This document shows positions 1-64,000 of a stretch of 64,000 bases of DNA, piece after piece. Where the stretch lies: NCBI RefSeq assembly GCF_963678835.1, contig NZ_OY787469.1:806001-870000 (forward strand). Direction: 5' to 3'. The translations under genes and the position numbers were made by a program. Below the pieces are notes generated by a model, which was not told the origin of the DNA, ran no database searches, and worked only from the letters and a program-made list of their open reading frames with translations. Position 1 is the first letter of the stretch; each line of letters starts with the position of its first letter. The DNA comes from an uncultured Desulfuromonas sp. (lineage in GTDB: Bacteria; Desulfobacterota; Desulfuromonadia; Desulfuromonadales; Desulfuromonadaceae).

Positions 1-1
1 C

Positions 2-3000
2 TACCCGGAATTCAAAACTATTCTCACGCGCCTTAAAGAAGAGGATTCCTATGAGGCCGATGGAAAAACTGCTTTCCATGTGGCCCTGCGCCTGATTCTT
101 CTGGCACCGGCGATTAACGAGAAGACGTGGCCTATTACAAAGGAGATCGTTTTACAAGGCGTTTCGGAACTCGTCTTAGATGAACTAAGCGAAAGTCTAA
201 TCAAATTTGAAGGAGATGTTCCCTCGCTGGGGCTGCCACAAAGACAAGAGGTTGCTCTGAGGACACTCATCGATCAATCTACGGCACAAGAAAATCCTTT
301 TTTGCGCTATGCGAAAAGCGCCGCAGAATCCGTGGTCGAAAAACTTGTTGAACAATGCACATCGTTGACCGAAGAGCGGTCTGTTCTTTCAATCATTATC
401 CTTTCATCCTTGGATCCGCTCACGGCCAAGCTGCCGTTTAAAAAAGTTTCTCGGGGCTTGGTTTTTTTGGCTAAGACCCTTTTGAGAGACAGAGTTTCCT
501 ATGGGGAAGAAACGTATCTATCGCTCAACTCTTTAGAAAGAGAGGTATTGTCCCCCTCAGCTTGTTGGCTGATTTGTGTAGGTCTGGTTAACGCTCTGTA
601 TGATGCTGGCGAAGCTGAAGACGTTTCACGTCAGGATCAGCTTCTTGAGGAGCTGCGAGCTCTGGCGCGGTCCTATCCAGACGATGCGGTGGTGCGCGAA
701 CTGTTGGCCAGAGGTCTGGTTAACGCCCTGACTCAGGCGGGTAAAGCTGAAGACGTTTCCCGTCAGGAACAGCTTCTTGAGGAGCTGCGGGCTCTGACAC
801 AGTCCTATCCAGACGATGCGGCGGTGAGCGAACTGTTGGCCAGAGGTCTGGTTAACGCTCTGAATGATGCGGGCAAAGCTGAAGACGTTTCCCGTCAGGA
901 ACAGTTGTTTGAGGAGCTGCGGGCTCTGACACAGTCCTATCCAGACGATGCGGCGGTGAGAGAACTGTTGGCCAGAGGTCTGGTTAACGCCCTGACTCAG
1001 GCGGGTAAAGCTGAAGACGTTTCACGTCAGGATCAGTTGTTTGAGGAGTTGCGGGTTCTGGCGCGGTTCTATCCAGACGATGCGGCGGTGCGCGAACAGT
1101 TGGCCGGAGGTCTGGTTAACGCCCTGACTCAGGCGGGTAAAGCTGAAGACGTTTCCCGTCAGGAACAGCTTCTTGAGGAACTGCGGGCTCTGACACCGTC
1201 CTATCCAGACGATGCGGCGGTGAGCGAACTGTTGGCCATAGGTCTGTTTAACGCCCTGTTTGATGCGGGCAAAGCTGAAGACGTTTCCCGTCAGGAACAG
1301 CTTCTTGAGGAGCTGCGAGCTCTGGCGCAGTCTTATCCAGACGATGCGGCGGTGCGCGAACGGTTGGCCAAAGGTCTGGTTAACGCCCTGTATGATGCGG
1401 GCAAAGCTGAAGACGTTACCCGTCAGGATCAGTTGTTTGAGGAGCTGCGAGCTCTGGCGCAGTCTTATCCAGACGATGCGGCGGTGCGCGAACAGTTGGC
1501 CGGAGGTCTGGTTAACGCCCTGTATGATGCGGGCAAAGCTGAAGACGTTTCACGTCAGGATCAGTTGTTTGAGGAGTTGCGGGTTCTGGCGCGGTTCTAT
1601 CCAGACGATGCGGCGGTGCGCGAACAGTTGGCCGGAGGTCTGGTTAACGCCCTGACTCAGGCGGGTAAAGCTGAAGACGTTTCACGTCAGGAACAGTTGT
1701 TTGAGGAGTTGCGGGTTCTGGCGCGGTTCTATCCAGACGATACGGCGGTGCGCGAACGGTTGGCCGGAGGTCTGGTTAACGCCCTGACTCAGGCGGGCAA
1801 AGCTGAAGACGTTTCACGTCAGGATCAGTTGTTTGACGAGTTGCGGGTTCTGGCGCGGTTCTATCCAGACGATGCGGCGGTGCGCGAACAGTTGGCCAAC
1901 GGGCTGTTTAACGCCCTGAATGATGCGGGCGAAGCTGAAGACGTTTCCCGTCAGGAACAGCTTCATGAGGAGCTTCGGGCTCTGACACAGTCCTATCCAG
2001 ACGATGCGGCGGTGCGCGAACAGTTGGCCAAAGGGCTGTTTAACGCCCTGAATGATGCGGGCGAAGCTGAAGACGTTTCCCGTCAGGAACAGCTTCATGA
2101 GGAGCTGCGGGTTCTGACACAGTCCTATCCAGACGATGCGGCGGTGCGCGAACAGTTGGCCAAAGGCCTGTTTAACGCCCTGAATGATGCGGGAGAAGCT
2201 GAAGACGTTTCCCGTCAGGAACAGCTTCATGAGGAGCTGCGGGCTCTGACACAGTCCTATCCAGACGATGCGGCGGTGCGCGAACAGTTGGCCAAAGGGC
2301 TGTTTAACGCCCTGACTCAGGCGGGCGAAGCTGAAGACGTTTCCCGTCAGGAACAGCTTCATGAGGAGCTGCGGGCTCTGACACAGTCCTATCCAGACGA
2401 TGCGGCGGTGCGCGAACAGTTGGCCAAAGGGCTGTTTAACGCCCTGACTCAGGCGGGCGAAGCTGAAGACGTTTCCCGTCAGGAACAGCTTCTTGAGGAG
2501 CTTCGGGCTCTGACACAGTCCAATCCAGACGATACGGCGGTGCGCGAACAGTTGGCCAAAGGCCTGTTTAACGCCCTGAATGATGCGGGAGAAGCTGAAG
2601 ACGTTTCCCGTCAGGAACAGCTTCATGAGGAGCTGCGGGCTCTGACACAGTCCTATCCAGACGATGCGGCGGTGCGCGAACAGTTGGCCAATGGGCTGTT
2701 TAACGCCCTGACTCAGGCGGGCGAAGCTGAAGACGTTTCCCGTCAGGAACAGCTTCATGAGGAGCTGCGGGCTCTGACACAGTCCTATCCAGACGATGCG
2801 GCGGTGCGCGAACAGTTGGCCAAAGGGCTGTTTAACGCCCTGACTCAGGCGGGCGAAGCTGAAGACGTTTCCCGTCAGGAACAGCTTCATGAGGAGCTTC
2901 GGGCTCTGACACAGTCCAATCCAGACGATGCGGCGGTGCGCGAACGGTTGGCCAAAGGGCTGTTTAACGCCCTGATTGATGCGGGCGAAGCTGAAGACGT

Positions 3001-3109
3001 TTCCCGTCAGGAACAGCTTCATGAGGAGCTGCAGGCTCTGACACAGTCCTATCCAGACGATGGATGGGCAAAAAAAATAAATGGAATGTTTTCAGGTTCT
3101 GATGAGTGA
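2..3109 (+). CDS. TPR-like tandem-repeat protein, 5' end beyond window
   Basis: The frame is open from base 2 with no stop, so the GTG at 80 is probably internal and the true start lies left of the window. The visible part has about 190 residues of non-repeated, helix-rich N-terminal sequence, then 19 tandem copies of a 44-residue unit (first about 581, last ending about 3088) and a short tail ending FSGSDE. Each unit begins GL[VF]NAL, contains AEDVSRQ and EEL, and ends near YPDDAAVRE. This two-helix pattern fits the TPR/Sel1 superfamily of protein-interaction solenoids. No signal peptide or membrane segment is visible in this part. Specific function and partner are unknown. The repeats are nearly identical at DNA level, which implies recent amplification or gene conversion and creates long antisense shadow frames. 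Confidence 0.85.
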   Translation, partial: YPEFKTILTRLKEEDSYEADGKTAFHVALRLILLAPAINEKTWPITKEIVLQGVSELVLDELSESLIKFEGDVPSLGLPQRQEVALRTLIDQSTAQENPFLRYAKSAAESVVEKLVEQCTSLTEERSVLSIIILSSLDPLTAKLPFKKVSRGLVFLAKTLLRDRVSYGEETYLSLNSLEREVLSPSACWLICVGLVNALYDAGEAEDVSRQDQLLEELRALARSYPDDAVVRELLARGLVNALTQAGKAEDVSRQEQLLEELRALTQSYPDDAAVSELLARGLVNALNDAGKAEDVSRQEQLFEELRALTQSYPDDAAVRELLARGLVNALTQAGKAEDVSRQDQLFEELRVLARFYPDDAAVREQLAGGLVNALTQAGKAEDVSRQEQLLEELRALTPSYPDDAAVSELLAIGLFNALFDAGKAEDVSRQEQLLEELRALAQSYPDDAAVRERLAKGLVNALYDAGKAEDVTRQDQLFEELRALAQSYPDDAAVREQLAGGLVNALYDAGKAEDVSRQDQLFEELRVLARFYPDDAAVREQLAGGLVNALTQAGKAEDVSRQEQLFEELRVLARFYPDDTAVRERLAGGLVNALTQAGKAEDVSRQDQLFDELRVLARFYPDDAAVREQLANGLFNALNDAGEAEDVSRQEQLHEELRALTQSYPDDAAVREQLAKGLFNALNDAGEAEDVSRQEQLHEELRVLTQSYPDDAAVREQLAKGLFNALNDAGEAEDVSRQEQLHEELRALTQSYPDDAAVREQLAKGLFNALTQAGEAEDVSRQEQLHEELRALTQSYPDDAAVREQLAKGLFNALTQAGEAEDVSRQEQLLEELRALTQSNPDDTAVREQLAKGLFNALNDAGEAEDVSRQEQLHEELRALTQSYPDDAAVREQLANGLFNALTQAGEAEDVSRQEQLHEELRALTQSYPDDAAVREQLAKGLFNALTQAGEAEDVSRQEQLHEELRALTQSNPDDAAVRERLAKGLFNALIDAGEAEDVSRQEQLHEELQALTQSYPDDGWAKKINGMFSGSDE
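581..3088 (+). repeat. 19 x 132-bp in-frame coding tandem repeat
   Basis: The spacing of successive ggtctggttaacgc motifs (581, 713 and so on) is 132 bp, or 44 codons. Two sub-families are visible. Units 1-10 mostly carry LVNAL and GKAEDV. Units 11-19 carry LFNAL, GEAEDV and QLHEEL. The block structure suggests successive duplications of different founder units. Confidence 0.92.
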
Positions 3110-3279
3110 ATAAAAGAGTCTTCTGTTGGTTAATTTGGGTAGTCATCGGGCGCAGAATCTTCGAAAAAAGGTGACAGATTTATTTTAAGTCCTCCTTTAA
3201 CGCTCGAAATTTTTGATCCCAATAAAGCCGATGAGTTAGGAAAACGCCTTAAGTGCTATCAGGATAATTAATTCAAACC

Positions 3280-4533
3280 TTACCGCGCGGTTGAAAACGG
3301 ATTTAAAAACTGACGCTCCCACATCAGCGCCTTATCAACCGTGCTTAGCTCCGCTTCTTCACAGATACAATCCCAATGTTCACGAATGACGGCTTCTGTT
3401 TCGTCAAAGAGGTTCATTGCCTCCTCATCGGACAGTAGAAAGTGCGGGGCAACCTCCAGACAGGTTTTGAGCTGGCTGAAGCGATTATTGCCGACAATCA
3501 ACATGGCTTGTGTCGCTTCATTGCCGGTGCGCGCTTGCGGGCAAATGTCATAGGCAGGAGTTAATGACAGCTCGCGCCCGTCCCAAAAAGCTGCATGGTT
3601 GCGGGCATGATCATCCGTATTGCCACATAGGATATTAAACACCAAGCGACCATAAAGTTCTTGAAGTGTCTGTTTCGGCTTGGAAAAGCGCGCACGTATG
3701 ATTTGTGCCAGCTCTTCATAGCTCGCATAGCGTGCCGTCATGTCGCTTAACCCAAACAGCGTCAGGGCGGAGACCATGGTGTTGCGCGTCCACCCGGAAT
3801 CTGATCGGAGGCGGTCAAAGCGTTCAATCAGCAACACATCTTTACCGGCGGCCTTGACCAACCGAACCGGCGCGACATTCAGTCCCGCCATTGCCGCCAG
3901 CCTCATCGCGATATATTCGGCCTTAACCACGCTGTAGGTATCGCTGCTGGATGAAAATTTAGCGATATATTTTGTCCCATGGTCTTCAATCAAGGCTTTG
4001 GGGCGTGCTCCACCGATGGAGCTGCCGTGAAATAAAGCCTGGTCAAATTCAGGCGTTAACGGGACCCCTTGCTCAACCCGTTTGGCGGACTCCAGCAAGT
4101 CCTCTAAGTCGGCGTTACGAGGAGATCTTGGGATGTACTCACGTGGAGAGCGCTGAAAGTCCAGCGCGCCGATACGGTCTGATCCCGATTCAAGTAAATA
4201 GGTCAGCTCATCAAGTTCCGCCGTATCCGTATCACGCCCTTTTTTTCCTAACTGCCGATTGATAATGACGCGCCGTCCCCATGCATCGGGCGCAGCATCG
4301 CGAATACAGTTTGGAATTTCCAAGTCGCCGAGTAAAGGTAATATGCCGGGCTGCAAAGGCAGTTCAGGGTCGTAAATAGGGATAGCCTCTGGCCGGTTCA
4401 GATAGCTTTTCCCATAGTTAAATTGGACAAGATGATTATCCGCCTCAAGCTTTCCGACAACAACCGGCTTGGTTTTTCCCGGGAGCCAAATCCAGATATA
4501 GGCTTCTTTGTTGTTTTGCTTAGAAGTCATCAT
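3280..4533 (-). CDS. hipA: HipA-family serine/threonine kinase toxin
   Basis: 417 residues, normal HipA length. The N-terminal couple_hipA region is followed by a kinase-like fold. A glycine-rich loop GSSIGGARPK (170-179) resembles the HipA ATP loop, K192 (YIAKF) is the likely ATP-binding lysine, NTDDHARNH (305-313) holds the catalytic Asp and metal-binding Asn, and PAYDICP (326-332) is the DFG-like segment. Known HipA proteins phosphorylate an aminoacyl-tRNA synthetase (GltX in E. coli) and stop growth until counteracted by HipB; the target here is not known. The start ATG lies inside the 3' end of the hipB-like gene (14-bp overlap), so the two are translationally coupled and form a type II toxin-antitoxin operon. 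Confidence 0.9.
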   Translation of the reverse strand: MMTSKQNNKEAYIWIWLPGKTKPVVVGKLEADNHLVQFNYGKSYLNRPEAIPIYDPELPLQPGILPLLGDLEIPNCIRDAAPDAWGRRVIINRQLGKKGRDTDTAELDELTYLLESGSDRIGALDFQRSPREYIPRSPRNADLEDLLESAKRVEQGVPLTPEFDQALFHGSSIGGARPKALIEDHGTKYIAKFSSSSDTYSVVKAEYIAMRLAAMAGLNVAPVRLVKAAGKDVLLIERFDRLRSDSGWTRNTMVSALTLFGLSDMTARYASYEELAQIIRARFSKPKQTLQELYGRLVFNILCGNTDDHARNHAAFWDGRELSLTPAYDICPQARTGNEATQAMLIVGNNRFSQLKTCLEVAPHFLLSDEEAMNLFDETEAVIREHWDCICEEAELSTVDKALMWERQFLNPFSTAR

Positions 4534-4852
4534 CGGCGACCTTTGTTTGCTCCCTGATCCGTTTTGGGAGGAGGGCTATTTTGCTTTGGGTTAAATCAAT
4601 GCAGGTTGAAAGCCTTTGGCTGTCTTGCTCAAACAGATGCACGCCTACCAACACGGCAACTTCGAACACAAGACCAATCCCCGGTGTCATCTCACCGGCT
4701 TCAATTTTTTGCAGCGTTGCGCGTGATATCCCGGCACGCTCGGCCAAATTCGCTTCAGACCATTTGCGCTTCTTGCGTGCAAGTTTTATCTGCTGCCCCA
4801 GCAAGAGAGCTGCTTCCTTGGCGTATTTCGAATAAATTCTTTTTTTTGTCAT
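4520..4852 (-). CDS. hipB: HipB-like XRE antitoxin
   Basis: 110 residues with a Cro/C1-type helix-turn-helix at about 18-75 (QQIKLARKKRKWSEANLAER, then GISRATLQKIEAGE). It is placed upstream of and overlapping the HipA-like kinase. HipB proteins bind HipA and repress their own promoter as dimers. An imperfect inverted repeat just upstream (4868-4914) is a plausible operator. The C-terminal tail is longer than in E. coli HipB. Confidence 0.87.
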   Translation of the reverse strand: MTKKRIYSKYAKEAALLLGQQIKLARKKRKWSEANLAERAGISRATLQKIEAGEMTPGIGLVFEVAVLVGVHLFEQDSQRLSTCIDLTQSKIALLPKRIREQTKVADDDF

Positions 4853-4867
4853 ATTAGCACCTTAAAT

Positions 4868-4914
4868 GGCTACTATAATGTCCGTAAAGCTATTTAAGGA
4901 TTATCATAATAGCC
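4868..4914 (-). promoter_or_regulatory. Candidate HipB operator and hipBA promoter region
   Basis: Two arms, ggctactataatgtcc (4868-4883) and ggattatcataatagcc (4898-4914), form an imperfect inverted repeat with ggcta/tagcc ends, 16 bp upstream of the hipB-like ATG. AT-rich hexamers resembling -10 boxes lie within it. Autoregulation by HipB through such repeats is known in other species; binding here is inferred. Confidence 0.45.
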
Positions 4915-5218
4915 GTTTTTTGAAATGTCAAAATGTTCTGGGAATGATTGACTACTGTAGTAGTCACAAAGTGACTTAATGCCTTTTTTGATAGTCATTG
5001 GAAGGTTTTGTCGTGAAAGAAATCGGTGCTTCCTTTTTTTACAGTTAGTGTTATCTCTAAGAGATAGACACATCACAGTCTCGTTCAATAACGAATCTCT
5101 ATCACTCCCAGAAATTAAATACACCGGTGCCATAAACCTCAAAAATTTAAAATCGTAGGAAAGTGCTGTTTCTAAATCCCCTTTATTGAATAACTATCGC
5201 GAGTATTTGCTTTACTGC
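4915..5218. other. Intergenic, no supported gene
   Basis: AT-rich stretch between the hipBA promoter and the integrase remnant. The only frame (82 codons, minus strand 4894-5142) overlaps the operator and resembles nothing I recognise, so I do not call it. Confidence 0.4.
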
Positions 5219-5710
5219 CTAAAGCCCCATTTGAAGAAAGCGAGCTCTCAATTCTTCAAGAGTCGAGACTTCTTTGGGGGATGGGCATGTTACGATCTGA
5301 TCGAAAATAAACTCCCACACCTTTGCGGCACGCTGTTTCTCAAAATTATATGAATATTGAACATAGACTTCCCCGGTAACATCGCGCTCCCCATCGCTAT
5401 GGTTCAACATAAGCCGCGCATAGAGCTTTGAAAGCCCCACCGCTGTTATCCACGTTGCCCCGGTGCGCCGCAGATCATGTGGGCGGAAATCTGTAATGCC
5501 AAGATTTTTACGGTTTCGCCGTATTGCCTGAGACTTAGCCGCTCCCGTGAGGGGGGTGACTTCGTTGATCAAATCTCTGGCATGGCGGTTCAAGGGCACA
5601 CGGTGACCCATCTTGGGAAGAACGCTGTCACGCTGGTACAGCCCTTTGTCAAGCGTATGAGAAAAAAGAAAGAATCGAATATTATCGGGATAATACGCTT
5701 CAGCAAGCAA
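5219..5710 (-). pseudogene. Tyrosine recombinase (phage-type integrase), C-terminal remnant
   Basis: 163 codons from a TTG. It retains the second half of a tyrosine recombinase catalytic domain: PHDLRRTGATW (the HxLRRT box), the H-S-D position in LMLNHSDGERD, and the tyrosine region YVQYSYNFEKQR. The domain holding the first catalytic Arg and the N-terminal SAM-like DNA-binding domain are missing. Upstream the frame continues only to a stop near 5787 without integrase-like sequence. A whole integrase is about 350-420 residues, so this is a 5'-deleted relic, presumably of the element that brought in the mob genes. Confidence 0.75.
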
Positions 5711-5718
5711 AAGAGCGC

Positions 5719-5964
5719 ATGAATGACAGGGAAAATCCGCCTGATAAAGACGAACTACAAGAAATTTATGATTCTCTCAGTGAAGCTCTTCCCAATGGGG
5801 TAGAAGCCAACATGCGTGATGCGAATGGGGCATCAACCCGCTCAGATTTTATGAAGCATTTTCAGAGTAAAGCATCTGGTGAGGTAGGAATTTTGTACTC
5901 ACAGAATCAGCCAAAAGTCGAAGAGTCGACACTTACTCATACCCCTTTGGCAATGGTTGTATAA
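5719..5964 (+). CDS. Small hypothetical protein (81 aa), doubtful
   Basis: An ATG frame immediately divergent from the integrase remnant. The protein is acidic and polar (DKDELQEIYDSLSEAL), without recognisable domain, signal peptide or membrane segment. No clear Shine-Dalgarno sequence is seen. It could be the 3' end of a gene broken by the deletion that removed the 5' part of the integrase. Confidence 0.3.
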   Translation: MNDRENPPDKDELQEIYDSLSEALPNGVEANMRDANGASTRSDFMKHFQSKASGEVGILYSQNQPKVEESTLTHTPLAMVV

Positions 5965-6005
5965 ATTTTTTGATAGAGTGAAATCACAGATTTTGAATAC
6001 AAAAT

Positions 6006-6027
6006 CCTGCCCCGCGAGCGGGGCAGG
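6006..6027 (-). terminator. Rho-independent terminator of the mobilization genes
   Basis: Palindrome cctgccccgc/gcggggcagg, just downstream of the relaxase stop. On the minus strand it is followed by a T-rich stretch (attttg). Confidence 0.6.
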
Positions 6028-6030
6028 GCA

Positions 6031-7359
6031 TTAAATCTCAGGTTCATCCAAGCTGGTATCAGAAGCACTAAACCCAAGTTCTGCTCTCCGCAGTTCTTCG
6101 TACCGATTGTCCTTGGATTTTGGGGTGGGAAGATAGTCCTTTTCAGAAAAATTGTCCTGAAATTTTATCTGAGATAAATCATGGAATAGAGCCTTCTTCT
6201 CATTTCGCTGCTTCTCCCTTAATTGCTGGATTTGAGATTGGAGTTTTTGCCGCTGTTCAAGTTGGGTAAAAATCAGGTGTTCACGTGCTTTTTCATTACG
6301 TTTATGGGCTTGCCAAGCCTCTTTTTCATTCTGACTTCGATTGTGCCAATAGCGGCCATTAATTTTATCCCAAATGCCTTTAAATCCGTTGCGAATCCGC
6401 GCGATGCGTCTTTGTTTTTCAGTCGGCCAGCGATTTTGCAATGTTCGTTCAAGTGCGGCACGTTCTTTACGATGACCCTGAATCATTGTGGCTTTTTGTT
6501 GCATCAGCGGGGCAGTTTCTTTTTCATGCTGTAAATTCAGATCGTCAGCAAAGCTCTTGAACAATTTGCGTAATTTTCTATTCATAGAGGTTTTGACATC
6601 ATCAACAGTTGGAAAATTATTGGGCTTACCCAGTCGGATTTCCAACTCCGACTTTTTCTTGCTGAGCTGGCGTGTCAGAGAATAAACCTCGCCATGCACA
6701 TCAACGGCTACAAGGCCACGCCGACCTTGAGCCAAAGAATAGCCTTGTTCTTCCAACGCGTGCTTGAAGCTTTCTTTCGTATCTGAAACCGCCCAGCATT
6801 CCAGCAACTCACGTTTGATATCATCAGCTTTTCTGCCAATACGCATAGCTTGTTGCCACTCAGCACGGCTGTAGGTAAGGGGATTTTTCTTGTTTTTATC
6901 CCGAAACCCTTCAGGCAGCTTCCAGCCGTTTTCAAGATAAAGTGATTTAGCGATTTCATTGAGTTTCAACTTGAAGTGGGAGATATTAATCGCCTTCATT
7001 TCTTCGGTGTCAATTCGGCTCCAGACAGCATGAGCGTGACGGCGACCTTCCTTCTCGTGGAAGACAACAATGCGGGGCTGACCTTCTAAACCCAGTTTTT
7101 TCTCAATACGCTCCAGTGCGTTTTCAAAGAGTTTAGCCGGAACGTGTTCTTCGGCTGGGGGACTTAAACTCAATGAGAACATAAATTGTTTACAACGCGT
7201 CCCTTTTGACAATGCATATGCTTCATTCAGTGCCCCTAAAACGTCAGAGGCCATGAAGCCACGCACTTCATGAACCGTTACGTGTTCATTCTGGACATTG
7301 TTAAGCAGGTGCAAAGCCATTTGACGGCCACCTGAGCGCTGATTACCCTTCAGGATCAT
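6031..7359 (-). CDS. mobA: Relaxase/mobilization nuclease (MobA-like)
   Basis: 442 residues. The N-terminal relaxase domain holds the histidine triad HEKEGRRHAHAVWSR (H101, H108, H110) that binds the divalent metal in HUH relaxases; the C-terminal half is charged and helical (likely coiled coil, about 260-420). Such enzymes nick oriT and lead the strand during conjugative transfer. The start overlaps the mobC-like gene by 17 bp. No tyrosine occurs in the first 47 residues, where motif I usually lies, so the nucleophile is unclear: either this sub-family uses another residue or the enzyme is atypical. No type IV secretion genes are in the window, so the element would be mobilizable only in trans. 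Confidence 0.82.
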   Translation of the reverse strand: MILKGNQRSGGRQMALHLLNNVQNEHVTVHEVRGFMASDVLGALNEAYALSKGTRCKQFMFSLSLSPPAEEHVPAKLFENALERIEKKLGLEGQPRIVVFHEKEGRRHAHAVWSRIDTEEMKAINISHFKLKLNEIAKSLYLENGWKLPEGFRDKNKKNPLTYSRAEWQQAMRIGRKADDIKRELLECWAVSDTKESFKHALEEQGYSLAQGRRGLVAVDVHGEVYSLTRQLSKKKSELEIRLGKPNNFPTVDDVKTSMNRKLRKLFKSFADDLNLQHEKETAPLMQQKATMIQGHRKERAALERTLQNRWPTEKQRRIARIRNGFKGIWDKINGRYWHNRSQNEKEAWQAHKRNEKAREHLIFTQLEQRQKLQSQIQQLREKQRNEKKALFHDLSQIKFQDNFSEKDYLPTPKSKDNRYEELRRAELGFSASDTSLDEPEI

Positions 7360-7771
7360 TGAAATTCTCCTGTTCTGGGGTGGATAACGGTTTGAGGCCT
7401 AATGCCGTAATCAGCGTGTCACGCATCCATTTGATATTATGGACAGCATCGTTAAGTCCATCTATCACATCTTTGTTGATCGGTAATGATCCTGAATTAG
7501 CGGCCTTAGCAAGTTGGTTGATGTTGTTGGCTATGCGAGAGTGTCCAAGCATCCCCAAGAGTTTTGCTAAAGCCTTCTGGTCTGCCACTGTTGGTTTTCT
7601 CGAATAACAGGGGCGATGGCCATTCTTGAAAATTGCATCACGTATAAAACGACCAATAGGCTCACCAGCGGCCATCTCTTTAAGTTCTTCACGTTCTCTT
7701 TTGCTGAGGCGCAAGGAGAATGGTTGCGGGTATCTTTGGGCATCAATTATCGGAGGGGATTTATCATTCAT
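7343..7771 (-). CDS. mobC: Relaxosome accessory protein (MobC-like)
   Basis: 142 residues from the ATG at 7771, chosen over the further upstream in-frame start because GGGAGGG lies just before it. SLRLSKREREELKEMA near the N-terminus looks like a ribbon-helix-helix strand and helix. GHSRIANNINQLAKAAN matches the MobC family signature (NNxNQxAR type). MobC proteins bind oriT and help open the strand for the relaxase encoded just downstream. Confidence 0.82.
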   Translation of the reverse strand: MNDKSPPIIDAQRYPQPFSLRLSKREREELKEMAAGEPIGRFIRDAIFKNGHRPCYSRKPTVADQKALAKLLGMLGHSRIANNINQLAKAANSGSLPINKDVIDGLNDAVHNIKWMRDTLITALGLKPLSTPEQENFNDPEG

Positions 7772-7853
7772 AACCAGGCCCTCCCATGTTAAAACTATCT
7801 GTTTTTGTAGGGAAGTCCGGTAAAATATCACATGCTGTAATCAAAGGTAGATA

Positions 7854-7919
7854 GTGTTGGTTGCAAGCCCCCGCAACCAACACAATTCAAGGGACTTGCA
7901 TCTGACATGCAAGTCCCTT
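7854..7919 (+). ncRNA. Two tandem hairpins: small RNA with terminator, or oriT
   Basis: First stem gtgttggttgc (7854-7864) / gcaaccaacac (7873-7883), loop aagccccc. Second stem aagggacttgcat (7889-7901) / atgcaagtccctt (7907-7919), perfect 13 bp with loop ctgac, then a T-run to 7922. On the plus strand this has the shape of a short RNA ending in an intrinsic terminator. Because it sits directly upstream of mobC it could instead be the oriT inverted-repeat region. No convincing sigma-70 promoter was identified. Confidence 0.5.
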
Positions 7920-7940
7920 TTTCTGTTTATGTCGTATCAC

Positions 7941-8723
7941 TTAAGCGTCGGTGGCGACATCGTCCGCGTAGGGGCAATCCTGCAGATTCTGATTTCGACC
8001 GGCTCTGCCCGTGGAATCCACGGAGCCGCCGTTGGCATTGGCCCGACCGGCTTCACGCTCGGAGTTGACGATGGCATCCACTTCTTCCTGAGTCAGGTAT
8101 TGAGCGACGTATTCAACGTCATTGAGAGACAGCTGGTAAACAAAGCTTCTCAGATGATTGCGTGAGCCGCGCAGCAGGTTCTGATAGACGGTCATGATGT
8201 CTTCGTTGTCGGTCTGCGCCAGGTATTCTTGCAGATCGTAGATGTCGAGATCTTCAATGGTGGCACCGACATGCAGGGCGTCGATCAGGGAGATGCTGCC
8301 ACGTTCAACCAGGGCATCATAGAGGTCCTGCATGGCATCGGAATCAAACATGCCGACGGTGTCCGCATTCAAAGGCAGATCCAACTCATAGCGCTCAAGC
8401 AGGCAGGCGACGGCATCTAAATGGCGCTGTTCGCTGTTGGCGATGTGGTCGAACACCCAATGGCCCCAGGTGGCATAAAGCGCGGTGTACACGTCGCGGG
8501 CGACTTTTTCTTCTTCATACATATAAAGAAGTTCAGCTGCTTCTTCTTCGCTTAATTCTTCAAGGGGCAGTTGATCGATCAGGCAGTCAACGGTTCCGGT
8601 AAGGGCGTTGCCGTTGGCGGCAGGCGTTTGTTGTCCTGATCCACCGCGATAACCGGCTGCGACACACAGTGATGCAGTAAGCAGGACACACAAAAGACTC
8701 ATGATGAGAGAGGAAGATTTCAT
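7941..8723 (-). CDS. Exported DUF2202 (ferritin-like) protein
   Basis: 260 residues with a cleavable signal peptide (hydrophobic stretch about 6-22, AxA-like end near 23). The mature part carries the DUF2202 pattern: MYEEEKVARDVYTAL, NSEQRHLDAVACLL, then helices ending LLRGSRNHLRSF. The spacing of Glu/His in these helices suggests a ferritin-like four-helix bundle that could bind two metals; this is an inference from fold, and the biochemical role is unknown. A strong AGGAG precedes the ATG. Single-gene unit. Confidence 0.83.
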   Translation of the reverse strand: MKSSSLIMSLLCVLLTASLCVAAGYRGGSGQQTPAANGNALTGTVDCLIDQLPLEELSEEEAAELLYMYEEEKVARDVYTALYATWGHWVFDHIANSEQRHLDAVACLLERYELDLPLNADTVGMFDSDAMQDLYDALVERGSISLIDALHVGATIEDLDIYDLQEYLAQTDNEDIMTVYQNLLRGSRNHLRSFVYQLSLNDVEYVAQYLTQEEVDAIVNSEREAGRANANGGSVDSTGRAGRNQNLQDCPYADDVATDA

Positions 8724-8913
8724 TGTTAGGCTCCTTTTCCTAGGGGAATAAAATAGTTAGTTTATCTTTCTGGTCTATCAAGTTGTGTGCCATCCGGACT
8801 TTTTTTCTTAACTGTTTTAAAATAAAAGGTTTTTTGTAGTTAGTTGTTCTTGATAACTATAGAGAGTCGACAAAAACCGTTGATTGGAACGACAATCTTG
8901 TCGATTTGTGTTT

Positions 8914-9312
8914 TTATGATTTTTTTGAATAAATTTCAAAATAATGTCGTTGAATATGATGTGAAAGTTTTTCAGCCATGGGGCTGAAGACTTTTATTTT
9001 GCTGAAATTCACCGGATCGGCGCAGAAGATGTAGGTCAGCTTCAGATCCTCAAGACTGTCGACGGTCAGGTCGCAAAAGACAATTCGCAACTCGGCGAGC
9101 TTGTCGTTTAAGTCCGCGGGCAGCGCCATCATGTAGGGGGGGGGTGTGAGGCGGGTTGGCCCGTTGGCTTCAGCGGTTTGCGTGACAACCTCTACACTGT
9201 TCTGCGTGTTTTGAATCAATTCCCGGACCGTCAGCGGACGCTGGCTTAATATTGCTTGAGTTTGGCTATGACAGGGCAACGGTTGAGTGGTGGCGGCTGC
9301 TGTTTTCGACAT
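8914..9312 (-). CDS. Hypothetical protein at the end of the partner-switching operon
   Basis: 132 residues if started at the ATG at 9312, which overlaps the preceding reading frame by 47 bp; a longer frame starts at 9366. No signal peptide. The C-terminal half (DLNDKLAELRIVFCDL, then FSPMAEKLSHHIQRHYFE) looks like a genuine folded domain, but I do not recognise the family. Its position suggests co-transcription with the phosphatase/STAS genes. The Shine-Dalgarno sequence is weak. Confidence 0.5.
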   Translation of the reverse strand: MSKTAAATTQPLPCHSQTQAILSQRPLTVRELIQNTQNSVEVVTQTAEANGPTRLTPPPYMMALPADLNDKLAELRIVFCDLTVDSLEDLKLTYIFCADPVNFSKIKVFSPMAEKLSHHIQRHYFEIYSKKS

Positions 9313-10783
9313 ACGCGGCAACCTGCCGGGCAAACGGATCACACAGGTCGATCCTGGCGAAATCAATGGCCAGATTATTGAGGAATTGCAGGATCAGGGT
9401 ATGGCGTCCGTGCAATCCAAACGGCAACACGCCACAAAAGAAGAAGCCCATCTTTTCACTGGCTTCACACAGCGCATCACATCCGGGCTGTTCCAGATCG
9501 AGAAACAGATAGAGAACATCGGTGCGTTCCAGGCACAGTCGTTTGGTGGCGACGAAAATTTCGTCGGCCATAGCGGCATCGTTGCTGAAACAAAGAATGT
9601 CCGCGGTATTAAAAATGTCCATCAGCGTGTAGCTGAGTTTGCAGTCCTCGTCGTGGCGATCGGTCTGCGTTGTCGGCACCTGCGGAGCTTTCATCGTAAC
9701 CGGAACCTCGCAGTGGTGAAAGATGTCCCCGATCATGTTGCTGTGCTGTTTGGGGGGATAGATTTGCCGCAATGAGGCGTTAAACGCCTTGAATACCAGC
9801 AGCGCACTCTCTTTCTGGGCGGTTTTTCCCGTCAGCTTTTTGAATTCGACATCGGCGGGGAAAAGCCCCAGCAGCAAGCCACACCCGGCACACCCGGACG
9901 CGTGCAATTTTTTCTGTGACAAGGCGTGGCTGGTAACGGCGCGGCTATAGAGACCGGCCAGATTCTCTTGACTCGCCTGTTTGAACAGGTAGCGGTGAAT
10001 GCTGTCGAAGATACCTTTTTTGCGATAGGCCGGGTTGACAAACAGCACACCGGCTTCGGCAACCGGATCGTGGGGGTGATAAAATTTCAACGCCGCATGA
10101 CCTAAAAGGGTCTGTTGATCATCGACGGCCACATAAGAGCGTAAGGTGCCGCTGCGGTTCATCTCGACAATCTGCTCAGGGTAATAGATATAAGACGCCT
10201 AGCTGTAGCCATAGGCACGGTAGGCACAGCGTGAGATTTCCAGGGCATCGTCAGGGATAAACGGACGGACCTGCCATGTTGTCAGGGCAACGGGCGTTTC
10301 CGGTGGCTTGGGCGAGGACGGCGTCAGCGGGTCAATCCGTTTTGCCGCTACATGCTTGATCAGCAAGGTCTTTTTTCCGCCCCGACCGAGATTGCGAAAA
10401 TGCACTTCATCCATGGTCTGTTGAAGTAAAAACAGGCTCAAGGAGTCCTTGTGCAGTGGGGCGTCGTCCATGAGGGTGGTGGGGGCATAGCGGGGAATTT
10501 GCCCGGGAGCGACCGGCAGCCCTTTGTCGTAGATGGAGAGCTCCATGCGACCGGCAACATAGCGACACTCCAGGCGGATCTCCTGCGGGTCTTCCGCGGC
10601 TAACCCGTTTATGCCCAGCCCGTTCATGGTATAAACCAGGGCTTCTTCCGTCGCCAGTTGCACCGAGGCGACCTCGTTGTCGGCAAAGCCGAATAACTGT
10701 GCCGTCTGCTGGATAAAAGCCATGGCCACGGGCAGAAACTCCAGTTGACCGGGAAGCTTCAGGGTCAGTGTCGTTGCGGGTAT
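9266..10783 (-). pseudogene. HATPase/GNAT-like switch protein with ATA start and in-frame TAG
   Basis: Read through, this is a 505-codon frame matching in length and order the intact 503-residue paralogue at 15078-16589: an anti-sigma-type HATPase domain (PATTLTLKLPGQLEFLPVA, later ATEEALVYTM), then an acetyltransferase-like domain (YRKKGIFDSIHRYLF) and a C-terminal domain. Two lesions are visible. An AAGGAG (10789-10794, complement) stands 5 nt before ATA at 10783, where an ATG would be expected. A single TAG at 10199-10201 follows AYRAYGYS, and the same frame continues ASYIYYPEQIVEMNRSG with family-like sequence. One base change (TAC or TAT to TAG) and one (ATG to ATA) would explain it. Either the gene is decaying, or it uses a non-standard start and amber readthrough. 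Confidence 0.75.
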
Positions 10784-10817
10784 AACGGCTCCTTGATGAT
10801 GACAAATGGCGCGGTGT

Positions 10818-11171
10818 TTATGCGCCTTGGCACAGGGCAATCGCTTGTTCCAGATCGTCCACCACGTTGAGAATGGCGACAAAGCCGCTGATCTCGAACA
10901 CCTCACGGATGTGGCTGGATAAGCCGCTCACCGCCAGAGCCCCCTGCTGTGCTTTTACCCGCTTGACCGCCATAAGGAATACCCGCAATCCGGCGCTGGA
11001 AATATATTCCAATCCCTGACAGTCAAAAACGAGGTGGTGTTGCCCTTGTTCTATGTCATTCATCAGCTGTTGTTCAAAAGCCGGGGCAGTGGTGCTGTCC
11101 AGGCGGCCATTCAACGCGATCAGTAACAGGTTGTCGCGCTGGTCTTTGGTCACGTTCAGTTGATCTTCCAT
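10818..11171 (-). CDS. STAS-domain anti-sigma factor antagonist
   Basis: 117 residues from the ATG at 11171 (AAGGATGG upstream). Single STAS domain: alternating strands and helices with LEYISSAGLRVF, where the SS/AG loop carries the serine phosphorylated in SpoIIAA/RsbV proteins. In the known partner switch, the dephosphorylated form binds and sequesters an anti-sigma kinase. The RsbU-like phosphatase ending 19 bp upstream is the natural partner, and the HATPase gene downstream the natural kinase/target. Confidence 0.88.
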   Translation of the reverse strand: MEDQLNVTKDQRDNLLLIALNGRLDSTTAPAFEQQLMNDIEQGQHHLVFDCQGLEYISSAGLRVFLMAVKRVKAQQGALAVSGLSSHIREVFEISGFVAILNVVDDLEQAIALCQGA

Positions 11172-11190
11172 GATTCCATCCTTTGCATGA

Positions 11191-13554
11191 TCAATGCAGT
11201 TTTTTGGTGAATTCCAAAACATTAAACGGTGCGTCGCGCCGGTAGCTCACGTCATCCATTAACGTGCGCAGAAAATGGATGCCCAGGCCGCCGATATCGC
11301 GTTGTTCCGCCTCCGACCTGAGATCCGGCTCCGGAGCCTCGAGGGGGTTAAAGGGAACGCCGTCATCCTGGAGACGCACCCGATAACCGCGGTGTGTTCC
11401 CCACAACTCAATGGTAAACGGGTGATCTCCACCATCGGGAAAGGCATAGGTAATGATGTTGGTGACCAGTTCATCCAACACCAGGTTGAGTTGAAAGATG
11501 GCGGTTTGGTCGAGAGTGATGGTGGCCGAGAATTTTTCCACCGCATCGCCGAGTGCAACGAGCTGGCTGACGTCATTGGTCAAAGTCATTGTAATATGGC
11601 TCTCGCCGGTATTTTCTTGTCGGTTGCCATAGGTCAGGCTCAGGCTGGTGATGTCATCCGATTGTGCGGCGCCGGCTGCGTGGGTCTGCACCGCGGCAAT
11701 AATTTCAGCCGTCAACTCTTCGGCGGAGCGGTTGGCTTGTCCGGCCAGGATCGTCTGCAGACGTGTTTCGCCAAACTCCTCGTTGTTCGGATCAAACGCC
11801 TCGGTGACGCCATCGGTATAAAATTGCACCGTGTCACGGGGCTGTAGCTGGTGCTGCTTCTCCAGATAGTCCAACTCCGGCAGGACGCCAAGGGCGGTGC
11901 CTTGGCATAAAGGCAGGGCCGTGACTTCGCCGACGTGCGTCACCAGCGGTGGGTTGTGGCCGCCGTTGGCGTAGGTCAGCAGGCCGGTTTCAACATCGAG
12001 AATGGCATAAAACACGGTGACAAACAGCTCCAACGGGTTTTCGCGGCACAGGATGTTGTTGACCCGCTGCAAGACCTGACCCGGTGCAAGGCCGGTCATG
12101 GCCGAACCGCGTAGTTCGGTGCGGGCGACGGCCATGAAAAACGCCGCCGGAACCCCTTTGCCGGAAACATCGGCGACCACCAGTCCGAGCCGGTTTGCGT
12201 CAATCTGGAAAACGTCATAAAAGTCACCGCCCATTTCGCGGGCCGGGATGGTGCGGCCATAGACCTGATAACGGTCATGCTGAGGAAACTCCGTCGGCAG
12301 GATCGCCATCTGCACGGCACGAGCGGCCTCCAGCTCGCGTTGCAGGGTGCGATGAGCGTGTTCCAGTTCACTGTTTTTTTGTTGCAGATCACGGGTGCGG
12401 TCTTTGACCTGACGATCCAGATCCTCTTCGCGGGCCTGAACCTGCTGCGCCATGCGGGTAAAAACCTGGGACAGTTGGCCCAGCTCGTCACGGCGCTCAG
12501 TAACCGGTTGCATGGTGTGGGCATCAAAGCGCCCCGCTTCAATCTCGGCTGCGGCGTCCGTTAAGGCAATCACCGGGCGGATCATGCGACGGCCGACACT
12601 CAGTGAGACCAACGTGCCGATGAGTGCCACCAGCAAACCCACCATGACGGCATTGGTGACAAGCTCTTGCAACGTGGCATTGATATGGGCAGTGGGCAGT
12701 CGTACCAGGGTGACGCCGATGGGCTGGCCGTCCGTACCGGGAATCGGTGCCATCACCGTCAGATTCTGCGACGACAACAAACTCATCGGCTCGTTTGCCT
12801 GATAGACCTCGGCCATTTTTTTCAGTTCGGTCGTGTCCGGGCGCTGATCCCCGCCGAGAATCGAGTCGTGGGCGATGGTCTCCATGGTGCGATTCACCAC
12901 CCAGATGGCGTTGATATCGCCACCGGCGACCAATTGGCGGATGATATATTCCAGACCGATCCGTTCGTTGAGCTGGGTGAACAGCCCCATTTCGTAGCCC
13001 ACTTGAACGATGCGCGGCTGATCAATGCCGGTGACACCGACATATTTAAACATCTTGCCATCAATCTCGCGCGGTTGCGCCGGTTGTACCACCTCAGACG
13101 ATTCTCCGCTGAGTAACGGCCAGAACGCGGCGGCCTGAGATTGCTGCCGGGTATCGGCGGTGAAGGTGAAATCAAGGCCGAGATTATTGAGGACGGCATG
13201 GCCGTGAGCATCGCTGATCCACAACTCATCCATGGCCGTGGAAGCGGTCAGTTGGCGTAATTGACTATTGATCTGTTCCTCGCTGAGCCCGGCTTGCTGG
13301 GCCGCGGCCACGTAATAGGCGGCCAGGCGCGCCTGGCTGACCATCTGCTCGTCCAGCACCTGTTCCACCACGGCAGGGATCTGTACCGCGGCCCCGGCAC
13401 TGCGGGCGAGCAGAAGTGCCACAATGTTGCCCTCGGCCTCGGCCACGGTCAGCAGTTGGCGGCGGGCATTGACGGCGAGAACGATGGTGGTCAAGGCCAC
13501 GGCAAGGATCACTAGGCCGGTGGTGAACAAGGTCAGGCGCTGTTTAAAACCCAT
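11191..13554 (-). CDS. Membrane RsbU-like PP2C phosphatase with HAMP and HATPase domains
   Basis: 787 residues: N-terminal membrane helix (about 8-28), extracytoplasmic sensor (about 30-295), second membrane helix (about 297-318), HAMP linker (about 320-372), coiled coil (about 375-412), SpoIIE/PP2C phosphatase (about 430-640, with REMGGDFYDVF, VADVSGKGVPAAFFMA and SDDITSLSL), and a C-terminal HATPase_c domain (about 660-787, LVLDELVTNIITYAF and DIGGLGIHFLR). Family knowledge: it senses a signal outside the membrane, dephosphorylates the STAS antagonist and so releases a target, while the fused kinase-like domain may do the opposite. The gene begins 1 bp after the MFS stop and is followed by the STAS gene. 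Confidence 0.88.
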   Translation of the reverse strand: MGFKQRLTLFTTGLVILAVALTTIVLAVNARRQLLTVAEAEGNIVALLLARSAGAAVQIPAVVEQVLDEQMVSQARLAAYYVAAAQQAGLSEEQINSQLRQLTASTAMDELWISDAHGHAVLNNLGLDFTFTADTRQQSQAAAFWPLLSGESSEVVQPAQPREIDGKMFKYVGVTGIDQPRIVQVGYEMGLFTQLNERIGLEYIIRQLVAGGDINAIWVVNRTMETIAHDSILGGDQRPDTTELKKMAEVYQANEPMSLLSSQNLTVMAPIPGTDGQPIGVTLVRLPTAHINATLQELVTNAVMVGLLVALIGTLVSLSVGRRMIRPVIALTDAAAEIEAGRFDAHTMQPVTERRDELGQLSQVFTRMAQQVQAREEDLDRQVKDRTRDLQQKNSELEHAHRTLQRELEAARAVQMAILPTEFPQHDRYQVYGRTIPAREMGGDFYDVFQIDANRLGLVVADVSGKGVPAAFFMAVARTELRGSAMTGLAPGQVLQRVNNILCRENPLELFVTVFYAILDVETGLLTYANGGHNPPLVTHVGEVTALPLCQGTALGVLPELDYLEKQHQLQPRDTVQFYTDGVTEAFDPNNEEFGETRLQTILAGQANRSAEELTAEIIAAVQTHAAGAAQSDDITSLSLTYGNRQENTGESHITMTLTNDVSQLVALGDAVEKFSATITLDQTAIFQLNLVLDELVTNIITYAFPDGGDHPFTIELWGTHRGYRVRLQDDGVPFNPLEAPEPDLRSEAEQRDIGGLGIHFLRTLMDDVSYRRDAPFNVLEFTKKLH

Positions 13555-13555
13555 G

Positions 13556-14719
13556 TTAAACCTCAGGATGCACGGGTGAGGGTGTCCTGGCCTGTTGCAT
13601 CAACAGCACCGACACCAGAGTGAGAACCGCCATAGCATAGAAAAATACCCCATATCCCAGGGTGCTGATCAGAACTCCGCCGAACAGCGGACCGACAAAA
13701 AAGCCAGCCATGACCATGGCCAGAAAGATATTCTGGTTGAGAGCCCGTTTTTCCGGCGCGGAGATGTCAAACAACACCGCACCCTGCAGGGGCATGGCAA
13801 CACCCCATCCCGCGCCCAGCACCACCGCCAAGCCTAAAAAAAGGCATTCTTGATGGAACTGTGGAATCAGGGCATAGCTGACCATGGCCGCCGCCATGCC
13901 GATCATGCTCATGGTCACCTTATCATAACGATCAAAAGCGCGTAACAGCAGCACGCGGATGAGGACCATGGCGGCGGAGGCTGCGCTGAAAAAGATGGCC
14001 GGATTTTTCAGATCCACGGAGGCACCGTAGGCGCGAATATAGTAGAAAATTGACGAATAGCCGCAGAACAGCAGCAGGGTCGACAGCTGCAGACACAACA
14101 CCGGTCTGGAACGGAAACTGTCGACGACGCTGCGTAATCCCGTGGCCTGATGCGCCACGGCAGCGGGGATTCTGCCCTTGGGCAGGAAGACCGCCAGCAC
14201 CGGCAAGAGTGACACCGCTGCGGCCAGATAGAGCACGGTTGTGAATTGACCCGGCTGCTGGACACCCAGATCAATAATCACCGGGATGACGGTATAGGGC
14301 AGCAAACGGATCAATGTAAAGACGCCGAACGCCTCGCCGCTGCGCCCTTCGGGGATAAACTGGATCAGCATCACGATGAGAGGCGCCTGGACAAACACCA
14401 GGCCGCAGCCCTGCACCAGGCGCAACAGTGAAAATTGCCACACCGTGCCGGCCTGTGCCATCAGCACCAGTGCCGTCGCATAGCATAACACGCCGAGCAC
14501 CAGCCAGCGACGGGCGTTTCCGTGGCTGACATAGGGGGCCAGCAGCAGTTGGAACACCAGCGAGGCCAGAGCATCAAAGCTCAGGATTATGCCGATGGCC
14601 TGGGTGCTTATGCCGAGGTAGCCCAGATACTCCGTAAAGGAAACAAAGCAGGCCATGGCGCTGATAAACGCGCCGAACAGTAGCGTGATGCTGATGAAAC
14701 CGCGATTATAAAGACGCAT
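13556..14719 (-). CDS. MFS transporter
   Basis: 387 residues, about 12 hydrophobic helices, with an MFS-type loop after helix 2 (YVSHGNARRWLVLGV) and a charged central loop around 185-205. Substrate unknown; the size and shape resemble drug or metabolite efflux carriers. It is the promoter-proximal gene of the partner-switching operon, one base from the phosphatase start, so transport and signalling may be linked. An AAGGAG lies upstream of the ATG. Confidence 0.85.
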   Translation of the reverse strand: MRLYNRGFISITLLFGAFISAMACFVSFTEYLGYLGISTQAIGIILSFDALASLVFQLLLAPYVSHGNARRWLVLGVLCYATALVLMAQAGTVWQFSLLRLVQGCGLVFVQAPLIVMLIQFIPEGRSGEAFGVFTLIRLLPYTVIPVIIDLGVQQPGQFTTVLYLAAAVSLLPVLAVFLPKGRIPAAVAHQATGLRSVVDSFRSRPVLCLQLSTLLLFCGYSSIFYYIRAYGASVDLKNPAIFFSAASAAMVLIRVLLLRAFDRYDKVTMSMIGMAAAMVSYALIPQFHQECLFLGLAVVLGAGWGVAMPLQGAVLFDISAPEKRALNQNIFLAMVMAGFFVGPLFGGVLISTLGYGVFFYAMAVLTLVSVLLMQQARTPSPVHPEV

Positions 14720-14927
14720 GATACTCCAAGGAGATGGATTCTGCGATGCCCCATCTTGTTAGGAATGCACAATAGTTGCGCCGGACCATGATTAATCTTG
14801 GTGCGTGAGTGGTGCGGCGGAGGTGCTTTTGTTTATGTTTCATCTGCTTTGAGCCTGGGCAAAAGGATGATAACGTGACATCGACGCTGTATGTGAGAGA
14901 ACAGAAACGGCTGTTTATCCTGGGCTT
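14720..14927. other. Divergent promoter region
   Basis: Non-coding stretch between the minus-strand MFS operon and the plus-strand HATPase/GNAT gene. It should hold the operon promoter; no clear operator or riboswitch is seen. Confidence 0.4.
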
Positions 14928-15029
14928 GTGTCAGCACGGCACGCCATAGTCCTTCTATGGCAACGACGTGTAACGCTCCTGACGCGAAAAAGACCCAAAA
15001 TAGTACCATGAAAGCTGATTGTGAACGCC
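14928..15029 (+). repeat. Dispersed intergenic repeat, copy A
   Basis: About 100 bp beginning gtgtcagca and ending near aaagctgattgtgaacgcc. An inverted-orientation relative lies at 19144-19256. The two share blocks such as gtgtcagca, tgtaacgct, ctgacgcg and acccaaaatagt. It may supply regulatory or recombination sites; no coding capacity. Confidence 0.7.
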
Positions 15030-15077
15030 GCCTAAGATGAGCCATTCATTAATACTGAAATTTTATGGAACTTCATT

Positions 15078-16589
15078 ATGACAAAATTATCAATAGGTTC
15101 GCGAGCTATTTTTCTCGCCAAACTGTCTCTTCCCGTATCACGCTCCATGGTGTCGGTCGCGGTAGGTTGTGCGGGTCAAGTGACCCAGGCCTTGCAACTG
15201 GATAAGACGTTTCGCAGTCAATTGGAGCTGGCTGTCGAAGAAGCTTTCAGCAATATCGTTGAACATTATTCCGTCACTCCCGGCGCCGATGATCGTATCC
15301 ACGTGGCTTTTGCCCTAAATGCAGATACGCTTGTTGTTTCCCTGACGGAAAAAGGCATGCCGTTTTCTCCGGAGGCCGGACCGCGCTATTCCTCTGAGCG
15401 ACTTGAAACCATGGAACGTTCGGGACTGGGAACTTTGCTGATGAGCCAGTGCGTGGATCATGTTGAGTTTCTGTTGCATGGGCGGCAGGGCAAAGAGACG
15501 CGACTGAGCAAGACGCTCCCGGATGTCACGATTCCGGAGGATTTACTGCCGCTAAAGCAATCGCACAAACCGCAGCGTTTAACTGTAGACGATTTTGAGA
15601 TTCATTGTCCAAAGGAACATGAATTAGCTGAAATCAGTCGTTTGGCCTGGAAGTGTTACGGCTATAGCCAGGAAGAGTTGCTCTATGATCTCGACCTGTT
15701 GAAAAAGAAGTTTCGCTGCGGCGAGTATCGTCCGGTTGTTGTTATTGATGCAACAACACGGGCCATGGTGATGCATAGCTGCCTGAAATATCACGATCCG
15801 AACAGTCACGTTCCCGAGTATGGATTGGCTTTTGCTGATCCTGCGTACCGGGTTCCACGTCAAGCCGTTCGCGCGATGGCTTCAAAAGCGTTCGAACTCG
15901 CGCGGGACAATGGGGCTGACGGTGTTTTTGATTGTTCCGTAACGACCCATACCGCATCGCAAAAAGGGATGCAGGTCTACTGTGGTTCCCAGCCTTGCAG
16001 CTTGTTTTTCGCGATTGCCGCAGCGGGAATGCAGGCCAGAGAGTTGTCCACCACGGTTCAGGAAAAGGGCTCGGGGATCAATCATTATTTCGCCTTTAAC
16101 CGCACTGTGAAACAGGTGTTTTGCCCGCCACGTCACCTTGACATCATGCGCCGTATCTATCAATGGCTTGAGCTGCCACGTGAATATTCGCAGCCACAAA
16201 CCTTTGCGCTGACAGGCGACGCCGAAACGGATGTGTTTGCGCTCCCCGACGAACTCAATGTCGTCTTTATCACGGTGCGCAAGATCGGCGAACAATCCGT
16301 GGAACAGATTGGCCAGGCGCTTCGAGATGCGCGCTTGAAACGCCGTCACGCCGTGTTTGTTTTTATCCCCCTCGGCATGCCTGCGGCACCGGTGCTTGTT
16401 GATCACTGTGAAAAGATGGGATTTTCTTTCGCCGGGTTGATGCCGCATATCCATGACGGTGATGACCGGATTCTGATGCAGTATGTGGATTGTCCCGTGA
16501 ATCTGGACGCCATTCGGGTTTATGGGGACCATTCGCGTCAATTGTTTGATTATGTGGTGCGCGAGTTAAAAGAGGTTAGTGGGCCTTAG
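15078..16589 (+). CDS. HATPase/GNAT-like partner-switch protein (intact paralogue)
   Basis: 503 residues. Residues about 10-150 form an anti-sigma-type HATPase domain (QLELAVEEAFSNIVEHY is the N-box; RSGLGTLLMSQCVDHVEF the G-box region). Residues about 170-330 resemble an acetyltransferase fold (ISRLAWKCYGYSQEELLYD, then FADPAYRVPRQAVRAMASKA). A third domain (about 340-500) repeats a GNAT-like half (VDHCEKMGFSFAGLMPHI). It is the full-length paralogue of the damaged gene at 9266-10783 and divergent from that operon, so it may supply the kinase/anti-sigma function the operon has lost. No strong Shine-Dalgarno sequence is seen before the ATG. Confidence 0.78.
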   Translation: MTKLSIGSRAIFLAKLSLPVSRSMVSVAVGCAGQVTQALQLDKTFRSQLELAVEEAFSNIVEHYSVTPGADDRIHVAFALNADTLVVSLTEKGMPFSPEAGPRYSSERLETMERSGLGTLLMSQCVDHVEFLLHGRQGKETRLSKTLPDVTIPEDLLPLKQSHKPQRLTVDDFEIHCPKEHELAEISRLAWKCYGYSQEELLYDLDLLKKKFRCGEYRPVVVIDATTRAMVMHSCLKYHDPNSHVPEYGLAFADPAYRVPRQAVRAMASKAFELARDNGADGVFDCSVTTHTASQKGMQVYCGSQPCSLFFAIAAAGMQARELSTTVQEKGSGINHYFAFNRTVKQVFCPPRHLDIMRRIYQWLELPREYSQPQTFALTGDAETDVFALPDELNVVFITVRKIGEQSVEQIGQALRDARLKRRHAVFVFIPLGMPAAPVLVDHCEKMGFSFAGLMPHIHDGDDRILMQYVDCPVNLDAIRVYGDHSRQLFDYVVRELKEVSGP

Positions 16590-16689
16590 GTGTTGCCGCA
16601 CTTATCCAGCACTTCCACATGGATCGGGCAAAATCAGGATCAGATAACGCTTTGGGTAGATATTTAGCAGGAATTTTCGTCTTGTCGAC

Positions 16690-16772
16690 AACATCAAGCA
16701 CTTAAACCCAGTCCTTGATGTTGAGCGGCTCTCCATGGGCTCCACAGGTCGTTTTTCAGTCGTCTGCTAGAG
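16690..16772. repeat. Intergenic repeat pair, copy 1
   Basis: Shares an arrangement with 45478-45562: atcaag...cttgat stem region, then ccatgggctcca and ctgctagagc. It lies at the 3' side of the CBS gene and runs into its last codons. A short stem (atcaag/cttgat) can form. Confidence 0.55.
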
Positions 16773-17201
16773 CGCGTCCGGCTCGCTGTGGGCGAGCAGA
16801 TCAACCACGGTGATATCGGCGAGGATGTGTCCCTCGTCATCGACCACGGCCAGTTCTTTGACCCCCGTCTTGGCCATCCGTTTGAGAATGGTGTCCACGC
16901 TCTCCTCAGGTGACGCCTTAATATTGCCGTGGCTCATCAGGTCGGCGGCTTTTTTGACACTGAGCCGCCGCAGGATGTCGCGCGAATGGATCTTGTCGTC
17001 GTAGTGATACGGGTAGAGAAAGCGTAGCAGCGCACCGATGGTGATTGCGCCGAGCAGCCTGTTGTAGTCATCCGTTACATAGACCAGCCGTGAATGGGGG
17101 AAGCGTACCGCCACCTCAACCACCTCGCTGATGGGACAGCGTGCTTGGACGCAGGGTATGTCTCGATCCCTGATGCGCTGCATGATCTCGCTAATCTTCA
17201 T
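16767..17201 (-). CDS. CBS-domain pair protein
   Basis: 144 residues from the ATG at 17201, preceded by GGAGGG; the longer frame start is less likely. Two CBS motifs: about 1-65 (IPCVQARCPISEVVEVAVRF, LVYVTDDYNRLLGAITIG) and about 85-140 (ASPEESVDTILKRMAKTGVK, LAVVDDEGHILADITVVDLL). CBS pairs sense adenine nucleotides or related ligands. The gene overlaps the antiporter 3' end by 11 bp, so it probably regulates that transporter in trans. Confidence 0.88.
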   Translation of the reverse strand: MKISEIMQRIRDRDIPCVQARCPISEVVEVAVRFPHSRLVYVTDDYNRLLGAITIGALLRFLYPYHYDDKIHSRDILRRLSVKKAADLMSHGNIKASPEESVDTILKRMAKTGVKELAVVDDEGHILADITVVDLLAHSEPDAL

Positions 17202-18426
17202 CCGTTCCCTCCACATTTGTTTCACCGGCATTACTGATCGCCCACTTCACCAGAGGCGGCGAAATCATTTCGTTAAGGATGATCGACACCAGGGTAGCGC
17301 TGAGCAGCATGTCGAAAATCTCTGTCGGTAAAATCGGTTCTGCTAAAAATATCAGCCCCAGCGACAAACCAGCCTGCGGCAATAATGCCAGCCCCAGATT
17401 GCGATAAATCTGCGGTGACGCATGGGCGATCTTGCCACCCACCAGAGTGCCGGCCAGTTTACCGACAAACCGTCCCAGCAGGATGATGATTCCCAGCACG
17501 GCCGAGGTTGTAAATACTTTCAGGTCAAAATGGGCCGCAGCCAGAGTGAAGAACAGGCAGAAAATGGTCTCCTCCATGATGTCCATCTGATGGAACAGAT
17601 CGTCGGCATGTTTCACCCGGTTGATGATAACAAAGCCCATGGTCATATTGGCCAGCAGCGGTGAAAAACCGAGGTGGGTGGAGATGCCGCTGATCAGGAA
17701 AATAGCACCCAGCGTGAGCATCAGGCTACTTTCAGGACGCTTAGACGGTTGAAAAAAATGCCCAAACACCAGCCCGCCAAGGCCTCCCACCAGCAATGAG
17801 CCGACAATGGTCAGGATGCCTTGCAAGATCAGGTGGTTGCCTGCATTGCTCAGCAACAGTTGTCCGGCAATGGTGATCGATGCTGAGAACAAAATAATAC
17901 TCAAAGCGTCATCCAAGGCGACGACTCCCAGCAGAGTTGTTGTCAATGGGCCGCTGGCGCGCAGCTCATGCATGACGGCCATGGTTGCGGCCGGAGCCGT
18001 GGCCACGGATATACCGCCGAGGATGAGAACCACCGATAAAAAGATCGCATCGGTTTCATGCAGTAACGGCGAAAGCAGTGGCTGGCAGATATAAACCGCA
18101 GCACAGGTGCAGACAAACGCCCCGGTCCCCTCCGACAGGTTGATCCAGACAATCTCCTTGCCAAGATCGCGAATACGTGAGATGCGCAGACTGCCGCCGA
18201 TGGCGTAGGCGATAAACGCCAGAGCCAGTTCCGAGGTGAACAAAAACAGGTGACTGATTTGTTGATACGGGATGATGCCGGTGATCGAAGGGGAAAAAAG
18301 CAAACCGACAACAATGTAACCGCTGATACGCGGCAGGCGCAGACGGTTGGCAGCCTTGCCGGAAAAATAACCGGTAACGAGAATCAGACCGAGAATGGTC
18401 AGTGGTTGCAGCGCGGGAAACAGCAT
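17191..18426 (-). CDS. CPA2-type cation:proton antiporter
   Basis: 411 residues from the ATG at 18426 (GAGGG upstream). About 12 membrane helices with the pattern of Na+/H+ exchanger proteins of the KefB/GerN type: a first-helix motif RLRLPRISGYIVVGLL, a GVVALDDALSIILF segment that holds the paired acidic residues of the ion site, and a GRFVGKLAGTLVGGK loop. There is no C-terminal RCK/TrkA-N domain; instead a separate CBS protein is encoded, overlapping by 11 bp. Ion specificity (Na+ or K+) cannot be decided from sequence alone. Confidence 0.87.
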   Translation of the reverse strand: MLFPALQPLTILGLILVTGYFSGKAANRLRLPRISGYIVVGLLFSPSITGIIPYQQISHLFLFTSELALAFIAYAIGGSLRISRIRDLGKEIVWINLSEGTGAFVCTCAAVYICQPLLSPLLHETDAIFLSVVLILGGISVATAPAATMAVMHELRASGPLTTTLLGVVALDDALSIILFSASITIAGQLLLSNAGNHLILQGILTIVGSLLVGGLGGLVFGHFFQPSKRPESSLMLTLGAIFLISGISTHLGFSPLLANMTMGFVIINRVKHADDLFHQMDIMEETIFCLFFTLAAAHFDLKVFTTSAVLGIIILLGRFVGKLAGTLVGGKIAHASPQIYRNLGLALLPQAGLSLGLIFLAEPILPTEIFDMLLSATLVSIILNEMISPPLVKWAISNAGETNVEGTDED

Positions 18427-18612
18427 ACATCCCTCACAGAGCAAAGGCTGCCCATGGTGTTAAATCCTTTTACCGTGGGCTTCTCAAACAGTATGCCAGA
18501 TATTTCAGGATGCGCAGAGCGTGTCGGTGTGTTGATTATAATGCGCCACTTTCTCTCCAAAGTGCGCTATTCTGCGGTGGAATCCTTTCAGATGAAACAA
18601 GGAGGTCTTATA

Positions 18613-18963
18613 ATGGAAAACGACAACCAACCCAAAAACAGCGCACACCCTCTTTACATGCTGTTGCATAGTGAAGAGATTGAAGAGTTTAATACGCAGC
18701 GTGAGATCCATGATGATTTCAGCGTGTTAAAAGGGCTGGATTTCCGTGGTCTTGACCTGCGCGGTGCCGAGTTGAACGGCTTTGATCTGTCCGACGGCTA
18801 CTTTCGCCAGACCGATCTGCGTGGTCTGGATTTGCGCACTTGCAACCTGCAGGGAGCGAGCCTGCGTTCCGCCAAGATCTCCGGCACCTACTTTCCAGAC
18901 GAACTGTCCCCGGATGAGATTCTTATGTCGCTCAATCACGGCACGCGGTTGCGTTATCGTTAG
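18613..18963 (+). CDS. Pentapeptide-repeat protein
   Basis: 116 residues from the ATG at 18613; GGAGG lies 7 nt before it, which decides against longer upstream frames. After a 40-residue helical head there are about eight A(D/N)LXX-type repeats (LDFRGLDLRGAELNGFDLSD, then LRGLDLRTCNLQGASLRSAK), expected to form a right-handed quadrilateral beta helix, ending LNHGTRLRYR. Function unknown. A deleted copy of this gene lies at 25250-25333. Confidence 0.82.
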   Translation: MENDNQPKNSAHPLYMLLHSEEIEEFNTQREIHDDFSVLKGLDFRGLDLRGAELNGFDLSDGYFRQTDLRGLDLRTCNLQGASLRSAKISGTYFPDELSPDEILMSLNHGTRLRYR

Positions 18964-18969
18964 GGGCGT

Positions 18970-19139
18970 TGTTGCTCTCGAGTTCCGCTGCCTCTTGCCC
19001 TTCCGGCCAGAGCCTGAAGAAGATCCAGCAACGTGACCAGCCAGCGGATTTCGCCCTATTCGTCAACGACAAACATCCTCTGCACGCCTGATTCGCGAAA
19101 CTGTTCCAGCCGTTTCATCTCGGTCAGCGATTCCAGGCC
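18970..19139 (-). pseudogene. CorC/HlyC CBS-domain remnant
   Basis: Complement-strand translation gives LESLTEMKRLEQFRESGVQ, then RMFVVDE, a TAG, and GEIRWLVTLLDLLQALAG. This aligns with the second CBS motif of the CorC-type protein at 43988-45316 (SLTGMKLLQRFQTSGVQ, FVVDEYGAILGLITLQDLF). The TAG replaces the tyrosine of VDEYG. No other part of the gene is present, so this is a short relic. Confidence 0.7.
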
Positions 19140-19143
19140 ACCA

Positions 19144-19256
19144 GGGGGCGTTCTGAATCAGCTTTCATGGCACTATTTTGGGTTTTTTCCGCGTCAGCAG
19201 CGTTACATGCCGTTGTCATAGAATAACGATGACGCCTCCATGTGCCTTGCTGACAC
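19144..19256 (-). repeat. Dispersed intergenic repeat, copy B
   Basis: Inverted-orientation relative of 14928-15029, ending in tgctgacac on the plus strand. It directly follows the CorC relic and precedes the protease cluster. Confidence 0.7.
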
Positions 19257-19276
19257 GAAAAATCCCTCAAAATAGT

Positions 19277-19313
19277 GTTCATTCTTCCCATTGAGAACAC
19301 CCCCCTAGCGGCA
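19277..19313. repeat. Hairpin repeat gtgttc/gagaacac, copy 1
   Basis: gtgttcattcttcccattgag followed by aacacccccc. The same hairpin type (gttctcat...attgagaac flanked by a C/G run) recurs at 25358-25402, so the protease-to-cyclase cluster is bracketed by two copies. Confidence 0.45.
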
Positions 19314-19401
19314 GAAAGTTTTTTTTTCATTTGTTTTTTTAGAGTTTGATTCTAAGTTAGATTAGATAGTTTTCGAATAACCCTGTTGATCGGAGATGAA
19401 A

Positions 19402-20670
19402 ATGGGTCATGAACGCTGCAATGATCGTGTAAGCCGGAAACGGAATTCCTCCCCGCCTTCCTCGTGTGACGGTATCCGTTTGCCGCTTTACAAGGGTCCG
19501 TTCCAGAACAACGGCGCATCCCCTTGGTATCTGGAGTTGCCGGTCGGTACGCCCAAAGAAGGAACAACGCCGCAGCGGCTGAAGTTTTCCCTGGATACGG
19601 GCAGCAACTTCGTCTGGGTGACCTCGACCCTGTGCGGTGCGCAGGGTTGCCAACATTATGGTGACAAGCAGTTCAACTACGATGACTCGTCCAGTTTTCA
19701 TTGGTGTTCGCAACAAACGATACCTGTCGATTTCGGCCCCTGGGGCACCATGCAGGTTGAGACCGGCCAGGATGTGCTGGCCCTGGATCAGCAGACGGCA
19801 ACGACCAGCGAGATCTATCTGGCCGAAGCGTACAACGGCGATCAGTTCGCGGAGCTCGACTGGGACGGCGGCATCGGTGTGCCGAGCAGTTATTCCACGG
19901 AACTGCATGCGACCAGTCGCACCTTTATTCGCGGAATCCGGCGGAGCCTGACGCAGGGCGCCAACGAAAAATGCGCCGACGCGGATTTTGCGTTTTTTCA
20001 GAACCTGATGAATCAGGGACGCGTCAGTCCCGACCAGCCGTTTCTTGCCTTTGACACCGATCCGCAAACCAAAACGGGGACGGTTGCGCTGGGGGCGCTC
20101 GATTCGGCTTATCAGGACAGCCTGGAATACCTGTATCTGCCGTTCACCGTTTATCCGACCATCACCTATGTCTGGGCCTCAGCGCTGAAATCGCTTCGCG
20201 TGGGCGAGAAAACGTTGGCGACTGATATGTATTTCTGCCTCGATACCGGCTCGTCGCAATTCAAAGGCGATGTCGGCGTCATGCAGGAAGCCTTTGCACT
20301 GACCGACGGTAAACAGAGCAACCCGCTGGTGACCATCGAACTGGCGCAGCAAGGGGACGATAAGCCGGGCACGCTGGTGATTCCCGCCGAAGTTTACAAG
20401 GTGGAAATCGAAGCGGGCGACAAAAGCGGGCAAATTATCAGTCAATTCGAGCCGATGGCCGGGGTGGACAAGCTGATCCTGGCGGGTTCCGTGCTGCTGG
20501 ATTACCTCTACACAGTCTACGAGTACGAGGTCGCTTCGGATGCGGATGGCCGCTATCGACTCACGGCTAAGGGGATGTGGCTGTTCAACAAGAAGAACGG
20601 GTTGAAGATCATTCAAAACACGCAAAGCCAACCGGCGCGGATTTTCGCCGGTGTCGCGGAGGGGGACTGA
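19402..20670 (+). CDS. Pepsin-family (A1) aspartic protease, bacterial
   Basis: 422 residues from the ATG at 19402, 6 nt after GGAG (the ATG at 19396 abuts the GGAG). Two active-site motifs in separate lobes, LDTGSNFVWV (Asp about 65) and CLDTGSSQFKG (Asp about 281), with about 216 residues between them, the layout of two-lobed pepsins. ASPWYLELPVGTP before the first motif matches the pepsin substrate-strand entry. The flap segment reads PVDFGPWGTM, with Phe where pepsin has Tyr75. No signal peptide or propeptide is evident, so it is probably cytoplasmic like the few known bacterial pepsins (shewasin type). Several cysteines are present. Its stop overlaps the start of the avidin-like gene (TGATG). 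Substrate unknown. Confidence 0.88.
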   Translation: MGHERCNDRVSRKRNSSPPSSCDGIRLPLYKGPFQNNGASPWYLELPVGTPKEGTTPQRLKFSLDTGSNFVWVTSTLCGAQGCQHYGDKQFNYDDSSSFHWCSQQTIPVDFGPWGTMQVETGQDVLALDQQTATTSEIYLAEAYNGDQFAELDWDGGIGVPSSYSTELHATSRTFIRGIRRSLTQGANEKCADADFAFFQNLMNQGRVSPDQPFLAFDTDPQTKTGTVALGALDSAYQDSLEYLYLPFTVYPTITYVWASALKSLRVGEKTLATDMYFCLDTGSSQFKGDVGVMQEAFALTDGKQSNPLVTIELAQQGDDKPGTLVIPAEVYKVEIEAGDKSGQIISQFEPMAGVDKLILAGSVLLDYLYTVYEYEVASDADGRYRLTAKGMWLFNKKNGLKIIQNTQSQPARIFAGVAEGD

Positions 20671-21452
20671 TGGCTGTAGACCTGAACGGGCGCTGGGAAA
20701 ACAATTTCGGCTCTTTTCTCAATCTCAAGGTGGATGCTCAGGGTGTTATCACCGGCGTTTACGGTTCGGACACCGGTTCTTCCGGCACCTATTATCTGGT
20801 CGGTGCCGCCGGGCTGAACGCACCTACCGAGCAGGCTGGACGGAATCTGGCCGTCTCGGTGTTCTGGCATCCGATTGACGGCACAAAAAGCGATCCCTCC
20901 TGGCATTGGGTCACCACGCAATGCGGCCAGTTGCAGATCGACGGCACCATCAGCCTGTTTCAATCGTTGGTGGCAACCACCGATTTTCCCGGTTTGGCGG
21001 GAATCGGCAATTATCTTGAAAAATTGACCTGCAGCAGAACCGACAAAGGGCCGACCACGCCTATCCCCGCAGCGCCGTCTCCCGACGATCCGCAACAGGA
21101 GGATCTGCTCAACGGCCAGTGGCAGGCGAGCTACGGCGGACCGGGATTGTCGCTGTCGGTAAAAAAATCCGATTACGGCTGGCTGTGCGGTCGTTTGAGT
21201 CTCGACGACGAAGCTATCCTGATGCGCGGGTTTGCCGATATTCATGCTGATGACACGATGTTGCGGGGCGTCACTCTGTGCGGTTATTCCAGTGCTCGCG
21301 GGGCGGCGATCGCGCTCAACGGCAGTCTCGATCCCTCCACCGGTCGGCTTACCCTGAGTCGTTGGTTTGCTCTTTCGACATCGAGCGCCGATGGCTATGT
21401 GCAGACCGATCTGGGAAGTTGGGTCTTTGAGCCTGACACAACAGAGCGTTAA
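20670..21452 (+). CDS. Avidin-like protein with second barrel-like domain
   Basis: 260 residues; the ATG shares its A with the protease TGA, so translation is coupled. Residues 5-121 match the avidin/streptavidin barrel: LNGRWENNFGSFLNLKVDA, then GVITGVYGSDTGSSGTYYL. By eye, N11, S15, Y31, S33 and N114 correspond to the streptavidin polar biotin contacts N23, S27, Y43, S45 and D128 (Asn118 in avidin), while the stacking tryptophans W79, W108 and W120 are not evident. W66 may match avidin W70. A Pro-rich linker (128-145) leads to a second beta-rich domain starting LLNGQWQASYGGPGL, plausibly a diverged repeat. No signal peptide. Ligand may be biotin, a biotinylated protein, or something else. 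Confidence 0.8.
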   Translation: MAVDLNGRWENNFGSFLNLKVDAQGVITGVYGSDTGSSGTYYLVGAAGLNAPTEQAGRNLAVSVFWHPIDGTKSDPSWHWVTTQCGQLQIDGTISLFQSLVATTDFPGLAGIGNYLEKLTCSRTDKGPTTPIPAAPSPDDPQQEDLLNGQWQASYGGPGLSLSVKKSDYGWLCGRLSLDDEAILMRGFADIHADDTMLRGVTLCGYSSARGAAIALNGSLDPSTGRLTLSRWFALSTSSADGYVQTDLGSWVFEPDTTER

Positions 21453-21478
21453 AAATTCTCCAATCCGGGAAAGCCACT

Positions 21479-24274
21479 ATGGACTTCAGTGCCGCCTTTG
21501 AACAGGTCAAACACGACGATATGATTTTGCAGAGCTTTATGCATCTCTGGCAATATTCGGCCGACCTGATGTTTATCATGGCGGTCGAGGAGAATGGCGA
21601 GTTTACCCTCTACGACAACAACCCGGCATCAAGGGCTGTGTGCGGTATTGCCGAGGATGCAAATATCCATCGCCTGAATCTTCGCAACATCTGGGACGAC
21701 GAGGTGGTTGAAGGGCTTTATGAAAGCTATCGCAGGGCGATTGCGGCGCGCAAACCGATCACCATCGAGCAGGAAGCGATCGATCCCGACGGCGCAACTG
21801 TTTATGTCAGCACCCTGCTGGTACCTCTGTTCGACGCGCAGGGCGAACCGAAACTGATCTGCGGGGTATCCCGTAATATTACCGACATAAAAAATGCCGA
21901 AAAACTGGCCGTGCGCGCGCAGGGTGAACTGACGCAATCGAACACGGCCTTGCAGCAGATCAACCGCGAGCTGGACGAGCAGGTCGAAATCCGCACCGCG
22001 GAGTTGAGGGCGTCCAAACTCAAGGCTGAAGAAGCGACCCGGGCCAAATCCGATTTTCTCGCCAAGATGAGCCATGAAATCCGCACACCGATGAATGCGG
22101 TGATCGGTTTGACACGACTGGCGTTAAAGACCGACCTTGACCGTCGGCAGAAGGACTATCTCGATAAGGTTCTGGATGCCGCCGAAGGGCTGTTGGTCCT
22201 GATTAATGACATCCTCGATTTTTCCAAAATCGAAGCTGGAAAATTCACCATCGAACAAAAACCTTTCCGTTTGGAACACGTGGTCGGCAAAGCGGTCAGC
22301 CTTTGTGCCATGAATATTTACAACAAGGGGTTGGAGCTGGTCACTGATATTGCTGCGGAGATTCCGGCGCAGTTGCAGGGGGATGAACTCAGGATTCGCC
22401 AGGTTCTGGTGAACCTGTTGAATAATGCGGCGAAATTCACCGACGAGGGTGACGTCTGCCTGAAAATTCGCGTAGGTGAAGAGACGCCGCAGCAGATTCG
22501 CCTGCTTTGCTCCGTTATCGACACCGGTATCGGCTTGAGCCGTGAGCAGCAGGAGAAAATCTTCGGCTCCTTTACCCAGGCCGACGAATCCGTCACCCGC
22601 AAATACGGTGGTACCGGGCTGGGACTGGCAATTTCAAAACAGCTTTGCGAATTAATGGACGGAGAGATCTGGCTGGAAAGTGAGTTGGGAAAAGGCACCA
22701 GTTTTCACTTTACCCTGCAGCTCGATAAACTCCCGACTCAGGCGGCAGAGCAGAAGAGAGAGGAATGCACGCTGGCTGGGCTTAACGTGCTGGTGGTCGA
22801 TGACAGCGACATGGCACGAAACGTTCTGGTCAGGATGCTGCACGATTATGGGATCAAAACTGCTGAGGCGAGTAACGGGGCCGATGCTGTTGCAATCGTC
22901 AACCAGGAGCAACAGGACGGAGTTCTCTTTGACCTTGTCCTGCTCGACGGATGCATGCCCGGTATGAACGGCATCGAGACGGCCGTCATGATCCATCAGG
23001 CCAAGCAGGAAAAAGCGCCGCAAATCCTGATGGTCTCCGCCTATGATCGGGATGAGGTTCTCGGACGGCTCGATGAAAAAATCGTCGGACAGGTGTTGGA
23101 AAAACCGGTTAGCTCATCGACCCTGTTGGATGTGCTCAAACGGGCCGTGACCGGAGTCGATGCACCGGAGGCTTATTCCGCTGGCCGCTATTCTGAAGCC
23201 GACGAACGGGCAAGCGCCCCGGATTTGTCCGCATCACGTATTCTGCTGGTAGACGACGGCCCTATCAATCGTCAGATCGCCCTTGGTTTTTTGCGGGACA
23301 CCGGGGCCATTGTGGAGACGGCGAACAACGGCTTGCGGGCGTTGGAAAAACTGGCGCAAACCGACTACGATCTGGTGCTGATGGATATTCAGATGCCCGA
23401 GATGGACGGTCTGACGGCTGTTCGGCAAATACGAACCCGGTTGGGAAAGCCCGAATTGCCGGTGATCGCCATGACCGCGCAGGCCATGGCCGAAGATGTC
23501 GATGCAAGCCTTCAGGCCGGCATGAACGAACATCTGACCAAGCCGATTGTCCCGGAAACCTTGTACCGTGTCCTGGCAAAATACCTGCCGGAGCAACCGC
23601 GACCGATTCGTGCCGAAGTCGCGCCGGAAGAGCCCTTCGACGAGGAAATATCGTCTTCCACCGGCCCGGTGCGCACCCTCGAACAGCTGGAAACGGTTGC
23701 GGGAATCGATAGCGTTGTTGGTATCGGCACCCTCGGCAATGAGGAACTTTACCTGCCGGTCGTCAATGCTTTTATTGAGAAGTATCAGGGATTTGCCGAG
23801 AAGTGTAACGCCTGGTTCGAGGCCTCGGATTGGCAGATGCTGCAGTGCGAAAGTCATTCCCTGAAGTCGAATGCCGCCTATATCGGTGCACCGGAACTCT
23901 CTGTGTTGGGGGAAACCCTGGAGAAAAAGTTTGCAAGCGGTGTTATCGACGGCGATCTAGTGTTCGAGGTCTGTAGGAAATTATCCGATTTGCTGGCACA
24001 ATTCGATCTCAGCGAGAAAAAAGAACAGCCGGTCGATTCACCGGTCTTTTCCAACGAACGGCTGGCGAGCGATTTGGCCACGATCCTGCCGTTACTCGAA
24101 CGTTCCGATTTTGCCGTAGAGGATATTTTGCCGCCTTTGCAGCGGTTATGCGCCAATACGCCTTATGCCGAGGCTGTCGAGCGGATCATTGACGATGTGA
24201 ATGAGCTGGAATACGAGCGAGCCGCCGTTTTTGCGGCCGGTTTGCTGGATAAACTGTCACCGGCGGAAAAGTGA
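21479..24274 (+). CDS. Cytoplasmic hybrid histidine kinase (PAS-HisKA-HATPase-REC-REC-HPt)
   Basis: 931 residues without membrane helices. PAS-like sensor (about 20-140), coiled coil (about 150-190), HisKA with FLAKMSHEIRTPMNAVIG (His about 198), HATPase_c (N-box LLNNAAKFTDEGDV, G-boxes DTGIGLS and GGTGLGLAISKQL), receiver 1 (VVDDSD, LLDGCMPGMNG, Asp about 489), receiver 2 (LVDDGPIN, LMDIQMPEMDG, Asp about 635), and an HPt domain (CESHSLKSNAAYIG, His about 792). This is a complete phosphorelay in one chain. It starts 26 bp after the avidin-like gene, and its 3' end overlaps the cyclase gene by 4 bp, so it probably feeds phosphate to that receiver. Confidence 0.9.
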   Translation: MDFSAAFEQVKHDDMILQSFMHLWQYSADLMFIMAVEENGEFTLYDNNPASRAVCGIAEDANIHRLNLRNIWDDEVVEGLYESYRRAIAARKPITIEQEAIDPDGATVYVSTLLVPLFDAQGEPKLICGVSRNITDIKNAEKLAVRAQGELTQSNTALQQINRELDEQVEIRTAELRASKLKAEEATRAKSDFLAKMSHEIRTPMNAVIGLTRLALKTDLDRRQKDYLDKVLDAAEGLLVLINDILDFSKIEAGKFTIEQKPFRLEHVVGKAVSLCAMNIYNKGLELVTDIAAEIPAQLQGDELRIRQVLVNLLNNAAKFTDEGDVCLKIRVGEETPQQIRLLCSVIDTGIGLSREQQEKIFGSFTQADESVTRKYGGTGLGLAISKQLCELMDGEIWLESELGKGTSFHFTLQLDKLPTQAAEQKREECTLAGLNVLVVDDSDMARNVLVRMLHDYGIKTAEASNGADAVAIVNQEQQDGVLFDLVLLDGCMPGMNGIETAVMIHQAKQEKAPQILMVSAYDRDEVLGRLDEKIVGQVLEKPVSSSTLLDVLKRAVTGVDAPEAYSAGRYSEADERASAPDLSASRILLVDDGPINRQIALGFLRDTGAIVETANNGLRALEKLAQTDYDLVLMDIQMPEMDGLTAVRQIRTRLGKPELPVIAMTAQAMAEDVDASLQAGMNEHLTKPIVPETLYRVLAKYLPEQPRPIRAEVAPEEPFDEEISSSTGPVRTLEQLETVAGIDSVVGIGTLGNEELYLPVVNAFIEKYQGFAEKCNAWFEASDWQMLQCESHSLKSNAAYIGAPELSVLGETLEKKFASGVIDGDLVFEVCRKLSDLLAQFDLSEKKEQPVDSPVFSNERLASDLATILPLLERSDFAVEDILPPLQRLCANTPYAEAVERIIDDVNELEYERAAVFAAGLLDKLSPAEK

Positions 24275-25200
24275 TTTCCCGTATGTGTATGGATCAGCAA
24301 CAGAAAATACTCATTGTTGACGATGAAAAGGTCAACCTGCGGATATTGCGCGATATTCTGCAAGCTGAGGCCGCTGTGATTCTGGCCAAGGACGGTGCTC
24401 AGGCCATCAGGAAGGCAACTCAATTTCACCCCGATTTGATTCTACTGGACGTGATGATGCCCGACCGTAGCGGCTTCGAGGTGCTCGGCGAATTGAAAAG
24501 CGATGCGGCCACCGGTCGGATACCTGTAATTTTTGTAACCGCCTTGTCCGACGTGGAGAACGAAAAAAAAGGGTTGAAGTTGGGTGCCTGCGACTATATC
24601 TACAAACCCTTCGATGCCGAAATCGTCAAGGCCCGCATCGATCTGCATCTGCAGCTGGTCAGACAGAGGAAAATGCTGGAAGAATTGGCGAATATTGATG
24701 CCCTGACCTCCATCGCCAACCGGCGCAAATACGAAGAGGTGTTCGAAATGGAATGGCGGATCGCCCTTCGTTCAGGCAAATCGCTATCAGTCGTGATGGT
24801 CGATATCGACTGTTTTAAACAGTTTAACGACCTGTACGGCCATGCGGCCGGGGATGCCGCATTGAAACAGGTGGCCCGGACGCTCTCCGCAAACTTGAAA
24901 CGACCGGGAGATTTTGTTGCCCGTTACGGTGGCGAGGAGTTTGTCGTGCTGCTCCCCGACACCGGTCTCGACGGGAGTCTGCACATCATGCAAACCTGTC
25001 GTCAGGCCATTGAAGCGCTGCGGATCGAACACGGTAACAGCAACGCGGCTCCGGTTTTGACCATTAGCGCCGGCGCGTATACGCTGGTGCCTAAAGAGCA
25101 GGACGACCGTCAGGCGGTGCTGAAACGGGCCGACGATATGCTTTACCGAGCCAAACAGCAGGGAAAGAATACCATTATCTGCAGCTGTGCCGAGGGATGA
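24271..25200 (+). CDS. Response regulator diguanylate cyclase (REC-GGDEF)
   Basis: 309 residues from a GTG overlapping the kinase stop (GTGA); ATGs at 24282 and 24288 are alternatives. Receiver domain with DDEKVN, LLDVMMPDRSGFEVL and a conserved Lys (YKPFD), then a GGDEF domain with the active motif GGEEF and an RPGD inhibitory site five residues before it. Such proteins make c-di-GMP when phosphorylated and are feedback-inhibited at RxxD. It is the output of the kinase encoded upstream. Confidence 0.92.
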   Translation: MISRMCMDQQQKILIVDDEKVNLRILRDILQAEAAVILAKDGAQAIRKATQFHPDLILLDVMMPDRSGFEVLGELKSDAATGRIPVIFVTALSDVENEKKGLKLGACDYIYKPFDAEIVKARIDLHLQLVRQRKMLEELANIDALTSIANRRKYEEVFEMEWRIALRSGKSLSVVMVDIDCFKQFNDLYGHAAGDAALKQVARTLSANLKRPGDFVARYGGEEFVVLLPDTGLDGSLHIMQTCRQAIEALRIEHGNSNAAPVLTISAGAYTLVPKEQDDRQAVLKRADDMLYRAKQQGKNTIICSCAEG

Positions 25201-25249
25201 TTGTCAACCTGGATTCTCCGAGTTAAATATACTGTCCCTGGAACTCTTA

Positions 25250-25333
25250 ACCAACCCAAAAACTCCAGACGAACTGTCCCCGGATGAGATTCTTATGTCG
25301 CTGAATCATGGTACACGGCTGCGCTACCGTTAA
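25250..25333 (+). pseudogene. Pentapeptide-protein relic with internal deletion
   Basis: ccaacccaaaaac (matching codons 5-9 of the gene at 18613) is fused directly to ccagacgaactgtccccgg and the end of that gene (PDELSPDEILMSLNHGTRLR, then YR and stop). About 250 bp of the parent are missing. It shows that the 18.6-kb locus was once duplicated to this side of the protease cluster. Confidence 0.7.
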
Positions 25334-25357
25334 GGGGACATTTGAATCTCGGTGAGA

Positions 25358-25402
25358 TTAGGGGGGGCGTTCTCATCCTTCAAATTGAGAACGGTCCCCC
25401 TA
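25358..25402. terminator. Strong G/C-tract hairpin after the cyclase gene
   Basis: gggggggcgttctca / tgagaacggtccccc can pair almost fully over 12 or more bp. It lies between the plus-strand cyclase and the minus-strand PEP-CTERM gene; likely a transcription terminator and also a repeat related to 19277-19313. Confidence 0.5.
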
Positions 25403-25440
25403 CAGATTTGACTTATCTGAAAGAGAAAAGGTCCTGAAAT

Positions 25441-26148
25441 TTAGGCTGTGAAACGCTGTTGCTTCTTTTTTAGCGCGATAACCCCAATCAATCCAAAGCA
25501 CATAAAGGCAAATGTTGAAGGTTCGGGAACAACAGCACTTTGTTCTTCAACAAACCCTGAGTAATTTACATATGCCTGAGAATAATTATAAAAGCCGAAT
25601 TGCCCGGCATTAAAATCCCCTGCAATGTCAAAAACGGTTTCGTCGTCAATTGATATGATGGTACGTGCTGCGGAATAGTCGAGAGAAAATTCGTAACTTT
25701 GGCGGTCTCGCCATCCCAATGTAGAAGAGTATGAGCTGGCCAGGATTTCAAGATCGTTACCTGTATGCCCCCACAGGTTAATGTCAGAACCCGTGATTCG
25801 AGAAAGGGTGAAGCCTTCTCGCGCTGAGCTCTGATTGTTTTGTTTCCAGTCAAAAAGGAGATAGTTATCTGAGCCATTAAAGCCAAAAACAAAGCCGATG
25901 AAATCGTCATCGCTTGTTGTCTTTACAGTAAATGTCCCTTCAATCAAGCGATTAAAATAATCAGTGTCACTGACAAAATAAGTGGGTTGTCCATTGATGG
26001 TCTGCAGAACACTGTAGCCATCGTTGCTCACATTCCAGTTACCTCCTGAAGAGGCGGTCCAATTTTGTAAATTCATCGCCAGGCCAAATGCCATGGAGGG
26101 CAAAGAAAAGATGATGGCGACAAGGGGTAAAAGCATGATTTTTCGCAT
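25441..26148 (-). CDS. PEP-CTERM exported protein, thrombospondin C-terminal-like
   Basis: 235 residues. N-terminal signal peptide (hydrophobic about 4-20, AFG region). The middle (SDDDFIGFVFGFNGSDNYLL, FDWKQNNQSS) resembles the lectin-like thrombospondin C-terminal domain. The C-terminus has the PEP-CTERM sorting signal: VPEPSTFAFMCFGL, a hydrophobic helix, and a KKKQQR basic tail. Family knowledge: such proteins are processed by exosortase and go to the cell surface with exopolysaccharide. No exosortase gene is in the window. Confidence 0.87.
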   Translation of the reverse strand: MRKIMLLPLVAIIFSLPSMAFGLAMNLQNWTASSGGNWNVSNDGYSVLQTINGQPTYFVSDTDYFNRLIEGTFTVKTTSDDDFIGFVFGFNGSDNYLLFDWKQNNQSSAREGFTLSRITGSDINLWGHTGNDLEILASSYSSTLGWRDRQSYEFSLDYSAARTIISIDDETVFDIAGDFNAGQFGFYNYSQAYVNYSGFVEEQSAVVPEPSTFAFMCFGLIGVIALKKKQQRFTA

Positions 26149-26218
26149 TTTTAATCTCGTTTCAAAAAGAAGGTTAATACGTAAAGCTAGTACGTCAGCC
26201 TATTTGAATTTATCTATT

Positions 26219-26297
26219 GTAGGAGCGGCTTCAGCCGCGAATTCCCATCATGAAAAGGATCAATGACCAGAAAATTCGCGAATAAATTCGCTCCTAC
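26219..26297 (-). repeat. REPIN-like palindrome, copy 1
   Basis: 79 bp bounded by GTAGGAGCG at each end in inverted orientation. One arm contains the hairpin GCGGCTTCAGCCGC, the other GCGAATTTATTCGC. Each is a REP-type unit (GTAG followed by a palindrome). It shares extra flank (gtcatcgaa, gctgacgtac) with copy 3, so the repeated unit is about 140 bp there. It sits between the two PEP-CTERM genes. Confidence 0.8.
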
Positions 26298-26337
26298 AGG
26301 TGGTCGCTTCGATGACAAAATTGAGTGTGTTCGAGTA

Positions 26338-26952
26338 CTAGCAACTGCCAGTATTTTTAGCCTTTTTAAAGGCAACCAACCCTAAAAATCCAATGCCGAG
26401 CAGGATCATGGTAGCCGGCTCAGGCACCGGTTGAGTTGTGGATTCAGCCATTGTTCCCGTCAACGACCAGGAAAGCAGATCTGTTCCATCTCCAGGCCAG
26501 TAGGTATCCAAAAACACAAGTGTCCATTCTCCCGCAAGATCCAAACCGTTGAAAACCGAAAGGGACTCCAGTGCCTGAAAGCTTCCTTCAGCATTTACCG
26601 ATGTGAAGTCATAGGAAATCTGAGTTGAGGCAGCATCGTCAAAAACAACATCAAAAATGCCTTCAAAAAAATTAATCCCACCAGATGGCGCGAGAGAAAC
26701 GCTGATTCCGTTGTGTTCAAGCCAGATGCTTACGTCTTTCCAAAACGTTTCTCCAGAATCTGCATCCCCGAGTTTAACCTGAACGTTAAGGTCCGTGATT
26801 GAACCATTCAACCCTGAAGTAAGGGAGACGGAGGTTGCCGGATAGGTGTCGATGTTCTTGGCAGCGTCGCCATAGAGAGTAAATGACATGGCCCCGGCTG
26901 TCGTTGCCGTCAAGCCCAGTAACACAATGCAGGTGGCAAAAAAAGTTTTCAT
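26338..26952 (-). CDS. PEP-CTERM exported protein with P-domain-like fold
   Basis: 204 residues: signal peptide (1-21, TTAGA), a domain resembling the proprotein convertase P-domain (VQVKLGDADSGETFWKDVSI, then LAGEWTLVFLDTYWPGDGTD and LLSWSLTG), and a PEP-CTERM tail (VPEPATMILLGIGFLGLVAF followed by KKAKN). Likely surface protein in the same exosortase pathway as its neighbour. P-domains usually accompany proteases or act as adhesive modules; here it stands alone. Confidence 0.87.
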   Translation of the reverse strand: MKTFFATCIVLLGLTATTAGAMSFTLYGDAAKNIDTYPATSVSLTSGLNGSITDLNVQVKLGDADSGETFWKDVSIWLEHNGISVSLAPSGGINFFEGIFDVVFDDAASTQISYDFTSVNAEGSFQALESLSVFNGLDLAGEWTLVFLDTYWPGDGTDLLSWSLTGTMAESTTQPVPEPATMILLGIGFLGLVAFKKAKNTGSC

Positions 26953-27281
26953 GGCTTTTCCTTTCTCGAGCCAGTAAGCATGAAATTTAAATCTAAAAAT
27001 GACTTTGAGTACAGCGCGATGTTTTTTACAAAAAACAGACTTTACATAAATGCAGACTAACTGTAAATATAAAATTAATATAAGTGAATATTTTTATAGT
27101 GGAAATTTCAGTAAAAACAGGGTGTTGAAGGCTAGATAAATTTTATGAAAGGTTAAAATCTTTAAAGTCTAATCCTCTCTATGCTTTTGCACATGAATAA
27201 ATTTTATTGACAGCGGCAAAAACGAGCTGCTAGCCTTCGAGGACATTTTGACTTAAAAATGTTTTCATCAAGGAGGCGGAT
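26953..27281. other. AT-rich intergenic upstream of rhs
   Basis: 329 bp, strongly AT-rich compared with both neighbours, holding the divergent promoters of the P-domain gene and the rhs gene. An AAGGAGGCGG lies just before the rhs ATG. No structured RNA recognised. Confidence 0.5.
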
Positions 27282-30200
27282 ATGCCCGTTTTGCGCTATT
27301 TTCTCTGTACGGCTCTTTTGGTTTTAATCTTTTCAGCTCAGGTCCTTGCCATTGACTGCTCGACAGTTGGCGGGATTTCAAACCTCGGTATAGAATACGT
27401 TCCTGATACCTGTCCGCCATACGGAGACAACGAAGTCGCCCACTTCATTGACACAATGCTGACATGTAGTGGTGGCAAGGTAACTCTTTATGCTCATTAC
27501 GGAGATACGATGGCTACACCGGCCCGCATTGCCGCCTATGCCGCCTCCAATAACTATCGTGTGATGTGGAACAAGGACAACGGCCATATTGTCGTAGTAC
27601 ATCGCTATTTTCGCGGCACTATTGACGGTGTGGCCATGACGAGTGTCCCCGCTGGAACCATCAATACCGAAGGCTTTAATCAAATTTTCACGCCAAATGC
27701 TTTTCCCGATGCGGATGGCAATGGCAATCCTGATTGCGCAGACAGTGGAGACGCTCCGGAAATTGAAAAAGAACCAGAGCCGGTCATCGGTGCGTGTGAA
27801 GTCGGTAATAGGTCTTTCGGTTCTCAAGTCAATGTTGCCAGCGGCAATCTCTCTTTGACACAACCCCTGTTTTCCGAAGCAGAAACCGGATTGCCCGGAG
27901 GGCTTTACTTTAGCTGGAATAGTTTGGGGAATGGTTGGCAGTTGAATCAGGATGTCCATTACGAACCCACCTGGGCTCCTGCTCCCGGCATCGCGTATAC
28001 CTGTACTCAAAGTGTTTCGAGTTGGACTGCCATCTTGAGCAGTGATAAGAATAACGACAATGGTGTCGTTTATCCGGTTAAGTGGACTGAAACCGGAACG
28101 GATTTTACGGTCGGCAGTTGCTCCATTGACGATGCTCCCTATATTCGCGTTCGTCAGGCCGATGGCGGCTACCTGTATTTTTCCGACACGTCAAGCGGCA
28201 GCGATCTTGCTTCGGTCAACGGCTCGTATGCCACTTGGTCGAACGAAGATCACAGCGTTACCTATCGTAACGGCACGCAATTGACCTTTAATGACGATGG
28301 GAAGATTCTCGAGCGCCGTGACCGTAACGGTCTTGTTGCCCAGTACAGTTATACCGACGATAAGCTGCAAAGCATCACCGACCGCTTCGGTCGTACCACC
28401 GTGTTCAGTCATGATGGCGATGGGCACATCACCACCATCACCGCTCCGGACAGCCGTAGCGTCAGCTTGACCTACAGTGACGGGCTGATCGCTTCAATAA
28501 CCACCAGCGATGGGCGAGCCTGGAGTTATACCTACAGTGATGGCCGCCTGACGCAAATCAGCGATCCCGCCGGGAACGAAAAAAGTTATGCTTACGACAG
28601 CAGCGGTCGCGTTGTGCAGGGCACCACCCCGGACGGCACCCGCACCATCAGCTACGATGACACCGCCAACGAGAGTGTTATTACCGACCGCGACGGCAGC
28701 CAGACCCTCCACGGCTATGACGCCGATCAACGTACGCCGCTCTACACCATTGATCCCCAGGGTGGAGAAACCCTTTACACGTACAACAGTCGCAACCAGT
28801 TGATTTCCACCAGCGACCAGGAATTGCGCACCCGCACCTCCACCTACAACACCCAAGGCGATCTGCTCACCGAAACCGATGCCGCCGGCATGACCACCAG
28901 CTACACCTACAACAGCAACGGCGATGTGACTGCCATCACCGATGCTGAGGGTAACACCACTCAGATCGCCTACGATGCCAACGGCAATCCCGTAACCGTC
29001 ATCCTGGCCAACGGCCTGCAGATTATCAACACCTACAACAGCCTCGGTCAACTCGTCAGTCGCCAGGATGTCAACGGCGGTGTGACCGGCTATACCTACG
29101 ATGCGAACGGTTTTCCCGCCCAAGTCATCACCCCCGACGGCAGCATCACCACCTACAGTTTTGACATTGGCGGTCGCCTGCTTAGCGAAACCGATGCCGG
29201 CGGATACGTTACCAGTTACACCTATGACAATGCCGGTCGCCTGGCTGGCAAAACCACGCCCGGCGGCGACACCACCAGCTACGGCTACAACGTTTTGGGA
29301 CACCTCACCAGCGTCCTTCACCCCGACGGAACCACGACCTGTCTGACCTATGACCACGCCGGTCGTCTGCTCAGCCTTACCGACGGCGCCGGGCGGAGTA
29401 CACAGTATCAATACAACAACCTCGGTCAGAGAACCGTCAGTACCGACGGCAACAGCAACAGCACCGACTACACCAGCAACTTCATGGACCAGCTCACCCG
29501 CATCACCGACCCGCTCGGCACGGTTACCGACCTGGTGTATCAGGACGATGGTCTCAGCCTGGCCGAGGTGATCGACGGTCGCGGCAACAGCCTGACCTAC
29601 AGTTACGATAGTGCCGGGCGCCTTATCCAAACCAACCAACACGGCGTCATCACCAGCTATACCTATAACAGCCTGGGGCAACTGGCGACACGCACCGACG
29701 CCCGTGGCATCGTCACCGAATACAGTTACGACAGCCTCGGTCGTTTGACCCAGCTTCATTTTCCAGCCGACAGCAGTCAGGATGTTCTTTACGGCTACGA
29801 TGCCGGTACCTGGGGTGGTGGCCAGCTGACCAGCATGCAAGATGCCGGTGGCAGCCACAGCTACGCTTACGACAGTCTGGGGCGTCTCGTCAGTCACACC
29901 TATACGTTGCAAAACACGGCTTACACCACCGACTATAGCTACGATACCACCGGCAACCTGGTCACTCTCAGTTATCCCGGTGGGTTTGCTGTGACAACCA
30001 GCTATGACGGCAACCATCGTCCCTTGAGCATACAGGCTGAGCTGGGCGACCAAACCCTGGATATCCTGACCCAGATCAGCTACGACACCAATGGCCGCCC
30101 CGTCCAATGGCAACATGGCAACGGTTTGCTCACCAGCGCCGGCTACGATGGCGGCGGTTTGCTGCAAAGTCTGACCCTGTCTTCGCATCTGGCGGAAGCA

Positions 30201-31763
30201 TACACCCGAGACGGCGCCGGTCAGCTCACCACCCTGACACGTTCCCTGCCGACCACCGGTCAGGACACCTATCAATACGATGTTGCCGGACAATTGATTT
30301 CCGCCGATAAAAACGACATCCTACGCACCTACAGCTACGACCCGGTCGGCAACCGCCTCACCCTCAATGAAGATGGCGAGATCGACACGTCCACCCTGGC
30401 CACGGACAGCAATCAGCTCCTCGCCGTCAGCGGCGTCAACGCCGAAAGCCGTCTCTACGACATCCAGGGCAACAGCCTGCAACTGTCCACGCCGCAGTTT
30501 GACGATCTGCAGTTGACCTACAACCAGAGTGGTCGTCTGAAAACCCTCAGCAACAGCGGCACGGTCAGCGACTATCTCTACGACGGCAACAACCTGCGCG
30601 TGGTCAAAGATAGTGCCGGTGTCGCCACCCACTACCATTACGACCTTCAGGGCCGCCTTCTCACTGAAACCGACAGTGACGGCACCTTGCGTCGTGCCGT
30701 GGTCTGGTATGGCGATACCCCGGCAGCTCTCATTGACATCGAGCCGTCCGAGCCGACCTTTTACACCTGCACCACCACGGAATCCCTCACCGGCGCCGCT
30801 GGTCCCGGTATGACCCTCGACACTGTTACTCACACGGTCGTTATTGAGAGTGGCGACTACGCCGGCACCTATGCCATCAGCGATGAGAACTGGCAGGTCT
30901 ATTCTTCAGGAATCGTGTTCATCTGGAGTGATGAGAGTTTTCAGATTCAAGGTGGATTCGCACCCGATTATGAACTGCCCACACGTAGCGGTGGTCTGGT
31001 CTTTTATCAAAAAAACGACGAAGGTAACTTCGAGATCGCCGATTTATACAAACTCTGGAAAGAAAGCGAAAGCGGCGGCAGCACCATCGCCACCCCGTAC
31101 CAGGTCCACACCGACCAGATTGGCGCTCCGGTGCTGCTTACCGACGCCACAGGCACGGCCGTCTGGTCCGCACAGTATGCCCCGTTCGGTCAGGCCACAA
31201 TCAACAACGATGTCGACGGTGACGGCACTGAGGTCATCTGCAACCTGCGCTTCCCCGGCCAGTACTTTGACGCGGAATCCGGTCTGCATTACAATTGGCA
31301 TCGCTACTATGAGCCACGGTCGGGGCGGTATATTACCTTAGATCCGATTGGTTTGGCTGGTGGGATTAATCTTTATGCTTATGTCCAAAACAATCCTATC
31401 AATTCCATTGATCAAGCAGGGTTAGCTCGGGAAGGAGCCAATTGCCCAAATAACTCGAATTGCGTACAAGATTGCCTTGAGAGAGAGTATGGTGATACCT
31501 ACACATGGGCTGCCAGCCTTAGTTATATAAGCATACCCTCTGCAGTCTATGAGTTGTATAGCAATGAGGTTGCAATGGCTTTAAAGAGATCTGCAACATC
31601 TAAGCTTTACTCTGATACAGCATACAGGGCTGGGAAGCGGCAAATGAAAACCTTGGCTCAATTTTCCAGATTTAACAATATGATGCTCGTGGCAGGCGTT
31701 GGTGCAACTTCGTTTCAAGTCACTGCATATATTTATTGCCAAGTGAGCTGTGCACTAAAATGA
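27282..31763 (+). CDS. Rhs/YD-repeat protein with C-terminal variable domain
   Basis: 1493 residues with a Sec signal peptide (1-23). After an N-terminal domain, NVASGNLSLTQPLFSEAETG (about 185-205) resembles the entry region before Rhs repeats. Some 35-40 YD repeats follow (about 330-1140; GRLTQISD, YSYDSLGRLTQL). The core ends in the hallmark YYEPRSGRYITLDPIGLAGG, NLYAYVQNNPINSIDQAGLA (about 1343-1381). The last 112 residues are variable tip: four cysteines, a hydrophobic segment (MMLVAGVGATSFQVTAYIYC), no toxin family recognised. Rhs shells usually enclose and deliver a C-terminal toxin. A small membrane-protein gene overlaps the stop by 4 bp and is a candidate immunity gene. No VgrG, Hcp or TcA gene is near. 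Confidence 0.88.
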   Translation: MPVLRYFLCTALLVLIFSAQVLAIDCSTVGGISNLGIEYVPDTCPPYGDNEVAHFIDTMLTCSGGKVTLYAHYGDTMATPARIAAYAASNNYRVMWNKDNGHIVVVHRYFRGTIDGVAMTSVPAGTINTEGFNQIFTPNAFPDADGNGNPDCADSGDAPEIEKEPEPVIGACEVGNRSFGSQVNVASGNLSLTQPLFSEAETGLPGGLYFSWNSLGNGWQLNQDVHYEPTWAPAPGIAYTCTQSVSSWTAILSSDKNNDNGVVYPVKWTETGTDFTVGSCSIDDAPYIRVRQADGGYLYFSDTSSGSDLASVNGSYATWSNEDHSVTYRNGTQLTFNDDGKILERRDRNGLVAQYSYTDDKLQSITDRFGRTTVFSHDGDGHITTITAPDSRSVSLTYSDGLIASITTSDGRAWSYTYSDGRLTQISDPAGNEKSYAYDSSGRVVQGTTPDGTRTISYDDTANESVITDRDGSQTLHGYDADQRTPLYTIDPQGGETLYTYNSRNQLISTSDQELRTRTSTYNTQGDLLTETDAAGMTTSYTYNSNGDVTAITDAEGNTTQIAYDANGNPVTVILANGLQIINTYNSLGQLVSRQDVNGGVTGYTYDANGFPAQVITPDGSITTYSFDIGGRLLSETDAGGYVTSYTYDNAGRLAGKTTPGGDTTSYGYNVLGHLTSVLHPDGTTTCLTYDHAGRLLSLTDGAGRSTQYQYNNLGQRTVSTDGNSNSTDYTSNFMDQLTRITDPLGTVTDLVYQDDGLSLAEVIDGRGNSLTYSYDSAGRLIQTNQHGVITSYTYNSLGQLATRTDARGIVTEYSYDSLGRLTQLHFPADSSQDVLYGYDAGTWGGGQLTSMQDAGGSHSYAYDSLGRLVSHTYTLQNTAYTTDYSYDTTGNLVTLSYPGGFAVTTSYDGNHRPLSIQAELGDQTLDILTQISYDTNGRPVQWQHGNGLLTSAGYDGGGLLQSLTLSSHLAEAYTRDGAGQLTTLTRSLPTTGQDTYQYDVAGQLISADKNDILRTYSYDPVGNRLTLNEDGEIDTSTLATDSNQLLAVSGVNAESRLYDIQGNSLQLSTPQFDDLQLTYNQSGRLKTLSNSGTVSDYLYDGNNLRVVKDSAGVATHYHYDLQGRLLTETDSDGTLRRAVVWYGDTPAALIDIEPSEPTFYTCTTTESLTGAAGPGMTLDTVTHTVVIESGDYAGTYAISDENWQVYSSGIVFIWSDESFQIQGGFAPDYELPTRSGGLVFYQKNDEGNFEIADLYKLWKESESGGSTIATPYQVHTDQIGAPVLLTDATGTAVWSAQYAPFGQATINNDVDGDGTEVICNLRFPGQYFDAESGLHYNWHRYYEPRSGRYITLDPIGLAGGINLYAYVQNNPINSIDQAGLAREGANCPNNSNCVQDCLEREYGDTYTWAASLSYISIPSAVYELYSNEVAMALKRSATSKLYSDTAYRAGKRQMKTLAQFSRFNNMMLVAGVGATSFQVTAYIYCQVSCALK

Positions 31764-31936
31764 AGAATATTTTTTTGAGAACATTCGCTGCACTGTTGGG
31801 AGTTTTTCTGGTTGTTGCAGGAATATGGAAATTCTTTGACCCAGTCTATGGCAGCCTTGTGGAGAAAGGGAGCTGTGTCTCGGCGTTATTATTTGGAGTA
31901 ATTTTTTTGAGGTTCTCTATTGCCGGTTTCCGGTAG
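31760..31936 (+). CDS. Small membrane protein, candidate Rhs immunity protein
   Basis: 58 residues from an ATG overlapping the rhs stop (ATGA). Two hydrophobic segments (TFAALLGVFLVVAGIW and VSALLFGVIFLRFSIAGF). The overlap and position are typical of rhs immunity genes. A membrane location would fit a tip toxin that acts on the inner membrane; this is inference. I do not recognise the family. Confidence 0.6.
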   Translation: MKNIFLRTFAALLGVFLVVAGIWKFFDPVYGSLVEKGSCVSALLFGVIFLRFSIAGFR

Positions 31937-31987
31937 ATACAGTTACAAATTTGTATCCTGTTGACAGCGAGTGTGTGGAAACAGAGT

Positions 31988-32201
31988 GAAAGCGGCGGCA
32001 GCACCATCGCCACCCCGTACCAGGCCCACACCGATCAGATCGGCCACCGATTCTGCTCACCGACGCCACAGGCACGGCCGTCTGGTCCGCACAGTATGCC
32101 CCGTTCGGTCAGGCCACAATCAACAGCGATGTCGACGATGACGGCACTGAGGTCGTGCGCAACCTGCGCTTCCCCGGCCAGTACTTTGACGCGGAATCCG
32201 G
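31988..32201 (+). pseudogene. Displaced rhs core fragment
   Basis: Close DNA match to 31071-31284 of the intact gene (from agcggcggcagcaccatcgc to tttgacgcggaatccgg) with a small deletion (gatcggccaccg versus gattggcgctccggtgctg) that breaks the frame. It is cut at 32202 by a MITE-like element. It probably represents an older rhs tip pushed downstream when the present tip was acquired. Confidence 0.85.
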
Positions 32202-32408
32202 AAACTAGGGACACTCCCGAATGGCACTAGTTTAAGAGAATTCTCAACAAAGTTAAGGACTTCTGTGCATCGAACAGTCCGAGAGGTTTTCCGGCACAAA
32301 CTGTTATAATTTCAGACTATTGGGGCTGTTCTCATTTGCACCTATGGGCAGTTCTGTTTTTACGCAAATCTTGCTTAAACTAGTGCCATTCGGGACACTC
32401 CCTAGTTT
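32202..32408. mobile_element. MITE-like element A (207 bp)
   Basis: Terminal inverted repeats of about 35 bp: left begins aaactagggacactcccgaa and ends ctagtttaag; the right end is its complement with the near-palindromic cactccc/gtgtccc inverted. No ORF. Inserted exactly at the break of the rhs fragment. The core differs from that of element B although the ends match. Confidence 0.75.
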
Positions 32409-32884
32409 CTCTAGGGTTTGGTCGCGTTTGCGAGATCACAAAATCATCTTCAATAGGCTCGTCAGCAAAATCTGTGGAAATACATCGGTTCCGGCAACTT
32501 GCCAAGTTCATGATATAGCGCGATTTGCAGGCATTTGAGCGTTCTGAAACCATAGGCTTTTCTCATAGTGAGTTTTACCTTCAGGTTCATGCCCTCAACC
32601 GCACCGCTTGATATTTCGCCTTTAGCCCTGAACCAGTTGAGGATCAGCGGCTTGTGCCTGCGTAACATTTTTGCGACCTTCTTCATCGGCTCAAGGTCGG
32701 TTTGCAATGTTCGGGGCACCCAGTTTTCGAGGAACTTTTCAGCGAAGTCGAATCGCTGATATTCCCAGAATCGCTGAAAATACTCGCGTAGCAGGTAGCC
32801 CTTGATCGACGCCAGGTTCAGTTTGAGCAACTCTCCCAAACTGGAGGTCTGCTTCTCCGAGAGATTCTCGAGGAAACTAGGAGG
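32409..32884 (-). pseudogene. ISL3 transposase fragment (C-terminal third)
   Basis: Frame 32462-32839 encodes about 125 residues nearly identical to the C-terminus of the transposase at 33285-34538 (GAVEGMNLKVKLTMRKAYGF, YHELGKLPEPMYFHRF). Homology continues to about 32866 (gagagattctcg) and then stops at element B. The upstream two-thirds are missing, so it is inactive. Confidence 0.85.
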
Positions 32885-33100
32885 AAACTAGGGACACTCC
32901 CGAATGGCGCTAGTTTAAGCACTTTCGTAGCAAACTCGGGACTGTTCCAAGCCCTATCTGGGGCTGTCCCAGATGTTTGCGGGCTATGGAACGCTGGTGG
33001 TTTGCACCGCAAAAGCCTGGGACAGCCCCCGTCCGGGGACAGTCCCGTTTTTGCTGCTTTTTCCCTTTAAGCTAGCGCCATTCGGGACACTCCCTAGTTT
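32885..33100. mobile_element. MITE-like element B (216 bp)
   Basis: Same terminal inverted repeat as element A (aaactagggacactcccgaa with ctagtttaag, complement at 33066-33100). The core holds gggactgtccc/gggacagcccc style palindromes. A relative in inverted orientation is at 52545-52720. It truncates the ISL3 fragment. Confidence 0.78.
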
Positions 33101-33176
33101 TTAAGGCGTCGCATTTGCGAGATCTCAAAATCATCTATCAATAGTCGAAATAAGAAAGGTCGGGGCCGCAGAATCC

Positions 33177-33200
33177 GCAATAGCAATAGCAATAGCAATA
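33177..33200 (+). repeat. Hexanucleotide microsatellite (gcaata)4
   Basis: Four perfect copies of gcaata followed by gcggcgg, in the non-coding flank of the intact ISL3 copy. Only this copy has it. Confidence 0.85.
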
Positions 33201-33284
33201 GCGGCGGACCTGTAAGGCAGATTCTGTAAATGCCCGACGGTTAGAGTAGCTTTTCATCTTAACCGCCATTCCTTTTTTGGCTCG

Positions 33285-34538
33285 TCAGAAAAATCTGTGG
33301 AAATACATCGGTTCCGGCAACTTGCCAAGTTCATGATATAGCGCGATTTGCAGGCATTTGAGCGTTCTGAAACCATAGGCTTTTCTCATAGTGAGTTTTA
33401 CCTTCAGGTTCATGCCCTCAACCGCACCGCTTGATATTTCGCCTTTAGCCCTGAACCAGTTGAGGATCAGCGGCTTGTGCCTGCGTAACATTCTTGCGAC
33501 CTTCTTCATCGGCTCAAGATCGGTTTGCAATGTTCGGGTCACCCAGTTTTCGAGGAACTTTTCAGCGAAGTCGAATCGCTGGTATTCCCAGAATCGCTGA
33601 AAATCCTCGCGCAGCAGGTAGCCTTTGATCGACGCCAGGTTCAGTTTGAGCAACTCTCCCAAACTGGAGGTCTGCTTCTCCGAGAGATTCTCGGGCCGTT
33701 TCAGCAGCAGCCAGCGTTTATGTTCGAGAACATTCTGCTGACCATCAGCCTTGAACTGCTTGACCTCGCTGCGCCGGATCTCGTCAATCGCCTCGTTGAA
33801 CTTCCGCATGATATGGAAGTGATCGAGAACGTTCAGCGCCTGCGGAGCCTTCTTGGCGATGACCTTGAGGTACGCGGCCCACATGTCGCTGCAAACGAAC
33901 TGGAGTTTGGCGCTTCGTTCCGGGCCGAACTCCTTGAAAAATCGCAGCAGCGTTTTGGCTTTGCGCTCAGGACCACTCCAGAGTAAGCGCCTGGCCCCGG
34001 CGTTGACCTGATAGACCAACGTCAGGTACTTGTGCCCTTTGAAAACGGCAACCTCGTCAACACCGATCTCGGTAACGCCTTCAAGGCTTCTGTGGGCGAG
34101 ACCGTAATCGACGACGAACTTGACGGCCCGGAAGACCGTGTCCCAACTGGTTTCAAAAAAACGGGCGGTCTCTTGCCAGGAAAGCCGTTTCGCCCAACGA
34201 GCCAGAAAAACTTGGTAAGCAATGGTCGTTCGCTCTTTCCCGTAGGCCCAAGGCAGCGCCTCAACCTTGACGCCATGCTCCGGGCAGTTAACCCGGCGCG
34301 GCGCATAGCGAAAAAAGGCTTTGAATGTCCAGATCGGCAGATACTCGAACAACCGTACCGGCTGCCGGTCATAAACCACGCATCGTTTCAGACACTCAGG
34401 GCAAATTGGCCGACTGTTGCGGCGCGGTTCAATGTCAATGACCAGGGCTTCCGTACCGCCAACCAGCATGACGCAGACGGAGCCATAAACGAACGACTTG
34501 AATCGCACGACCTTGTTCAGTAGAGTCTTTATCAGCAT
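33285..34538 (-). CDS. ISL3-family transposase (intact)
   Basis: 417 residues. N-terminal zinc-finger region (CPECLKRC, then NCPEHG), helix-turn-helix (RLSWQETARFFETSWDTVFR), and a DDE catalytic core: IGVDEVAVFKGHKYLTLVY (first Asp), FVCSDMWAAYLKVI (second Asp), GAVEGMNLKVKLTMRKAYGF (Glu). Full length for the family. An imperfect inverted pair ccgcagaatc (about 33166 and complement near 34635) might be part of the element ends, but I could not fix boundaries or target duplication. Confidence 0.9.
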   Translation of the reverse strand: MLIKTLLNKVVRFKSFVYGSVCVMLVGGTEALVIDIEPRRNSRPICPECLKRCVVYDRQPVRLFEYLPIWTFKAFFRYAPRRVNCPEHGVKVEALPWAYGKERTTIAYQVFLARWAKRLSWQETARFFETSWDTVFRAVKFVVDYGLAHRSLEGVTEIGVDEVAVFKGHKYLTLVYQVNAGARRLLWSGPERKAKTLLRFFKEFGPERSAKLQFVCSDMWAAYLKVIAKKAPQALNVLDHFHIMRKFNEAIDEIRRSEVKQFKADGQQNVLEHKRWLLLKRPENLSEKQTSSLGELLKLNLASIKGYLLREDFQRFWEYQRFDFAEKFLENWVTRTLQTDLEPMKKVARMLRRHKPLILNWFRAKGEISSGAVEGMNLKVKLTMRKAYGFRTLKCLQIALYHELGKLPEPMYFHRFF

Positions 34539-34666
34539 TGTTTCTTTTCTGGGGTATTGGATGTTTCTCGCAAATCCATCCTTATCCCTCAGGAGGAAAC
34601 AATGCTCTATTTTTTACCGCCGCCTACCCACAGATTCTGCGGAGGAGGCCCTTTTTTTGGGGTTCG
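34539..34666. other. ISL3 5' flank
   Basis: Non-coding sequence between two ISL3 copies containing cccacagattctgcggagga. A close variant (cccaccgattctgcgaagga) follows the degenerate third copy near 35309, marking the common upstream flank of the element. Confidence 0.5.
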
Positions 34667-35220
34667 TTAGCAAAATTTGTGGGAATACATTGGTTTGAGC
34701 AACTTGCCAAGCTCTTGATAGAAGGAGATATGCAGGCATTTGAAGGTTCTGAAGCCGTAGGATTTTTTCATGGTGGGTTTTACCTTCAGATTCATGCCCT
34801 CGACTGCACTGTTGGAAAGTCGACCCTTGACCTTGAACCAGTTCAAAATCAGCGGCTTTTGCTTGCGTAACATCCTGGCCACTTTCTTCATCGGTTTCAG
34901 GTCTGTTTGCAATGTTCGGGTATCCCGTTTTCGAGGAACTTTTTAGCGAAATCGATACGCGGATAGTCCCAAAAACGTTGAAAATCTTTTCGCAGCAGAT
35001 AAGCTTTGACCGACCAGGCCGTCAAATACGCGAGCAACCGCTGAGGCTGCCGGTCATAAATGGTGCAGCGCTTGCCGCATTCGGAGCAAAGTGACTGTTA
35101 CAACGCGGCTCGCTAGCAATAACAAGGCTTCCATGTCCGCGACCAGCATGGTGCACATGGAGCCATCAACGAACGGCTTGAATCGTTCTACTTTGTTCAG
35201 TTGAGTCTTTACCTGCCTTG
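34667..35220 (-). pseudogene. Diverged ISL3 copy with internal deletion
   Basis: The C-terminal part (34667-34912, SAVEGMNLKVKPTMKKSYGF) and a following stretch to about 35010 match the intact copy at lower identity. The sequence then jumps to the region encoding the transposase N-terminus (complement of 35030-35220). Roughly 650 bp are missing, including the first catalytic Asp. It is an older relative of the intact copy. Confidence 0.8.
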
Positions 35221-35408
35221 TCTTTCATGGGTTCGGGTTCAATAGTTCGGAAAAACCATTTTATCCGTCCGGAAAAACAATGCTCTTACTTTTACTGCCA
35301 GCTGCCCACCGATTCTGCGAAGGAGGCTTTTTTATTTATTCGCAGCCGGCATATTGAAACTCCTTGCGATTTGATATACATTGTATATACAAAAACCGTG
35401 AGGAAATC

Positions 35409-36905
35409 ATGACCCCGCTTTTGTTCTGGCACGTGAAAGAACCGCTCATGCATGATCAGATTTCATGCTTACTGGCGCCCTATACCGTCGAATGTGTCGA
35501 TGACAGGGACATGCAGTGGAGCGTGCTTGATGATCCCTCCTGGCACATCTGGCAAGACGGCTCTATTCTACTTTATGCCCACCACCAACCGTCTTTGCAA
35601 CTCTGGCAGGATAATGCAGTTCAATTCAGTGACACCAAGGTCTCGCCACGGGCGCGCTTTCCCCATCAACTACGCAACACGTCATTGGCTGAGCGCCTGA
35701 AAGCGCTGCTCGGCGTGCGAGCTTTCACTGAAAAGCAACGCATCTCATGGCGGCACACCGTTTTGGCCGTACGCAATGACGAGCAGAAGATTGTCAGCCG
35801 CCTGACCCTGATTCAACGCCCGGAGATCACCCTGTTCAGTCTGCACCCCCTGCGCGGTTATCAGCAGGAAACTGAAGCCATCTGCCGCCAACTGTCTTCG
35901 CTGGATATGCAGACCTGCGCTTCTCTGACCATGCGTCAAATACTCCTTTACAGCGGCCTTCAGGTTATGGTGCCACCCAAACAATTGACCTTTAACCTCA
36001 AACCCACTCAGGCAGGACAGCGGGCCGTCCTGCACATGGTCGAACGCCTGGTCGCTGTAGCCCGCCAACAGGAACAGGGTCTCTGTGACGACATTGATAC
36101 AGAATACACCCACCAGTATCGGGTGGCGTTGCGCAAGGCCCGTTCGTTGGTCAGTCTGTTTAAGACCTGCCTAGCGCAAAACTCCCGCAATGCCCTGAAG
36201 CAACAGCTGAAGCAATTGGCCCAACGCAGCAATCGTCTGCGTGATCTGGATGTGTTCCTGCTGGATCGCGACCATTACGCCTCCTTGCTTCCGACGGCAC
36301 TTCGTCCCGGTCTGAGCAACGCCTTTCAACGCATTCAGCGCCGGCGCAACCGGGAACAGAAACAACTAACAGCCCTGTTGCTTTCTGCGGGTTACCAGGA
36401 TGAAGTCCAGCAGTTGATGGCGAGTATCGAGCAAGCACAACAGCCGTTGACCAACAAGGGGGCCACGCCGATCAAGCGGTTAGCCGCCGAAAAAATTGCC
36501 CGTCAATACCGACAACTCTGCCGGGATGGTCTGAACATCGACGATACCACCGCCGATGCGGCCATTCACGCATTGCGCATTGAATGCAAAAAATTACGCT
36601 ACCTGCTCGAATTGTTCGGCGAACTGTTTGACCGCAAACGCATTAAACGGCTGATCAAAGAGCTCAAGCAACTTCAGGACATCCTCGGCCGCTTCAATGA
36701 CCTGACCGTGCAGCAGGAATTTCTCAGCCACCTGGCGACCACAACCCGTGACACGGCTCAAACCATCAGTCTCAATGCCCTGGTCGCGGTTCTTTATCAA
36801 CAGCATGTTCAGGAACGACAACGGGTGGTGAGCGCCGTTGCCGCCTTTGCCGCTGAAGACGTTGCCGCAGCCATTCAATCCCTGACCAGAGACGGAGACA
36901 TGTGA
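35409..36905 (+). CDS. CHAD-domain protein
   Basis: 498 residues from the ATG at 35409, preceded by GAGGA; an earlier in-frame start at 35364 is less likely. The N-terminal about 200 residues may be a degenerate CYTH-like or adaptor region. Residues about 215-490 are a CHAD domain, an alpha-helical bundle with conserved basic residues (YTHQYRVALRKARSLVSLFK; AIHALRIECKKLRYLLELFG). CHAD proteins bind inorganic polyphosphate and can localise to polyphosphate granules. It is the first gene of a four-gene cassette; its stop overlaps the ParA-like start by 1 nt. Confidence 0.88.
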   Translation: MTPLLFWHVKEPLMHDQISCLLAPYTVECVDDRDMQWSVLDDPSWHIWQDGSILLYAHHQPSLQLWQDNAVQFSDTKVSPRARFPHQLRNTSLAERLKALLGVRAFTEKQRISWRHTVLAVRNDEQKIVSRLTLIQRPEITLFSLHPLRGYQQETEAICRQLSSLDMQTCASLTMRQILLYSGLQVMVPPKQLTFNLKPTQAGQRAVLHMVERLVAVARQQEQGLCDDIDTEYTHQYRVALRKARSLVSLFKTCLAQNSRNALKQQLKQLAQRSNRLRDLDVFLLDRDHYASLLPTALRPGLSNAFQRIQRRRNREQKQLTALLLSAGYQDEVQQLMASIEQAQQPLTNKGATPIKRLAAEKIARQYRQLCRDGLNIDDTTADAAIHALRIECKKLRYLLELFGELFDRKRIKRLIKELKQLQDILGRFNDLTVQQEFLSHLATTTRDTAQTISLNALVAVLYQQHVQERQRVVSAVAAFAAEDVAAAIQSLTRDGDM

Positions 36906-37669
36906 TGAAGACCGTCGCCTGTTACAGCATCAAAGGCGGAGTGGGCAAAACCGCTTCGGCTGTAAACTTTGCCTATTGGTCGGCCCGACAGGGTCATCGT
37001 ACTCTGCTGGTCGATCTTGATGCCCAAGGGGCCTCGTCATTTTACTTCCGGGTCCGCAACCCGTCGAAAAAGAACTGGGGAAAGCGCTTTTTTAAGACCT
37101 ATGAGCAGTTGCTTGAGCAAGTCAAGGAGAGTGACTTCAACCTTCTCGATATTCTGCCGGCCCATCCGTCTTTTCGTCATTTCGACAGTCTGTTGGCTCA
37201 ACATGGCGGCAGGAGCAACCGTCTGCACAAAGTCCTCAAGGGACTGACCGCGCACTACGATGTGGTCATTCTCGACTGCCCGCCGAGCATCAGCCTGCTG
37301 GCGGAAAACATCTTTGCCGCAGCCGATCTGATCAGCGTGCCGATGATCCCCACCACCCTGTCACAGCGCACGTTTACACAATTGCTCGATTTTTTTGATC
37401 AACAGGGGTACACCAAAGACCGGGTGCGACCGTTTTTCACCCTGGCCGACGGCCGCAAACAACTGCACCGTGAAACCGCGGCGATTCTGCGTAAGAGTTA
37501 TCCGTTATTTTTTAAACAAGCCATACCACACTCCACCTACGTGGAAAAAATGGGCATCCATCAGGCACCCATTGATCTGTTTGCCCACAACAGTCAGGCC
37601 AACCGATGCTACCAGGCCTTATGGCAGGAGATTGCCAGCGCCCTTGACCTGCCACAACCATCCTCTTGA
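36905..37669 (+). CDS. ParA/MinD-type ATPase
   Basis: 254 residues from the ATG sharing its A with the CHAD stop (TGATG). Deviant Walker A SIKGGVGKTASAV (residues 8-20, with the signature Lys10), switch region LVDLDAQGASSF, Walker B-like DVVILDCPPSISLL. This places it among ParA ATPases that position plasmids, chemoreceptors, carboxysomes or granules on the nucleoid. Orphan here (no ParB or parS seen); the CHAD protein or the basic proteins downstream may act as the cargo adaptor. Confidence 0.9.
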   Translation: MKTVACYSIKGGVGKTASAVNFAYWSARQGHRTLLVDLDAQGASSFYFRVRNPSKKNWGKRFFKTYEQLLEQVKESDFNLLDILPAHPSFRHFDSLLAQHGGRSNRLHKVLKGLTAHYDVVILDCPPSISLLAENIFAAADLISVPMIPTTLSQRTFTQLLDFFDQQGYTKDRVRPFFTLADGRKQLHRETAAILRKSYPLFFKQAIPHSTYVEKMGIHQAPIDLFAHNSQANRCYQALWQEIASALDLPQPSS

Positions 37670-37685
37670 CGGATACGGAGCGACC

Positions 37686-37862
37686 ATGAGCGATAAAAAG
37701 AAAAAGAAGAAAAAAGACAGTCAACTGCTGATCCGCATCAACAGTGAAGAACGCGATCGCTTTGTTGCATTGTGCGATGAACTGGACACCAGTGCTGCCC
37801 GTGAGATTCGTAAATTTATTAAAACGTTTTTGCACGAACATGATGTGACGGAAACCGAATAA
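37686..37862 (+). CDS. Small ribbon-helix-helix protein
   Basis: 58 residues from the ATG at 37686 (GGAG upstream). A run of seven lysines, then a strand SQLLIRINSEERDRFVALC and helices (TSAAREIRKFIKTFL) in the MetJ/Arc/ParG pattern. Likely a dimeric DNA binder with a flexible basic tail, 16 bp after the ParA-like gene, comparable with ParG/CopG-type partners that stimulate ParA and regulate the operon. Function inferred. Confidence 0.78.
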   Translation: MSDKKKKKKKDSQLLIRINSEERDRFVALCDELDTSAAREIRKFIKTFLHEHDVTETE

Positions 37863-37890
37863 CGACTTCCCTCAACAAGGAGACAGAACC

Positions 37891-38274
37891 ATGAACACCC
37901 CCATTCTCAATGTCCGCGGTATCGGCCCGGCCACCGCAGCCCTGCTCGCGGAAAACGGTATCACCAGTGCTGAAGAGCTCGCCGCGCAAAAAGTCGGCAG
38001 CTTGGCCGCCGTTAAAGGGTTCAGCGAAACGCGTTCACGTCGGGTGATTGCCGATGCCCAGGCATTGTTTGCCGTTGTCAGCACGAAAACCGAATCGAAC
38101 AAAGAGACCACCCCAGCAAAAGAAACCGCGAAGAAAAAGAAAACAAAGGACAAAAAGTCCGCAGAGAAAAAAGCGGCTAAAAAACCGAACAAGAAGGGGG
38201 ATAAAACAGAAGCTAAAAAAGATAAAAAAAAGAAGAACAAGAAAAAAGGCAAGAAAGCCAAAAAGAAAAAGTGA
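37891..38274 (+). CDS. Helix-hairpin-helix protein with poly-lysine tail
   Basis: 127 residues. Residues 1-65 hold a helix-hairpin-helix (LNVRGIGPATAALLAENGIT and AVKGFSETRSRRVIADA), a non-specific DNA-binding fold. Residues 71-127 are a low-complexity tail with 31 lysines of 57, like histone H1-type AlgP/PhaF tails. Such tails bind DNA or polyphosphate and are known targets of lysine polyphosphorylation in other proteins. AAGGAG precedes the ATG. Last gene of the CHAD-ParA cassette; it could bridge polyphosphate and nucleoid. Confidence 0.8.
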   Translation: MNTPILNVRGIGPATAALLAENGITSAEELAAQKVGSLAAVKGFSETRSRRVIADAQALFAVVSTKTESNKETTPAKETAKKKKTKDKKSAEKKAAKKPNKKGDKTEAKKDKKKKNKKKGKKAKKKK

Positions 38275-38384
38275 TGGGGTGAGAGCCTTGCAAACAGTCG
38301 GGCCCGGCTTTTTCAGGTACGCAGAGGCAGGTCTTGAATTGCAATATTTATTCAGCGAAATGCTGCAATTCAAGACCCTTTTGC

Positions 38385-38614
38385 CTTGCCCATCACCGGC
38401 TACGATGGCGGCGGTTTGCTGCAGAGTCTGCCACTGTTTTCGCATTTGGCAGAAGAGTACAACCGCCTCCCCTTCAATGAGGATAGCAAGCCACCCTGGC
38501 CACGGACAGTAATCAGCTCCTCGCCGTCAGCGGCGTTCATGCTGAAAGCTGCCTCTACGACATTCGGGGCAACAGCCTGCAACCAGCAGGAAGCGAGCCT
38601 GCGCTACCGCTAGT
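38385..38614 (+). pseudogene. Mosaic rhs fragment ending in pentapeptide-gene tail
   Basis: ggctacgatggcggcggttt matches the rhs gene at 30142, with several deletions, and ccctggccacggacag onward matches 30395-30480 (NQLLAVSGV). The end, gaagcgagcctgcgctaccg then tag, resembles a fusion of two parts of the pentapeptide gene at 18613 (GASLR and RYR stop). It is a relic made by multiple deletions. Confidence 0.7.
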
Positions 38615-38616
38615 TG

Positions 38617-39363
38617 CTATTGAACTTTCCCCTGTTTCTCTACAACCGCCATCGCTTGTTTTATCGTGTCAGAATCGCCCAGATAGTAACGTTTTATAGG
38701 CTGCAGTGATGCGTCCAATTCATAGATGAGTGGTTGACCTGTGGGGATATTGAGATGGACGATTTCGTCCTCTGCAATCTGATCCAGGTGCTTGATCAAA
38801 GCGCGCAGGCTGTTGCCGTGAGCAACAATCAAAACGTTGCTTCCTTGGCGGATACTCGGGACAATGGTCTCTTCCCAGAATGGTAGAAAACGGGCAATGG
38901 TGTCTTTGAGGCATTCCGTTGTTGGTAGATTGTTCTGATTCAACGCCCGATAACGGCGGTCATGGCCGGGGTAACGCGGATCATCGCGGTCCAGAGCCGG
39001 TGGTCGGGTGCTGAAACTTCTGCGCCACACCAACACTTGATCTTCGCCATGCTTTTGCGCGGTTTCCGCTTTATTGAGGCCCTGCAACGCACCGTAATGA
39101 CGTTCATTCAGCCGCCAGTCGCGCTGCACAGGAATCCACATCAAATCCATCACGTCGAGAACGCTCCATAACGTGCGAATGGCGCGTTTCAATACGGAGG
39201 TGTAGGCGATGTCAAAATGGAACCCCTCCCGCTTGAGCTGTTCCCCCGCTTTTTGGGCTTCGCGTCGTCCTTGTTCGGTCAGATCCACATCCGTCCAGCC
39301 GGTAAAGCGGTTTTCCTTATTCCACAGGCTTTCTCCATGGCGTAACAGCACAAGTTTGTGCAT
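38617..39363 (-). CDS. gpmA: 2,3-bisphosphoglycerate-dependent phosphoglycerate mutase
   Basis: 248 residues, standard length. Catalytic [18 protein letters not shown] (phospho-acceptor His9), [16 protein letters not shown] (acid/base Glu), and [15 protein letters not shown] (second His). Interconverts 3- and 2-phosphoglycerate in glycolysis and gluconeogenesis, cytoplasmic. Strong GAGGAGG before the ATG. Stand-alone housekeeping gene. Confidence 0.95.
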
Positions 39364-39626
39364 TGTTCCTCCTCTTTGTTCGGAGATGTCTCAGTCTGTT
39401 CGCACGTGATATCACCTTTGGCATCACTATAACGGCTCCGCACCTCTTGTCGAGCCAGACTTCTACCCGTGCCCCTGTTTTTTATCGAAAAGCCGTTTAA
39501 CAAAGCGGTTTTTTATCGGCTGGGCTTGCACTCTTCGCGCAGCCTTGTATGTTTTTATATTGGTAAAACTTCATTTTAAATTGTTATGTATCTGGCACCA
39601 TGTCGCCAAACAAGGAGGGACAGACA

Positions 39627-40682
39627 ATGAACGGTTATTTTTCTGACACGGCACTGATCAAAACCCCACCCATTAAACGCGCGGCGTATTCCGACCGCAC
39701 GGCCTGGCTGCTGGCAGAGATTTCGCGGCTGGTTTACGAACCACTGCCTTGCGAAGAATCCAGTGTCGCATTGATCCCGGCCATTCGTGACGCCATTGCC
39801 AAGGGCGAAGAAGACACGGTGCTTGAAGCGCTGATCAGTCGGGCACGCCGTCAGGGCATTCACCCAGATAACGATGTGGTTGAAATATTGGAAAATGGTC
39901 AATTCGACCTGGTTGAGTCGTTTGCTGAAAACGGCACCGAAGCCATGCTGGTCAAGCTGAAGCCCGATGGCGATTTTGCCGGCATGCTGATCCTGGTTTT
40001 CCGTGGCACCCAACCCAACATCAAGGATGTGCTCACCGATATCAAAGCGGATCTGGTCAATGCTGAAGAGTGTAATGGCCGGGTGCACCGTGGCTTTCAG
40101 GACGCATTTAAACCGTTGAAGAAGCGGATCAGCGATGCCCTGGGCGAGCATAAAGGGATACCGCTTTATATTACCGGCCACTCCCTTGGCGGGGCGTTGG
40201 CCTTGCTGGCCACCCGTTTATTGTGCAACGACTCCATCGGTGCGTGCTATACCTACGGCTGCCCGAGAGTGGCGGACGATGTTTTTTTCGAGGGGATCAA
40301 AACCCCGGTTTACCGGGTGGTCAATGCGGCGGATGGTGTTGCCAAGGTGCCTTTTGGCTACGGCTTTTCATCCGCTCTTGGTCTGTTGCGTTTAATTCCC
40401 ATCAACGGCACTTTTCAAATAGCGGAATGGTTGCGCAAGTATTTTCTCGGCTACACCCATTACGGCACGCTGGTGTTCCTTTCCGATGCCGCCAATATCA
40501 AGGATGACACCGGCATCGACTTCAAAGATTTACAGGTGAAAAACAGTCCAAATATTTTCTGGCGGATCTCTATTGTGCTCCCCCGGTTGATCGCCACCCG
40601 CTTTAAGGCTGCGGCAAGTGATCACGCCATCCGTGATTATTCGGCTAAACTGCTCGCCCATGCTCAGCGCCGCAATCAATGA
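39627..40682 (+). CDS. Class 3 lipase-like hydrolase
   Basis: 351 residues from the ATG at 39627 with AAGGAGGG before it (a start at 39600 is less likely). Alpha/beta hydrolase with LVFRGTQPN (oxyanion strand), nucleophile YITGHSLGGALALLA, and YTYGCPRVAD typical of fungal-type class 3 lipases. The catalytic Asp is probably in VVNAADGVAKVP and the His in THYGTLVF. No signal peptide, so cytoplasmic unless exported by a specialised system. Followed 44 bp later by a DUF2235 hydrolase, suggesting one operon. Confidence 0.88.
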   Translation: MNGYFSDTALIKTPPIKRAAYSDRTAWLLAEISRLVYEPLPCEESSVALIPAIRDAIAKGEEDTVLEALISRARRQGIHPDNDVVEILENGQFDLVESFAENGTEAMLVKLKPDGDFAGMLILVFRGTQPNIKDVLTDIKADLVNAEECNGRVHRGFQDAFKPLKKRISDALGEHKGIPLYITGHSLGGALALLATRLLCNDSIGACYTYGCPRVADDVFFEGIKTPVYRVVNAADGVAKVPFGYGFSSALGLLRLIPINGTFQIAEWLRKYFLGYTHYGTLVFLSDAANIKDDTGIDFKDLQVKNSPNIFWRISIVLPRLIATRFKAAASDHAIRDYSAKLLAHAQRRNQ

Positions 40683-40726
40683 TTCATACTCCGTTCAATG
40701 CTTTTGCATGAAGAAAAGGGGAGCCC

Positions 40727-42238
40727 ATGGCCAATCTGATTTTTTGTTTTGACGGCACCTGCAACGATGTCGAAGACGCGGCTCAGGGGGAAACCCCCAG
40801 CGGCGGTACAGAAGACACTAACATGACCAATGTGTTGAAACTCCACCTGCTGCTTGGCGGCGATTTGCAGGATGGACAGCACCACTTTGATGATCAGTTG
40901 AGTCTGTACTACCCCGGTGTCGGTACCTACGGGCGCAAGCTGAAACGTATTTTTAATGCGGCCCTGGCCCTGACCGATGTCGGGCGGATTATTACAGGCG
41001 CCAAAGAAGATTTGCGTCAGCATTATCAGCAGGGCGATAACGTGTTTGTGTTTGGTTTCAGCCGCGGCGCCGCCATTGCCCGCCGCTTTTGCTCGGTGAT
41101 CAGTCAGGATGCAGAGTTTTCCAAGGTCAGAATCGCTCTGCTTGGCGTGTTTGATACGGTCGCGTCCTTCGGTATGCCGGATCTCAGTGAAGAGCGGCGG
41201 CCCAATTCCGATGTATTGTTTGAGGATTGCACTCTCGCGTCCAATATCGATCAGGCCGTGCATCTGGTCAGCATCAATGACCGTCGCAAAGCCTTTCAAC
41301 CGACGCTGATGAATGACGAATCGAAAGTGACGGAAGTGTGGTTTGCGGGTGCCCATTCCGATGTTGGCGGCGGCTATCGTCGTGACGGGCTTTCCGACAT
41401 CACCCTGCAGTTTCTGCTCGACGAAATAGAATGCAGAGATCTGGGGTTGAAGAAGCTGGCCGCCAATCAGATTCGCTTTGACACACTGACGGACGGTGGC
41501 GATAAAGCCGACATTCAGCTCGATGATGTGCTGATCGAACCCAATGCCTTTGGCGTCAACCATGAGCAGACGCGTCTGTGGCCCATCTCCATGTTTACAC
41601 TCTATGATCGTCACGTTACCCGCATCAAAAACGATCGGGTGGTCGCCGACCCTCGTCCGGTGGTCCACTATACCGTGGCCGAGCGGATTTACGGCGATAG
41701 TGACTATCGTCCCGTCGGGCTGCGGCGTCCCCACACCATTCTTAATGTCGATGGCAGCCTGAGCGATTTTGACAACCTTGCCCACCATCTCGAAGTGGGT
41801 ATGCGACCACTCACCCCTCTGAGGGTCGGTGCGCCATACACGGTACCGGTATTTGCTCACCAACTCTACAATCGTACCGGCCTGATGCTGGAAAAAGGCA
41901 AACGATATCAATTTACGGTGAGCGCAGAGCGCACTTGGCGTGATGCCTCGATTGAGTGCGATGGCGATGGCTGGGATCGTGACCATCCCGACATCCGCTG
42001 GTTCAAAGATGTCGGTGTGGCGATAATGGAACCGTTTCGGCGTTTTGCGGAGGCGCAATGGTTCGCCCTTATCGGAGCTGTTGGCGACAAGGACGACGAA
42101 CTGTTTGTCATCGGTCAGGCAGGCACGCAATACACCCCGGAAACCAGCGGCGAATTCTGCCCATTTGCCAATGATTTGAAGCGCATGTACGGCAATAACG
42201 ATGGATTTTTGTATGTGACGGTGGAACGATTGGATTGA
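40727..42238 (+). CDS. DUF2235 (Tle1-like) hydrolase
   Basis: 503 residues. N-terminal FCFDGTCND, nucleophile elbow VFGFSRGAAIARRF, VFDTVASFG (Asp region) and WFAGAHSDVGGGY (His region), the DUF2235 signature also seen in Tle1 phospholipase effectors of type VI secretion. The C-terminal about 150 residues are family-unspecific. No type VI genes are visible here, so an antibacterial role is only a possibility. A GGGGAG lies before the ATG. Ends before a bidirectional terminator. Confidence 0.87.
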   Translation: MANLIFCFDGTCNDVEDAAQGETPSGGTEDTNMTNVLKLHLLLGGDLQDGQHHFDDQLSLYYPGVGTYGRKLKRIFNAALALTDVGRIITGAKEDLRQHYQQGDNVFVFGFSRGAAIARRFCSVISQDAEFSKVRIALLGVFDTVASFGMPDLSEERRPNSDVLFEDCTLASNIDQAVHLVSINDRRKAFQPTLMNDESKVTEVWFAGAHSDVGGGYRRDGLSDITLQFLLDEIECRDLGLKKLAANQIRFDTLTDGGDKADIQLDDVLIEPNAFGVNHEQTRLWPISMFTLYDRHVTRIKNDRVVADPRPVVHYTVAERIYGDSDYRPVGLRRPHTILNVDGSLSDFDNLAHHLEVGMRPLTPLRVGAPYTVPVFAHQLYNRTGLMLEKGKRYQFTVSAERTWRDASIECDGDGWDRDHPDIRWFKDVGVAIMEPFRRFAEAQWFALIGAVGDKDDELFVIGQAGTQYTPETSGEFCPFANDLKRMYGNNDGFLYVTVERLD

Positions 42239-42245
42239 AGAGCAG

Positions 42246-42279
42246 ATGCCCGCCCTTGTTTTTGAGCAAGGGCGGGCAT
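42246..42279. terminator. Bidirectional Rho-independent terminator
   Basis: Perfect 13-bp stem atgcccgcccttg / caagggcgggcat with loop tttttgag, between the convergent DUF2235 and lipoprotein genes. Confidence 0.85.
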
Positions 42280-42314
42280 GTTCGTGAGCAGACAGGTCTT
42301 AAGCCCTGTTTCAA

Positions 42315-43181
42315 TTATTGAAGCAGTTGTTGTGCATTCTCTCGAAAATGAATCCGCCAAGGCCATGGGTCGTTGAACTGATTGATATCCTGGTTGGCGA
42401 CCCATGTCAGTTCCTGTTGTGCTTTGAGGTCCTCGCCACGGATTGGATAATAATATTTCCCCAGTGCCCAGCGTGGCAGCAACCATTTCTCACCGTGAGC
42501 AACAGCTTGTTGCATGGCAAGGTCACCTTGCTTTTTATCGCCGCCCTTACTTGAAGGCAGGGCGTAATAGCAGATGGCTTTGCAAAACTCAACAGCACCA
42601 CCGCCAAACTGTGGGTTCACCTCCTGAATTCGATTGATCATTGTCAGTGCGTGGTTCAGTCGGTCAATATTGATAATCTTTGCGTAGAGAGACATCACTT
42701 CCTTAAATTCATACTGAATGGCGGTCACCCAAAACAGCATCGCCTCACTCTCGCGTGCCGTGAGAGCATCCGCAGCTTGCCATGGCTTCATCCCTTGCTC
42801 AATTTTCTCTCGAAAGTGCGGGTTGGTGTACATCGCCCATTCAGCGTAAACAATCGCCTGTTTAAAATACGCGGCTTTTTCTGCTCTTTTCTCCGTGTAA
42901 GCGGTTCCCAGTAAAATATACTGCGTGCTCAACGTTTGCAGGGCTTCGTAGTTATCGGGAGCGGCTCTTAATACCCACTGGTACGCTTGAATCGATGCAG
43001 ACAGCTTCTCGACCGTGTCGGCCCGGGCATATTTTTTTCTTGTCTGTTCGAGAAGGTGCTCCACGGATTGCTGGTTGCTGGGCGGCACCGCTTGTTGCCA
43101 GGTGGGTTGCCATTGTTTGGCGCAACCGCTGAGGATAAACGTGATGAGAATGAGTAGCATGTGTTTGCTGAAATGGCGCAT
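42315..43181 (-). CDS. TatT-like TPR lipoprotein
   Basis: 288 residues. Lipoprotein signal peptide with lipobox ILSGC (Cys20). The mature part is helical with TPR-like pairs (ASIQAYQWVLRAAPDNYEAL), and late WALGKYYYPIRGEDLKAQQE resembles the TRAP-associated TatT family. TatT proteins partner periplasmic TRAP ligand binders, but no TRAP genes are nearby. Probably outer-membrane anchored, facing the periplasm. Confidence 0.7.
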   Translation of the reverse strand: MRHFSKHMLLILITFILSGCAKQWQPTWQQAVPPSNQQSVEHLLEQTRKKYARADTVEKLSASIQAYQWVLRAAPDNYEALQTLSTQYILLGTAYTEKRAEKAAYFKQAIVYAEWAMYTNPHFREKIEQGMKPWQAADALTARESEAMLFWVTAIQYEFKEVMSLYAKIINIDRLNHALTMINRIQEVNPQFGGGAVEFCKAICYYALPSSKGGDKKQGDLAMQQAVAHGEKWLLPRWALGKYYYPIRGEDLKAQQELTWVANQDINQFNDPWPWRIHFRENAQQLLQ

Positions 43182-43376
43182 CGCAGATCTCTTTTTATGA
43201 AGATGGAGAACAAACTGTATCTTGGCATTTTATTAAATGCGCCGATGGTTATCGTGCGTCGCATTAAGTATGCCATGGTTTTTCCACTTGGCTACAGAGC
43301 GTGGCTGCAACAAGGAGCACATCCCTGATTCGTTGGTCTTAATGAAGAAAATTGCTCTCGTAACTCACGACAAAGA
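43182..43376. other. Intergenic region
   Basis: Upstream side of the lipoprotein gene (promoter expected) and downstream side of the hemerythrin terminator. A plus-strand frame at 43237-43476 runs through the terminator and has no recognisable content. Confidence 0.4.
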
Positions 43377-43409
43377 AAAGGCCACCGCACGTGATGTGCT
43401 GTGGCCTTT
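43377..43409 (-). terminator. Terminator of the hemerythrin gene
   Basis: aaaggccaccgcac / gtgctgtggccttt, 14-bp stem with one mismatch; on the minus strand it is followed by tctttg. About 100 bp after the hemerythrin stop. Confidence 0.65.
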
Positions 43410-43507
43410 CCGCTTTGTTGATGGGGTAACTTTCAGGGTTTGTTTAAAGCAAAACCTCAGAACTGTTGAGGAGTAGGGTGGCGTTGCCACGATTACCACG
43501 AATAACG

Positions 43508-43906
43508 TCATCTCTTATTGATAAAGCGACCATATTTGGCATCAGAGTTCAAGATGTGATTTGCTACCCAGTTTTTGATGAAGGTGAGCACTTCCAGCCC
43601 AAGAGAAGTGTTGCCCGCGACAAAGTCGTGATGCATTTCGACCACCCGCTTCGTAAAATAAGCATGTTCTTTCTTGTGCTCTTCATAGCCGGGATAGTGT
43701 TTTAGCTGCATCCAGTATTCTTCGGCGGCGAAATGGTAGGTCGCGTAGTCGATCAACTCATCAAAGAGTTTTTCGAGTGAGAGGTCGACGGTTTTATTTA
43801 CAAATTTTTCATAGGTGTCGTTCAGCAGGTCCACAAGATGTTTGTGGTGTTTATCAAACTGAGCAACATGTAAAAGAAAATCATCATTCCAGGTCACAAA
43901 AGGCAT
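43508..43906 (-). CDS. Bacteriohemerythrin
   Basis: 132 residues from the ATG at 43906, 6 nt after GGAG; the longer starts are poorer. Contains the full di-iron ligand set of hemerythrins: HVAQFDKHHKHLVDLL, YATYHFAAEEYWM (HxxxE), EEHKKEHAYF and ANHILNSDAKYG. Binds O2 reversibly at a di-iron centre; in anaerobes and microaerophiles it may carry or buffer oxygen. Stand-alone and cytoplasmic. Confidence 0.92.
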   Translation of the reverse strand: MPFVTWNDDFLLHVAQFDKHHKHLVDLLNDTYEKFVNKTVDLSLEKLFDELIDYATYHFAAEEYWMQLKHYPGYEEHKKEHAYFTKRVVEMHHDFVAGNTSLGLEVLTFIKNWVANHILNSDAKYGRFINKR

Positions 43907-43987
43907 ACGCATCTCCGTGATAAAAACCATAAGGCCAATGAGGATTTATGTTCATCTCCTGTAGGGAGGGTCTTATGTCAACTGTTG

Positions 43988-45316
43988 TCATTGCCGTTTT
44001 TTACAGCCAGCGGTCAGGAGGACCGCCCTGACTTTGTCAATCCGATTGCCGTCAAGAGCTGTGACCTGCAGGCTCCAATCCTGCCATTCAGCCACATCGC
44101 CGCTGCGTGGGACCTTGCCAATCAGGCACATCATCATGCCGCTCAGGGTATGATAGTGCCTTTTTTCTTCATCCGGCACCTGCTTGAGTTCGAGACGATC
44201 CTTGAGCTCTGGAATTGGGATCAGCCCATCCAGCAACCAGGCCCCATCCTTTTGCCGTACCGCCCAGACATCGTGCGGATTCGGAGGTGAAAATTCGCCG
44301 GACAGCGCCTCAAAAAGATCTTGCAGGGTAATCAGACCGAGGATCGCGCCGTATTCATCGACAACAAAAACCATCTGCACCCCGGACGTCTGGAAGCGTT
44401 GCAGCAGCTTCATACCGGTCAGAGATTCCGGCACATAAACCGCTGGTGTCAGATCGCTTTTGGGCGGCTTTTGCAGATTGCCCTCAAGATGATATTTGAG
44501 CAAACGGCTGGCGTTGACAACACCCAGCACCTCATCCATGCCCTCCCGGCAGACAGGAAAACGGGTGTGAGTCGATGACATGAGGGCGTCGAGGCTTTGT
44601 TCAAGCGGGCGGGCCATGTCCAGATAAACGATCTCGCTACGCGGCGTCATCAGCGAAACCGCCTGCCGGTCATCAAGGCGAAAGACATTGCGCGCCAGGG
44701 TGTGTTCCTGCTCTTCAATGACACCGGTTTGTGAGCTCTCCAGCAGAATCGCCAGAATATCCTCTTCCGTCAAGGTGGCGCTGCTATGGCCCTCTTTACC
44801 GAGTAACCTTAAAACGCCGTCGGTAGAAACGGACAGCAGATAGACAAAAGGACGCGACAGCATGGCCAGCACAGCGACAGGCCGTGCCATGACTCGGGCA
44901 ATCCCCTCAGCGTTGGTTTGAGCCAGGCGCTTTGGCACCAGTTCGCCGATAACAATAGAAAAGTAGGTAATGCTGACCACAACAATTGCCGTTGCGCCAA
45001 CAACACTGGCGTGTTGGTCAAATCCCACGTTGCGCAACAGGATTTCAAAATGGCCGGATAAGGCCGATTCACCGACAATGCCGCTGAAAATGCTGATAGC
45101 GGTAATACCAATTTGAACTGTGGAGAGAAAACGGGTGGGGTTGCGGCGCAGGAGCAACGCTGCTGCCGCCTTGGCGTCGCCAGCTTCGGCCAGCCGCTTC
45201 AGGCGCGTTTTTCGCGCAGTGACCAGAGCGATTTCCGCCATGGCAAACATGCCATTGAATAAAATCAGCGTGAACAGGATGAGAAGGCCCAAGACGTCCT
45301 CCGTGAAAAGTGTCAC
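43988..45316 (-). CDS. CNNM/CorC-HlyC family membrane transporter
   Basis: 442 residues. CNNM transmembrane domain (about 1-190; three or four helices, NPTRFLSTVQIGITAISIFS and ELVPKRLAQTNAEGIAR), a CBS pair (about 210-330; MTPRSEIVYLDMARPLEQSL, then FVVDEYGAILGLITLQDLFE), and a C-terminal CorC_HlyC domain. Members export or regulate Mg2+ or Co2+, or are of unknown substrate. A short relic of a related gene is at 18970-19139. Confidence 0.9.
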   Translation of the reverse strand: MTLFTEDVLGLLILFTLILFNGMFAMAEIALVTARKTRLKRLAEAGDAKAAAALLLRRNPTRFLSTVQIGITAISIFSGIVGESALSGHFEILLRNVGFDQHASVVGATAIVVVSITYFSIVIGELVPKRLAQTNAEGIARVMARPVAVLAMLSRPFVYLLSVSTDGVLRLLGKEGHSSATLTEEDILAILLESSQTGVIEEQEHTLARNVFRLDDRQAVSLMTPRSEIVYLDMARPLEQSLDALMSSTHTRFPVCREGMDEVLGVVNASRLLKYHLEGNLQKPPKSDLTPAVYVPESLTGMKLLQRFQTSGVQMVFVVDEYGAILGLITLQDLFEALSGEFSPPNPHDVWAVRQKDGAWLLDGLIPIPELKDRLELKQVPDEEKRHYHTLSGMMMCLIGKVPRSGDVAEWQDWSLQVTALDGNRIDKVRAVLLTAGCKKRQ

Positions 45317-45477
45317 AAGCTGAACATTGGATGACCGTGTTACTTCGTCAACGACAAGAATAACAGATTTTATTGGACGGCGCCGTTGAGTTTGACTTTA
45401 GCAGGATGATGAAAACGTCCTGTCCGAGGATTTTCCAACGACGCAAGCAGAAAATGTGATTTCAGTCTTGCTCATAA
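45317..45477. other. Upstream region of the CorC-type gene
   Basis: Non-coding; expected to hold the promoter of the minus-strand transporter gene. Nothing else recognised. Confidence 0.4.
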
Positions 45478-45562
45478 AATCAAATACTTGAAAGCCTGTC
45501 CTTGATTTTTATCGTCCGTCCATGGGCTCCATAGTCTTTTTTTTTAACAGCCTGTTAGAGCT
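45478..45562. repeat. Intergenic repeat pair, copy 2
   Basis: Related to 16690-16772: atcaaatacttg, gtccttgat, ccatgggctcca and ctgttagagc in the same order. A T-run follows ccatagtc, which could make it a terminator-like or structured element. Confidence 0.55.
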
Positions 45563-45723
45563 TAAGTTCATGGTGAAAACAATGATGGTTTTTATCTGTG
45601 ACAGGAGAACGGTTAGGTTCAAGAGAGGCTTCCAGAGTTGTCATGTTGAAAGGAGAGGAACGTATTCTGATTTTTTGTGTGATCTTACAACGATTTTCCT
45701 TTTCAGGGGTTGAGTAATTTTAA

Positions 45724-45880
45724 TAGGGGGAGTGTCCCGAAAGGGCACGAGAGGGCACGAGAGGGCCAGAAAGGCACTCGTTTAAGAGGATAGGGTAGCA
45801 AAAACGGGACAGCCCCACGTAGGGCTTTGGACAGTCCTGAGTTTGCTACGGAAGTGCTTAAACTAGCGCTATTCTGAAGT
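45724..45880. mobile_element. MITE-like element C (degenerate)
   Basis: Begins with gggggagtgtcccgaa and ends gcttaaactagcgctattc, the same terminal repeat family as A and B, with an internal deletion and a small tandem expansion of agggcacgag. The core gggacagccccacgtagggc is shared with D. It lies just upstream of an IS110 element. Confidence 0.65.
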
Positions 45881-45993
45881 GTTTGAATGCATAAGTGAAA
45901 AAAGCGGAAGCCTCCAAATGGCGTACAGTTCATAATGATGAACGTGTGGGGTCGAACAAATCGCCCCAAGTCAGACCCAACAAGGAGGCTTCC

Positions 45994-47025
45994 ATGGAAA
46001 GTATTTATTACATCGGTTTGGACGTCCACAAAAAAAGCATCGCTTACTGCATTAAAACCGAGAGCGGGAAGCTCGTAAGAGAAGGGACGATCAAGGCGCA
46101 ACGCGAATCATTGAGGCAATGGCTGCAGGAGTTGCCAGCTCCGTGGATAGGCGCGCTGGAAGCAACGATCTTCACCGGTTGGATCTACGACTTTCTCAAG
46201 CCGCATGCTCTTGAGTTGAAAGTAGCGCATCCGCAAATGCTCAAGGCAATCACGGCGGCCAAAAAGAAAAACGATCGCGCCGATGCGGAAACGCTCGCGG
46301 ATTTGCTACGTGTCAATCTTCTGCCGCAATGTTACATGATGCCGCCGGAGTTACGAGAATTGCGGCGTATGCTGCGTTACAGAAATTTGGTCGTGAGCGC
46401 CGCAACGCAAATGAAGAACAAAATGTCCGGTTTGTTGATGGAGGTCGGTGCTCCATACAGCAAACGACGCTTGCATGGAAAGAAATATTTTTCCGAGTTG
46501 CTCGAAAAGGTAGAGGATGTTCCTGACTCGGTCAAGGAACTGTTGGTTTTGAGTCGCGGTAATTTGGAACTGTTTACAGCGGTTCAGAAGAAACTGACTA
46601 AATCGCTACGCGAAGAGCCCCTTATTCAGGAGCGTGTTGAACGTTTGATGAGTATTCCTGGTGTAGGTGAGGTCATGGCCCTGACCTGGGTTTTGGAGAT
46701 CGGTGAGCCGCAACGTTTCAAAAATGCTCGGCAGGCCATCAGTTACTGTGGACTTTGCAGCGCTCAAAAAGAATCCGCAGGTAAAGAAAGACGAGGACCA
46801 ATTTCAAAAAAACGCAACAAACACCTGCAAACAAAGCTGATTGAAGCGGCAAAGCTGGCTCCACATTGGAACCCCCAGCTTGCGCTGATCCACGATAAAG
46901 AACTTAAAAAAGGAAATCGCAACCGGGCGACCCTGGCTGTAGCACGTAAACTCGTTGAATATATGCTGGCGGTTGAGAGACGTGGCACTCCATTTAAACA
47001 GGAGGTCAGTGCCAAGGTTGCATGA
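45994..47025 (+). CDS. IS110-family transposase 1
   Basis: 343 residues from the ATG at 45994 with AAGGAGG before it; the longer frame start at 45895 is unlikely. RuvC-like DEDD domain: GLDVHKKSIAYCI (Asp12), GALEATIFTGW (Glu) and KKNDRADAETLADLL (Asp pair). The C-terminal Tnp20/HhH part has RLMSIPGVGEVMALTWVLEI and the serine-nucleophile region YCGLCSAQKESAGK. IS110 enzymes use a bridge RNA from their non-coding ends; the flanks 45881-45993 and 47026-47300 are the places to look. Confidence 0.92.
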   Translation: MESIYYIGLDVHKKSIAYCIKTESGKLVREGTIKAQRESLRQWLQELPAPWIGALEATIFTGWIYDFLKPHALELKVAHPQMLKAITAAKKKNDRADAETLADLLRVNLLPQCYMMPPELRELRRMLRYRNLVVSAATQMKNKMSGLLMEVGAPYSKRRLHGKKYFSELLEKVEDVPDSVKELLVLSRGNLELFTAVQKKLTKSLREEPLIQERVERLMSIPGVGEVMALTWVLEIGEPQRFKNARQAISYCGLCSAQKESAGKERRGPISKKRNKHLQTKLIEAAKLAPHWNPQLALIHDKELKKGNRNRATLAVARKLVEYMLAVERRGTPFKQEVSAKVA

Positions 47026-47430
47026 AAGGGAAGGCGAATAGATAGATTACCATGAATTCACACGATCTCCCGCCAGGCCTTGCCTTTCCGGGGACTGCGC
47101 AAGCTTGGCTGTGCGCCATTATATACTGTTTCAAGGCTGGCGGGTTGGCCCAAACTCAATCTTCCGAGACGGGAGCATCGTTTCCCTGAGACGGCACATG
47201 GATGTCTGGTCGCCTGACAGGCGGACCACAAGAACAAGATCAAAAAGATCGAAACGAATTCGTGAGGCTGCAACAAACCAGGCTTGGAGGATATCCGAAG
47301 CTAAAGGGAAATCTCCGTTTTCCCCTTGACTTTACTTATCATGGATGTCCCTCGTTTCCCCGAAATAAAGGCTGATTATGCCGATGATGACAAACACTGG
47401 AATCTTCTGAAGGGGCATCGTCATGATTTT
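47026..47430. other. Downstream flank of IS110 copy 1
   Basis: 405 bp without a supported gene. It contains gtctggtcgcctgacaggcg, a short hairpin, and presumably the right end of the IS110 element. Minor frames on both strands look spurious. Confidence 0.45.
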
Positions 47431-47787
47431 TTATGCTCCTGACACCGTCGGGTCAATCACCTGGTCCATTGGTTGCGCGGGCCGTTTTAACTGCAGATGA
47501 CAATGGCTACAGTAGATATCGACATCATCTAAATAGTCAGAAAGTCGATAAGGCGTTTGGCAATGCTCACAATGATAGACGCTTGGATCGTCTTCATCCA
47601 ATGGGGCAACAGGTTTGTGTGACAGCAAGATCAAGGACGCCATAAATCCAAAAGGACCGAGCAGCAGAACAAGGACAATGACAAGGGTGCGTTGCGGGTG
47701 GTCCGTACGCACAGCCCACACGATTGGCGACAACCAGATCAGCACAAAAATGAGAAGCCACATGAGAAACCACAGGGTATTGTTCAC
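47431..47787 (-). CDS. Small membrane protein with zinc-ribbon-like tail
   Basis: 118 residues: two membrane helices (about 5-25 and 34-57), then YHCEHCQTPYRLSDY and IYCSHCHLQL, two CxxC pairs that could form a zinc ribbon facing the cytoplasm. Family not recognised. It starts 28 bp after the end of the upstream membrane protein gene, so the two probably share a transcript. Confidence 0.65.
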   Translation of the reverse strand: MNNTLWFLMWLLIFVLIWLSPIVWAVRTDHPQRTLVIVLVLLLGPFGFMASLILLSHKPVAPLDEDDPSVYHCEHCQTPYRLSDYLDDVDIYCSHCHLQLKRPAQPMDQVIDPTVSGA

Positions 47788-47814
47788 GTTAAATCCTTTC
47801 TATGTGGATCACTT

Positions 47815-48510
47815 TCACCGCAAAACAAAATGGCCGAAAAAAGCCATTGAAATAATCATGGGCAGCACCGTTTGAATAAGGACAAATGCCTGCGCCAGAT
47901 AGCCCCATGCACGATGGTTCGTATTGGATGCGCAGCGCCAGGTGACCATTGCCGCCCATAACCATGCCGTTTGAATGGCCGCCAGTGTCAAGGGCGTAAG
48001 AAGCAGGTCTGCTAAGTGAGCTGTTTCAATAATATGATAGTGCTTCAACCCCCATGTAATCCCCTGAGTGCCAATGCCCAGCGCATAAGGAAGTGCAATA
48101 TACAACAGCCAAAACGCCTTCCACAGGGGAAGTTCTCCAGCGATTGCCAACTCCAATGTTCCCGGTTGCTTGTGCTGATCCGAGCTTTTGTCTGAATCAC
48201 GTAGCAGACGTGACAGATACACAGAAGCCAAGCCAAAAATAGCGCTCCAAAGTGCTGCCAGTGAAAATCCCCAGCTCACCAACCGCCATGCCAGATCTCT
48301 CTTAGACTTGGTTGCGTCGAGAATCAACATACATAACTTTTGCAGCGATGTAACGTCCGTCATTTTTGTAATGTCATCTGCCAGCGTTGGAAACATTGGA
48401 ATGTCAATTTTGTAGATAATATGTATGAAAAGGGCAGAGATCAAAAGTGTCAGAACCGCCCAGGAAGATAAGATTTCAAGGGTAAACGCCGCTCGTTTGA
48501 TTGGTTGCAT
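47815..48510 (-). CDS. Integral membrane protein, unknown family
   Basis: 231 residues, about five hydrophobic segments (starting near 15-30, 82-105, 133-155, 165-190 and 205-228). The loop between the first two is charged and may be periplasmic. No motif recognised. First gene of a two-gene unit with the zinc-ribbon membrane protein. Confidence 0.65.
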   Translation of the reverse strand: MQPIKRAAFTLEILSSWAVLTLLISALFIHIIYKIDIPMFPTLADDITKMTDVTSLQKLCMLILDATKSKRDLAWRLVSWGFSLAALWSAIFGLASVYLSRLLRDSDKSSDQHKQPGTLELAIAGELPLWKAFWLLYIALPYALGIGTQGITWGLKHYHIIETAHLADLLLTPLTLAAIQTAWLWAAMVTWRCASNTNHRAWGYLAQAFVLIQTVLPMIISMAFFGHFVLR

Positions 48511-48878
48511 GGGTTGGCTCCTGTCTTTATTGTTGAATTCTCTTCGTAGAGGGTAAGTTAAATTGGCGAGGTACGCCTATGCGGTTTTTTTGAGAAAACA
48601 AATCAAGCTGTCAAAGAAGTCACTTTTGTGTGGAATGGAAAGGTAAAAATTCCACAATTAGGGTGAAATTTAAAGTCGGACTACGCCTTACATTGCGCTG
48701 GCGCTGTGTGTAATTATTCGAGATCGTTACGATGCGTGTCGGGCTTTTCCCCTTTTTTCCAGGAGTAAACATCAGACAGGACGGTATCCTAATGTTCTTT
48801 GGCTGTCGCCATGATATTTCTCCAGCCAGGGGGTGAGGCAATGCGTGTTTTTGATGCACGGAGAAAGCGAGAGCCTCT
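48511..48878. other. Intergenic region
   Basis: Upstream of the minus-strand membrane-protein pair. A 79-codon minus-strand frame (48620-48859) shows no protein-like features. Confidence 0.4.
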
Positions 48879-48958
48879 GTAGGAGCGAATTTATTCGCGA
48901 ATTGTTCTGGTCATTGATCCTTTTCATGAGGGGAATTCGCGGCTGAAGCCGCTCCTAC
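48879..48958 (+). repeat. REPIN-like palindrome, copy 2
   Basis: 80 bp with GTAGGAGCGAATTTATTCGC at one end and GCGGCTGAAGCCGCTCCTAC at the other. Orientation is opposite to copy 1. Confidence 0.85.
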
Positions 48959-49180
48959 AATAAGATGATGTGCGGCGAGAACACTGAACTGTCACTGTGA
49001 TCTTCCCTCTGTCGAGGTGCTCCTGCCTGTTTCATAAAACAGATTTTACATTTGTTGACAAGTTTTTTACCTGGTCGCGACAACTGTGTGCCTCCACGGC
49101 GCTATAGTGAAAATCACAAAGCCACACAAATTGAGCTTTTCAATACAGGCTACTTTCAGCGCACAAAAAAGGGGGATCAT

Positions 49181-49987
49181 ATGAAAAACGTACGCCATCT
49201 TCTTATCGCACTTTTGTTTGTCGTAATCAGTTTCCCAGGACTGGCTTTGGCCAGTGATCTTTATGATGAGAACATCATTCATCAGCCGAAAGACGGCATC
49301 ATTCGCCTGTTTGGCCCAGGTGGCCCACATAGCGGCTATATCAAAGTAGCCAAAGCGTTTGAAAAGGCCACCGGCCACAAAGTCGAGGTTATCTTTGGCC
49401 CGGAAAGCCGCTGGTCAAAAGATGCCCAGCAGCGAGCCGACATTATTTTTGGCAGCTCTGAACAGTCGATGATCGCGTATCTGGAGAACTATCGGTTTGT
49501 TACCAGCGAGATGGTTCAGCCACTCTACATTCGCCCGGCGGTGATCGTTGTGCAAAAAGGCAATCCCAAAAATATTCAAGGTTTTAACGACCTGCTCAAG
49601 CCGGGCATGAGTGTTATTGTTACAGAAGGCAAAGGGGTGTACAACACCTCCGGTACCGGTGTCTGGGAAGATGTGGCCGGGCGGCTTGGTTCACTGAATG
49701 ATGTCAAAACGCTGCGCCGCAATATTGCTTCGTTTGAAAAAGGCAGTGGTGCCAGCTTCCGTGCATTTAAAAATTTGAATGCCGATGCCTGGATCACCTG
49801 GAGTCATTGGCCAATTGATCATGCCGATGTCGCAGACTATGTTGCGCTGGAACCGCAGCGCCAAATTTACCGCGTGACTAATATTGCAGTGTCACCGCAG
49901 GCAGATCCAGCAACATGGGCGTTTGTTACCTTTTTGAAAAGTTCCAAAGGTGCCGAATTGTTTGCCACGGAAGGTTGGACAAGATAG
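49181..49987 (+). CDS. Periplasmic solute-binding protein linked to a sensor kinase
   Basis: 268 residues from the ATG at 49181 (GGGGG upstream; frame starts at 49052 and later are too far from a ribosome site). Signal peptide ends LALA-S (about 25). The mature protein resembles sulfate/molybdate-type binding proteins: LFGPGGPHSGYIKVAKAFEK, HKVEVIFGPESRW, DIIFGSSEQSM, IYRVTNIAVSPQADPATWAF. No ABC permease or ATPase follows; instead a terminator and then a histidine kinase and regulator. It probably presents a ligand to that kinase. Ligand unknown. Confidence 0.8.
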   Translation: MKNVRHLLIALLFVVISFPGLALASDLYDENIIHQPKDGIIRLFGPGGPHSGYIKVAKAFEKATGHKVEVIFGPESRWSKDAQQRADIIFGSSEQSMIAYLENYRFVTSEMVQPLYIRPAVIVVQKGNPKNIQGFNDLLKPGMSVIVTEGKGVYNTSGTGVWEDVAGRLGSLNDVKTLRRNIASFEKGSGASFRAFKNLNADAWITWSHWPIDHADVADYVALEPQRQIYRVTNIAVSPQADPATWAFVTFLKSSKGAELFATEGWTR

Positions 49988-50016
49988 CAGTCAGGTTATA
50001 AAGTACAAACAATTTT

Positions 50017-50051
50017 CGTTGCCGGGCATTTGCCCGGCAACGTGTTTTTTT
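50017..50051 (+). terminator. Rho-independent terminator/attenuator after the binding protein
   Basis: 11-bp perfect stem cgttgccgggc / gcccggcaacg, loop attt, then seven T. It separates the binding-protein gene from the kinase gene and would make the former more abundant. Confidence 0.88.
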
Positions 50052-50074
50052 GCGGGAAAGGGCACATTTCAGAT

Positions 50075-51592
50075 ATGCCAGAATCGACTACCACCACATC
50101 ACCTAAAAAACGACTGGTGTTTGTCGCCTTCATTGTGGTGATTGTCACTAGCGCGATTCTTGCGGCTTTGGGCTATCATTATCTTACCTATCGCAATGCT
50201 CTGATGCAGAATGCGGTGATTCGCAGCGGCCAGATGTCGGTACGCGTGTGTGTGGATGACCTTGAGCAGGCGATTCTCGCCGAAGAGAACAGAATGATTC
50301 TCGATGTCGCAGTCGCCCGTTCAGAGCTTTTGGATGCCAAGCGATTGGCACGTATCAATCAACGTTATCCGATGATTGATACGTTGTTTCTTCATCCAAC
50401 ACTAAGCTCTGAAGCCAGAGACAATCCGTTGCAGGCCTGGCTGATTCGGCGAGTTCAACAAGACGTGGCGACGCGGCCAACCCAGCCTTTGAAGCTGCGT
50501 CATCTCTCCGGTTGGCTTAACGACCAACCGGTCCAGGTCGGATTCGTTCTCCTGGCCGGTGGATCCGCAGACTCTCCGGGACAGTATCTGATCTTTACCC
50601 TTGATCTGCACGCTATCCAAACCCGCTTGTTGTCTGAGCATCAGCAGATCCATGACCACATTGTGATCCGGGAAAACGTTTCATCCGAGCACGCTGGTGC
50701 GGAAGATCCGTTTGTTGTTGAAGCCTCATTTGGTCAGATCCTTCCCTTTTGGACTCTTACCAGCACCATCGACAACCAGGGTATGACCAGTCGCTCCCGC
50801 ATGGAATTCGTTATTTATTCCACCCTGATTGTTTTTCTGTTTGGCCTCATTTTGCTTAGCGTCTATTTCATCTGGCGGCAGGTTCATCACGAAAAGAAAC
50901 TCTCCTTAGTGAAATCGCAGATGATTTCCCATGTTTCTCATGAGCTGAAGACACCGCTGTCGCTGATTCGCATGTACACCGAAACCCTGCTGCTTGGCCG
51001 GGTGGAAACGCCCGAAAAAAAGGAGAGCTATTATCGCATTATTCTTGGTGAATGCGACCATCTGCACCTTCTGATCAATAATACTCTGGATTTTTCCAGC
51101 ATTGAAAAAGGGATGAAGGAGTACCATTTTAAATGCGGCAATCTCGCTGAAGTGCTAGAGCATCTTGTGTCGCAATATCATGATTACTTCACGCAACAAG
51201 GCTTCGCCGTGTGCGTTGCGATCGACAACGATATTCCGAACTCATTTTTTGATCCTCTAGCGATCAATCAAGTGTTTGGCAATCTGCTCGATAACGCCAT
51301 AAAGTTCAGTCCTGACGAAAAAAAAATCTATCTGGCGCTGTCAGTAAAAGAGGGTGAGATGAAAGTCGAAGTCACGGATTGTGGCATAGGTATGCGTCCT
51401 GATGGTGTGGCAGCAATTTTTGCGCCCTATACGCGATTGTCCAGCAAGTTTCGTGGTTCAGGAATTGGCCTGTCGTTGGTAAAGCACGCCGTTGATGCCC
51501 ATGGAGGAACCATTCAGGTTTTAAGCAAACCCGGCGCGGGGAGCACGTTTATTGTGACCTTGCCGATCAGGGAGGGAGCAGATGACGCTTAA
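50075..51592 (+). CDS. Membrane sensor histidine kinase
   Basis: 505 residues from the ATG at 50075; an upstream in-frame TTG lies inside the terminator. Membrane helices at about 13-35 and 255-277 enclose a periplasmic sensor domain of about 220 residues. Cytoplasmic HisKA ISHVSHELKTPLSLIRMYTE (the phospho-acceptor His), HATPase with LLDNAIKFSPDE, DCGIGM and GSGIGLSLVKHAVD. Its 3' end overlaps the regulator gene by 11 bp. Confidence 0.9.
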   Translation: MPESTTTTSPKKRLVFVAFIVVIVTSAILAALGYHYLTYRNALMQNAVIRSGQMSVRVCVDDLEQAILAEENRMILDVAVARSELLDAKRLARINQRYPMIDTLFLHPTLSSEARDNPLQAWLIRRVQQDVATRPTQPLKLRHLSGWLNDQPVQVGFVLLAGGSADSPGQYLIFTLDLHAIQTRLLSEHQQIHDHIVIRENVSSEHAGAEDPFVVEASFGQILPFWTLTSTIDNQGMTSRSRMEFVIYSTLIVFLFGLILLSVYFIWRQVHHEKKLSLVKSQMISHVSHELKTPLSLIRMYTETLLLGRVETPEKKESYYRIILGECDHLHLLINNTLDFSSIEKGMKEYHFKCGNLAEVLEHLVSQYHDYFTQQGFAVCVAIDNDIPNSFFDPLAINQVFGNLLDNAIKFSPDEKKIYLALSVKEGEMKVEVTDCGIGMRPDGVAAIFAPYTRLSSKFRGSGIGLSLVKHAVDAHGGTIQVLSKPGAGSTFIVTLPIREGADDA

Positions 51593-52295
51593 AGGCAAAA
51601 CTATCCTCATCATTGAAGATGATCAACTGATGCGTGAAGGGCTGTGCGATAACCTCGAATTTGAAGGGTATCATGTCGTTACGGCGGTTGATGGTGAAGA
51701 CGGGCTGGAACAGGCGGCCACTTTGTCACCGGATTTGATTCTGCTTGATGTCATGCTTCCCGGTGTTGATGGTATTGATGTCTGTCGACAATTACGCAGC
51801 CATGGCAAGACTATTCCGATCATCATGTTATCCGCACGTAGCAGCGAGATTGACAAGGTTCTTGGCTTGGAGATTGGCGCAGATGATTATCTGGCCAAAC
51901 CGTTTGGTGTCAAAGAATTGCTGGCGCGAATCAAAGCCCTGTTTCGCCGCTTTGAACCAAAACCGTTGGAAGAGACATTTTGTTTTGGCCCTATTGAGGT
52001 TGATTTTTCACGCCACGTGGTAAAAAAGAACAGCCGGATTGTTGAATTGACCGCCAAAGAGTTTGATCTTCTCACGTGCTTTGTCCTTAACGCCGGATTT
52101 GCCCTGTCGCGGGAAACTCTTCTCGAAGAAGTGTGGGGCATGAACAGCGCGACAACAACGCGCACTGTAGACAACCATGTCCTCAAGTTGCGTAAAAAAT
52201 TGGAAGAGACTCCTGAAACTCCGCGCTATTTCGTGACGATTTATGGAATGGGGTATAAGTTTATTGCCATCAGTCAAGACTCTCCGGCCTTATAA
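51582..52295 (+). CDS. OmpR-family response regulator
   Basis: 237 residues. Receiver (IIEDDQLM, LLDVMLPGVDGIDVC with the phospho-Asp, LAKPFG with the conserved Lys), and a winged-helix DNA-binding domain (VELTAKEFDLLTCFVLNAGF, RTVDNHVLKLRKKLEE, YGMGYKF). Cognate partner of the kinase by overlap. Target genes may include the solute-binding gene upstream. Confidence 0.93.
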   Translation: MTLKGKTILIIEDDQLMREGLCDNLEFEGYHVVTAVDGEDGLEQAATLSPDLILLDVMLPGVDGIDVCRQLRSHGKTIPIIMLSARSSEIDKVLGLEIGADDYLAKPFGVKELLARIKALFRRFEPKPLEETFCFGPIEVDFSRHVVKKNSRIVELTAKEFDLLTCFVLNAGFALSRETLLEEVWGMNSATTTRTVDNHVLKLRKKLEETPETPRYFVTIYGMGYKFIAISQDSPAL

Positions 52296-52434
52296 CATGA
52301 CGATCTACTGTCGTGGCGCCGTGGCAGGCGTACCGCCCAGACATTATGCAGGTCAGAGGATGAAAATTCGCCTGACAGCGCAGAATGGCGCTAGCGCTTG
52401 AGCACACTTAACTTTGTCATCGAAAAGAGCCTCT
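52296..52434. other. Short intergenic stretch
   Basis: Contains gaatggcgctagcgcttgag (about 52383), which resembles the end of the MITE-like family, and gtcatcgaa shared with the flank of REPIN copy 1. Confidence 0.45.
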
Positions 52435-52514
52435 GTAGGAGCGAATTTATTCGCGAATTGTTCTGGCCATTAATCCTTATCATGATGGGAATTCGCGGTT
52501 GAAGCCGCTCCGAC
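52435..52514 (+). repeat. REPIN-like palindrome, copy 3
   Basis: 80 bp, GTAGGAGCGAATTTATTCGC ... GCGGTTGAAGCCGCTCCGAC; two changes from copy 2. Flanks match those of copy 1 on both sides (tttgtcatcgaa; gctgaagtacgag). Confidence 0.85.
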
Positions 52515-52544
52515 AAGAGACAATTTTAATGATGCTGAAGTACG

Positions 52545-52720
52545 AGTTTAAAGGAAAAAGCAGCAAAAACGGGGTTGTCCGCGCACGGGGGCTGTCCCAG
52601 GCTTTTGCGCTGCAAACCGCCAGCGTTCCATCGCCCGCAAACATCTCGGACAGCCCCACATAGGGCTTGAGACAGTCCCGAGTTTGCAGTGGAAGTGCTT
52701 AGACTCGCGCCATTCCGGAC
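52545..52720. mobile_element. MITE-like element D
   Basis: Inverted relative of the core of element B: aaaaagcagcaaaaacgggg, gctgtcccaggcttttgcg, gtgcttagactcgcgccatt. The outer ends are partly lost. Adjacent to REPIN copy 3. Confidence 0.7.
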
Positions 52721-52885
52721 GGACCAATCAATGGCTGAAGGATCAGGGGATTGTGTCTGTAAAAGAACTGTGGGTGACGACTCATTACCCGGCTAGGGCC
52801 CGGTAACATCATCGAACCGCCCGGTGTGGACCCGCATGCCGGGTGGCTAAAATCCCCGACTACCCAATTCGACACCTATTGACTT
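52721..52885. other. Intergenic, 3' of the S41 gene
   Basis: No gene supported; contains a short frame-like fragment (WLKDQGIVSVKELWVTTH, 52732 onward) that looks like the end of another gene but is too short to identify. Confidence 0.35.
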
Positions 52886-54118
52886 TTAATTCGTCGGTTG
52901 CTTGATAAGATGCTCAAGGGCTTTTTTAAGCTGCGCGTCTTGTCCGGCACAGTAGCGTACATCGAATGGAACTTCAATGTCCGGCGGAACGCCAATTCCT
53001 TCCAGATTGACTCCATCAACAAGGGCGCTTTGTACCGCGAGAAAAAGGGTATCGCCATTGGATAACGGAAAAAGCCGGCCACCGAGGACGTCACCTGCCG
53101 TTCGCTCTCCAATTACTTTTACTTGTTGGTACCTTCGAGCGCCGTACGCTAGCAACTCTTTTCCACTTCGACTATATTGGTTAACCAAGTAGACCGCCTG
53201 TTTTCTCCATTGAGAGTCAAAAACGGTTACCGTACCATCTCTATGATGCATCTTAAGGACCGGAATCTTCGTATTAAAGATATTAAGATAAGATGGCGCT
53301 GCCCCACCCAAGCCATATCGCAAATCAATGATCAACGCGTCGGCTTCTTTCAATTTTCCCCAAGTTATGGCGTTCAATAATTCCTGATGGTATTCATAAC
53401 CCGCGTAAGAATATATGTGAACATAGCCAACGCGCGTTTCGTTCTGTTCAATAATCCGAACACTGGATTTTTGCGCCTCTAACATCTCCTGTTTGGGATT
53501 AACCAGCACTGGCTGCATCAAAATCGTGAATGGCTTGTCCGTCTCTTTTCGTCGGATTTTAAAGACAACATTTTTTCCAACATTTGAACGTAGCGAAGTG
53601 ATCGGCAAGTAGGGGGCGCCATTGGCGGAGAGGATTTCATCCCCCTGTAACAGTCCCGCTTTCTCGGCGACACTTCCGGCAAGGACAGAGACAATGTATA
53701 CACGGTTCCCAATATCTTGGGTCAGAATACCGACCGATGGATACAACACTTCTTTACCGTCAAATAGTCTGCTGATCTCTGGAATTTTTGAAAACAATGC
53801 GCAGAGCTGATAATACTCATAATCATCCGGCGTTAAATAATAGGTATGAGACGCATGCAATTCATCAAGCATGCAATTCACCAAACTGGAAAATGCTTTT
53901 TGAGAAGAAATATTTTTTAACCGAATACGATAGTCGGCTTTAATCGCGGGAAAATCTTTAGCGATTTGTTCAGGATTATAAAAATGCGTTTCAACAATGT
54001 TAACGATTTCCTCAAATAAAGCTGAATAGGGGCTAGGGGTTTGTTCTGCTGCGGCAAATGGAACTTTTGCAATAATGAGGCACACGCTGAGAATGACAAG
54101 TAGACATTTTTTCATCAT
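52886..54118 (-). CDS. S41-family peptidase-like exported protein with PDZ domain
   Basis: 410 residues: signal peptide (1-24, AAA-E), helical N-terminal domain, PDZ domain (about 128-200; VYIVSVLAGSVAEKAGLLQG), and S41 core (VGYVHIYSYAGYEYHQELLN, ADALIIDLRYGLGGA, QYSRSGKELLAYG, VIGERTAGDVLGG). By alignment to CtpA/Prc the nucleophile Ser318 is kept, but the general-base Lys 25 residues later is Asp343. The enzyme may use another base or be a non-catalytic relative. Periplasmic. Confidence 0.82.
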   Translation of the reverse strand: MMKKCLLVILSVCLIIAKVPFAAAEQTPSPYSALFEEIVNIVETHFYNPEQIAKDFPAIKADYRIRLKNISSQKAFSSLVNCMLDELHASHTYYLTPDDYEYYQLCALFSKIPEISRLFDGKEVLYPSVGILTQDIGNRVYIVSVLAGSVAEKAGLLQGDEILSANGAPYLPITSLRSNVGKNVVFKIRRKETDKPFTILMQPVLVNPKQEMLEAQKSSVRIIEQNETRVGYVHIYSYAGYEYHQELLNAITWGKLKEADALIIDLRYGLGGAAPSYLNIFNTKIPVLKMHHRDGTVTVFDSQWRKQAVYLVNQYSRSGKELLAYGARRYQQVKVIGERTAGDVLGGRLFPLSNGDTLFLAVQSALVDGVNLEGIGVPPDIEVPFDVRYCAGQDAQLKKALEHLIKQPTN

Positions 54119-54168
54119 AAGGTCTATTCTATTCGGTTGATTTAATTTTTTATTCGTAATTTGGGTTA

Positions 54169-54241
54169 AATACCCCGCAGTTCACTGCGTGATTGAGCAA
54201 AGATTGCAGGCTGTTGATACCCCGTAGCTTGCTGCGGGGTA
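54169..54241. repeat. Two taccccg-type hairpins upstream of RAYT copy 1
   Basis: taccccgcagttcactgcg (54169 onward) and taccccgtagc / gctgcggggta (54218-54241, loop tt). The second forms an 11-bp stem. REP-like small palindromes beside a REP-associated transposase unit. Confidence 0.5.
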
Positions 54242-54273
54242 GTTCATTTCAATGCCGAACGTTTTTGAATATC

Positions 54274-55308
54274 GGGGACATTGTTGATTTATTGACATTT
54301 AGCCCAGCCTATCCTGCAAATGGTTATCGCCGTCGTATATCTTCAACCCGCGTTGAGCCGCTCTGCTCACTGCCGATGGCGTATACCTCAATTTGTCTCC
54401 AACCTCTCTCCCGGTTATCCTGTTGCGACGCGTTGCTAAGAAGCAAATCACCGCTCGGGCATCGGCAATTGTGCGCACCTTGCTGGGCCAGCACAACCGC
54501 TCTGTTTCCATTTCATAATAATCAGCCACGGATTTGATTATCTCTTCAAGCGAGACATGCCTGGCCTCATTCGGTGCCACCCTGTTCATAATGCGTTCAA
54601 CAAAAACCCCGCCGCCGAGGATACGTTCATCATAATAATCCTGATCGGTCAATGATGCGTCCATGGTTTGGCTGGTTTGCCGTCCTCCTGTTGACAAGCA
54701 CGGCATATCTTGCTGCAGGCCGTCATACAAAAATTGCACATACGCTTTACGCGCGGCTTTTGGGGTGCGCCCGAACAGGGATAAAACCTCTTTTTCAGCC
54801 ACAAGGCCGTATTCCCCCTTGCCCAACAGTTGCTGATGGCCACTCCAGGGATAATTCGCCAACGCGTCTAGTCCTGCGACCTTACCGGCCCGCACCGGGT
54901 TGAGGTGGATATAGCGCACTAGCTCCAGCAGATATACATCCTCATCACACACGATCGATTTGTAACGGTTCTGAAACAGATGGCCGGTACGATTGTGCCG
55001 CCGGTTGAAGGACACGACATAGCCGGTCAGTAAGCGCCGCATCATGGAAGCAAGGGCTTGGGTTGGCATCAGGAGCAGATGAACATGGTTATCAAGCAAC
55101 GTCCATGCATAGCAGAGGGTTTTCGTCTCCTGAAGCAATAATACCAGACGGCGCACAAAGTCTCTGCGATCAGCGTCGGAGATAAAGATATTCCTGCGTT
55201 CAATGCCTCTTATGATCACATGCTGCAAAAGGCCGGATATGTCTATGCGTGGTTGGCGTGGCATGGTGGGAGTTTAGCATAGAATGTCAAAATATCAACT
55301 ACGTCCCC
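54274..55308 (-). mobile_element. RAYT-type unit, copy 1 (1035 bp)
   Basis: Bounded by imperfect 26-bp inverted repeats: ggggacattgttgatttatt-gacatt (54274-54299) and aatgtcaaaatatcaactac-gtcccc (55283-55308). The unit holds one Y1 transposase gene. It is nearly identical to 57213-58250. Confidence 0.75.
54299..55264 (-). CDS. REP-associated tyrosine transposase (Y1_Tnp), copy 1
   Basis: 321 residues. HUH motif LLDNHVHLLLMPTQ (about 57-70) and the Y1 helix region FQNRYKSIVCDEDVYLLELV, then a C-terminal DnaA-like helix-turn-helix extension (ISLEEIIKSVADYY-like region VSLEEIIKSVADYYEMETER and YTPSAVSRAAQRGLKIY). RAYT proteins cut and join REP hairpins. It differs from copy 2 at a few residues (for instance one residue shorter at the QA-LASMM site). 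The start codon is followed by RQPRIDISGLLQHVIIRGIE, a typical RAYT N-terminus. Confidence 0.92.
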   Translation of the reverse strand: MPRQPRIDISGLLQHVIIRGIERRNIFISDADRRDFVRRLVLLLQETKTLCYAWTLLDNHVHLLLMPTQALASMMRRLLTGYVVSFNRRHNRTGHLFQNRYKSIVCDEDVYLLELVRYIHLNPVRAGKVAGLDALANYPWSGHQQLLGKGEYGLVAEKEVLSLFGRTPKAARKAYVQFLYDGLQQDMPCLSTGGRQTSQTMDASLTDQDYYDERILGGGVFVERIMNRVAPNEARHVSLEEIIKSVADYYEMETERLCWPSKVRTIADARAVICFLATRRNRITGREVGDKLRYTPSAVSRAAQRGLKIYDGDNHLQDRLG

Positions 55309-55443
55309 ATGGTGTTCCCATGGTGTTCCGGCTTTTACCGACGCTTTCGACTTGACCCCATAGGGTTTCTTTAACGGCCGCAAGACCGGGAGAAACATTC
55401 CTCTTCTCGGGAACGGCCCTTCACAGCAGACCGCTTCTGATAA

Positions 55444-57078
55444 TTAAAACCACGAGGAGATCGATTCAACAACGGAACTTCCCGTATCCTTGGCAAAGCT
55501 TAGGCCGTCATCGGCAAGGTCTTCAACCTTTTCGACGACATTTTCAGCAATTTTTTCAACCTCCCCCTTGCCATTTTTCCACTCCTCATAGCTCAAACCG
55601 GTATCGATCCAGTTCGCGGTGCAGGCTCCTTCGGGCATCAAGCCAAGATCAATACCACAGCGATGACCATCCTCCCACCATGCTCCGGAAAAATCGTTGC
55701 CCGACTGGTTTCCCAAAAGAAACTCTTCGAGAGGGTCTGGACAGGAATTGTAGTTTGCCTCTGAGATATTAGAACCTTCGAGGTTGGTATTTACAAAGTG
55801 ACACATCTCCATGGGCATGGCATCGTCAAATTCAACATTGGACATATCGGCTCCATCAAAAATCATCCTCGCAACGCGTGTATAGATGAAGCCATCACCC
55901 AAATGAGAGAAATACATGTTGGTGAAATCTGCTTTTTCAAAATCGCCCAGATCGTAATAACGGTAGTATCCTTCTCCATAGGTGCCACTGGATGAAGCCC
56001 AACGACGAAAGTCGCGCATCCCGGAAATCCGCTGCTCTGATCCATCTCCGCGCCCATCCAGTCGATTTCGAATCCCCTCTTGAGACAGGCTCGGACCAAT
56101 AATGAGACAGGCCACCGCGTCGGAGACCAGACAAGGCCAGTTTTCGAGATTGGCCAGGAACAATATTTTCTGAAGGACGCTTTCTCCACTATTGAGCCCC
56201 AAAAAGCGCGAAACGGCATTGTCAATAGACGCCACGGTAAATGATAGCGGAGTGGCATGAAGGGGTAGGTAGAGACCATTCATCCGCGAGGCATCGCTGT
56301 TGTGACTCAGGCCAAGAAAGTAGGGGGAGCCCTCTTGATCCAGAGCGACAATCCCCAGACCACTGTACTGACCGCCTTGCGCAGCACAACCGCCACTGGC
56401 CGGGGCGGTCAAGGTGTAATCGAGGCGATAGATGTTGACATTTTCATCCGGCAGCGAGATTTGCCCGCTGAGTTCGCAGCCGCTTTTCGTACCAAGGATC
56501 TGGCCGCTGGCATCAATGGTCAGGTTCATGGTCTCAGAGGTATATTCTCCCGTCAGCGAGTCCAGAGCCGCCCCTTTTTCGTACAGGGTGCTGTAGCGGG
56601 ACTGCAATTCTCCCTCCTGATATGCATCGTTCTGAAATCGGCCGGAGAACGTTCCGTTATCATGAAATTGTAACGCCGCAATGCCATTGACCCAGTTTGC
56701 TCCACCTTCTGAAACGGTATACGTCCGATAGCGGTGATTCCCATCGTCTCGGCCATCAACAATCATTCGCCCGTTTTCCCCCATTTCATAAGTACCCGAA
56801 AACAGGATGTTAGCCTCTTCAGAGATCCCGAAAAATTGGCCGTCGTAGATGATGGTCTTCATGTCAAACAGATCAGCAACCACCTCACCAGCAGCATTTT
56901 TTTCAATGACACTTTGGGTCCCCAGCCAGATACCGGCGGGGTTGATGGCGGTTTGCTCGTCAGAGGTGGCACCGGAATACGAACTGGAGCTGTTACAACC
57001 GATCAGAGTTGGAATCAACACCGCAATGAACGCAATCAAACACACCAAGGACAACAGCAGATGATACCTTGTTTTCAT
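55444..57078 (-). CDS. Exported lipoprotein with degenerate pentapeptide segments
   Basis: 544 residues. Lipobox LIGCNSSSS (Cys28). A middle beta-rich part (about 45-280) has repeats of GTYEMGENG and GEYTSETMNLTIDASG type. The C-terminal third carries DFEKADFTNMYFSHL, MIFDGADMSNVEFDDAM and NTNLEGSNISEANYNS, pentapeptide-like strands, and an amphipathic helical end. Likely anchored to the outer membrane. Function unknown. It is flanked on both sides by RAYT units, and may have been moved or trapped with them. Confidence 0.75.
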   Translation of the reverse strand: MKTRYHLLLSLVCLIAFIAVLIPTLIGCNSSSSYSGATSDEQTAINPAGIWLGTQSVIEKNAAGEVVADLFDMKTIIYDGQFFGISEEANILFSGTYEMGENGRMIVDGRDDGNHRYRTYTVSEGGANWVNGIAALQFHDNGTFSGRFQNDAYQEGELQSRYSTLYEKGAALDSLTGEYTSETMNLTIDASGQILGTKSGCELSGQISLPDENVNIYRLDYTLTAPASGGCAAQGGQYSGLGIVALDQEGSPYFLGLSHNSDASRMNGLYLPLHATPLSFTVASIDNAVSRFLGLNSGESVLQKILFLANLENWPCLVSDAVACLIIGPSLSQEGIRNRLDGRGDGSEQRISGMRDFRRWASSSGTYGEGYYRYYDLGDFEKADFTNMYFSHLGDGFIYTRVARMIFDGADMSNVEFDDAMPMEMCHFVNTNLEGSNISEANYNSCPDPLEEFLLGNQSGNDFSGAWWEDGHRCGIDLGLMPEGACTANWIDTGLSYEEWKNGKGEVEKIAENVVEKVEDLADDGLSFAKDTGSSVVESISSWF

Positions 57079-57212
57079 CGATCATCTCCACGGATGAGAA
57101 AAGTAGACGTGACAGAACCATCATTGATGGGAGTTATTTACAGGCGTAGCATTGGTTATCGTACCACAATAAAATATGGCCCGTCAGCAGAATCTGGAAC
57201 ATCGTGAATATC

Positions 57213-58250
57213 GGGGATGTTGTTGATTTCTTGACATTTAACCCAGGCTATCCTGCAAATGGTTATCGCCGTCGTATATCTTCAACCCGCGTTGAGCCGC
57301 TCTGCTCACTGCCGATGGCGTATACCTCAATTTGTCTCCAACCTCTCTCCCGGTTATCCTGTTGCGACGCGTTGCTAAGAAGCAAATCACCGCTCGGGCA
57401 TCGGCAATTGTGCGCACCTTGCTGGGCCAGCACAACCGCTCTGTTTCCATTTCATAATAATCAGCCACGGATTTGATTATCTCTTCAAGCGAGACATGCC
57501 TGGCCTCATTCGGTGCCACCCTGTTCATAATGCGTTCAACAAAAACCCCGCCGCCGAGGATACGTTCATCATAATAATCCTGATCGGTCAATGATGCGTC
57601 CATGGTTTGGCTGGTTTGCCGTCCTCCTGTTGACAAGCACGGCATATCTTGCTGCAGGCCGTCATACAAAAATTGCACATACGCTTTACGAGCGACTTTT
57701 GGGGTGCGCCCGAACAGGGATAAAACTTCTTTTTCAGCCACAAGGCCGTATTCCCCCTTGCCCAACAGTTGCTGATGGCCACTCCAGGGATAATTCGCCA
57801 ACGCGTCTAGTTCTGCGACTTTACCGGCCCGCACGGGGTTGAGGTGGATATAGCGCACCAGCTCCAGCAGATATACATCCTCATCACACACGATCGATTT
57901 GTAACGGTTCTGAAACAGATGGCCGGTACGATTGTGCCGCCGGTTGAAGGACACGGCATAGCCGGTCAGTAAGCGCCGCATCATGGAAGCAAGGGGGGCC
58001 TGGGTTGGCATCAGGAGCAGATGAACATGGTTATCAAGCAACGTCCATGCATAGCAGAGGGTTTTCGTCTCCTGAAGCAATAATACCAGACGGCGCACAA
58101 AGTCTCTGCGATCAGCATCGGAGATAAAGATATCCCTGCGTTCAATGCCTCTTATGATCACATGCTGCAAAAGGCCGGATATGTCTATGCGTGGTTGGCG
58201 TGGCATGGTGGGAGTTTAGCATAGAATGTCAAAATATCAACTACGTCCCC
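57213..58250 (-). mobile_element. RAYT-type unit, copy 2 (1038 bp)
   Basis: Same end repeats as copy 1 (ggggatgttgttgatttctt-gacatt at 57213-57238; aatgtcaaaatatcaactac-gtcccc at 58225-58250). It lies against the 5' break of an IS91 gene. Confidence 0.75.
57238..58206 (-). CDS. REP-associated tyrosine transposase (Y1_Tnp), copy 2
   Basis: 322 residues, near-identical to the copy at 54299 (differences such as NIFIS/DIFIS, GYVVSF/GYAVSF, AGL/AEL, AARK/VARK). The same HUH and helix-turn-helix motifs are intact, so both could be active. Few differences imply a recent duplication. Confidence 0.92.
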   Translation of the reverse strand: MPRQPRIDISGLLQHVIIRGIERRDIFISDADRRDFVRRLVLLLQETKTLCYAWTLLDNHVHLLLMPTQAPLASMMRRLLTGYAVSFNRRHNRTGHLFQNRYKSIVCDEDVYLLELVRYIHLNPVRAGKVAELDALANYPWSGHQQLLGKGEYGLVAEKEVLSLFGRTPKVARKAYVQFLYDGLQQDMPCLSTGGRQTSQTMDASLTDQDYYDERILGGGVFVERIMNRVAPNEARHVSLEEIIKSVADYYEMETERLCWPSKVRTIADARAVICFLATRRNRITGREVGDKLRYTPSAVSRAAQRGLKIYDGDNHLQDSLG

Positions 58251-58257
58251 GTGGTGT

Positions 58258-59187
58258 CCGGGCGAAATCCAGATGCGCTGTCCCGATTGCGCGCAGACCG
58301 AATGGCGACCGCGTTCGTGCGGGCATCGCAGCTGCCCTAAATGTCAGAACTATGAGGCGAGCCGCTGGCTGGATCGGCAACAGTCCAAGTTGCTGCCGGT
58401 CTCCTACTTCATGGTGACCTTTACCCTGCCGTTCGAGTTTCGCTCTCTGGCCCGGTGCTGTCAGTCAGAGATTTATACCCGCCTGTTTGACTGCGCCATC
58501 AGCGTCCTGAAGGATTTCGGGCTTAACCCTAAACATCTTGGAGCCGACTTGGGCATGACGGCTGTTCTGCATACCCAAACCAGACGCCTTGATTATCACC
58601 CGCATCTCCACGTCATCGTCCCCGGTGGCGGAATCGACCGACGCAGGCGGCAATGGAGAGTGATCAAGGGCAAGTACCTGTTTAACGCATTTAATCTGGC
58701 CAGTGTCTTTCGTGCCCGCTTTCTTGCCGCTATCAAGCGGGCAGGGTTGCGAATCCCATATGGCGCGCCGGTACAATGGGTGGTCGATACCCAGCATGTG
58801 GGTTCGGGGCTGCCGGCTCTGAAATACCTGGCACGCTATCTCTATCGCGGTGTGATTGCCGATTCCAACATTGTCGCCTGCCACAACGGCGAAGTGACCT
58901 TCCGTTATCAGGACAGCAAAACGGGACAAACCTGCACCCGCACCCTGAAAGGGGAAGACTTTCTCTGGCTGGTTCTCCAGCACGTTCTCCCCAAAGGCTT
59001 CCGCCGGGTTCGGAATTACGGTTTTCTGCACGGCAATGCCGAACGGGTTTTGCGATTGGTGCAGCTCGTTTTACGCGTCATGGTCGACCCCTTTCCCGTA
59101 CGACCTCGACCGGTGTTTCGCTGTCCGCACTGCAAAGCTGCGATGAAGATTATCGCATTTCGACGACCGGCCTATCTGACCGGTTAA
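58258..59187 (+). pseudogene. IS91-family transposase, 5'-truncated
   Basis: The ATG at 58273 begins inside the zinc-binding region (MRCPDCAQTEW, CGHRSCPKCQNYEASRWLD), and the frame runs upstream (PGEIQ) into the RAYT unit end. The rest is typical IS91: YFMVTFTLPFEFR, LDYHPHLHVIVPGGG (HUH histidines), and GLPALKYLARYLYRGVIADS with the catalytic Tyr pair YLARYLYRG. The N-terminal about 80 residues expected for IS91 are lost, so it was probably cut by the RAYT unit. Confidence 0.83.
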
Positions 59188-59396
59188 GTCGTATCTCCCG
59201 GCACCGCATTGCGCTCACCACAAAAGAAGGAGGTTCTTAAACCCCGGTGAAAAACAGAATCTGCGTCGTATTTTGCTAGCTTCAAAAGAGGTGAACGGCC
59301 CCCGCTCGCCCTGAAAAAACACGGCCAAATCCAAGGTCTTCTGACCTATCAAAACCAATCCGATATATTTTCTTTATCTCTATTACAGACGGGCTT

Positions 59397-59457
59397 GTCC
59401 AACCACAGGATAAGATCGCGGCTCGTTCCTCGCGCTATCTATCCTTATTCGTTAGAT
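59397..59457 (-). repeat. Integron attC site 3
   Basis: On the minus strand: ATCTAAC (RYYYAAC box), a stem region GGATAGATAGCGCG / CGCGATCTTATCC, and GTTGGAC (GTTRRRY box). 61 bp. The last codons of the DedA gene (aac gaa taa) lie inside the site, as is common for cassettes. Stem pairing is less regular than in the other two sites. Confidence 0.65.
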
Positions 59458-60101
59458 TTTATTTTTTGCTCAAGCAGCTGAAGTGAGAACCTTTTAAACT
59501 TAATGTAGATAATGGCGATTATTAAAACAAAAGCTAGTATGTATATTATTGAAAGTTGTCCATGTAGTTCAGTCCAAGTTTTGTTTAATTTAAAACCTAT
59601 TTGAACCCATAGTGAGGACCAAATAGCTATTCCCACTGAGGACACAGAGATAAACTTAGATATATTCATTTTTGTAGACCCGGCGGGAAGGGATATGATT
59701 GAGCGAACAACCGGTAAGCATCTTAAGACACCAACCAATAGGATTGAGTTTTTATTAAAAAAATTCTCGTAGAGATAAAGTTTGTTTTTATCTGGAAGGG
59801 GTTTGCTAATCTTGTTGAGATATTTATAATTAGATGATTCTAGGTAGCGTTTAAGGCTTACAATCCAAAATGACCCTAACTTATAACCAATAAAGTAGAG
59901 AATTAAAGCTCCTATAATATTTCCTAAAGACGCAGCAGCTATTACCTTAATGATGTTTATCTTGAAAGAAAAAGACCAGATACCCCCGAGAGCAAGAATT
60001 AGCTCGCTTGGAGGTGCACTAAAAAAACCATTTGCCACCATTAGCAATGCTATTGCTAATAGTCCATAGGCAACAATCGATTCGTTTATTAATTCGTACA
60101 T
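59445..60101 (-). CDS. DedA/VTT-family membrane protein (integron cassette)
   Basis: 218 residues, DedA/SNARE-associated fold: about five hydrophobic segments, with SAPPSELILALGGIWSF (re-entrant loop E), SLGNIIGALILYFIGYK and VGVLRCLPVVRSIISLPAG (conserved Arg and G). DedA proteins help recycle lipid carriers across the membrane. Strongly AT-rich compared with the surrounding genome. Its ATG shares one base with the upstream gene stop (TAATG), so the two genes are one cassette. Confidence 0.85.
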   Translation of the reverse strand: MYELINESIVAYGLLAIALLMVANGFFSAPPSELILALGGIWSFSFKINIIKVIAAASLGNIIGALILYFIGYKLGSFWIVSLKRYLESSNYKYLNKISKPLPDKNKLYLYENFFNKNSILLVGVLRCLPVVRSIISLPAGSTKMNISKFISVSSVGIAIWSSLWVQIGFKLNKTWTELHGQLSIIYILAFVLIIAIIYIKFKRFSLQLLEQKIKSNE

Positions 60102-60856
60102 TATTTGAAGACAACGAATGGGTTGAATAAGAACATAGAAGTTCTACACTTTTTTTTATAAAGTTCATACTGTCCTTTTAATATTTCATCCAATTCCCTT
60201 TCTTCGACAGAAGCACGTAATATATTGTATATTATTGTAGTAGCAGGCAAAAAAACTAACCAGAGGTTGTTGCAAATTAAAAATATGGAAAGCATTAGAA
60301 AAATTTGCCCACCATAAATTGGGTGTCTAACTTTTTCATAGATACCTTCCTTAACAACTTTATGATTTGGATAAACGTAAATATGGTTTGCCCAGTATCC
60401 ATTTATATAAATTCTTCCTTGAATTAGCAAATATAGTCCCCATATGCCAAGAAGAAAGGCAAGAGTATAGGTGATTTTATAGTCGCAAATAACCGGTATG
60501 TTTTTTGTCGATTCAGTAATGAGTGTTACATGGTGGACAATTAAGGCGGCAAAGCCCCAAACCCAGAGTGTATAGTAATAATTTGTTGCTTTTAGATTTT
60601 TATCAGTTTTTTCATGCTCATGATTGTGAACCTTTTCAAAAAGTCCTATTACTATGTAAATTGTCAAAAAAACAGTCCAGACATAATAAGAATATATAGA
60701 TCCACCGTCGGAAAATGATAGCTTAAATTGTTCTAGGAGCCTCTGAACGTTTGGGTCACTGCCAAATTCCTTTTCAAGTTGCCAGATTGCAACAGATACA
60801 GTCACTAGAAAACCTGTAATAGTGATAAACCACATAATAATTTTTTCTTTGCTCAT
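60101..60856 (-). CDS. ICMT/PEMT-type membrane methyltransferase (integron cassette)
   Basis: 251 residues, six or seven hydrophobic segments. The C-terminal region has KVVKEGIYEKVRHPIYGGQI and ERELDEILKGQYELYKKK, the RHPxYxG and terminal E/Y pattern of isoprenylcysteine carboxyl methyltransferases and phospholipid N-methyltransferases. Substrate unknown; pairing with a DedA protein suggests a lipid. AT-rich, within the cassette array. Confidence 0.85.
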   Translation of the reverse strand: MSKEKIIMWFITITGFLVTVSVAIWQLEKEFGSDPNVQRLLEQFKLSFSDGGSIYSYYVWTVFLTIYIVIGLFEKVHNHEHEKTDKNLKATNYYYTLWVWGFAALIVHHVTLITESTKNIPVICDYKITYTLAFLLGIWGLYLLIQGRIYINGYWANHIYVYPNHKVVKEGIYEKVRHPIYGGQIFLMLSIFLICNNLWLVFLPATTIIYNILRASVEERELDEILKGQYELYKKKCRTSMFLFNPFVVFK

Positions 60857-60887
60857 GTTGTAAATTTCCCCTTTTTATTTTATTAAA

Positions 60888-60951
60888 ATCTAACGTTGCC
60901 GCTCAGCCGTCACGAGCGAAGCGAGCGTCGGCTGGAGCGGCCTTGTTAGGT
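60888..60951 (-). repeat. Integron attC site 2
   Basis: On the minus strand: ACCTAAC ... GTTAGAT. Arms GCCGCTCCAGCCG and CGGCTGAGCGGC pair over 12 bp with one unpaired C, and a central GAGCGAAGCGAGC hairpin. Inverted core boxes, extrahelical base and short apical hairpin are the hallmarks of attC. It starts 10 bp after the stop of the cassette gene at 60961. Confidence 0.92.
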
Positions 60952-60960
60952 AATATGCCA

Positions 60961-61701
60961 TTAATAAAATATTCCATCGATAATTAAAAATGTAATACAG
61001 GTCAGCCAAACTGACGCCAAAATTCTGTATGACAAGTTTTCATAGAAATAATACTTTCTTCTTTTTTCCCATAACAAATTCCGCTCAGCTGTGTAGTTAT
61101 CAGCTAGCTCATAGAATTTAGGTCCTAAAATTCTCCTAGCCTTTTTCATATTCTCAACAAAACTATCCTGGAAAGCAACTTTTGGTGGTGTATTTCTGTT
61201 TTCATATAGATTCCACATTGTTACTCCATCGGCTAAATCTTTTGCATTAAGATCATGGTGGTCCTTGCATATTTCTAATAGAGGCTTAAGAACAATCTCT
61301 CTCGATAAAAAATCCAATTCAAACTCAACATGTCCTTGTTTGGAAATATTGTCCAGCCAGAGTTTAATTAAACCAATGATGAGAATTAGGGATATTAAAG
61401 CAAAATCAACAACTAAATCAGGCAGTCGAAATGGAATCCATTGAAATGGCCACCGCAAAAACGGATGAATAATTGATCTATATAATATAATTACTTCATG
61501 AATAGGCGTTTCAGTAGCCAATAGCAAGTCAGCTATTACAGGCATGTAATCATTCGCTTTTTCTATTAACCAATTAAAGAACACTCCCCAACTATTTAAG
61601 TTTTCAAATATGCTTATCGCTCCAATGGCGGTCAAAACATTTGATAAGTACACCCATATCTTAATTGCAACTAATTTATGTTTACTGCAATTATTACTCA
61701 T
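60961..61701 (-). CDS. Membrane protein, unknown (integron cassette)
   Basis: 246 residues with hydrophobic segments at about 10-35, 90-112 and 222-243. A charged domain between them (about 120-215; EFELDFLSREIVLKPLLEIC, AKDLADGVTMWNLYENR) is probably cytoplasmic. No family recognised. AT-rich. Followed directly by an attC site, as in a mobile cassette. Confidence 0.75.
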   Translation of the reverse strand: MSNNCSKHKLVAIKIWVYLSNVLTAIGAISIFENLNSWGVFFNWLIEKANDYMPVIADLLLATETPIHEVIILYRSIIHPFLRWPFQWIPFRLPDLVVDFALISLILIIGLIKLWLDNISKQGHVEFELDFLSREIVLKPLLEICKDHHDLNAKDLADGVTMWNLYENRNTPPKVAFQDSFVENMKKARRILGPKFYELADNYTAERNLLWEKRRKYYFYENLSYRILASVWLTCITFLIIDGIFY

Positions 61702-61712
61702 CGGATTCTTTC

Positions 61713-61760
61713 ACCTAACGCCGCATTCAGCGGCTTGTCCGCTGCAATGCTTTGTTAGCA
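61713..61760 (-). repeat. Integron attC site 1
   Basis: On the minus strand: GCTAAC ... GTTAGGT. Arms GCATTGCAGCGG and CCGCTGAATGC pair with one bulged G; loop ACAAG. 48 bp, a short attC. It lies 2 bp after the stop of the cassette gene at 61763. Confidence 0.9.
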
Positions 61761-61762
61761 TA

Positions 61763-62059
61763 TTACTCTTTTATAAGTTGTCCCCAATCGTCATCACACT
61801 CTTCGACAACTATATTGATATGACAAAATACTTTTTCTTCACTGATACGAACGTAGTTAAATAACTTTGATTTAACTTTTCCAGAAAAGTCAGCTCTGCG
61901 GCCACCGTCAGTGGAATTGTCTATATGAACGTAGTCACCAACATTTGGAAGTAGAACTAAACTGTTTTTGTCATCGGCTTGTATTCCGACAACCTCACCA
62001 TCATCACTTGGGCGCGCTGCACCTTTTCTCAAATACTGATAGTCAATTGAATATTTCAT
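61763..62059 (-). CDS. Small hypothetical protein (integron cassette)
   Basis: 98 residues, acidic C-terminus, soluble. Beta-rich middle (GEVVGIQADDKNSLVLLPNV, GDYVHIDNS) and KVFCHINIVVEE. Strong GGAGG 9 nt before the ATG. No family recognised; cassettes often carry such orphan genes. Confidence 0.75.
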   Translation of the reverse strand: MKYSIDYQYLRKGAARPSDDGEVVGIQADDKNSLVLLPNVGDYVHIDNSTDGGRRADFSGKVKSKLFNYVRISEEKVFCHINIVVEECDDDWGQLIKE

Positions 62060-62636
62060 AAAAATTCCTCCGTAAATTTTAGATGCTAACAGTGTATTAG
62101 GCAGAAATCTTTCTGCCTATCACCATATTGACTGATTCTGCCTAGTGCTCTGACAACACTAAATCTTCGGGTCTGGCTTCGCCTCGCACCATTCCCACTG
62201 CGTTGCAAAATCTTGAAGTGGAGTGGCCACTTCGGCGATTTCGCGCCTTGTGTGAATGGCACGATGCTATGCCATACACTCGAATTTTTAGCATTGACAG
62301 AGCACTGATATGGCTGACAGTTGTCAAGAAGAATATTCTTTGCCTGCCCAACTGATTCAGCGGTTTTATTCTGTTTATGTTCCATGGCACTTGCAGGGGC
62401 GGAACCGTTGTTGCGACGGCTCATCAGACTGATATTCGCGGGTTGGATACCGCCAGACTTGTCTTCGTCGCGGAGCTGCCTCTGTCTAGTATCGTGAGTT
62501 CGGCCAAAGGCCTTATCCAATAGTGCTCACGAGGATTCTCCTGACCGTGGTTGCGCCCCTTCAACTGCCATGGAATGTATGTTCTTGTGCGTTATGCTTT
62601 CTCCTGCCTATTTTGGAGTGTTTTTTCTGACCTTTG
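62060..62636. other. Boundary of the cassette array, no supported gene
   Basis: 577 bp. A core-like box tgctaac (62084-62090) marks the start of the first cassette. A perfect 10-bp hairpin taggcagaaa/tttctgccta (62098-62119) follows, with another tgccta at 62140. An integrase gene is absent. A 144-codon minus frame (62086-62520) looks non-protein-like. GC rises again to the level of the rest of the window. Confidence 0.5.
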
Positions 62637-63752
62637 TTATACCACTTCCGGAATGTCAACCTCATGGGCGATGGCCCACATGAAGGCACAGAGTTCCCGG
62701 GCGATGGCCGTTACAATCACCTGCTTGCATTTTCCCCGTTCCAGCATGTATTTGTAGCGGGCACAGAGCCGGAGTTGGGCTTTCCAGGAAATAGCGCAAA
62801 TCTCTTGTGATAAACCTTCTTGGCGTTTATGTAACACCCGACTGATGCGGGCAGGAAGGCGGTAAGCCCAGGCTGCTTCCACAAGAACCCGGCGCACATG
62901 GCCATTACCTGTCTTGGTGATGGCGCCTCGTTTCGTCTTCTCGCCACTGGAGTGTTCCGATGGAACCAGACCAAGATAGGACATCAGTTCAACGGGACTA
63001 TCAAAACGTGTCAGGTCGCCGATTTCCGCAACTGTGGTCGCAGCAACAATTAAAGAGACACCGCGTAGTGACTGATAGGCCTTGGTGACCTCAAACATAC
63101 GCCATTGCGGCAAAAGTTGCTGAATCTGATCCGTAAGGCGTTTCACCCGGCACGTGCTCTCAGTTAATGTGTCGACATATTCCTGAAGAGCGATTTGCTG
63201 AGCGGGATGGGGCATTTTAATCTCAGCGATCCACCGCATATGGGCCTGACTCCAAGGAGTTCGTCCGTTGTATCTGAACCCATGCCGAAGCAGGAAAGCC
63301 AGAATGCGCTGCTTGGCTTTTTTCTGCGTTATTTTGGCATCTTCTCTCGAGCGGGTGAGATCCCGCATCGCTTCATCTTCCGCCGCAGGGACAAAGACGC
63401 CGGACAGTTCACCGGCCCGATGCAGGCGGGCAAGCATCTGCGCATCCCGGCGGTCATTTTTTATCCGCTCGCCGCTTTTCCTTGGAATCTTTGAGGGGGC
63501 CACCACCTGGCAATCGAATCCCTGAGCTGTCAGGTGGCGGTAAATCTCATAGCCGCAAGGACCGGCTTCGTAGACAAAGTGCAGTTCAGCTCCTTTTGAA
63601 ATAAGTTTCCTAACCACCTTGTCCAGAGCAGACAAGTCACCGGCAATTTCACCGTATCGGCGAACTTCGCCAGTGCGACCGTCCTCGGCAATGGCTATCT
63701 CAATAGATTTTTTATGGACGTCCAATCCGATAAACATGCTAGAATTTTTCAA
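62637..63752 (-). CDS. IS110-family transposase 2
   Basis: 371 residues from a TTG at 63752, placed 6 nt after AAGGAGG. DEDD domain FIGLDVHKKSIEIAIAEDG (Asp), FVYEAGPCGYEIYRHL (Glu), KNDRRDAQMLARLHRAGEL (Asp pair), and the C-terminal part with LRGVSLIVAATTVAEIGDL and YLGLVPSEHSSGEKTKRGAI (serine nucleophile region). Different subgroup from copy 1. It lies at the array boundary. Confidence 0.92.
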   Translation of the reverse strand: MKNSSMFIGLDVHKKSIEIAIAEDGRTGEVRRYGEIAGDLSALDKVVRKLISKGAELHFVYEAGPCGYEIYRHLTAQGFDCQVVAPSKIPRKSGERIKNDRRDAQMLARLHRAGELSGVFVPAAEDEAMRDLTRSREDAKITQKKAKQRILAFLLRHGFRYNGRTPWSQAHMRWIAEIKMPHPAQQIALQEYVDTLTESTCRVKRLTDQIQQLLPQWRMFEVTKAYQSLRGVSLIVAATTVAEIGDLTRFDSPVELMSYLGLVPSEHSSGEKTKRGAITKTGNGHVRRVLVEAAWAYRLPARISRVLHKRQEGLSQEICAISWKAQLRLCARYKYMLERGKCKQVIVTAIARELCAFMWAIAHEVDIPEVV

Positions 63753-63856
63753 GACCTGCCTCCTTGGTTTTGGCTCTGTGTTGGGGTTATTAAATTTTCA
63801 ACATAACCCACGTTTGCAAGGGGCAGGTCCTTTTTTGTTTCTAACTGTCAGCCATT
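63753..63856 (-). other. Upstream non-coding end of IS110 copy 2
   Basis: Contains gttggggttat / ataacccac that can pair around aaattttcaac. In IS110 elements the non-coding end encodes a bridge RNA; this short stretch is a candidate part of it, but I cannot show the guide loops. Confidence 0.35.
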
Positions 63857-64000
63857 ATGTCTAGTAAATGGTTTCATTCAAGTGGTTTAAGAGCGTTTCT
63901 ATCTTTTTTAGTTGTTATTCTCGCTGGTTACAGTTTCTCTGTGGCATGTGCCTCGCCCTGCAGCTATTACGAAATGCAGAAAACTATGGAAGGATATCTG
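63857..64000 (+). CDS. Exported protein, N-terminus only (cut by window edge)
   Basis: ATG at 63857 opens a frame of 48 codons running to the last base. It starts with a signal-peptide-like sequence: basic start, hydrophobic core FLSFLVVILAGYSFSVACAS, and then CSYYEMQKTMEGYL. An AxA-like or lipobox-like (VACAS) cleavage site is visible. No clear Shine-Dalgarno sequence. The rest lies beyond the window. Confidence 0.5.
   Translation, partial: MSSKWFHSSGLRAFLSFLVVILAGYSFSVACASPCSYYEMQKTMEGYL

Follow-up and report, generated by a model that had tools for sequence, protein, structure and literature searches.

The locus described here lies in an uncultured Desulfuromonas sp., within a window of 64,000 nucleotides, and consists of four consecutive plus-strand genes at 19402-25200. 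The open reading frames run from 19396 or 19402 to 20670, from 20670 to 21452, from 21479 to 24274 and from 24271 to 25200. They meet at TGATG (20668; pepsin/avidin), across 26 bp (avidin/kinase) and at GTGA (24271; kinase/cyclase), which is the tight arrangement that an earlier sequence-only reading had described; judging by where homologues begin, ATG 24283 is the more likely start of the cyclase, with an 8-bp gap after the kinase. Pfam agrees with the domain calls of that reading: an A1 pepsin-family aspartic protease (19402..20670, plus strand; PF00026, 5.5e-20; in-frame ATG also at 19396; no visible signal peptide), an avidin-like protein (20670..21452, plus strand; PF01382, 2.4e-6), a soluble hybrid histidine kinase (21479..24274, plus strand) and a REC-GGDEF diguanylate cyclase (24283..25200, plus strand; GTG start at 24271 also possible). 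A simple hydropathy scan, with a transporter as the positive control, found no membrane or signal segment in any of the four products, which therefore look cytoplasmic, as had been proposed for the module. Promoter-like sites number 6 (3.7 in shuffles) and terminator-like sites 7 (9.1 in shuffles), neither count being informative; no Rfam element was found in 14500-33500 and no tRNA in the window.

The first protein matches porcine pepsin at 1.3e-9 and has the D-[TS]-G signature of the family twice, once per lobe and both times as DTG; the catalytic D67 and D283, together with the Gly two residues on, are invariant in all 15 pepsins compared. The flap position, as equated through the pepsin alignment, holds Phe and not Tyr in 15/15, within the family motif FGPWGT; the flap tyrosine is Tyr75 in pepsin numbering. 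Because the flap Tyr is replaced by Phe, protease activity is uncertain and the claim of ordinary pepsin activity is lowered, family membership resting on PF00026; NCBIfam gave no match for this protein. The supposed rarity of A1 pepsins in bacteria is borne out in the phylum sample, where PF00026 (Asp) occurs in one of 395 genomes, the window's own.

The avidin-like protein (260 aa) matches PF01382 over residues 5-78 (28.3 bits, cut-off 24), the streptavidin model of NCBIfam stays below threshold (18.1 of 300 bits), and the family profile matched a streptavidin chain in the PDB at 1.3e-8. In addition to the avidin-like region already called, the protein is made of two avidin-like domains, at about residues 1-124 and 148-257, the second being degenerate. 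Alignment of domain 1 to domain 2 with hhalign gave a probability of 93.4 and an E-value of 2.5e-7 over 109 columns, against 3.5 for the best of 60 column shuffles, 0.15 for the reversed profile and 0.4 for 20 pepsin slices; the assignment of domain 2 rests on hhalign with these controls, since its own Pfam and PDB profile matches were unconvincing (Avidin at 0.14 in 1 of 17). In domain 1 the equivalents of streptavidin N23, S27, Y43, S45 and W79, the ureido-pocket residues, are invariant in 19/19 avidins. A sixth invariant pocket residue, a Trp near W92, and an acid near D128 are likewise found in all 19 domain 1 rows, the equivalence being our own reading in both cases. The column that we read as the likely W108 holds Q, N or H in every one of the 19, and W120 is not alignable; these two residues are at the biotin site of streptavidin, and biotin binding may consequently be weak or absent. 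By our reading of the alignments, domain 2 is without the set of pocket residues. The protein therefore resembles streptavidin in the sequence pattern and ureido-pocket residues of domain 1, and differs from it in its tandem make-up, in having no signal peptide and, as it appears from our alignment, in not conserving the tryptophans W108 and W120. It is the single avidin of this type in its genome.

The kinase shows the Pfam order PAS-HisKA-HATPase followed by two Response_reg domains and Hpt, and its phosphosites can be read in the alignment as MSHEIRTP (HisKA His), LMDIQMP (REC Asp) and HSLKS (HPt His). The cyclase combines Response_reg with GGDEF (2e-48) and retains RYGGEEF and the receiver motif LLDVMMP, from which cyclase activity is predicted. 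Domain order and phosphosites are those of BarA-type kinases and of PleD/DgcR-type REC-GGDEF cyclases, but the NCBIfam scores fall far below the cut-offs (490.7 of 890 for the kinase, 245.2 of 474 for the cyclase) and the kinase, unlike those of BarA type, is soluble and has a PAS region of a cassette type. Among the matches listed in 58 relatives at E <= 1e-60 (at most 15 candidates scored per genome), an alignment starting at residue 1 was found only in the window and its congener G002, all others starting at residue 113 at least; the kinases of the Pseudomonadota G909, G1224 and G1196 align with the window kinase from residue 1. On these alignments the N-terminal PAS region is of a type proper to the cassettes. 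Weak PAS matches to the kinase N-terminus also occur in 13 plasmid records.

The earlier reading had named the lack of a conserved neighbourhood as a refutation, and this did not come about: a search of other genomes recovered the order pepsin-avidin-kinase-cyclase complete in G002 and in the Pseudomonadota G909 and G1224, as well as in the window, although among 118 relatives the pepsin is present in two, the window's own genome and G002. Identities of the window proteins to those of G909 and G1224, respectively, are 46 and 47% (pepsin), 35 and 33% (avidin), 44 and 44% (kinase) and 47 and 47% (cyclase). The junctions there are gaps of 37 and 37 and then an overlap in G909, and gaps of 15 and 22 and then an overlap in G1224, and both kinases have one receiver fewer than that of the window. 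The avidin profile matched six of 398 Pseudomonadota genomes, namely three Pseudomonas-type fusions (the query's own included), G909, G793 and, weakly, G902 (2.9e-4). A search of 234 genomes of the order of G909 gave five, namely G909, the Pseudomonas G641, G1224, G1196 and, weakly, G1205 (2.4e-4). The two weak rows were excluded from the relatives, as was a further one, G017 (4.2e-4, three internal TGA codons). The avidins of four-gene loci cluster in the tree with support of 93/96, slightly below the tool's mark of 95, and the pepsin tree, which includes the long-branched G793, leaves the window pair, the G909-G1224 pair and the Pseudomonas group unseparated and the four-gene group unsupported, a point against the explanation preferred below. 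That the four genes stay together in distant bacteria suggests that they behave as one working unit. It is to be set beside this that the halves can part, which we count against the explanation preferred below: the Pseudomonas unit occurs without kinase and cyclase, and G1196 keeps both of these intact next to an avidin gene broken by stops, with no pepsin match found.

Comparison with G002 bears on how the locus came to its present place. A block at 19302..25216 (plus strand) is common to the window and G002 at different locations and is 96.6% identical over 5.9 kb, compared with 88.0, 89.0, 92.3 and 93.7% for the collinear flanking blocks. In the window, the inserted segment is bordered by two copies of a 73-bp repeat, on the left at 18894..18966, at the 3' end of a pentapeptide gene, and on the right at 25264..25336, identical to the first at 65 of 73 positions. 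In G008 the site is empty and the 73-bp stretch is present in a single copy; the equivalent of the window site in G002 likewise lacks the cassette, whose copy there lies ~10 kb further on with all four genes open. A fragment at 19001..19141 (plus strand), to the left of the cassette in the window, is 87% similar to the sequence on its right in G002. Between this fragment and the cassette is a MITE-like hairpin element (19141..19306; fold z -5.7), which has a related copy at 14928-15033 and is absent from the cassette edge in G002. Judged by these comparisons, the cassette is a mobile unit of 5.9 kb; the four genes fill the block, and an integrase gene would not fit in beside them. Between the two copies, dN/dS is 0.15 for the pepsin, 0.32 for the avidin (on only 12 nucleotide changes), 0.30 for the kinase and 0.17 for the cyclase, and these values of 0.15-0.32 fit purifying selection on each of the four genes. 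Phage carriage was considered and rejected, as no relative occurred in viral_contigs (pepsin, avidin), phages (window avidin, L026 pepsin) or PHROGs. Plasmid carriage of the pepsin was likewise rejected, as plasmids gave no relative with the window pepsin, the G909 pepsin or the L026 fusion's pepsin portion; relatives of the avidin occurred in plasmids only in Novosphingobium. No repeats were found over L008 9500-17500.

The unit takes another form in Pseudomonas. In 249 genomes of the genus, the two-domain avidin profile gave 12 matches, the query's own included, in ten of which a single open frame of 636-718 aa covers both pepsin and avidin, the other two having avidin alone. At ten of the 12 loci the gene adjoins HyuA and HyuB (hydantoinase A and B), a racemase, a porin-like protein and an MFS protein (Pfam on representatives), a LuxR-type regulator being present in nine of these ten; L042 and L046 (G749 and G703) have the fusion and no hydantoinase cluster. 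Both Novosphingobium loci combine avidin, a LuxR-type regulator, the racemase, HyuA and HyuB. Neither the cassette kinase nor the cyclase was found around the 12 Pseudomonas genes; at L041, one kinase-domain match (27%) lies ~9 kb from the gene. The fusion in G793 has no Pfam match at 1e-3 and begins with a hydrophobic segment like that of a signal peptide, of which hydropathy showed none in L026 or in the three G909 proteins tested; we regard it as a divergent relative on the strength of tblastn (pepsin 28%, 9e-35). Pepsin and avidin are tied, because they form one protein in ten Pseudomonas genomes, but the two do not need kinase and cyclase. With ten of the 12 Pseudomonas genes located in hydantoinase clusters, pepsin-avidin is a movable unit whose neighbouring regulators differ from case to case, and kinase and cyclase are one of several contexts.

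Some of this has precedents. According to PMC8033661 (Laitinen et al. 2021), pepsin-avidin fusions occur in P. fluorescens, P. veronii and others, among bacterial avidins of the 'Extended' group and the beta6 clade, and the Extended group has a C-terminal extension of ~150 aa that is somewhat conserved and without a recognised domain. The window protein also has an extension of ~150 residues, which in our analysis appears as a second avidin-like domain. In those fusions the A1 peptidase is N-terminal to the avidin, whereas in the window each has a gene of its own, and both belong to an operon that includes the kinase and the cyclase; the main text of PMC8033661 does not contain the word operon. 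We found no report of the four-gene operon or of an avidin with kinase and cyclase, none of the matches listed in the literature on biotin catabolism genes and avidin fusion or function held such an operon, and nothing was found on an avidin with hydantoinase. The earlier statement that no pepsin-avidin operon is described therefore holds, as far as our searches go, for the operon and not for the pairing, the fusion being already in print (PMC8033661); what is new is the conserved, mobile four-gene cassette under purifying selection, with its flap-Phe pepsin that keeps both catalytic Asp, and the tandem make-up of the avidin protein, with one pocket-bearing and one degenerate domain. Shewasins A and D are bacterial A1 pepsins which, like the window pepsin, have no signal peptide, and are reported to be active at acid pH, shewasin D being mainly cytoplasmic (PMC4814920); the word avidin occurs 0 times there, and no avidin link is made. 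The acid-pH activity of the shewasins was counted against our preferred explanation. In RimABK of Pseudomonas fluorescens, the aspartic protease RimB, which reads a protein modification, is co-transcribed with a c-di-GMP phosphodiesterase (PMC11957791). Like the cassette, it pairs an aspartic protease genetically with a c-di-GMP enzyme, by analogy only, as RimB is retropepsin-like and its partner a phosphodiesterase, in contrast to an A1 pepsin and a GGDEF cyclase.

We propose, tentatively, a mobile four-gene signalling cassette in which a pepsin-avidin unit for binding and cutting feeds a phosphorelay and c-di-GMP. Pepsin and tandem avidin, which in Pseudomonas are a single polypeptide, would act as a joint cytosolic unit. 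Domain 1 would hold a ligand, most likely biotin or another cyclic urea, free or attached to protein, and domain 2 is probably structural; binding would either deliver this ligand, or a protein that carries biotin, to the pepsin or change pepsin activity. The soluble PAS hybrid kinase would read the state of this unit or a linked metabolic signal, and would relay phosphate by way of REC and HPt to the REC-GGDEF cyclase, thereby raising c-di-GMP. Gene order, conservation, fusion and the conserved catalytic and pocket residues are what the sequences themselves display, whereas for ligand, substrate, direction of control and the pairing of HPt with REC we infer. A narrower version, in which avidin and pepsin gauge free biotin or biotinylated protein in the cytosol and set c-di-GMP through their own kinase and cyclase, is possible and on balance rather unlikely.

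Alternatively, the avidin domains could bind to biotinylated carboxylases or to biotinyl peptides, which the pepsin would then cleave for turnover or biotin salvage, with kinase and cyclase merely co-regulated. The fusion of binder and protease and the invariant ureido-pocket residues fit such a protease, as does RimB by analogy (PMC11957791). This reading does not account for the conservation of kinase and cyclase across distant genomes, W108 and W120 do not appear conserved in our alignment, and we consider it unlikely. Natural avidins moreover release biotin slowly, which would also stand against it. A nutrient module is also to be weighed, in which the avidin would present or detect a compound of hydantoin or lactam type that hydantoinases degrade in Pseudomonas and the kinase senses in the window organism. 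Hydantoin is similar to the ureido ring that avidins bind, and the clusters at ten of 12 Pseudomonas and both Novosphingobium loci speak for it; but Hydantoinase_B (E <= 1e-10) was not found in five of the eight genomes checked that have the unit or a remnant (G749, G703, G909, G1224, G1196), and lies away from the unit in G000, the window's genome (on another contig), G002 and G793. Furthermore, three plasmid clusters viewed, of 15 listed from 323 racemase-match records, have hydantoinase and racemase without an annotated avidin, in a gene table that is incomplete. We hold this module to be doubtful.

A secreted, biotin-sequestering protease directed against other organisms would fit the defence link suggested in PMC8033661, which reports defence GO-terms near some avidin genes, and the signal-type segment of the G793 fusion. 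It is made improbable by the lack of such a segment in the four window proteins, the three G909 proteins and L026, by the soluble co-encoded kinase, and by the PADLOC models, which gave 0 families for pepsin and avidin and none for the fusion; kinase and cyclase matched five families and one, probably through shared domains. A pepsin fold that serves as a scaffold for binding peptides and has hardly any protease activity, or none, would suit the flap Phe, but sits so poorly with the invariant catalytic residues that we give it very little weight. Mobile units can gather unrelated genes, but neighbours by chance without functional link are hardly credible; this reading was rejected because distant genomes, at 33-47% protein identity, keep the gene order, and because pepsin and avidin occur as a gene fusion.

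The conserved operon, in joining avidin and pepsin to a defined phosphorelay with its c-di-GMP cyclase, offers a route to the roles of bacterial avidins and pepsins, and makes these roles addressable by ligand binding, cleavage, phosphotransfer and messenger level. The system also supplies a naturally occurring tandem avidin, and from Pseudomonas a protein in which an aspartic protease and a ligand-binding domain are joined. The biotin-status switch, if true, would place a bacterial avidin and a bacterial A1 pepsin in a physiological circuit for the first time.

A MITE-like hairpin element with strong predicted folding (z -5.7) is found at positions 19141-19306, just upstream of the cassette, and at 14928-15033 of the window, and a related copy is present in the congener G002, which carries the complete cassette at another place (L023, 4071-4176). 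Upstream of the cassette insertion site, a HATPase_c_2 protein is encoded at 15078-16589. Further along, the long gene at 27282-31763 contains RHS/YD-type repeats, as judged by eye, and is followed by a further tail fragment at 31974-32201; tails matching this gene region occur several times both in G002 and in G008, the relative with an empty insertion site. The stretch 32200-33100 holds inverted repeats, each 34-38 nt long, that follow the pattern AAACTAGGGACACTCCC.

In other genomes, a divergent fusion of pepsin and avidin carries a hydrophobic segment at its N-terminus and is followed by an 892-aa AAA-TPR protein (L059, 8300-13269). The avidin gene of the Pseudomonadota genome G1196 is decayed (L068, about 9955-10370), and the adjoining kinase and cyclase are intact. 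In Pseudomonas, a hydantoinase-porin-racemase-MFS cluster adjoins a pepsin-avidin gene or an avidin gene at L044 (63-10626) and at nine other loci.
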